Source of the DNA: a virus
Strand: one strand, 5' to 3'
Length of the DNA: 24,035 nucleotides
Virus record (IMG/VR): IMGVR_UViG_3300038701_001862
Location: 1 to 24,035 of that record
Of this stretch, positions 1-24,035 are shown piece after piece; the stretch's first letter is position 1, and the number at the start of each line of letters is the position of its first letter. The translations under genes and the position numbers were made by a program. The notes beneath the pieces are model-generated. The model had not been told where the DNA came from. It did no database searches and saw nothing but the letters and a program-made list of their open reading frames with translations.

Positions 1-226
1 GGATGTCGTCTTGGAACACGCCGCTGAACGATGCGTCCATGGACAGGATGCCTGCCGCGTCGATCAGCTGACGCCATTGCCCGGTAGAGCTTGCAGACGT
101 GGCATCTACGGTGGAGTTGTTGAACGTCATGGACACGGTACGCGCGCCGCCAACGTTGGTGAAGGCTTCGGATGCTTCCCCGTCGCCAATCTTTAAGAGG
201 ACATCAACGCCCTTTTGTGCAGCCAT
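1..226 (-). CDS. Major tail protein, TP901-1 family (partial)
   Basis: This gene encodes the subunit of the phage tail tube and runs off the left edge, so only about 75 N-terminal residues are visible. The start at 226 is set by a strong ribosome binding site (GGAGG, complement of 232-236) just upstream. The N-terminus reads MAAQKGVDVLLKIGDG, followed by a segment with FTNVGGARTVSMTF, a VDATS stretch and WRQLIDAAG. That order matches the TP901-1 type major tail protein found in many alphaproteobacterial phages and gene transfer agent-like clusters. It sits directly after the tail-completion gene, the usual place for the tail tube gene. The family call is from remembered motifs. Confidence 0.8.
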   Translation of the reverse strand, partial: MAAQKGVDVLLKIGDGEASEAFTNVGGARTVSMTFNNSTVDATSASSTGQWRQLIDAAGILSMDASFSGVFQDDI

Positions 227-237
227 ATCTGGCCTCC

Positions 238-744
238 TTAGTTACTAATGCCGACCAAGCAACGAAAGCGGCACGCGGCCTGCATAAACTTGCCATCCGG
301 GTCAGGCGTCGGAGGCAAGCTGTTCGTGTACTGGCGAAGGACTAAGCGCGCGTTGTCCGCGCCTGTCTCAAACCGCCCATTGGTAAAATCCAGAATGACC
401 GCTTCGCCTTCGCTTGGGCTTTCCGGCAGGTCATAGTTATCAAGGTCATCAAGAACGTCACGGATGCGCTCGGCGGTCTGCGCTACATCAAGAATGCCAC
501 GCGCGCCGCCTTGCTCGGTGCGCAAGAAAAACGCGCTAACCTGGATTTGATATTCAGTGCCTCGATAGCTTTGCGTGTTCCAAGCGTTCGCACTTAATAT
601 GTCTAGCGTAAGAAATGGCGCGGCAACGCCATCAGGCGGGCGCTCGGTATAAACCTTTGGCGCGCGGCCCATGTACTGGCCTAACAGCGCATCAGCTTCA
701 AGCGCGTCGATTGTGTCGCGGACTAGAGGGAGCAAAGCACGCAT
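238..744 (-). CDS. Tail completion protein, DUF3168-like (gp17-type)
   Basis: The 168-aa product probably acts at the head-tail junction as a tail completion or terminator protein. The N-terminal part (a helix up to about residue 20, then LLGQYMG and VYTERPPDG with a P-F-L-T-L strand) resembles the DUF3168 layout of an N-terminal helix followed by a strand after a proline-rich turn. The family is usually 120-140 aa, so this one is somewhat long, with a proline-rich insertion near residue 145. It lies between the gp10-like protein and the major tail protein, the standard position for this role. The start at 744 is one base from the stop of the upstream gene. The role is mainly supported by gene order. 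Confidence 0.6.
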   Translation of the reverse strand: MRALLPLVRDTIDALEADALLGQYMGRAPKVYTERPPDGVAAPFLTLDILSANAWNTQSYRGTEYQIQVSAFFLRTEQGGARGILDVAQTAERIRDVLDDLDNYDLPESPSEGEAVILDFTNGRFETGADNARLVLRQYTNSLPPTPDPDGKFMQAACRFRCLVGISN

Positions 745-745
745 A

Positions 746-1174
746 TCAGTCCTCCCAAGCGCGGCCCATCGCGCGGGCTACGGCTTCGGCTAATTCGTCA
801 GCGTTACGCTCTGCGGCAGGCTCAAGGTGCGGGCGCGGTGCCATGTTGCGGGTTCCGTATTCAAGATGCACCGCATGATTTGACGCTATCACCACGTCGG
901 CGCCGCCTTGTGTTGGCTCAACGCGCGCACTCTGCACAAGCCGCCCGGTATCAGTGCGCGGCGCGTTGCCTGGACTAGACGCCGTATGAAGCACGTTACC
1001 GCGTCGGTATGTCTTGCCAGTTGGCGGGCTGTTCTGGATGGATCGCACCACATCGCCTTGAATGCGTACTGCACCTAGACGCAGCTCTTTGACCACCGCG
1101 CCGCTAAGCTCGCGCGTGTCTATGGCCGCGCGTAGCTGATTGCCAAAACCGCGACCATCCACGTTAAAGCGCAT
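746..1174 (-). CDS. HK97 gp10-like head-tail joining protein
   Basis: The 142-aa product matches the HK97 gp10-like family of small neck/tail proteins that help join head and tail. The signature region is around residues 52-75, with YRRGNVLHTASSPGNAPRTD, followed by a GRLVQSA helix start and a C-terminal HLEYGTRNMAPRPHLEPA block. These 'P-G-x-x-P-x-x-d-T-G-x-L' and 'v-e-f-G-T-x-x-x-x-P-R-P' motifs are typical of the family. The start at 1174 overlaps the upstream stop by one base, indicating translational coupling with the adaptor gene. Length is normal for the family. Confidence 0.8.
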   Translation of the reverse strand: MRFNVDGRGFGNQLRAAIDTRELSGAVVKELRLGAVRIQGDVVRSIQNSPPTGKTYRRGNVLHTASSPGNAPRTDTGRLVQSARVEPTQGGADVVIASNHAVHLEYGTRNMAPRPHLEPAAERNADELAEAVARAMGRAWED

Positions 1175-1509
1175 CAGTCCTGCTCGCGCTCGGTCGTGAC
1201 CACGCGCTTAAACCGCCCGCGCTCATCTTCATTTGCCACCGCCTGCACGGTAAATACCCGGCTGTCGTATTGAATGCGGTCACCTTGGCGCACGCCAGCG
1301 CTGTCACGCACGATGAAATCAATCTGCGAGCGGTCCATAAGCAAGCCGCCAGGGCCTATGGCTTGCGCAAGGCTCTTGTGCTCCATCGACGCCCACACAG
1401 TCGCGCGCGTTGACCATGCCACAGACGCGCCGCCGTACTCGGTTGCCGTCTCGGTCTGCTGCTCAATCGTAATGCGGTGACGCATAGGGCCGATGCGCTG
1501 GCGAGCCAT
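1174..1509 (-). CDS. Head-tail adaptor (SPP1 gp16-like, phage_H_T_join)
   Basis: The 111-aa protein fits the SPP1 gp16-type head closure family. It begins with a basic stretch MARQRIGPMRHRIT and an ITIEQQTET strand, then a W-S-T segment, VWASMEH, and a C-terminal beta segment (GDRIQYDSRVFTVQAV) followed by a conserved-type acidic tail. The pattern 'L-x-h-R-I-x-I-x-x...W...a-x-v-x...G-r-x-Y-x-V' is the usual reading of this family. It closes the portal/connector channel after packaging. The start at 1509 overlaps the stop of the previous gene in a TGATG arrangement, which supports this choice over an internal methionine at residue 9. Confidence 0.78.
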   Translation of the reverse strand: MARQRIGPMRHRITIEQQTETATEYGGASVAWSTRATVWASMEHKSLAQAIGPGGLLMDRSQIDFIVRDSAGVRQGDRIQYDSRVFTVQAVANEDERGRFKRVVTTEREQD

Positions 1510-1835
1510 CAGGCAAACACCCGGCTAGGGTTGCTCGGCGTCACCACGACCTCAGCTGGAATGTCTGGTGAATAGCCATCAATTAGGCGCAAGTTAGCGT
1601 GAAAGCCGGTATCAATAACCGCTGGCGTCACAACCGTTTCGCCATCCTCGCTCATAACAGCGTCGGTTGTGACCACAGCGCCGATCAGAGACAGCGCGTA
1701 GCGGAACCGCTCGCCTTCTTTCCAGTCGCCAGCCTGAACACCTTCCGGCGCATCCTCACCCCACACCGCCCACGGTAAAGCCGCTTTTAACGCAGCTTCG
1801 TCATTAGCTCTTAGGTATACGTCAACAAAGCTCAT
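1509..1835 (-). CDS. Conserved-looking hypothetical protein next to the fibre-like gene
   Basis: I do not recognise this 108-aa protein. The chosen start at 1835 gives MSFVDVYLRANDEAALKAAL and has a G-rich ribosome binding site (GGGG, complement of 1843-1846) placed immediately behind the stop of the upstream gene. An in-frame start at 1859 would lie inside that gene. The protein is acidic, with a predicted alpha/beta mix and no transmembrane segment. Its position right after a LamG/fibre-like protein suggests a small partner, perhaps a chaperone or attachment subunit of that fibre; this is inference from context only. Confidence 0.6.
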   Translation of the reverse strand: MSFVDVYLRANDEAALKAALPWAVWGEDAPEGVQAGDWKEGERFRYALSLIGAVVTTDAVMSEDGETVVTPAVIDTGFHANLRLIDGYSPDIPAEVVVTPSNPSRVFA

Positions 1836-1836
1836 T

Positions 1837-3063
1837 TTAATTCCCCACCAGTGCTTCAAGCTCGGCGTTAGACAGGCGGCGCGGCCAGTAGCGGATTTGT
1901 TTGATGTAAGCGGTCGGAATTACTGTGGCACCTGCGCCATCTGGTGAACGACCGATCGCTAGCTTACTTGTCCCAAGTTGACCGTCACCGCCTGTGCTTG
2001 TCTGTTGCGTCTCTGCGTTAACCGATACAGTTGCGCCGGATGCGTCGTATGACATTGCGCCGCGAATTAGATCCCCCGCAGCAACGACCTTATCGACACT
2101 TGCAATTGCAACTGAGCTGTCCCGCACCGAAGCCCTTGCGCTCGATGTTTGCTGTTGGGTAAGCGAAAGCTCGTTTGCGCCGTTATTGTTGCCGTAGGCA
2201 GCATATCGACCGAAGTTTCCGGCCACTCCCGAGAAGGCTGCGATTGCCTCGATGTAGATTGAACCCGGCCCGTTATCGTTCGACCAAGCTCCGTTCCCGA
2301 CTTCAATATCATCAGCCGCGCGCGTGCTCGCCGCAAGCGTGCCAGCCGGGGGCAGGATGGGTGACGTTGGGTAGGCTTTCTGTTCGAGTTGGGGCGCGTA
2401 GATGCGCAAAGTAATGTCGATAGCGCCGGAGCCGTCCCAATCCACAACAAGCCTCGAAATAACCCGCTCGGTTGAGGCTCCACCGTCTAGCGTCGCTGTG
2501 TGGTGTATGCGCTTATGAGTGCCGTCAGGCGTGAAAAGTTCGGACTGGTTAAATGTACCGCTGTCAGCTGCCCCTGCGCTAGTACGGCCAAGAACAACAA
2601 GCCTCACGCCGCTAATATTCGTCAAATCACCAGCAACCAATTTAACCCCGATTGAGCCGGTCCATGTCTGACCGTTTGAAGCTGTGATCTGGGTGTCCGC
2701 TTCCGGCGTTATAGCCGGATCAAAGGTAGGCGTGCCATTAAACCGAACATCAACATAAGGCCAACCGTTTTCCGTTCCTGACCCTACAATTTCTTGTAAG
2801 CTGCTCGGTGCCACTTGCCAGTTTGTCGGCAGCGTCCCCGGTGTCCCGGCGCCCGCGCCCTCACCGCGCGGATTGCGGATTTCGTTTGTGCTGCCTTCTT
2901 CTACCAGCAGCCCTTGCGCGCCATCGCGTGCGATGTTGTTAGCGTACTCGGTCAGGTCGCCAGTGATAGCGCCGCCATTGGTAAAGTCCCAGCCGCCAGG
3001 ATACCACGCCTTAGACGCGCGGCTAACGGTCGCCACATTGGCAAGGTTTGATGTGCGGGCCAT
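1837..3063 (-). CDS. LamG/concanavalin-like structural protein, probable head or neck fibre
   Basis: The 408-aa product looks like a phage surface fibre or carbohydrate-binding structural protein. The N-terminal 60 residues (SRASKAWYPGGWDF, then TEYANNIARDG and GLLVEEGSTNEIRNPRG) are the usual lead-in of phage proteins carrying a concanavalin/LamG fold. A jelly-roll-like middle ends near residue 230 in APQLEQKAYPTSPI, which in many phage fibres marks the end of a carbohydrate-binding-like module. It is followed by a LamG-like C-terminal part (RAADDIEVG to IKQIRYWPRRLSNAELEAL), whose last motif is typical of LamG repeats. The gene sits between the connector and the adaptor, not in the tail-fibre cluster, so the protein may decorate the head or neck. 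The exact receptor is unknown. Confidence 0.65.
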   Translation of the reverse strand: MARTSNLANVATVSRASKAWYPGGWDFTNGGAITGDLTEYANNIARDGAQGLLVEEGSTNEIRNPRGEGAGAGTPGTLPTNWQVAPSSLQEIVGSGTENGWPYVDVRFNGTPTFDPAITPEADTQITASNGQTWTGSIGVKLVAGDLTNISGVRLVVLGRTSAGAADSGTFNQSELFTPDGTHKRIHHTATLDGGASTERVISRLVVDWDGSGAIDITLRIYAPQLEQKAYPTSPILPPAGTLAASTRAADDIEVGNGAWSNDNGPGSIYIEAIAAFSGVAGNFGRYAAYGNNNGANELSLTQQQTSSARASVRDSSVAIASVDKVVAAGDLIRGAMSYDASGATVSVNAETQQTSTGGDGQLGTSKLAIGRSPDGAGATVIPTAYIKQIRYWPRRLSNAELEALVGN

Positions 3064-3071
3064 GTCAGCTC

Positions 3072-3737
3072 CTAAATCGTGATAAAGCGGTAAGGCTGCA
3101 ACAGCGCTTTAACCGCAAACGGCAATTCTGCCGTGATTGTGCCAATGACCACGGCCTCGCGGTTTTCATACCAGTGCGCGACTAGCAGCTTCATGGCCTT
3201 CAATATCGCGTCTGGCACATCACTGCCCGCATTGCCAAAGCCTGCAACGTAAACAATCTCGATCGCATCGCTGCGGCGCTCAGCGCTGGGCCATGCTGCG
3301 TTATCGGTCGGCACAAGGCGCGAACGGTCACCAGGCGCACTCAGCCGATAATTAGAACTTGCCCAAGTGTCAGAATTGCCCGCATCATCGTACAGCGTCA
3401 CCGATGTGATTGACTGCACTGGACGGGCGATTAGCTCAACGTAATCAACCTCGCCGTTTTTCCAGTCGCTAATGCGGCCATCATTCGGCATGATGGCGTT
3501 CGCGCGATATCCCGGCCAGCGATCCAGCGTTTGGCGCACGGTCTGCGTGATAAGCCGGATCTGGCAGTATTCTTCGACGTGCTGGCGCGCGGCAACCACA
3601 AGCGCGTCAATGAGCGTATCATCAGCCGTTACACCGCTTTCAATGCGCAGCCATTCCTTAGCCGTTGCCGTGCTGATCGGCTCCGCAGCGGGTGCCGTCA
3701 CGATGGAGAGCCGCCCGAAGCGGTTGCCGTAGCTCAT
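3072..3737 (-). CDS. Head-tail connector, gp6-like (phiE125 gp8 type)
   Basis: The 221-aa protein matches the gp6-like connector family that forms a ring under the portal. The diagnostic N-terminal helix bundle is visible as ISTATAKEWLRI, DDTLIDALVVAARQHVEEY and ITQTVRQTLDRWPG. Members typically read 'A-K-x-x-L-R-i...D-x-x-i-x-x-l-i-x-A-A-r-x-x-v-E-x-x-t'. The C-terminal half includes VPDAILKAMKLLVAHWYENRE, the second conserved helix. The length of about 220 aa fits the two-part phiE125 gp8 type. It stands between the capsid and the joining proteins, as expected. Confidence 0.8.
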   Translation of the reverse strand: MSYGNRFGRLSIVTAPAAEPISTATAKEWLRIESGVTADDTLIDALVVAARQHVEEYCQIRLITQTVRQTLDRWPGYRANAIMPNDGRISDWKNGEVDYVELIARPVQSITSVTLYDDAGNSDTWASSNYRLSAPGDRSRLVPTDNAAWPSAERRSDAIEIVYVAGFGNAGSDVPDAILKAMKLLVAHWYENREAVVIGTITAELPFAVKALLQPYRFITI

Positions 3738-3739
3738 GG

Positions 3740-3988
3740 TTAGCCCTTGGTTTCGGTTTTCTTGCGGCGGGTATATTTGCGCTTGGGCTTGGCAGGCGCT
3801 TCGTCTTTAGTTTCAAGCGCCGGTGCGGGCTTTACTTCCTCGGCAATGCGCGGGCCACGTGATAGTGCGCCCTTGGCCCACTTCTCAGCCATCTCGCTCG
3901 GCACCTGATAGATGCCCGGCATGAACGTGTGCTGGTCGTTGCGACCGTCCAGCGCGACGCGATAGGCTTTGTGTAGTTTGATCTGCAT
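3740..3988 (-). CDS. Small protein with basic C-terminal tail, head module
   Basis: This 82-aa protein is not recognised. It has an N-terminal beta-like segment (MQIKLHKAYRVALDG), a turn with FMPGIYQVP, a short helix (EMAEKWAKGALSRG), and a proline/lysine-rich tail ending in PKRKYTRRKKTETKG. Small proteins of this shape, with a charged low-complexity tail, occur between the capsid and connector genes of several HK97-type phages. The basic tail could contact DNA or RNA. It begins just after a strong terminator-like hairpin (4006-4033), so its level is probably uncoupled from the gene before it. Function is unknown. Confidence 0.6.
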   Translation of the reverse strand: MQIKLHKAYRVALDGRNDQHTFMPGIYQVPSEMAEKWAKGALSRGPRIAEEVKPAPALETKDEAPAKPKRKYTRRKKTETKG

Positions 3989-4005
3989 GGGTCACTCCCT
4001 TGCAA

Positions 4006-4033
4006 GAAAAAGGGCGAGGCCAAAGCCCCGCCC
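4006..4033 (-). terminator. Rho-independent terminator after the capsid-associated gene
   Basis: Read on the minus strand, a 9-bp stem (4025-4033 with 4012-4020, one G-U pair) closes a 4-base loop and is followed by five T residues (4007-4011). The G-U pair is valid only on the minus strand, which supports that direction. It lies between the 143-aa gene and the next head gene, and would reduce expression of the downstream joining proteins relative to capsid proteins. Confidence 0.75.
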
Positions 4034-4046
4034 CCAATACCCCCGC

Positions 4047-4478
4047 TTATGCAGGCGGGTTAGCCGTGTCTGCCTGCTCGGCATAGCCCAGAACAGCAAC
4101 GCCAGAAACGAAGATGTTGCCGCTGTCGTTGCCGGTCGGGGTGACGGTCACGCGCGTGTAACGCTTGCCGCCCACGTACCCGATCTTACGCACGCTGTCG
4201 TCATCATCAGCAGCGGTAAAGCTTGCAAGGGCTTCGGTGCCGTTGAGGCCGGTATCAGCCACAGCAACCGCATCCGACAGGTTGGCCTCGTCGCCATGCT
4301 CAACAAGCACGGTGAATTCGGCGTTGGCGTCAGTGTTGGTGCCAATGTTCAGGATGAAGGCAAGGCCCTCATAACCTTGGCGGTCGATGATGTCGGACAC
4401 GATAGCCGTGTTATCGGTGCCAGCAGCCGCCGGAGCAATAAGCTGCACCGGCGTGATATTAGAGTGAAGGTCTTTCAT
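4047..4478 (-). CDS. Capsid-associated protein, possible decoration protein
   Basis: The 143-aa product is acidic and beta-rich by eye, with stretches such as YEGLAFILNIGTNTD, EFTVLVEHGD and YTRVTVTPTGNDSGN. This style, with strands separated by T/N/D/G-rich turns and no helices, fits a virion surface or decoration-type protein. The gene directly follows the major capsid gene and has its own terminator after it, consistent with a protein made in high amounts. The same arrangement is common in rhizobial and other alphaproteobacterial phages. No specific family could be named with confidence; a tail or head-closure role is the main alternative. Confidence 0.65.
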   Translation of the reverse strand: MKDLHSNITPVQLIAPAAAGTDNTAIVSDIIDRQGYEGLAFILNIGTNTDANAEFTVLVEHGDEANLSDAVAVADTGLNGTEALASFTAADDDDSVRKIGYVGGKRYTRVTVTPTGNDSGNIFVSGVAVLGYAEQADTANPPA

Positions 4479-4504
4479 CTCTCTTTTCCTTTCTCAAAAG
4501 CTAT

Positions 4505-4528
4505 GGGGCGAGCTTTAAGGCCCGCCCC
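4505..4528 (-). terminator. Weak terminator or attenuator hairpin after the capsid gene
   Basis: On the minus strand a 9-bp stem (4520-4528 with 4505-4513, one G-U pair) encloses a 6-base loop. It is followed only by a short T-run several bases later, so termination is probably partial. It is similar in stem sequence and size to the hairpin at 4006-4033. It could also protect the 3' end of the capsid message. Confidence 0.5.
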
Positions 4529-4535
4529 GCGCCGG

Positions 4536-5822
4536 TTAGTCAGCGAACTGGATCAGCTTGATGGCTTCAAACATCTTGACGCCACCGCCAACACGCTTAC
4601 GGCCAAAGAACTGCACGTCAGGCTTGGCCGAATACGGGTCACGAATGACGTTCAGGCCAGCACGATCGACAACCTGATAGGCTGCACGCAGGTCAGCGTA
4701 TGCAATCGCATAAGCGTTATCTGCAACGGCAGGCATCTGTTGGAAGATCGAGAACGGTTCACCCGCAATCGTACCCGGCATCGAGCCATCCCACATGAAC
4801 AGCGGACGGCCATCGGCGTCCTTGATCTTGCGGACCTCGCCAAGCGTGCCACGGCTCAAGTAGAACCGGGCGTTGGCCTGATACGGCTGCTTGAGACTGT
4901 GGATACAGTCGATAAAGACCTCTTCAGGGCCAGAGCCAGCCGCCAGAAACGCACCAGCCGCGCCGGTAATGTGCGTTTCGATGGTTTCCCACGCGCCGGT
5001 ATAAGAAGCTGCCAGCGTCTTGTTGTAGTCAAGGAAGCCGCGCGGCTTGTTGATACCGTCACCATCGACGAAAGCTTCCGCTTCCTTTTCGCCCATGGCT
5101 GTACCCATTTCCTGAGAGAACAGCTGCTCAATATCCACACGGCTATCAGCCAGCAGGTTTTGAGAAGCGTGATACTCAGCGTCCAGGTTGTGCGCATAGA
5201 AACGCAGCTTCTTGAACGATGGGTTGGTCGTTTCGCCGGTAGACGCTACGTCCTGATCGGCCCAGCGTGCAGCCGAACCGGCCACATTCACATTGCGCTG
5301 ATACTCTTCGGTCGAGATGGTCTGCACGTCAGCGAACTGGCGCACAGGGCTGATCTCAGTGACGATGCGAGCAATCTCAGCTTCCAGCGTTGCTGGAGCC
5401 AGCAGATAGCCAGCTTGCGGGTCCTGATCAGACGACAGGCGCTTTACCTCAGCAGGCATCTCAGCCATAAGCGCTTCTACAGCAGCCTTCTCACCCTTGC
5501 GGACGTACTCAACATAGAAGGCATCGGCCAGCTTGGCGCTGATTGCCTTGGCTTCGGATTCGTTACCGCCAGCGGTGTTCAGCTTTGCAATGCGGGCTTC
5601 CAGCTGTTCAGCAGCAGCCTTCGCCGCCTTGGCTTCAATTTCAACCTTGTTGAACTCGCCTTCCCACTTGGCATACTTCTGGTCGAACTCGGCGTTTGCC
5701 TTGTCCAGAGCAGACGTGACAAGCGCGTCCTGGTCTTTCTTCAGCTCATCAACCTTCTCGTTGACAGCCTTCAGTGCAGACTGCGCATCATCGCGCAGCT
5801 GCTTCATTTCAGTGGCGTCCAT
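4536..5822 (-). CDS. Major capsid protein, HK97 family
   Basis: The 428-aa protein is the HK97-fold major capsid subunit. Residues 1 to about 110 form a highly charged coiled coil (KQLRDDAQSALKAVNEKVDE onward), which corresponds to the N-terminal delta/scaffold domain removed by the protease encoded just upstream. The rest carries the familiar capsid landmarks: the GYLLAPATLEAEIARIVTEI start of the mature part, SPVRQFADVQTIST, RWADQDVASTGETTNPSFKK, and a later GDGINKPRGFLDY loop. The C-terminal segment reads FFGRKRVGGGVKMFEAIKLI, as in related phages. The length (about 430 aa including delta domain) is normal. A GGAG ribosome binding site precedes the start at 5822. Confidence 0.93.
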   Translation of the reverse strand: MDATEMKQLRDDAQSALKAVNEKVDELKKDQDALVTSALDKANAEFDQKYAKWEGEFNKVEIEAKAAKAAAEQLEARIAKLNTAGGNESEAKAISAKLADAFYVEYVRKGEKAAVEALMAEMPAEVKRLSSDQDPQAGYLLAPATLEAEIARIVTEISPVRQFADVQTISTEEYQRNVNVAGSAARWADQDVASTGETTNPSFKKLRFYAHNLDAEYHASQNLLADSRVDIEQLFSQEMGTAMGEKEAEAFVDGDGINKPRGFLDYNKTLAASYTGAWETIETHITGAAGAFLAAGSGPEEVFIDCIHSLKQPYQANARFYLSRGTLGEVRKIKDADGRPLFMWDGSMPGTIAGEPFSIFQQMPAVADNAYAIAYADLRAAYQVVDRAGLNVIRDPYSAKPDVQFFGRKRVGGGVKMFEAIKLIQFAD

Positions 5823-5849
5823 GATTTATCTCCTTGGCACCAGTTTCGA

Positions 5850-6512
5850 TTAAGAGCCTAAGCTCTGCTTGAGACTGGCGACTGCATCACGCAGGTCCGC
5901 CAAGTCCATGGCTCCCGGTTCATCCCGAACATCGGACGCCTTAAACCCGCCCGCCGCGATTGATTTGGCGGCGTTGCGGGTAAATCCTAAATCGTTGATG
6001 AGCGCGTGCTCAAAGTCGCGCACCGTGCTGATTGCGGGCGCAAGTGCTTTAAGCCCGGTAACGCGGGCCTGCTCATTGGCTGGCATTGACACAAGCGAGA
6101 TTTCACGCAGGTCGATCTCGGTCAGGTATCGCACGCCAGTTTCGCGGTCCATGTAGTAATCGACCGCGCGGAATCCGATAGACAGCCCGTCAATGGCACC
6201 GTCAGCCATCAAGTCGCGCAATTCTTGTGCGCGTTGAACACTCATGGTTAGACGGCCATTGCACTCAAGCCCGGCTTCCGTTTCTTCAAGGCGCTCCCAG
6301 ACACCTACAGGGCTGTCCATCTTGTGATGGTCAAGCATGACGATCTTGCGCCCGCTTTGTGCGCATCGCTTCAAGCACTTTTCAAACGCACCGCGCTCGA
6401 TCACATCGCCGGTCTGGTCAATGTTGCCAAAGGTCGAAGCCAGCCCGCTAATCTTGTTGCGCTGCTCACCGTCCAGCTTGATTTCAAGCGGAATGTTTAA
6501 GTGATAGTCCAT
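5850..6512 (-). CDS. Prohead protease, HK97/S78 family
   Basis: The 220-aa serine protease matures the prohead by removing the delta domain of the capsid protein. The N-terminal part shows KISGLASTFGNIDQTGD and VIERGAFEKCL, then the histidine region VMLDHHKMDSPVGVWERLEE and the serine region GAIDGLSIGFRAV, which are the two catalytic landmarks of peptidase family S78. The LREISLVSMPANEQARVT block is also characteristic. Residues beyond about 160 form a less conserved tail with a coiled segment. Its ribosome binding site (GGAG) overlaps the stop of the upstream gene. Confidence 0.92.
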   Translation of the reverse strand: MDYHLNIPLEIKLDGEQRNKISGLASTFGNIDQTGDVIERGAFEKCLKRCAQSGRKIVMLDHHKMDSPVGVWERLEETEAGLECNGRLTMSVQRAQELRDLMADGAIDGLSIGFRAVDYYMDRETGVRYLTEIDLREISLVSMPANEQARVTGLKALAPAISTVRDFEHALINDLGFTRNAAKSIAAGGFKASDVRDEPGAMDLADLRDAVASLKQSLGS

Positions 6513-6516
6513 GTCG

Positions 6517-7275
6517 TCACTCCGTCCTTAGCGCGATGGCGCATCGGCAGTTGATTGTCTCACCGGCTGGGCCGTCCGGGTCTCCTGGGTGCATTAGGCT
6601 TGCCCCGCCCACCTGAAACGCTTCATCCGGCCTGCGACGCTGCCCATCAGCGATGCGGTGGCTTTCGCGGGTCCGCTCGCTTGCCGCTGCGCTCCACTCG
6701 CGCACATATTCAATCCCTAACGCATCAGCGCTTGCGCCCGTGGCGGCATTGCTAACCCGTCCGGTTTCCGTTCTCGCGATCGTCATTGCTCGCGCCGCGC
6801 CAATTACCCGAGTGCGTTCACGCACCAACCGAGCGATGCCAGCACTGCCAAGCTCTTCACGCTGCCCCTGCGCAATTGAGCGGCGTATTTCCTCGCGCGT
6901 TGTATCAGCTATGCGCACCACATCGCGCGCCGTGTAGGTCGCCATGAAGCGAGCCAGCCACATCTCGAAGTCTTCTTCAAAGCCCTTGCGTTCGTGCGTC
7001 CATGCGCTCTTAGCGTCGCGCTTTACAAGCTCGCTCCATTTGCGGGCAATCTGCACATTGCGGCGCTCTAGCACCGCCCGAATATCGCGGGCATGGCTAT
7101 CAACAACCGGCCCGGCGAATGGATCTAGCCCCTGATCAACTGCGCTTGCCGCCTCACGCCCGTAGCGGGCCAGCAGCTTGGCTATCTCTTGCGCATATGG
7201 CCGCTCTGCCTTGGCCTTCCAGCGCTCATGAAAGCGGCGGAAAGCTTCCGCATCTGACGGGTTAAGAGGCCCCAT
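6517..7275 (-). CDS. Head morphogenesis protein, SPP1 gp7/Mu F-like minor head protein
   Basis: The protein (252 aa from the start at 7275) is a minor head protein probably attached inside the portal. The C-terminal domain shows the family hallmarks: ARTETGRVSNAA, then YVREWSAAASERTRESHRIA with the T-R-x-x-H motif, and an end with HPGDPDGPAGETINCRC, the typical 'N-C-R-C' terminus. The N-terminal 100 residues are helical and variable, as usual. An in-frame start at 7314 is possible but would overlap the portal gene by 53 bases; 7275 overlaps by 14 and has a G-rich sequence upstream. Confidence 0.88.
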   Translation of the reverse strand: MGPLNPSDAEAFRRFHERWKAKAERPYAQEIAKLLARYGREAASAVDQGLDPFAGPVVDSHARDIRAVLERRNVQIARKWSELVKRDAKSAWTHERKGFEEDFEMWLARFMATYTARDVVRIADTTREEIRRSIAQGQREELGSAGIARLVRERTRVIGAARAMTIARTETGRVSNAATGASADALGIEYVREWSAAASERTRESHRIADGQRRRPDEAFQVGGASLMHPGDPDGPAGETINCRCAIALRTE

Positions 7276-8560
7276 CACCAAACGCCCTACGCCCTGCGCT
7301 TTCTGGGTCGTCATCCATGTCTAGCATTACAGCGCCGTATTGCTGGACGGTCGGCACCATGTCCCCGCCGCGTTCCTCGCCAAGCGGCTCATAACCGAGC
7401 GCTGCACGCTTTTCATCAACGGTCAGAAAGTCAGCGCCTTGCACCATTGCAAAGCGGCGCTCCATGCGAAAATCAAGCGCCTCAATGCCTTCAATGTCTG
7501 GACGCAGCTGCAACCCTTCACCAAAGCGCGGTGTAAGCCAGCGGTTCATTTCATCAGCGACTAAACGCAGCATCGGGATAATGGTGTCGTCGTAAAACGC
7601 CAGCCGAGCCTCTCGGAAATTCGAATATGTGTTGTCGCCTGGAATGCCGAGCAGCATGGGCGGTACACCATAGGCCATCGCAATGTTGCGCGCGGCCTCC
7701 CGGTTGCCTTCAAGCCAGCTCATTTCATTTGGCGTTAAGCCCATCGCCTTCCAGTCAAGCCCGGCTTCTGCAACCATCGGCTTACCAGCGTTCTGTGCGC
7801 CGCTGTATTGCTCGCGTAGCACCTGCTGCAACCGGCTGCGCTGTTCGTCAGTCAGGCTATCAGGCGATACCAGAAGGCCGCTCGGCTGCGCTGCATTTTG
7901 CAACAGGGCCGCGTTCCATTCCTTGCCCGCGTTTGACCCGTCAATGTCTTTTGCCGCCGCCACGGTTGGAGCCAGCCCGCGCCAATGGTCGGCGGGGTTG
8001 TACGTCTTGATAAACAGTAAGTCGCAATCGCCCGTAGCGACGTTGACCGGAAAGCGCACCTCTCGGCCTGATTGCTTGTAGGTGTACTCTTGCGGCATAC
8101 CCGTGCGCCCTGGCACAACGCCGACCGCATAAGGCTCGACCGCGTAAAGCTCTGCCGGTCGCTGACCAAGTAGAAACCGCTCTACAGGTGCTTCGCCATA
8201 AATGGTCAGGTTTGTCGCCAACTGCGCGCGGAACTGTGCGCCGCTAGTGAGCGGGTCAGTGCGGCCCCACAGCTCTTGTAGGTCCGGCTGTGCGGCATCC
8301 TCTAGCGTGCCGTCACGAAGCTGGCGCTTGATATCCCATTGAACAGATGCAAACGACTTAGCCACCATCTGCACAGCCACAAAGGCGACAACCGACTGCA
8401 TGGCTTCCGGCGCATACTGGCGCGGATCTGCACCGTTGCCGCTAACCATTGACGCGCGATAAACAGGACGCCCGACGCGCCCCACCACGCGCGCTTGCGC
8501 AGCTTGGCTGTCCCGGCGCTCTAACCCGACGGCTGATAATGCGCGATCAAGAATGCTCAT
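7262..8560 (-). CDS. Portal protein, HK97 family
   Basis: The 432-aa protein forms the dodecameric DNA-entry ring. Typical HK97/phage-portal segments are present: YAPEAMQSVVAFVAVQMVAK near residue 50, a LRAQLATN-like region (FRAQLATNLTIYGEAPVERF), LLFIKTYNPADHWRGLAP, LQNAAQPSGLLVSPDSLTDE with the following RLQQVLREQYSG, and NIAMAYGVPPMLLGIPGDNT with YSNFREARLAFYDDTIIPM. This order is the standard signature of the family and the length is normal. The start at 8560 forms an ATGA overlap with the upstream gene. Confidence 0.95.
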   Translation of the reverse strand: MSILDRALSAVGLERRDSQAAQARVVGRVGRPVYRASMVSGNGADPRQYAPEAMQSVVAFVAVQMVAKSFASVQWDIKRQLRDGTLEDAAQPDLQELWGRTDPLTSGAQFRAQLATNLTIYGEAPVERFLLGQRPAELYAVEPYAVGVVPGRTGMPQEYTYKQSGREVRFPVNVATGDCDLLFIKTYNPADHWRGLAPTVAAAKDIDGSNAGKEWNAALLQNAAQPSGLLVSPDSLTDEQRSRLQQVLREQYSGAQNAGKPMVAEAGLDWKAMGLTPNEMSWLEGNREAARNIAMAYGVPPMLLGIPGDNTYSNFREARLAFYDDTIIPMLRLVADEMNRWLTPRFGEGLQLRPDIEGIEALDFRMERRFAMVQGADFLTVDEKRAALGYEPLGEERGGDMVPTVQQYGAVMLDMDDDPESAGRRAFGDGAS

Positions 8561-9393
8561 GCATATTCACCTTGCGAAAACGGGTCATTGGCCAGATAGC
8601 CGTTAAGCTCGCTTGAAACCTCAGCGCTCGATGCTGCGGCAATCGCCCTAACCCGGACATCGCTGTTAGGCGGAACGATCAAGCATGGTTCATAGATGCG
8701 CGTCTGAGTGTCGCCAGCGCTGCAGGCCATAGTCGAAACCACACGAAAAACCCCGCCTTGGTCCCTGACCTCTAAATAAAAGTTAACACTTGTGTTTTGT
8801 TTAACGCGAACTGATGTCGACCAATTAGTAACAATCCACCAGTCGTGTTGACTGACCGCCGTTGCGGCCTTTTGGCTTTGCTGTTGTGGCGGCGATGCTG
8901 TCCCGCTGATCTTGTTATGAATCAGGCTTTCTTCTTGCGGGACGCCATCCGTGACCGTTGCTGTTGACTGGTAAAAATACACATCGCCTTGCAACTCGGT
9001 CGCGCTGCGATTGACAGCGCGCGTATGCCGGGCAAGCCCAGGAAATGCGACCGGCGTTTGACCGTTCAACGTCAGCGAGCCTGTCACGGAGGTCAGGTTC
9101 CCGCTTCCGTCAATCGTGTGGCCTTCGTAAAAGATCGTTTGGTTATCGGCTGCGTTAGAGCTAACAGCGCGGTTGATGAGGTTGTCCGAAACATATTCCT
9201 CGTTCGAGTTAACTTCCCAAACCGTCTCGACCTCGGTCGCGCTTAGTTCGTCGTGCGTGCCAAATTTGCGAAGGCTTGTTGGCTTAATGTAAACATTACG
9301 CTCGGTCGTGCTGATAATCTCATCAAGCGCATTGCGCAGAGCGTCCGAACGAAGGGCGTTGTATTTGCTGGCGACTGATGCGCGGCTTAACAT
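8557..9393 (-). CDS. Virion structural protein between terminase and portal (unknown)
   Basis: The 278-aa product is not a standard member of the packaging module. It begins with a helical stretch (VASKYNALRSDALRNALDEI) and continues as a beta-rich protein. The middle segment with AADNQTIFYEGHTIDGSGNL, SLTLNGQTPVAFPGLARHTR and a following DVYFYQSTATV strand resembles, from memory, structural proteins of marine podovirus- and siphovirus-like phages with a 'v-x-G-x-d-x-x-g-n...v-t-L-N-G-x-T-x-V' pattern. It has no signal peptide or membrane segment. It is coupled by ATGA to the portal gene and lies one base from the terminase stop. A portal-associated or head-surface role is inferred from position. 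Confidence 0.65.
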   Translation of the reverse strand: MLSRASVASKYNALRSDALRNALDEIISTTERNVYIKPTSLRKFGTHDELSATEVETVWEVNSNEEYVSDNLINRAVSSNAADNQTIFYEGHTIDGSGNLTSVTGSLTLNGQTPVAFPGLARHTRAVNRSATELQGDVYFYQSTATVTDGVPQEESLIHNKISGTASPPQQQSQKAATAVSQHDWWIVTNWSTSVRVKQNTSVNFYLEVRDQGGVFRVVSTMACSAGDTQTRIYEPCLIVPPNSDVRVRAIAAASSAEVSSELNGYLANDPFSQGEYA

Positions 9394-9394
9394 G

Positions 9395-10717
9395 CTACAG
9401 CCTCCACAACATCGGTTCGCCCTTGGCCGAAAGCATCAACTCAGTCAGCGCCCATATGGCGGCGTCAGCCCGATCGGGCGAGCCTTCACCCGCGTAACCG
9501 TTGCCGGTAAAAAGGCAAAGCTGATCCTCTAACTCAGTCATCACCGATGCGTGGGTAACCCGGCCCTGCTCATAAAGCGCAGCCACCGGCTCGGCCCTGA
9601 CATGCTTGCCTCTTGTCGCGGTTACCATGCGCACCGGCAGGTTACGGTTATGCGATTGCAACACCGCTCGGCACATATCGCCGCCATAGTTCTTTTCGAC
9701 GATGACCGCATCAGCGCCGTGTTTGTCGTACAGGTCAGAGACAACCCGCGCCCATCCTTCAGGGCTTTGCCGGGTTGATGCATCCTCGATAATGCACGCC
9801 CGGTTGCCGATTTTGCCAACAGCTGCAATACCCTGACTATCGCCGCTCTCGCCGTCAGACCCAGACGGGTCAACGCCAATCACCACGCGATCAAACCGCT
9901 CCGGCATTGCGCCGCGCGCTTCATCAAGCATAGCTCGCGTCCACAGCGCGCCTGGAGTGTCTTCTAGTATCTCCGCGTCAATCTCTTGCCGCCCTAACCG
10001 CGTGCCTTCGTACTTAGCCCGCAGCGTCTCAAGAAACGCATCTGACAGGTTTGCCGCGTTGGCGTAGGTATTGGCCTTGCTGACCACCGTGGCCGGGTCT
10101 TTCACAAGCTCTCGGATGAGCGGCTTTGGCCTCGGCGTTGTGGTCACACATTGGCGCGGCGCGCGGCCTGTTCGCGTCTCAAGGCGCAAGCCAAATTGCA
10201 GCATGTCCCACGCTTCGCGCATATGGTTCCACGCGGCCAGCTCGTCTGACCATGCCCCGTCATACTGCGGACCGCGCATCCGGTCAGGCTCATCAGCGGA
10301 AAACAGCGTCGCCGTGGCCCCGTTCTCCCATGTTAGCCGCCGCTTGGATGGTTCATAGATCGGGCGCCCCGTCAGGTTGCCCCTGTAATCTGCGTCTCTT
10401 TGCCAGCAGACAGACAAAAGCCCAGACGGCCCTTCTACCATAACGTCACGCGCATCAGCTGCCGTGGGCGCTACCAACGCAATCCTACCGCAGCCATTCA
10501 TGACCTCCTGGCGAATAAACTCAGCGCCGGATCGGGTCTTACCTGCACCCCGCCCGCCAAGTAGCAGCCATGTGCGCCAATCGCCCTCCGGTGCGATCTG
10601 GTCACTCCTCGCCCATACCGGCCAGAGCTTGGCAATGTGCTCAGGGTCAAAGCCCTTTAGAGCCTTAGCCCTTTGGCTTGGCGGTAGCGATGCTATCGAG
10701 GCGGCGAGTGAGTTCAT
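9395..10717 (-). CDS. Terminase large subunit (ATPase/nuclease)
   Basis: The 440-aa motor pumps DNA into the prohead and cuts concatemers. Residues 51-61 contain the Walker A motif LLLGGRGAGKT; the Walker B region is YDGAWSDELAAW, preceded by RMRGPQ. The coupling-type segment PRQCVTTTPRPKPLI follows. The nuclease domain begins at VVIGVDPSG with its first catalytic aspartate; the second acidic region is DAVIVEKNYGGDM and the third PDRADAAIWALTELM. The length fits a compact terminase of the type common in alphaproteobacterial phages. The start at 10717 overlaps the small-subunit gene by 53 bases; no closer downstream ATG preserves the N-terminus. Confidence 0.95.
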   Translation of the reverse strand: MNSLAASIASLPPSQRAKALKGFDPEHIAKLWPVWARSDQIAPEGDWRTWLLLGGRGAGKTRSGAEFIRQEVMNGCGRIALVAPTAADARDVMVEGPSGLLSVCWQRDADYRGNLTGRPIYEPSKRRLTWENGATATLFSADEPDRMRGPQYDGAWSDELAAWNHMREAWDMLQFGLRLETRTGRAPRQCVTTTPRPKPLIRELVKDPATVVSKANTYANAANLSDAFLETLRAKYEGTRLGRQEIDAEILEDTPGALWTRAMLDEARGAMPERFDRVVIGVDPSGSDGESGDSQGIAAVGKIGNRACIIEDASTRQSPEGWARVVSDLYDKHGADAVIVEKNYGGDMCRAVLQSHNRNLPVRMVTATRGKHVRAEPVAALYEQGRVTHASVMTELEDQLCLFTGNGYAGEGSPDRADAAIWALTELMLSAKGEPMLWRL

Positions 10718-11048
10718 CTATCGCGCCTTTGTTATCAGCTGGCGACATGGAGCCGTCAGGGCTTGTGTGCTCCAGCGTGGTGGTTTCTTTCCAGCCCATG
10801 CGGGTCTTCGCCCAAAAGATCATAGCAGTGGTGTTACCACCGCGCGCCTGCTTAAACAGCGCCTCACCGACAATGGAGTTAGCCACCGCCGATCCGCGCG
10901 AAAGCTCCTCGGCGTAGTGCTTCTTCAACGTCGTTTCGCCAATCCGCATCACCTTGGCGATTTGATCTTGCGGTAATCCATAGCCCGCCATGGCCTCAAC
11001 CTGGGCGCGGCTCTTGTCTGTCGGCGCGTGCGGCTTGCGTCCGGGCAT
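10665..11048 (-). CDS. Terminase small subunit
   Basis: The 127-aa protein recognises the packaging site and hands DNA to the large subunit. It has an N-terminal helix-turn-helix (residues 12-45: RAQVEAMAGYGLPQDQIAKV followed by MRIGETTLKKHYAEE), a central helix with ANSIVGEALFKQA, and then the conserved AMIFWAKTRMGWKE segment typical of this terminase family. The C-terminal 35 residues are charged and probably contact the large subunit. It is the first gene of the leftward structural operon, facing the divergent rightward genes across a 94-bp control region. Confidence 0.9.
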   Translation of the reverse strand: MPGRKPHAPTDKSRAQVEAMAGYGLPQDQIAKVMRIGETTLKKHYAEELSRGSAVANSIVGEALFKQARGGNTTAMIFWAKTRMGWKETTTLEHTSPDGSMSPADNKGAIDELTRRLDSIATAKPKG

Positions 11049-11066
11049 GTTTTTCGCCTCTTTCTG

Positions 11067-11109
11067 TCATTTTTGCGTTTTTACCCCTTGCGCGTCACTC
11101 ATTTTTGCG
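11067..11109. promoter_or_regulatory. Paired 11-bp direct repeats, candidate operators
   Basis: The 11-base sequence TCATTTTTGCG occurs at 11067-11077 and again at 11099-11109, 32 bp apart, which is close to three helical turns. Both copies lie in the divergent gap between the small terminase gene and the rightward pair that encodes an XRE-like HTH protein. Two copies on the same face of the helix suggest binding sites for a regulator, perhaps that HTH protein. The regulatory role is inference. Confidence 0.45.
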
Positions 11110-11116
11110 CGATAAA
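11088..11116 (+). promoter_or_regulatory. Candidate promoter for the rightward 66-aa/HTH pair
   Basis: A TTGCGC box at 11088-11093 is followed after 17 bases by GATAAA (11111-11116), and a ribosome binding site (GGAGA, 11131-11135) precedes the ATG at 11143. The match to the -35 consensus is poor and to the -10 consensus moderate. One of the 11-bp repeats lies inside the spacer, and a GANTC-type pentamer (GAGTC, 11117-11121) directly follows the -10 box. Confidence 0.35.
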
Positions 11117-11142
11117 GAGTCATCAACAACGGAGAGAACGAC

Positions 11143-11343
11143 ATGCCCCGCCAACGCTTTGACAATTCAGCCTTTGAGCGCAGCCACCTCAAGCAGCCAC
11201 GCGGCTTTGGCCTTTGGGCCTTTTTTCTGAACGGCGATGAAGCCAACGTGGTATTTGCGCCCCAATCAATGAACCTTGCCGATGCCAAGCGGTGGGCCAA
11301 GGCTGAACATCCCGATGTTCGTTTGTTCTCGGTGGCCCCGTGA
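11143..11343 (+). CDS. Small hypothetical protein upstream of an HTH gene
   Basis: This 66-aa protein is not recognised. It has a basic, aromatic N-terminal half (RQRFDNSAFERSHLKQP, then GFGLWAFFLNGDE) and a C-terminal half with a helix (NLADAKRWAKAEHPD). It has no signal peptide; the WAFF stretch is too short to be a membrane span. The start is well supported by GGAGA eight bases upstream. It is translationally linked to the following HTH gene through a TGATG overlap. The pair is isolated in orientation from all neighbours, so it may be a small regulatory or host-takeover cassette. Confidence 0.65.
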   Translation: MPRQRFDNSAFERSHLKQPRGFGLWAFFLNGDEANVVFAPQSMNLADAKRWAKAEHPDVRLFSVAP

Positions 11344-11528
11344 TGCGCCCAGAACGCCTTACCCAATGGCGCGAAGCGCGGGGGCTTTCCAAAGCCGCCG
11401 CGTGCCGCCTGCTAGGCGTCGGATCGGTCAACACTTGGGACCGATACGAGTCCGGCGAACGCCGCATCCCGCTTTCGATCCGCCTCGCCATAACGGCGCT
11501 GCAACATAACCTCCCGCCCTACGAATAG
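11343..11528 (+). CDS. XRE-like helix-turn-helix protein
   Basis: The protein (61 aa from ATG 11343; a GTG at 11340 is possible) is almost entirely a Cro/CI-type helix-turn-helix domain. The two HTH helices are visible as LSKAAACRLLGV and VNTWDRYESGERRIP, with the usual 'W-x-x-Y-E-x-G-x-R-x-x-P' ending of XRE domains. It would bind DNA as a dimer, possibly at the paired repeats upstream of its own operon. Its stop codon lies two bases from the end of the convergent methyltransferase gene, with no terminator between them, so transcription from both sides collides here. Confidence 0.75.
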   Translation: MRPERLTQWREARGLSKAAACRLLGVGSVNTWDRYESGERRIPLSIRLAITALQHNLPPYE

Positions 11529-11530
11529 GG

Positions 11531-12790
11531 TTACGCTGCCTCGCTCTCTCCACCGCGCTCACCCGCAATCTCATCAAACGAGCGTCCATCGCCCTCAAGC
11601 GTGGCCTGCTCGCCGGTAAACTCCTGCCAGCGCTTCACGGCCACATCGACGTAGGCAGGCGACAGCTCAATGGCGTGGCAGACGCGCCCGGTCATCTCCG
11701 CTGCGATGATTGTGGTGCCGGAACCAGAGAAAGGCTCATACACCGCCTGACCCGGCGAGCTGTTGTTCTCGATGGGACGCTTCATGCACTCGACGGGCTT
11801 TTGGGTGCTGTGGCCGGTTTCGCTGTTTCGTGGCTTGTCAATCTGCCACAATGTGTGCTGCTTGCGACTACCGCCCCAGTGGCCTGTGCCGCCCTTCTTG
11901 ACCAGATAGAAGCATGGCTCGTGCTGAACGTGATAATGCCCCCGCCCAATGACAGATTGGTGCTTTGCCCAGATGATCTGGGCTCGAACCTGAAAGCCGC
12001 ATGCCTCCAGCGACTGCTGCACCTCAGCCGACTTCACGCCGGCATGCCAAACATACGCCACGTCGCCGGGAAACAAAGCCCACGCCTCGCTCCAGTCGGC
12101 TCGATTGTCGTTCTGGACCTTGCCATGCATGCCCCCAGACTTGCCGGGATTTGTTTCAGGCAGGGCGCCCTTGCGCCACTCCGCGTCATACTCCACCCCA
12201 TAAGGCGGGTCCGTGACCATCAGGTGAGGCGCGACGCCGTTAAGGCACTTCGCCACCACGTCCGCGTCGGTGCTGTCCCCGCAGACGATCCGGTGCTTGC
12301 CGAGCAGCCAGACCTCACCCAGCTCCGTCACCGGGTTAAGCGGCGGCTCCGGCGTATCGTCGGGATCGGTCAGGCCCTCGGTCTTCTCAGCCATCAGGGC
12401 TTCAAGCTCGGTGCCGTCAAACCCGGTTAGTTCGCAGTCAAAGCCAAGCTCGGCCAGCCCGCGCAATTCACCGCCAAGCAGTTCCAGGTCCCAGCCCGCA
12501 TTCAGCGCCAGCTTGTTATCGGCCAGCACATAGGCGCGCTTTTGCGCTTCACTCAGGCCAGACAATTCAATGGTCGGGACCTGTTTCATGCCCAGCTTGT
12601 TGGCGGCCATCAATCGCCCGTGACCGGCAATGATTCCGTTTTCGCCATCCACAAGGATAGGATTCGTGAACCCGAACTCCTTTATCGAGGCAACGATCTG
12701 GGCGATTTGCTCATCGCTATGAGTGCGAGCGTTGCGCTGGTACGGCCTAAGGCTTTCCGCGTCCCTATAAGTGACTGCCAATTTCCTCAT
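11531..12790 (-). CDS. DNA methyltransferase with N-terminal ParB-like domain
   Basis: The 419-aa protein joins a ParB/sulfiredoxin-like N-terminal domain (residues 15-75: LRPYQRNARTHSDEQIA, IKEFGFTNPILVD, GIIAGHGRLMAA) to an N6-adenine/N4-cytosine methyltransferase. The catalytic motif DPPY is at residues 194-197 and the AdoMet-binding motif FSGSGTT at 354-360, so the motif order is that of a beta-class enzyme. An STQKPVE stretch near 328-334 is also typical. The start at 12790 forms an ATGA overlap with the HNH gene; an ATG at 12799 is an alternative. The recognition sequence cannot be read from the protein. No partner restriction gene lies nearby. Confidence 0.9.
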   Translation of the reverse strand: MRKLAVTYRDAESLRPYQRNARTHSDEQIAQIVASIKEFGFTNPILVDGENGIIAGHGRLMAANKLGMKQVPTIELSGLSEAQKRAYVLADNKLALNAGWDLELLGGELRGLAELGFDCELTGFDGTELEALMAEKTEGLTDPDDTPEPPLNPVTELGEVWLLGKHRIVCGDSTDADVVAKCLNGVAPHLMVTDPPYGVEYDAEWRKGALPETNPGKSGGMHGKVQNDNRADWSEAWALFPGDVAYVWHAGVKSAEVQQSLEACGFQVRAQIIWAKHQSVIGRGHYHVQHEPCFYLVKKGGTGHWGGSRKQHTLWQIDKPRNSETGHSTQKPVECMKRPIENNSSPGQAVYEPFSGSGTTIIAAEMTGRVCHAIELSPAYVDVAVKRWQEFTGEQATLEGDGRSFDEIAGERGGESEAA

Positions 12791-13335
12791 AGCCGACATT
12801 TAAGAACCCCATACATGCCGCTCCTGGACATTCCGAACTCGGCGGCAAGCTGGTCGAGCGAAGCGCCCTCCGCCCTACGGCGCGACATCTCCGCAGCGCG
12901 CGGGTGCTTAGACTGTTTTGGGCCGCGCTTCTTTTGTCCAGGCTTGTAATAATTCACCGGGCGCTGGTATGTGCCGTGCGCCCGCTTGTGCTGTTCATTT
13001 TCTGAGCGTGATGCCCAAACGACGTTGCACGCTCGATTGTCTGCCGCATTACCGTTTAAGTGCGCTGCCTCAGGTTTGCCCTCAGGCGGCTCGCCGTGAA
13101 AAACTAACGCCACAAGTCGGTGGACGCCGCACTTCACCGATTTACCGAGGCAAACGTACTGATATGAACCTCGATACCCAGCGGCCCAGCATTTGAGCAC
13201 ACGCCCGCGCACCCGGCGCCCGTCTACGGTGATGCGGTCAAGGGATCGAACCCTCCCGAGGCTTGAGACCTCATAACCCTCATTTCCGGGGATTGCGCGC
13301 CAGACCTCGGAAGCGCTACCTATTGCAGAAGCCAT
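12787..13335 (-). CDS. NUMOD4/HNH endonuclease with C-terminal HTH
   Basis: The 182-aa protein is a free-standing homing-type endonuclease. Residues 11-32 match NUMOD4 (VWRAIPGNEGYEVSSLGRVR), a DNA-binding module. Residues 70-118 form an HNH_3 domain, with HRLVALVFHGE, EAAHLNGNAADNRACNVVW and SENEQHK carrying the H, N and H positions. The last 35 residues are a resolvase-like helix-turn-helix (AEGASLDQLAAEFGMSRSGM) for target recognition. It overlaps the methyltransferase gene by four bases, and an AGGAGGG ribosome binding site precedes the start. Such genes spread by cutting and invading allelic phage DNA. Confidence 0.88.
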   Translation of the reverse strand: MASAIGSASEVWRAIPGNEGYEVSSLGRVRSLDRITVDGRRVRGRVLKCWAAGYRGSYQYVCLGKSVKCGVHRLVALVFHGEPPEGKPEAAHLNGNAADNRACNVVWASRSENEQHKRAHGTYQRPVNYYKPGQKKRGPKQSKHPRAAEMSRRRAEGASLDQLAAEFGMSRSGMYGVLKCRL

Positions 13336-13363
13336 GAAAGCCCTCCTACGGCTTTTGTGGTTA

Positions 13364-13399
13364 GGCCCGGCGTCGAGTGTTACAGCACTCCGCTGGGCC
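13364..13399. other. Interrupted 36-base hairpin in the HNH gene leader
   Basis: GGCCC (13364-13368) pairs with GGGCC (13395-13399), with inner GCG/CGC and GAGTG/CACTC-type pairs closing a 6-base loop. On the plus strand it is followed by a T-rich run (13401-13408), but no plus-strand gene precedes it. On the minus strand it lies between a 31-aa ORF and the HNH gene and does not cover that gene's ribosome binding site. It may be a bidirectional terminator or an insertion-junction structure. Confidence 0.4.
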
Positions 13400-13406
13400 G
13401 TTTATT

Positions 13407-13502
13407 TTACCCTGCAAGCGCGACCACCTCCAGCGCACCAACTGAACGCCGTTCGACCTTATCGGCAGGCCATTCCTTTTTAGGGGTCGTTTTTGCGGCC
13501 AT
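13407..13502 (-). CDS. 31-aa ORF resembling the start of a ParB-domain protein
   Basis: This short ORF has a good ribosome binding site (GGAG seven bases upstream of the ATG at 13502). It reads MAAKTTPKKEWPADKVERRS, continues with VGALEVVALAG and then stops. The 'W-P-A-D-K-V-E-R-R-x-V-x-x-L' string is, from memory, the usual N-terminus of phage ParB-domain methyltransferases, where it leads into the Y-x-R-N-A-R-T-H motif. Here the reading frame ends before that motif. It could be a gene remnant left by recombination or HNH invasion, or a small genuine peptide. Homology to the intact methyltransferase downstream is partial at most. Confidence 0.4.
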   Translation of the reverse strand: MAAKTTPKKEWPADKVERRSVGALEVVALAG

Positions 13503-13534
13503 ATCTCTACTCCGCCGCCTTTGCGCCGCGCTGG

Positions 13535-13744
13535 TCACGCCTCATCACAGCCATTCAGGCCCTCAAAGTCATAGCTAACCGACAACTCACCATCAGGGCC
13601 GCTGGCGATATCCACGCGCTTGGCTCCGCGCTTACGGGCGAGAGTGGCGATCAGATCGAAGAACGCGGCTGCCTGTTGCTGCTGTGGTGTCACGCCTTGC
13701 GCTTGCGCCTTGATGCTGTCGATGACAGGCGAGCGATCCGACAT
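13535..13744 (-). CDS. Small hypothetical protein behind a structured leader
   Basis: The 69-aa protein starts at 13744 (MSDRSPVIDSIKAQAQG), where a GGAG ribosome binding site sits just upstream; an upstream in-frame ATG at 13792 would fall inside the structured leader and lacks such a site. It has a glutamine-rich helix (VTPQQQQAAAFFDLIATLAR), a basic turn (KRGAKRVDIAS) and a short beta end (GELSVSYDFEG). I do not recognise the family. The mRNA leader can form two mutually exclusive structures immediately before its ribosome binding site, so its translation may be controlled. Confidence 0.6.
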   Translation of the reverse strand: MSDRSPVIDSIKAQAQGVTPQQQQAAAFFDLIATLARKRGAKRVDIASGPDGELSVSYDFEGLNGCDEA

Positions 13745-14035
13745 GACGTCTCCATATGTCAGCCTGCCCCATGCCTGGGGGAAGCACCGCATTACGCTAG
13801 GCGTGATGTGATTTAAGGGGCAGGCTGTAGGGTACCGGGCCTGTGCGTTAGGTTAAGCTATTGGCTGTGTGGGTGTCGCACGCCCGGAGAAGTAACCCCT
13901 CGGTTTGCGCGTCACTGCCTTTGGATATGCCAGCAGGCTAAGCGTGAGGGGTGTTGTTATCTGTGCCTAGCCGCAAATCTCGACTTCAGCGTTATGGACA
14001 CCATTGACATCTTTGATGTCATTCGTCAAGTCAAT
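13745..14035. other. 290-bp gene-free, structure-rich intergenic region
   Basis: No ORF of credible length is present. On either strand the region can fold: ACCCCTC (13895-13901) with GAGGGGT (13946-13952); GGGTGT (13871-13876) with ACGCCC (13880-13885), a stem that needs a G-U pair on the plus strand; GGCTA (13936-13940) with TAGCC (13968-13972); and GACATC with GATGTC near 14015-14029, just after the stop of the next gene. I found no tRNA-like T-arm and no clear promoter. It holds the leader of the 69-aa gene at its left end. Its strand and function are uncertain. Confidence 0.45.
13760..13827 (-). promoter_or_regulatory. Switch-like inverted repeat upstream of the 69-aa gene
   Basis: An 11-bp perfect inverted repeat pairs 13760-13770 with 13817-13827 across a 46-base spacer. 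Its arm nearest the gene also overlaps a local hairpin (CCCCA at 13767-13771 with TGGGG at 13776-13780), so the two foldings exclude each other. The structure ends a few bases before the GGAG ribosome binding site of the gene starting at 13744. This is the layout of a translational switch or attenuator, but no ligand or protein is indicated. Confidence 0.45.
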
Positions 14036-14548
14036 TCACGCTGCCCGATTGCCCGCCACAAACAGCCCAGCCAGCACCGCCGCCCCAGCCTTGAGCGCTT
14101 CGACATTGCGCGGCGGTCGCTGGTCACACAGGCTTACCACTTCGTCGAAAGCGCCCGGTATCGCGTCCAGCAATGCGCAGGCGTCGGCATAGGCGATCTT
14201 GGCTCTGTAGATCCGTTCTTCGCTTGTCTCAGCTCCGGGCGCTTGCGGCTGCTGTTGAGCCAGCACGCCTGCGGGTTGATACTCAGCCACGCCAAGCATC
14301 CGGCGCACACCGGCGAAAGCTTCAACGCCCTGGCCTTGCTCTTGTGTAAGAATGCCGCGCTCTACAGCCCGGTCAATCAAGCAGGTAGACCCAACCTCCT
14401 TACGATGGCGCAAAAGCTCCGGCGTCGGCTCACACCGGGCAACTTCGATGCGCCCGCGCCGCGTGGTGGGCTTTCCAGGCTTCGCCGCGCTCATGGGGTG
14501 CGGGGCTTTGCGCTTGTGCTTGCGGCGGGTTTTATTGGTTTTCGCCAT
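14036..14548 (-). CDS. Hypothetical phage protein with basic N-terminus
   Basis: This 170-aa protein is not recognised. It starts with a very basic stretch (MAKTNKTRRKHKRKAPHP) that could bind nucleic acid, followed by a second start-like segment MSAAKPGKP. The middle has a helical pattern with LLRHRKEVGSTCLIDRAVER and a glycine-containing turn, then a glutamine/proline-rich linker (LAQQQPQAPG), and a C-terminal helical half (ERIYRAKIAYADACALLDAI). An AGGG ribosome binding site precedes ATG 14548. It lies two bases after the end of the upstream gene, so it is in the same operon. Confidence 0.65.
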   Translation of the reverse strand: MAKTNKTRRKHKRKAPHPMSAAKPGKPTTRRGRIEVARCEPTPELLRHRKEVGSTCLIDRAVERGILTQEQGQGVEAFAGVRRMLGVAEYQPAGVLAQQQPQAPGAETSEERIYRAKIAYADACALLDAIPGAFDEVVSLCDQRPPRNVEALKAGAAVLAGLFVAGNRAA

Positions 14549-14550
14549 AA

Positions 14551-14865
14551 TCAGCCCTTTTTGGGAGCGGTCTTAAAAACAAGCGAACGCATGTCTTCAA
14601 GGTGTCGCTCAGTTGCGCGCAAAGACCCTGCGCTTCCAGTACCCTCCGTTGGCCTAATGCCGCACTGCCAAAGCCCATCCATCAATTCTTGTGCTGATGT
14701 GATATCTAGCGAGACAGTTGGAGGAACCAAAACTCCCTCATCGCGCTTTAAAAAAACCAAAGGCTTTGCATAATTTTGCCCTGAATCTGTCAAGCACCCA
14801 AATCGGACGTCAATACGCTGCCCAAAATTGCTGCGCTCAAGAAATACTTTAAATTGGTCGCTCAT
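14551..14865 (-). CDS. Hypothetical protein
   Basis: The 104-aa protein is not recognised. It begins MSDQFKVFLERSNFGQRID and has a beta-rich first half (VRFGCLTDSG, AKPLVFLKRDEGV, VSLDITSAQEL) and a helical end (ERHLEDMRSLVFKTAPKKG). No membrane segment or metal-binding motif is visible. It lies inside an unbroken run of minus-strand genes, starting right after the stop of the upstream gene. Its local base composition is more AT-rich than its neighbours, which may indicate a separate origin. Confidence 0.6.
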   Translation of the reverse strand: MSDQFKVFLERSNFGQRIDVRFGCLTDSGQNYAKPLVFLKRDEGVLVPPTVSLDITSAQELMDGLWQCGIRPTEGTGSAGSLRATERHLEDMRSLVFKTAPKKG

Positions 14866-15102
14866 TTATCTTGTTTCCTTCTTCGCTTTGCGCATTGCAT
14901 CGGCCTCCTGTCCAAGCTGCTGCAAACGGTCCAAAGCTTGCGCCCGGTCCCATTCCATCTTTGCCCGCTCAACATCGTGCAGCGCGTTATCAAGCTTAAT
15001 CCTCTGAGGGCTTGGCGTCGTGCTAACAGGTGCCAGCATTTCCCGCACCGTCACCACAAGGCGGGCTGATGCGTTGCGTAGGGCTTTGCATTCGTCACTC
15101 AT
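14866..15102 (-). CDS. Small coiled-coil hypothetical protein
   Basis: The 78-aa protein from ATG 15102 (MSDECKALRNASARLVVTVR) overlaps the end of the cytosine methyltransferase gene by four bases (ATGA), and an AGGAG site eight bases upstream supports this start over 15129. Two helices rich in charged residues and alanine (QRIKLDNALHDVERAKMEWD and the following QALDRLQQLGQEADAMRKAK) indicate a coiled coil. The function is unknown. Its start region contains one copy of an 18-bp repeat that recurs upstream of the methyltransferase gene. Confidence 0.65.
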   Translation of the reverse strand: MSDECKALRNASARLVVTVREMLAPVSTTPSPQRIKLDNALHDVERAKMEWDRAQALDRLQQLGQEADAMRKAKKETR

Positions 15103-15935
15103 GCCGCTTGCTCCTGTGCTGCCAGCCATGCACGGCCTAGAAGTTCGGGAATTTGAGGAACTACGGCGTTTCCAAGGGCTTTAAGTCTGTCCACCCCATT
15201 GGGAACCCCATGAGCCATTCGACCCACTGCGGGTTCAACGGCCCATCCACAGTCATAAAAAGCTCGATGCTTTTCCCGATCTTCTTCCTGCGCTGAATTG
15301 CGGGCGTTGACGGGCCGCCCCGATCCCGATGGTCGGACGCGCAAGGAGTCGGCCACATTTGCCGCTTGACCGCCGTCGCCAATCCATCGCCAGACGTAGG
15401 CGAACAGCCTTTCCGATTGTAGTTTCCGTTCACTGTCGGGGTGGGCCACAAGCCAGAGCCGGGCGCGCTTGTGCCGGGCGCCAATGTCTGCTGCTGAAAT
15501 AACATCCCACTCCGCATTATACCCGAGCGCGGCCAAGTCTCCGCATACAACGTCCATCCCTCGACCAAGCAACGCTGCGACGTTCTCCACGAAGACGACG
15601 CGCGGTCGAAGCTCGCCAATAAGGCGCGCGTACTCACGCCATAGGCCGCTTCTCTCGCCTTCAATGCCAGCGCCTCGGCCAGCGGTACTAATGTCTTGGC
15701 ACGGGAACCCTCCGCAGATCGCGTCAACGGTAATTCCATCGGCAGCAAGTCGCTCTGCGGTGAGGTCTCGTATTTCATAATAGCAAGGCACCTCCGGCCA
15801 ATGCTTTGCGAGCACCCGGCGCGGGAACTCTTCGATTTCACAAAAGGCGACGGTCTCAAATCCGCCGCTGCGCTCAAGGCCCAGTGAAAAGCCGCCGATG
15901 CCGCTGAACAGGTCTAGAAGCTTTAGCTTTTGCAT
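15099..15935 (-). CDS. DNA cytosine-C5 methyltransferase
   Basis: The 278-aa enzyme transfers a methyl group from AdoMet to C5 of cytosine in DNA. Motif I (LDLFSGIGG) is at residues 7-15, the catalytic PCQ at 78-80 (GGFPCQDIS), motif VI ENV at 117-119, motif VIII around RHKRARLWLVAH (154-165), and motifs IX-X in LKALGNAVVPQIPELLGRA near 251-269. The target-recognition region (about 168-245) is short, so the enzyme is compact; typical members exceed 300 aa. The start at 15935 overlaps the preceding 10-aa ORF as TAATG and has an AGGAG site. An 18-bp repeat spans both ends of the gene. No cognate nuclease is visible. Confidence 0.93.
   Translation of the reverse strand: MQKLKLLDLFSGIGGFSLGLERSGGFETVAFCEIEEFPRRVLAKHWPEVPCYYEIRDLTAERLAADGITVDAICGGFPCQDISTAGRGAGIEGERSGLWREYARLIGELRPRVVFVENVAALLGRGMDVVCGDLAALGYNAEWDVISAADIGARHKRARLWLVAHPDSERKLQSERLFAYVWRWIGDGGQAANVADSLRVRPSGSGRPVNARNSAQEEDREKHRAFYDCGWAVEPAVGRMAHGVPNGVDRLKALGNAVVPQIPELLGRAWLAAQEQAA
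15103..15120. repeat. 18-bp direct repeat, copy 1 (methyltransferase 3' end)
   Basis: This 18-bp sequence (GCCGCTTGCTCCTGTGCT on the plus strand) is identical to 15939-15956. Here it encodes the methyltransferase C-terminus AQEQAA and supplies the AGGAG ribosome binding site of the 78-aa gene. Confidence 0.85.
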
Positions 15936-15967
15936 TAGGCCGCTTGCTCCTGTGCTTGGCGGATCAT
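15935..15967 (-). CDS. 10-aa linking ORF before the cytosine methyltransferase
   Basis: The ORF reads MIRQAQEQAA. It starts in an ATGA overlap with the stop of the replication-like gene and ends in a TAATG overlap with the methyltransferase start. Its last six residues equal the C-terminus of the methyltransferase, because both are encoded by the same 18-bp repeat. It is most likely a gene-end remnant or a coupling ORF that carries the ribosome binding site, not a functional protein. Confidence 0.4.
   Translation of the reverse strand: MIRQAQEQAA
15939..15956. repeat. 18-bp direct repeat, copy 2 (methyltransferase 5' side)
   Basis: This is an exact copy of 15103-15120. It provides the AGGAG site for the methyltransferase and, in the short upstream ORF, again encodes AQEQAA followed by a stop. 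Together the copies bracket the whole methyltransferase gene. Confidence 0.85.
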
Positions 15968-16629
15968 GCGTTTTCCGCTTCTTGTTCAAACGCGCGCTTT
16001 TTTTGCGCTAGTTCAAGATATGCCTTTGAATATGCAATCCGATTATATCCGGCCCTCTCAGCATAACCGTTTGCGGCCCGCCACCATACTAAATCACCGT
16101 GCGTAGTGCGCAAGACTGCCGTAGGCGGCACGCCCTTTGAAGCGTTCACGTGCGTTACGCCAATTCCATCAGCGAAAAGCGCGTCAAGTATATCATCGGG
16201 ACACCCCTGCTCGCTCATGGCTGAAAGCATCTCATGAACCTGGCCTTTTGAATTCTGCCACGACTTGCCGGTAACTGGCCGCGCTTCAATGCCAGCGCCT
16301 TCACGCGGCTTAATATCTTCAACCTCCCACTGGCCCTGCTCTAGCCACCATTCAAGGCCCTTGATGTATTTGCCGTTCTCGTTTGCTAGGTGGCGTTCTA
16401 CATATGCCTCTAGAGCACCGATCAGGACATTTTCACTAACCTTGTACAACGCTGCTTTGGTCGCCTCTCGGCAACGCTCCATGGGGGTCAGGCCGTGCTT
16501 GCGCTTGCTGTTGGGTTTAAGCCCAACGGTGCGGGCTTTGCCTTGTTTCGGGTAGATCGACCAGATCCGCTCAAACACCGTGTCAGGTGCTTTTGGTGCG
16601 GCTTGCTGGCTAAGGGGCAGTTCAGTCAT
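15964..16629 (-). CDS. Replication-like phage protein
   Basis: The 221-aa product (start at 16629, TAATG overlap with the upstream stop) contains, at about residues 18-105, the segment FERIWSIYPKQGK, then VLIGALEAYVERHLANENGK and YIKGLEWWLEQGQWE. This 'f-W-x-x-Y-P-x-k...a...a-x-x-y...e-x-x-y-i-k-x-x-x-x-W-L-x-x-x-x-W' pattern occurs in many phage replication or helicase-loading-type proteins. The C-terminal half is not recognised. The assignment to replication is moderate, supported by the neighbouring DnaA-like gene, though the typical N-terminal winged-helix part is absent. Confidence 0.6.
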   Translation of the reverse strand: MTELPLSQQAAPKAPDTVFERIWSIYPKQGKARTVGLKPNSKRKHGLTPMERCREATKAALYKVSENVLIGALEAYVERHLANENGKYIKGLEWWLEQGQWEVEDIKPREGAGIEARPVTGKSWQNSKGQVHEMLSAMSEQGCPDDILDALFADGIGVTHVNASKGVPPTAVLRTTHGDLVWWRAANGYAERAGYNRIAYSKAYLELAQKKRAFEQEAENA

Positions 16630-17639
16630 TAGAAAATTCCCCAACCCTTATGCGTTTTTGGCACACTCACCCGTGAAATTCCCACCAATTTATTGTGTAA
16701 TTGTACGCACTCACTCGACAATTGGAAACCGACGCTCTCAGGGTTCAAAACGCCGCGCAACGCCTCCTCTTTTGCGTCGCGAACCCTCTTAACTACTTCG
16801 TTACATTTCCAATCAAGCCTTTTCCACTCGGTAAAACATTTGCGGCCTAGATCATAAAACCGCTCCGTTCTGCCCGCGCCCCTTGAACCAGTAGCCTGCC
16901 GAATCTTATGCCATCGGGTAAATGCGCTCGTAGCCCGGCGATCTAACTTAGCCGCACATTCGACCAAAGGCCGCATTTCGTCAAAAATTGCTTCCGCCGA
17001 CACTCGCTGTAAAACTGCCCAAGCGACAGGCATACGCGCTGCTCGATAATCGCCCTGCGCCAGCACGCGCCACGCAACATCACCAAACCGCGTCGTTTGC
17101 ATCAACGCTCGCATTCTCTTTTCAGCAAGCAACTCTTCATCACACTGATTCAAAAACCTCAGCAAAGCCGATCCCTCGCGGCCCTTCATCATCGTTACCG
17201 CAATCACCGCGTCAGGCGTCTTCGGTGCGCTTACTAAAAACGCCTCAAGCTCTGTTATATTTTCTTCGCTAAAATTTCCGCATAGGTCTAAGTTGGCTGC
17301 AACTATGACCTGATTGCGTTTGGCAATCTCCGCGCCGACTTCGCCAACCGGCTTGCCGATAAACTCGCACTGCGGCCATTTCTTGCGCCAATGTGACGTG
17401 GCGATTAACGCCGGGCTTTTATCGACGCAGACAATTTTCTCAGGCGGTATGCCGTGTTTTACCGCGACTTCGATTTCCAACCCCTCCCGGCTCGGCAAAA
17501 TAAGCCAACGAGCACGATCATTTTCAAGATAACGTCGCGTCGCTGGTGCAATGGCGCTCCACACGTCCTCTCGATATTGAGCCTTTGCGGGCAAGTCATA
17601 GCCCTGTTTCGGCGCTCTCACTTCTAATCCGTCAAGCAT
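16629..17639 (-). CDS. Rossmann-like protein, possible AdoMet-dependent enzyme (unknown)
   Basis: The 336-aa protein is not a recognised family. Residues 45-80 read like the core of a class I methyltransferase-type Rossmann fold: a strand (WLILPSREGLEIEVA), a helix, then IVCVDKSPALIATS with an acidic residue at the end of the second strand. A later VIVAANLDLCGNFSEENI could be a motif IV-like position, but no DPPY or PCQ is present. The C-terminal 130 residues are helical and basic (LDRRATSAFTRWHKIRQATG and later KRLDWKCNEVVKRV), which may bind nucleic acid. A GGAG site precedes the ATG at 17639. Confidence 0.6.
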   Translation of the reverse strand: MLDGLEVRAPKQGYDLPAKAQYREDVWSAIAPATRRYLENDRARWLILPSREGLEIEVAVKHGIPPEKIVCVDKSPALIATSHWRKKWPQCEFIGKPVGEVGAEIAKRNQVIVAANLDLCGNFSEENITELEAFLVSAPKTPDAVIAVTMMKGREGSALLRFLNQCDEELLAEKRMRALMQTTRFGDVAWRVLAQGDYRAARMPVAWAVLQRVSAEAIFDEMRPLVECAAKLDRRATSAFTRWHKIRQATGSRGAGRTERFYDLGRKCFTEWKRLDWKCNEVVKRVRDAKEEALRGVLNPESVGFQLSSECVQLHNKLVGISRVSVPKTHKGWGIF

Positions 17640-17664
17640 TTTCCCATCTCCGTTCTGTGTTCTG

Positions 17665-17949
17665 TCATAGCTCCGCCTTTTTCTTCTTCAGCCAGTATTT
17701 TGCGTCTGGCTTGGATAGCGCAAAAAGCTCCTTGTAAGCGGCCTCCGGGTCATCGGTCCAAAACGCAATTCCCTTAAAGTGCATTAATTGGGTTGCAGGG
17801 TAATAGCTGACGCCCTTTGATTTTAAGCCCCGACCATAACAGCCAGCCCCCTTCAATCGCCACTGCGGGAAATTTTCTTCAAACCTTATCCAAGCCATCC
17901 GCTTTCCGTGCTTTGTCAGCTTTCTTGTCGGTGCAAACTTTATCTTCAT
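17665..17949 (-). CDS. Small basic hypothetical protein
   Basis: The 94-aa protein starts MKIKFAPTRKLTKHGKRMAW and is strongly basic, with aromatic and glycine-rich central turns (GAGCYGRGLKSKGVSYYPA), a helix (DPEAAYKELFALSKPD) and a lysine-rich tail (KYWLKKKKAEL). It resembles small phage nucleic-acid-associated proteins in composition, but no family was recognised. It is the first gene after the 550-bp structured region and may be transcribed across that region from upstream or from an unseen local promoter. Its start has a weak G-rich site. Confidence 0.6.
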   Translation of the reverse strand: MKIKFAPTRKLTKHGKRMAWIRFEENFPQWRLKGAGCYGRGLKSKGVSYYPATQLMHFKGIAFWTDDPEAAYKELFALSKPDAKYWLKKKKAEL

Positions 17950-17964
17950 CCCGTGCCCCTGTGT

Positions 17965-18457
17965 CTTTTAAGTCCTGTTTCCCTAAGGCTGAACCGGATG
18001 CGAGCTGTTGAGCTAAGGCATAGGACTGCTATCCCCGGCTAAAAAGCCAAGGTGCAGTCCCGCCAAGCAATGTCTGAACCATCAGGTCGCCGCATCGCGT
18101 TGGCCCAACAGTGCCGCGCATGGCCTGTTAGTCGGTTCCGTCGTTCGGGGATATTGCGCTCCCCGGCAGGTATGGGCTCAGAACCTTTCGGACTTGCCCT
18201 TGGCTATACCCTGCATCCCCACAGTAGCCTTAAACGTTTGTCCGCTGCCGTCTTACGCCGACCGGGGCCATGCATGGCCGTATACAAACGCGCACCGCAT
18301 AAAGCGGTTTAGACATTTACTTGGAAGGTCAGCTAGGGCATAAACGATCTGCACCGGGTACGCGCCTTGTCTTTCCTTGTTTTCCAAGGCCGGTGGAGTT
18401 GTCCCTCTCCATCAGTCCGGTCCTTAGACCCGCTGGCTTCGGCTGGCGGGTCTTTCT
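17965..18457 (+). ncRNA. Candidate large structured non-coding RNA
   Basis: No credible protein gene occupies this stretch, yet it is dense in stems that fit plus-strand RNA. They include GGACTGC 18023-18029 with GCAGTCC 18054-18060 around an AAAA-capped hairpin; AACAG/CTGTT plus GCC/GGC at 18107-18129; CGGGGA/TCCCCG at 18146-18165; GGCAGGT/ACTTGCC at 18165-18198; CGTTTG/CAAACG at 18235-18290 enclosing a 5-bp hairpin (18266-18279); ACCGC/GCGGT at 18294-18308; and a crossing pair CTTGGAA/TTCCAAG with CACCGG/CCGGTG (18320-18395) that would form a pseudoknot. It ends in a UUCG-capped terminator. G-U pairs in two stems favour the plus strand. The 5' end and promoter are not defined. No known RNA class was recognised. 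Confidence 0.45.
18426..18457 (+). terminator. UUCG-capped intrinsic terminator of the candidate RNA
   Basis: A 12-bp stem (18426-18437 with 18442-18453, two G-U pairs valid only on the plus strand) is closed by a C-UUCG-G tetraloop and followed by a short T-rich tail (18453-18457). On the minus strand the stem is broken by two mismatches and no T-run follows. No plus-strand protein gene precedes it, so it points to a non-coding transcript. Confidence 0.65.
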
Positions 18458-18500
18458 AATTCGTAACCTACGTTTTTTAGTTTGGCAAGTTACCGGCTTT

Positions 18501-18758
18501 TTATTCTGGCAAGCCATTTCGTTTAGCGTGCGTCCTAACGCCGTAAATAACGGTGGCATGGTCACGACCGCCTAAGCGCCTTCCAATCTGAGGATAAGTC
18601 AGACCAAGCTGGCGTAAACGATACATGGCTTCCTGGCGAGCAATCGAGATTGGCCGTGTCTGGCGCTTGCCTTTCAGCATTTCTGGCGTCACACCGTGCT
18701 CATCAAATATATCTCGAAACACCTGATCGCGGCGCAAAGCCAATTCCCACCCGTTCAT
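18501..18758 (-). CDS. DnaA domain IV-like mini-protein
   Basis: The 85-aa product has only the C-terminal DNA-binding domain of DnaA. Residues 32-80 contain the RQTRPISIARQEAMYRLRQL helix-turn, then YPQIGRRLGGRDHATVIYGV, which matches the DnaA signature 'i-G-r-x-x-G-g-R-D-H-t-T-V'. The ATPase and helicase-loading domains are absent, so it could occupy DnaA boxes without initiating. The start at 18758 overlaps the GcrA stop as TGATG; ATG 18764 is also possible. Similar stand-alone domains occur in alphaproteobacterial phages. It may compete with host DnaA or act in phage replication. Confidence 0.85.
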   Translation of the reverse strand: MNGWELALRRDQVFRDIFDEHGVTPEMLKGKRQTRPISIARQEAMYRLRQLGLTYPQIGRRLGGRDHATVIYGVRTHAKRNGLPE

Positions 18759-19507
18759 CACCATGCCAGCACTTTTTGGCGGCGCTCGCCTCGCGCTGAC
18801 ACCTGATCTAAGAAGCTATCCAGCCCGCCCCTGTCTGCCTTGGCGTTAAGCTCAACCTCATAACCACTCACACTGACAGCCTGATGAGCTTTGCAGTATG
18901 AGCTACCAGCGCGAGCCTTAGCACCACAGAACAGATGATCCTCGCCCGGCTTGGCGTCGTTGACCGCCCACCGGCACTCACCGGCTTGCAGCTGTTCAAT
19001 CGGCACACGGCGCGCATCGGGGTTAGCGGTTTCAGCGTCTTTTAATCGACGAAGAACCGTGTCTGGCTGCTCTACCCGTGTTGCGCCTTTCTGTGCGCCC
19101 TGAACGCCTTTAATGACGTTCGGGCGATTGCCTTCGAGCGTCTTACGCTTGCGCTGTGTGCGCGGCTTTTTAGGTCTAACCGCCTTAGCCCGCACCGCAC
19201 GATTAACCGGCAACTTCAACCGCAGGCGTTTCATGCCAATGGCGCGTGGGTCTTTGCCCATCGCCTCACCAATTTGAGCGTCGGTTTTACCCTCAGCCCA
19301 CAGCGCCTTAAACTGCTCTGTCTCCGCGTCTGACCATTGATTGCCGCCGCGCTGCAAGCCCAGCCGGTTGAGGCGACCGATCACGGCATTTCGCGTAACG
19401 CCGCCGCCGAATTTGTCGGCAATCTTCGCAGCGCTTAGGCCCTGCTCCCAAAGCTCGGCTAACGCTTTATCGCGCGCCTCGGTCCAGGTTTGATGTCCTC
19501 GTGTCAT
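18758..19507 (-). CDS. gcrA: GcrA-family cell-cycle regulator with duplicated HTH
   Basis: The 249-aa protein belongs to the GcrA family, which in Caulobacter binds RNA polymerase sigma-70 and activates promoters carrying methylated GANTC sites. Residues 7-52 are the canonical N-terminal domain (TWTEARDKALAELWEQGLSA, then VTRNAVIGRLNRLGL). Residues 57-98 look like a second copy (QWSDAETEQFKALWAEGKTD, AIGMKRLRLKL), which ordinary GcrA proteins do not have. A basic linker follows, and the C-terminal part has GECRW, FCGA and SSYCKAH, with C178, C194, C205 and H208 as a possible zinc site, matching the family C-terminus. A GAGG site precedes ATG 19507. Confidence 0.9.
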   Translation of the reverse strand: MTRGHQTWTEARDKALAELWEQGLSAAKIADKFGGGVTRNAVIGRLNRLGLQRGGNQWSDAETEQFKALWAEGKTDAQIGEAMGKDPRAIGMKRLRLKLPVNRAVRAKAVRPKKPRTQRKRKTLEGNRPNVIKGVQGAQKGATRVEQPDTVLRRLKDAETANPDARRVPIEQLQAGECRWAVNDAKPGEDHLFCGAKARAGSSYCKAHQAVSVSGYEVELNAKADRGGLDSFLDQVSARGERRQKVLAW

Positions 19508-19518
19508 AAAATCACCTC

Positions 19519-19914
19519 TTAGCGTTCAATCGGCTTCGTGGCCGAGCGTTGGGGGTTGGATTTGGGAAAGCCGCGACCCTTGGGCAGCTTCGCGCCCTGC
19601 TGAAACCATCCAGGCTTAGGCCGGTCTTTGCGGACCTTGTGCGCGTTGCGCTTGCGGCGCATGGCTTGGTCACTGGCGCTTTTAATTTTGTGGCAGGGCT
19701 TGCAAAGGTGCGCCCCGTCCGCAGCAGTCAGATCCGCGCTCTTGTCGGTTTCCAGCGTGTCTGCGAAAACGTGGTCGATATCCACCGCAGGCCGGTCGCA
19801 ATGCTTTGGGAACATATGCGAAATATCAGCGGGCATACGGTGGCACTCGCACACGCCGCCAGAGCGCTGGCGTATTTGAGCCTTGACGGGTTCGCGAAAT
19901 TCGCGGCGGCTCAT
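19519..19914 (-). CDS. HNH endonuclease-like protein
   Basis: The 131-aa product has an HNH-type nuclease layout: a zinc-type cysteine region (C22, C24, C39), the catalytic-type VDIDHVF at about 44-50, and a second knuckle LCKPCHKIKSASD (70-82) with C71, C74 and H75. The 'D-H ... L-C-x-x-C-H-x-x-K' pattern is characteristic. The middle asparagine is not clearly present. The C-terminal 45 residues are basic and proline-rich. It overlaps the MT-A70 gene by four bases (ATGA) and its stop region contains the ribosome binding site of gcrA, so all three genes are tightly coupled. Confidence 0.8.
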   Translation of the reverse strand: MSRREFREPVKAQIRQRSGGVCECHRMPADISHMFPKHCDRPAVDIDHVFADTLETDKSADLTAADGAHLCKPCHKIKSASDQAMRRKRNAHKVRKDRPKPGWFQQGAKLPKGRGFPKSNPQRSATKPIER

Positions 19915-20495
19915 GACGCCACCTGATCAAACAAGCTTGCATCCCGTTTGCCGGTTTGATTGCCCCACGCCGTCCATTGTGGCCGGTTAAGCCGGGAAAA
20001 CAGCTCTAGGTACGGGCCACCCACCAGCGCTTCAATACGGTCGTATTGCTCATCAGGCTTGGCAGAATGTGCGCCCTTGGGGCAGAACAGGGCTTGGCGA
20101 ACGCCCTTGCTCAGTCGTTTAGGTGAGCCCTTTGTGAACAGCCAGCATTGCTCCGTTTGCTTACGGGTCCAGTATCCCATGCCGATACGCGGCGTTTGAC
20201 CTTCGTTACGGCTTTTGAACCAGACGAAGGCGCAAGTCTTAAACTTAAAGCCCCATGCCTCACCAAGCTGCAAGGCTTCGTCCAGATGCGAGTCCACAAC
20301 CCACATAAACAGCGCGCAGTCATCAGCAGCGCTATCAGCAACAGGAAGCGCGGCCATGTCCTCAAATGACATAACCGGGTAATGGTCCTCAGCACCACGA
20401 TGCGGGGTCTGACCATCGCGCTTGTTGTAGGTGGCAAACGCCCACGGTGGATCTGCTAGAATGGCACCAAATGGGCCAAGCGGGAGCTGGCTCAT
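19911..20495 (-). CDS. MT-A70 family adenine methyltransferase
   Basis: The 194-aa enzyme probably methylates N6 of adenine in DNA. The catalytic DPPW motif is at residues 15-18 (AILADPPWAFATYNKRDGQ). Further family landmarks are YPVMSFEDMAALPV, CALFMWVVDSHLDEAL, GFKFKTCAFVWFKSRN and a final YLELFSRLNRPQWTAWGNQ, in the usual order. The length is typical for phage MT-A70 proteins. The specificity is not evident. The start at 20495 overlaps the upstream stop as ATGA, with a GGGGGTGA ribosome binding site. Confidence 0.92.
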   Translation of the reverse strand: MSQLPLGPFGAILADPPWAFATYNKRDGQTPHRGAEDHYPVMSFEDMAALPVADSAADDCALFMWVVDSHLDEALQLGEAWGFKFKTCAFVWFKSRNEGQTPRIGMGYWTRKQTEQCWLFTKGSPKRLSKGVRQALFCPKGAHSAKPDEQYDRIEALVGGPYLELFSRLNRPQWTAWGNQTGKRDASLFDQVAS

Positions 20496-20677
20496 ACATC
20501 ACCCCCGTCACAAAAGTCCCGCTGCACCTGCTTGGCGTAATCCATCACAGCGTTGATGGCGTCGGTGCGGTCCTTTTGAGCGACGCGCTTGCCGTAGTCG
20601 TGCGCAACGTTGGCGGGATGCTCACCAGCCAGCACGCGGGTTGCTATGGCTTCCTGCTGAATGTCTGTGAGGGTCAT
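20492..20677 (-). CDS. Small hypothetical protein
   Basis: The 61-aa protein (MTLTDIQQEAIATRVLAGEH onward) is helical, with a QQEAIATRVLAGEHPANVAH segment that could be half of a helix-turn-helix and an acidic end (RDFCDGGDV). No family was recognised. It is coupled by ATGA overlaps on both sides, to the 56-aa gene upstream and the MT-A70 gene downstream, as expected for a real gene in this operon. Confidence 0.65.
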   Translation of the reverse strand: MTLTDIQQEAIATRVLAGEHPANVAHDYGKRVAQKDRTDAINAVMDYAKQVQRDFCDGGDV

Positions 20678-20844
20678 GCGCTTGCATCCGTGTACGCAGC
20701 CCAGCGCGGCAGCTTCACGCCATCGCGATCCATGCTGTCTGCCATGGCGCGGGCCACGGCGCGGATATGCTCACGGCGGCGCTTGGCCTTCTGCCCCTTC
20801 GGCGCAATGCGCTCGGCTTGGCGGGCTTTCATAACTTCATTCAT
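20674..20844 (-). CDS. 56-aa basic protein between repressor and 61-aa gene
   Basis: This short gene reads MNEVMKARQAERIAPKGQKA and continues with KRRREHIRAVARAMADSMDR to a W-containing C-terminus. It overlaps the repressor gene by eight bases at its start and the next gene by four (ATGA) at its end, so it fills the only gap in the operon exactly. It is helical and strongly basic, which suggests nucleic-acid or protein binding, but the family is unknown. Confidence 0.6.
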   Translation of the reverse strand: MNEVMKARQAERIAPKGQKAKRRREHIRAVARAMADSMDRDGVKLPRWAAYTDASA

Positions 20845-21034
20845 CGCAATCACCCCACGCTGAAACCGGAACCTTACCGCGCGTCACGCGGCTCATCTTC
20901 CGGCGCATCTGATATTTGGGCCGCGCTTTACCATGACGCCACTTGTAAACGGTTGAGGGGCCAACCCCGACCCGCTCCGCGAACTCTGCCAGCGTTAGCC
21001 GGTTAGAGTGTAGATATATGTCCAGCTTGTCCAT
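20837..21034 (-). CDS. Cro/CI-like HTH repressor
   Basis: The 65-aa protein (from ATG 21034; an ATG at 21040 lies inside the -10 box) is a single helix-turn-helix domain: LTLAEFAERVGVGPSTVYKW carries the two HTH helices, followed by a basic HGKARPKYQMRRKMSR and a VTRGKVPVSAWGD end. Single-domain proteins of this layout are common in alphaproteobacterial prophages at the divergent control region. It heads the leftward regulatory operon and faces the rightward early genes, so it is the probable switch protein. It lacks a self-cleavage domain, so it is Cro-like or a CI without RecA control. Confidence 0.8.
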   Translation of the reverse strand: MDKLDIYLHSNRLTLAEFAERVGVGPSTVYKWRHGKARPKYQMRRKMSRVTRGKVPVSAWGDCDE

Positions 21035-21038
21035 GCGC

Positions 21039-21044
21039 ATTATA
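21039..21044 (-). promoter_or_regulatory. Perfect -10 box four bases before the repressor ATG
   Basis: On the minus strand TATAAT (21044-21039) ends four bases before ATG 21034, so transcription would begin at or beside the start codon and give a leaderless mRNA. No good -35 box is present at the normal distance (CGGAGA lies at 17 bases), which suggests either activator dependence or a chance match. Confidence 0.4.
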
Positions 21045-21050
21045 CTGCAT

Positions 21051-21098
21051 CAAAACAATTTTCTCCGCAAGCCAATTTTTTTCTTGCAATGTGTTTTG
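21051..21098. promoter_or_regulatory. Nested inverted repeats, candidate operator
   Basis: In the divergent gap CAAAACA (21051-21057) is inverted as TGTTTTG (21092-21098), and inside it GCAAG (21067-21071) is inverted as CTTGC (21083-21087). The stretch is AT-rich compared with its surroundings. Position between a repressor gene and early genes suggests operators for the HTH protein. A weak rightward promoter may start at TTGCAA (21084-21089). Confidence 0.45.
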
Positions 21099-21139
21099 GG
21101 GCGTGCCACTGTAGCCCTCACACCAAGGGAGTGACAGAC

Positions 21140-21460
21140 ATGGACAAACACGAACGCGAATACGACGGCTTCCGCCCCGGTCAACTGGACACGGCGCGCG
21201 ATGAAGCTGCAACCTTGCGCCAAGCCGCCGAGGATATCGGCGCAACCCTCGCCAAGCGTTTTGGGTTTATGGAGCGCAAGGAAATTGAACAGCTGGCAGA
21301 AACCCTCGTGGACTGCCTGTGGCGCACAGAACCGCTGGAACAGCTATCAAATGATGACGTGCGCGAGGCAATCCAGATTGAACCTTTCCAGCACGCCCGC
21401 GACGCCATGTATGGCGCTTGGGAAGCGGCCTTCGCTGAGCAGCACAAGGGAGCCGCGTGA
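21140..21460 (+). CDS. First rightward early protein (unknown)
   Basis: The 106-aa protein starts at ATG 21140, supported by an AAGGGAG site; an upstream in-frame ATG at 21089 lies in the control region. The sequence is acidic and helical (RPGQLDTARDEAATLRQAAE, KEIEQLAETLVDCLWR) and its C-terminus is FQHARDAMYGAWEAAFAEQH. It has no recognised domain. As the first gene right of the control region it is a candidate early antirepressor or host-takeover factor, but this is only positional inference. It overlaps the next gene by one base (TGATG). Confidence 0.65.
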   Translation: MDKHEREYDGFRPGQLDTARDEAATLRQAAEDIGATLAKRFGFMERKEIEQLAETLVDCLWRTEPLEQLSNDDVREAIQIEPFQHARDAMYGAWEAAFAEQHKGAA

Positions 21461-22263
21461 TGGCTAACGAAATCATCGCTTACAAGGGTTTTAACTCTGA
21501 CCTCACCTGCCTCGATTTTCAGTATGAAGTTGGGCAGAACTATCACCACGACGGTGAAGTATCGCTCTGCGGCTCAGGCTTCCATGCCTGCGAGCATCCG
21601 TTGCATGTCCTGAAATACTACGACGCGCGTCAATCGCGGTTTTGCGAGGTCCGGCTGGCAGGAAAGGTAGAGCGCGGTGAAGACAAGCTCTGCTCTGCAT
21701 CTATCGAGATTCAGGCTGAGATTAGCCTTGGCCAGCTAATTGAACGCGCGGTTGAATTTGTCACCGCTCGCGCAAATTCAGCAGAAGGCTCGACGACGCG
21801 CGGTGACAATTGCGCGGCAGTTAATAGCAACAAGTCCGGCGCGGCCACAGCGTCTGGCAGGTCCGGCGCGGCCACAGCGTCTGGCGATTGCGGCGCGGCC
21901 ACAGCGTCTGGCAGGCACGGCGCGGCCACAGCGTCTGGCGATTGCGGCGCGGCCACAGCGTCTGGCTGGTACGGCGCGGCCACAGCGTCTGGCGATTGCG
22001 GCGCGGCCACAGCGTCTGGCGAGTACGGCGCGGCCACAGCGTCTGGCAGGTCCGGCGCGGCCACAGCTGAGCATTCGACCGCAGTTGCTCATGCCAGCTT
22101 TAATGGCAAAGCGCGAGCTGTTGAGGGTGCCGCTATTCACCTAGATGAGCGCGACCCCGACAGCGGCGAAATTTTGCACGTGTTTGCCGGGATAGCTGGG
22201 CGTGATGGCGTGAAGCCTGACACCTGGTATCGCCTTAATGGCGGCAAGCTGGTCGAGGTTTAG
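21460..22263 (+). CDS. DUF7666-like protein with variable GAATASG repeats
   Basis: The 267-aa protein starts at ATG 21460. Residues 1 to about 105 (IIAYKGFNSDLTCLDFQYEV, LCGSGFHACEHPLHVLKYY, RFCEVRLAGKVERGEDK) match a phage domain that I remember as DUF7666. The middle consists of nine-residue repeats with the core GAATASG, each followed by two variable residues, as seen in related phage proteins. The end (AIHLDERDPDSGEILHVFAG, DGVKPDTWYRLNGGKLVEV) is a compact C-terminal domain. The repeats would suit a beta-helix-like rod. Function is unknown; it may be a host-interaction or decoy protein. Confidence 0.75.
   Translation: MANEIIAYKGFNSDLTCLDFQYEVGQNYHHDGEVSLCGSGFHACEHPLHVLKYYDARQSRFCEVRLAGKVERGEDKLCSASIEIQAEISLGQLIERAVEFVTARANSAEGSTTRGDNCAAVNSNKSGAATASGRSGAATASGDCGAATASGRHGAATASGDCGAATASGWYGAATASGDCGAATASGEYGAATASGRSGAATAEHSTAVAHASFNGKARAVEGAAIHLDERDPDSGEILHVFAGIAGRDGVKPDTWYRLNGGKLVEV
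21838..22067 (+). repeat. 27-bp coding tandem repeats with 6-bp variable slots
   Basis: Eight identical 21-bp cores (starting at 21838, 21865, 21892, 21919, 21946, 21973, 22000 and 22027) and a ninth partial core are separated by 6-bp segments. The variable codon pairs encode RS, DC, RH, DC, WY, DC, EY and RS, preceded by KS. DC occupies every second slot, so the array also has a 54-bp periodicity. The cores show no synonymous changes, which points to recent expansion or ongoing homogenisation. Confidence 0.95.
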
Positions 22264-22265
22264 CC

Positions 22266-22373
22266 ATGACCCGCCGCATCCTCTCCACCCTCTCAGAGCT
22301 TTGTCACCTTGGCCTGTTTATGGCCGCGTGGATGCTCTGCCTTACTGTTGCTGTTGCTGTAGGAGCGTTTTGA
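22266..22373 (+). CDS. 35-aa single-pass membrane protein
   Basis: This short gene reads MTRRILSTLSELCHLGLFMA, followed by a hydrophobic stretch AAWMLCLTVAVAVGAF to the end. It has positively charged residues at the N-terminus and one membrane span, so it would sit in the inner membrane with its N-terminus probably inside. It starts two bases after the previous stop and ends one base before the next start, which supports a real gene. Possible roles include holin-like or superinfection-exclusion functions, but nothing specific is visible. Confidence 0.6.
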   Translation: MTRRILSTLSELCHLGLFMAAWMLCLTVAVAVGAF

Positions 22374-22374
22374 T

Positions 22375-22866
22375 ATGAGTGAACAGAACATTTATTCGAG
22401 CGCTGACGCGAAAGCCCTGGCTATAGCGGGCAAGCTGCCAAGCGGCTCACGCGTTGGCGGGGCGCTGTACCTTCAAGGCACTGGCATCACCGCCTTGCCC
22501 GATGGCCTGACTGTTGGCGGGTGGCTGGACCTTCGAGGCACTGGCATCACCGCCCTGCCCGATAACCTGACTGTTGGCGGGTGGCTGTACCTTCAAGGCA
22601 CTGGCATCACCGCCCTGCCCGATAACCTGACTGTTGGCGGGTTGCTGCACCTTCAAGGCACTGGCATCACCGCCTTGCTTGAAGATGAGCGCGGATACCG
22701 AATGGATCGCGCTGGCGACTATTATCACGCTGGTTGCAGGCGGTTCACCGCAGATGAAGCGCTCGCGCATTGGGGGTCGCCAGATTATCCCAACCCAGCA
22801 CGCGGAAAGCGTTTTTGTGAGGCTGTCATTGCCGAGGAAAAGCGTCGCCAAGAGGTCGCATCATGA
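22375..22866 (+). CDS. Leucine-rich-repeat-like phage protein
   Basis: The 163-aa protein has an N-terminal cap (SADAKALAIAGKLPSGSRVG), four 20-residue repeats of the form 'D-x-L-T-V-G-G-x-L-x-L-x-G-T-G-I-T-A-L-P' (residues 23-102), and a C-terminal domain from about 103 with AGDYYHAGCRRFTADEALAH and FCEAVIAEEK. The C-terminal 'A-G-C-R-r-F-T-x-x-E-A-L-x-H-W' pattern recurs in phage proteins with similar LRR or beta-solenoid repeats. It lies next to another repeat protein. Such solenoids usually mediate protein binding; the partner is unknown. Confidence 0.75.
   Translation: MSEQNIYSSADAKALAIAGKLPSGSRVGGALYLQGTGITALPDGLTVGGWLDLRGTGITALPDNLTVGGWLYLQGTGITALPDNLTVGGLLHLQGTGITALLEDERGYRMDRAGDYYHAGCRRFTADEALAHWGSPDYPNPARGKRFCEAVIAEEKRRQEVAS
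22441..22680 (+). repeat. Four 60-bp tandem repeats inside the LRR-like gene
   Basis: Units start at 22441, 22501, 22561 and 22621 and are each exactly 60 bp. Units 2-4 differ from each other at only a few positions (for example D/Y/H and R/Q codons), while the first unit diverges at its start. The near-identity at DNA level indicates recent duplication or gene conversion. Confidence 0.93.
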
Positions 22867-23099
22867 CCAAAGCCGCCGAGATTAAAGCGCTGGCCGAACG
22901 CATTAAGAGCTTTGCCATCGCAATGGAAAAGCCCGGCGCGGATCGGCAAGCGGAAGCGGCCAGCATTGACCGCTGCCTTGTCCGCATCAAGGCGCTGACC
23001 TCTGACATTGCTGTCACCGTGGCGCACGAAAGCCCGCGCGCCTCACGCCCGCCGCTTGTTGACCAACAAACCGCCGAGCCTGTGCTTGGCATCAAGTAA
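22863..23099 (+). CDS. Small helical hypothetical protein
   Basis: The 78-aa protein (MTKAAEIKALAERIKSFAIA onward) is rich in alanine, lysine and glutamate and has one long helix to about residue 40, then SIDRCLVRIKALTSDIAVTV and a proline-containing tail. No family was recognised. It overlaps the LRR-like gene by four bases (ATGA), so it belongs to the rightward operon. It directly precedes two hairpins and the recombinase-like gene. Confidence 0.6.
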   Translation: MTKAAEIKALAERIKSFAIAMEKPGADRQAEAASIDRCLVRIKALTSDIAVTVAHESPRASRPPLVDQQTAEPVLGIK

Positions 23100-23104
23100 T
23101 CCCC

Positions 23105-23175
23105 TTGCGCGCTCTCGTCCTCCCTGTGGAGCGCGCAAACTGGCAGGGCGGGTTGATCCCCTCGCCCGTCCTGCC
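23105..23175 (+). promoter_or_regulatory. Tandem hairpins between the 78-aa gene and the annealing-protein gene
   Basis: Hairpin one is a 10-bp perfect inverted repeat (23105-23114 with 23129-23138) with a 14-base loop, starting just after the upstream stop codon. Hairpin two has an 11-bp stem (23142-23152 with 23165-23175, one G-U pair valid on the plus strand) with a 12-base loop, followed by a weak T-rich run. They could act as attenuator and terminator, or as an mRNA processing site, before the gene at 23200. Confidence 0.55.
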
Positions 23176-23199
23176 TCCTTTATCCTGAATGGAGACGAC

Positions 23200-24021
23200 A
23201 TGACCGCAGAACCAAAAAAGCCCACCGGCCTTGCGCTGCTACGCGTGCCGTTTGAGGCGCATCAAATCTCCAAGCTACCCAAACAGGCAGGCTGGATGGC
23301 TGACAAGAAGAACGAATATCGCAACTGCGATGTGTGCGGAGGGTGGCACCACCCTAAAGCCGTTCACTTAGATTATGTCGGCCACGCCGCTTTGACTGAT
23401 CGCCTGCTGGATGCGGACCCTGAATGGAATTGGGAGCCGGTGACCACCACCGAAACGGGCGCGCCGAAGCTGGATGAAAACGGCGGCATGTGGATCAAGC
23501 TTACGGTCTGCGGTGTCACGCGCCTTGGGTATGGACACCCTGACGGGAAGCGTGGGGGGGACGCTGTAAAAGAGGTCATTGGCGATGCGCTGCGTAATGC
23601 GGCGATGCGCTTTGGTGCGGCCCTGGACCTTTGGCACAAGGGCGATCTGCACGCGCTTGATGGCGGCGGTGCTGGCGAGCCGGAACAGCCCAAAGCCGAA
23701 CGCAAGCAAGCGCCGCCAAAGCGGCAGTCTCCACACCCTGACACTATCGACATGCTGGATTGGAGTGACTTACTTTCCGGCGAAGCGCAGGACGGCACCG
23801 CATATGAGGTTGGAGCCTACGGCAAAGACGACAGCAAGACGGTTTTTGCCGCGCTTCAATCCGCCATGCGCAGCGCACAGACCGCAGCCGAGTTGGCGCA
23901 TTGGATGCACTCAAACGCCGCTGAAATCTGGAAGCTTAATTCAGCCGCACGCCACCACCTTCGGGAGCGCTTCGACACGCTTAACGAAAAACTACCAATG
24001 AACACGATGGAGACAGCTTAA
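23200..24021 (+). CDS. Rad52-like single-strand annealing protein
   Basis: The 273-aa protein from ATG 23200 (GGAGA ribosome binding site just upstream) resembles phage Rad52/Rad22-type recombinases. Residues 7-30 (KPTGLALLRVPFEAHQISKL) form the family N-terminus. A CDVCGGWHH segment at 43-51 could bind metal. The core (VHLDYVGHAALTDRLLDADP, then WIKLTVCGVTRLGYGHPDG) ends in AVKEVIGDALRNAAMRFGAA at about 122-141, the most Rad52-like helix. The C-terminal half is acidic and flexible, as in many annealing proteins, and may bind SSB. It anneals single strands during phage recombination. The start at 23008 is not supported. Confidence 0.75.
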   Translation: MTAEPKKPTGLALLRVPFEAHQISKLPKQAGWMADKKNEYRNCDVCGGWHHPKAVHLDYVGHAALTDRLLDADPEWNWEPVTTTETGAPKLDENGGMWIKLTVCGVTRLGYGHPDGKRGGDAVKEVIGDALRNAAMRFGAALDLWHKGDLHALDGGGAGEPEQPKAERKQAPPKRQSPHPDTIDMLDWSDLLSGEAQDGTAYEVGAYGKDDSKTVFAALQSAMRSAQTAAELAHWMHSNAAEIWKLNSAARHHLRERFDTLNEKLPMNTMETA

Positions 24022-24035
24022 TGACCTTGCGTAAC
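24021..24035 (+). CDS. Next gene of the rightward operon (partial)
   Basis: An ATG at 24021 overlaps the preceding stop as TAATG, with a GGAGA site eight bases upstream. Only five codons (MTLRN) are in the window, so nothing can be said of its function. Confidence 0.5.

Follow-up and report, generated by a model that had tools for sequence, protein, structure and literature searches.

A 551-bp non-coding spacer in the replication-type module of a probable alphaproteobacterial phage and its putative plus-strand counter-transcript

In phage lambda, the short antisense OOP RNA is made from pO, a promoter close to the replication origin that is oriented opposite to pR (PMC3985674). The locus described here resembles OOP and pO in its orientation counter to the operon, its place in a replication region and, as proposed, the stop of the transcript at an intrinsic terminator next to a regulatory gene (PMC3985674). 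It differs from OOP in that the 551-bp spacer is far longer, overlaps no coding sequence and belongs to a phage of another host clade. Moreover, the candidate proposed here, unlike OOP and pO, was read from the sequence alone, and the promoter patterns scanned gave no site above chance for it. The CcnA ncRNA of Caulobacter crescentus (PMC8959179) offers a second point of comparison, given that the putative transcript, like CcnA, is non-coding and placed at a replication locus in alphaproteobacteria, and that the phage encodes a GcrA-like protein next door. CcnA, however, lies in the host origin together with CtrA and DnaA boxes, whereas the spacer contains no such boxes. The GOLLD and ROOL RNAs resemble the candidate in being phage-borne, non-coding and hundreds of nucleotides long. 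Both are Rfam families that were defined by covariation and are often found near tRNA islands (PMC12286853). In contrast, the spacer has no covariance-model match (neither family is among the matches to E 10), no homologs of it were found in the collections searched, and no tRNA or tmRNA was detected by ARAGORN in the whole window, i.e., the 24,035-nucleotide stretch of viral DNA that was analysed.

The spacer and its replication-type module

The spacer occupies the 551-bp gap (17950-18500) between the minus-strand coding sequences at 17665-17949 and 18501-18764. An earlier, sequence-only reading of this DNA had described about 490 bp without a convincing open reading frame (ORF), and both codon use and periodicity confirm a true gap that is non-coding. 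When scored with the phage's own codon usage, the spacer ORFs of at least 44 aa range from -0.06 to -0.49 bits per codon, with the single exception of a 44-codon ORF at +0.04, versus +0.05 to +0.46 for the phage genes, most of which are above 0.2. The period-3 power is 0.19, compared with a window median of 3.1. A decayed gene was considered and rejected, given the lack of a period-3 signal and of a Pfam match for four ORFs taken from the region. The Rfam scan that had been suggested gave no family at the gathering threshold, and none of the weak matches that appear when the cut-off is relaxed to E 10 is credible; they resemble noise. Models of group I and group II introns, ribozymes and tmRNA also left the spacer unmatched (Rfam, ARAGORN). 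A group I intron, for which a P7/P8-like stretch had been picked by eye at 18005-18060, was discarded because no intron model matches even at E 10.

All the neighbouring genes run on the minus strand, as the sequence-only reading had stated and the map of coding sequences bears out. Upstream of the spacer, the gene at 18501-18764 encodes an 87-aa protein with a DnaA C-terminal DNA-binding domain (PF08299, E 1.8e-18). This DnaA_C gene adjoins that of a 249-aa homolog of the cell-cycle regulator GcrA (18758-19507, minus strand, PF07750), which points to an alphaproteobacterial host and to a possible action of the phage on the host cell cycle. The virus is a tailed phage, and its host is probably an alphaproteobacterium. 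Downstream of the spacer lies the gene of p94 (17665-17949, minus strand), a 94-aa protein of no recognised family with coding-like codon use. The protein p226 weakly matches replication initiation proteins (phrog_270, E 0.00045); apart from this match, p94, p336 and p226 have no relatives in the viral contigs or annotated phages tried, and p336 and p226 have none in 385 genomes. The orphan p336 (16629-17639, minus strand, 336 aa) looks by eye Rossmann/methyltransferase-like in its N-terminal half; it gave no family or structure match, and its single-sequence model, with a pLDDT of 42, is unusable.

Comparison with L122, which is the nearest relative of the window and about 90% identical, shows that the minus-strand replication-type module at 15121-18755 has been exchanged as a block. 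The flanks of this block are 88-91% identical on both sides, and in its place L122 carries genes for a 102-aa protein, a 444-aa protein that appears by inspection to be DnaB-like, and a 268-aa replication initiation protein. The spacer is absent from L122, and in the related records L002 and L009 the next gene follows within 70 bp after the DnaA_C gene. A search of related phage genomes had also been suggested, and no homolog of the spacer was found in the collections searched: blastn against phage and plasmid records gave no DNA match; translated-frame pattern scans of viral contigs and of 84,980 species, each represented by a single genome, gave none either, with a method that catches close relatives only; and a DNA search of 50 related records and of 385 genomes belonging to one class returned only the core of the terminator described below and short chance matches. 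Among the relatives examined, the spacer is thus found in this module only. In L003, a gap beyond the DnaA_C locus resembles, by eye, antisense coding sequence.

The terminator hairpin and the putative counter-transcript

The most solid feature of the spacer is the plus-strand hairpin at 18426-18453, which is likely an intrinsic terminator. Folding and a terminator scan identify a 12-bp stem with a cUUCGg loop and a T-rich tail (TTCTAATT), the arms being AGACCCGCUGGC-UUCG-GCUGGCGGGUCU. The G+C-rich hairpin followed by a T-rich tract that is expected of an intrinsic terminator is thus present on the plus strand, with a T-tract that is modest. The stem has 12 pairs on this strand, including two tandem G-U pairs, and because of these two pairs it is broken on the minus strand, where only 8+2 pairs are formed. 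The previous claim that this UUCG terminator is intact on the plus strand only is therefore correct. It is the strongest of the terminator-like sites in a scan of 4036-24035, in which 23 sites were observed versus 24 by chance, and it is also the best 36-nt local fold in the spacer, being equalled in 2.3% of shuffles. A near-identical core follows a minus-strand gene in L131 (CCCCGCTGGCTTCGGCTAGCGGGGCTTTTTT), and in L139 such a core sits in the gap between two convergent genes. Given that the terminator looks real and that its core recurs in gaps at gene ends, it is plausible that a transcript of the plus strand ends near 18455. A 3' end near 18457 had been predicted previously for a large structured plus-strand RNA, a fold that is unsupported here.

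There is no coding-like plus-strand gene nearby to the left, so that some other transcript of the plus strand is needed for the terminator to act on. The locus lies in a replication setting, lacks coding sequence and has a plus-strand terminator although its surroundings are otherwise minus-strand, all of which suggests an OOP-type counter-transcript. We therefore take as the best explanation, with a probability of about 0.42, that this is a spacer of the replication module in which a putative plus-strand transcript of this type ends at the terminator; the non-coding gap, the terminator-like hairpin with its strand and the modular setting are what the sequence shows, and the existence of the transcript, its start and its regulatory role are what we infer. 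The transcript would start in the spacer or just to the left of it, and would halt at the terminator (18426-18457) before reaching the DnaA_C gene. The RNA may act in cis, either by pairing as an antisense strand with the operon mRNA along the spacer or by promoter interference, and this action would tune the downstream replication genes that encode p94, p336 and p226. Alternatively, the role of the terminator may be to shield the operon from counter-transcription. As placed, the would-be RNA is complementary to the part of the operon mRNA that spans the spacer and not to coding sequence. No sigma-70 or Caulobacter-type promoter above chance was found for it on the plus strand, where phage or alphaproteobacterial promoters may not fit the patterns used. 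A trans-acting RNA directed at the starts of phage mRNAs was rejected, the predicted pairing being at the level of shuffles. If the plus-strand RNA is made, this probable alphaproteobacterial phage would have an OOP-like regulator linked to a replication module that can be exchanged, and to our knowledge the small RNAs of alphaproteobacterial phages have been little studied.

Folding of the spacer and alternative readings

The sequence-only reading had proposed instead a large structured non-coding RNA on the plus strand, which would be about 450-490 nt long and of the ornate sort known from phages. It is in favour of this proposal that a non-coding stretch of 551 nt ends in a plus-strand terminator, that the minimum free energy (MFE) of the plus strand has a z-score of -2.8, and that a 12-bp long-range helix, AAUGUCUGAACC/GGUUUAGACAUU (18069-18317), includes one G-U pair on the plus strand. 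Nonetheless, the numbers of structural elements are those of 200-300 dinucleotide-preserving shuffles on both strands. Helices of -11 kcal/mol or better number 121 on the plus strand (shuffle mean 119) and 103 on the minus strand (97), so that the whole set to which the long-range helix belongs is at shuffle level. The many local hairpins that had been offered as evidence amount to 51 on the plus strand, versus 54 in shuffles, and to 44 on the minus strand (46). The H-type pseudoknot at 18320-18395 is present on the plus strand as described, with the crossing pairs CUUGGAAGGU/GUUUUCCAAG (18320-18329/18379-18388) and CACCGG/CCGGUG (18352-18357/18390-18395), but such pairs are as common in shuffles: pseudoknots in which each stem reaches -9 or better number 115 on the plus strand (shuffle mean 121) and 95 on the minus strand (87), and those of such strength occur in every shuffled sequence. 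Choosing hairpins and pseudoknots by eye in a 500-nt spacer thus calls for caution, as shuffles give them too. The plus-strand z-score is only -1.5 when the terminator is left out, and the minus strand folds better (-4.3, and -3.4 without the terminator). With MFE favouring the minus strand, no promoter above chance, no Rfam match, no homolog in the collections searched and a close relative, L122, that does not have the region, a large structured RNA is unsupported by the sequence statistics and ranks low, as a possible but quite improbable reading. A new class of such RNA, about 450-490 nt long, carried on the plus strand of the exchangeable replication module, terminated near 18457 and unrelated to anything in the collections searched, is likewise quite improbable.

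The better fold of the minus strand would fit a structured element, intercistronic or in a leader, that the minus-strand operon mRNA carries upstream of p94, such as a processing or stability hairpin. The z-score holds at -3.1 to -3.5 in sub-windows, and a hairpin at 18022-18061, GGGACUGC..CCUUGGCU-UUUU-AGCCGGGG..GCAGUCCU (18061-18022 on the minus strand), is the sole other strong hairpin in the spacer besides the terminator. Its energy is -27.0 kcal/mol on the minus strand versus -19.7 on the plus strand (z-scores of -6.5 and -4.7, respectively), with tandem U-G pairs on the minus strand only; it is not a terminator, because no T-tract follows it on that strand. The previous argument that G-U pairs favour the plus strand holds for the tandem pairs of the terminator and fails for this hairpin, and was therefore selective. 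The strand evidence is contradictory, since the terminator favours the plus strand while this hairpin and the MFE favour the minus strand. However, 400-nt tiles elsewhere in the window, which are mostly coding, reach z-scores of -4.2, -4.0 and -3.6 (rough values, from 24 shuffles per tile), and the folding z-scores of the spacer are unexceptional among the coding tiles of this phage. Considering also the helix counts at shuffle level, a length of 551 nt that is large for such an element and the lack of homologs, we regard an element of the operon mRNA as improbable. A reading that is also rather unlikely, though less so, has the spacer serve as a DNA control region, either an operator/promoter for p94-p336-p226 or a replication origin; no functional RNA would be produced, and the terminator would do no more than keep pervasive counter-transcription out of the DnaA_C gene. 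The position of the spacer, with a DnaA_C-domain gene on one side and replication-type genes on the other, the exchange of the block as a unit with respect to L122 and the lack of structure above chance are all in line with this possibility. Against it, there is no clear AT-rich unwinding tract and no minus-strand promoter above chance in the spacer, and its repeats are no more than two-copy matches. An origin built on iterons and DnaA boxes was rejected, since the spacer contains no iterons and no GANTC sites, and the DnaA box TTWTNCACA is found nowhere in the window.

Other features of the window

A second gene-poor stretch, at 11049-11530, is flanked by the small terminase gene and by the ParB/methyltransferase gene. 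Its minus-strand ORFs score -0.01 and -0.14, one of them having a weak match of unknown function only, and a plus-strand terminator-like site is located inside it at 11203-11220. An exact 18-bp direct repeat, AGCACAGGAGCAAGCGGC, occurs on the minus strand at 15103-15120 and 15939-15956 and flanks a C5-cytosine methyltransferase gene (15099-15989). The second copy of the repeat and the end of the L122 replication gene share a 26-bp match, which suggests that the methyltransferase gene was inserted at the module boundary.
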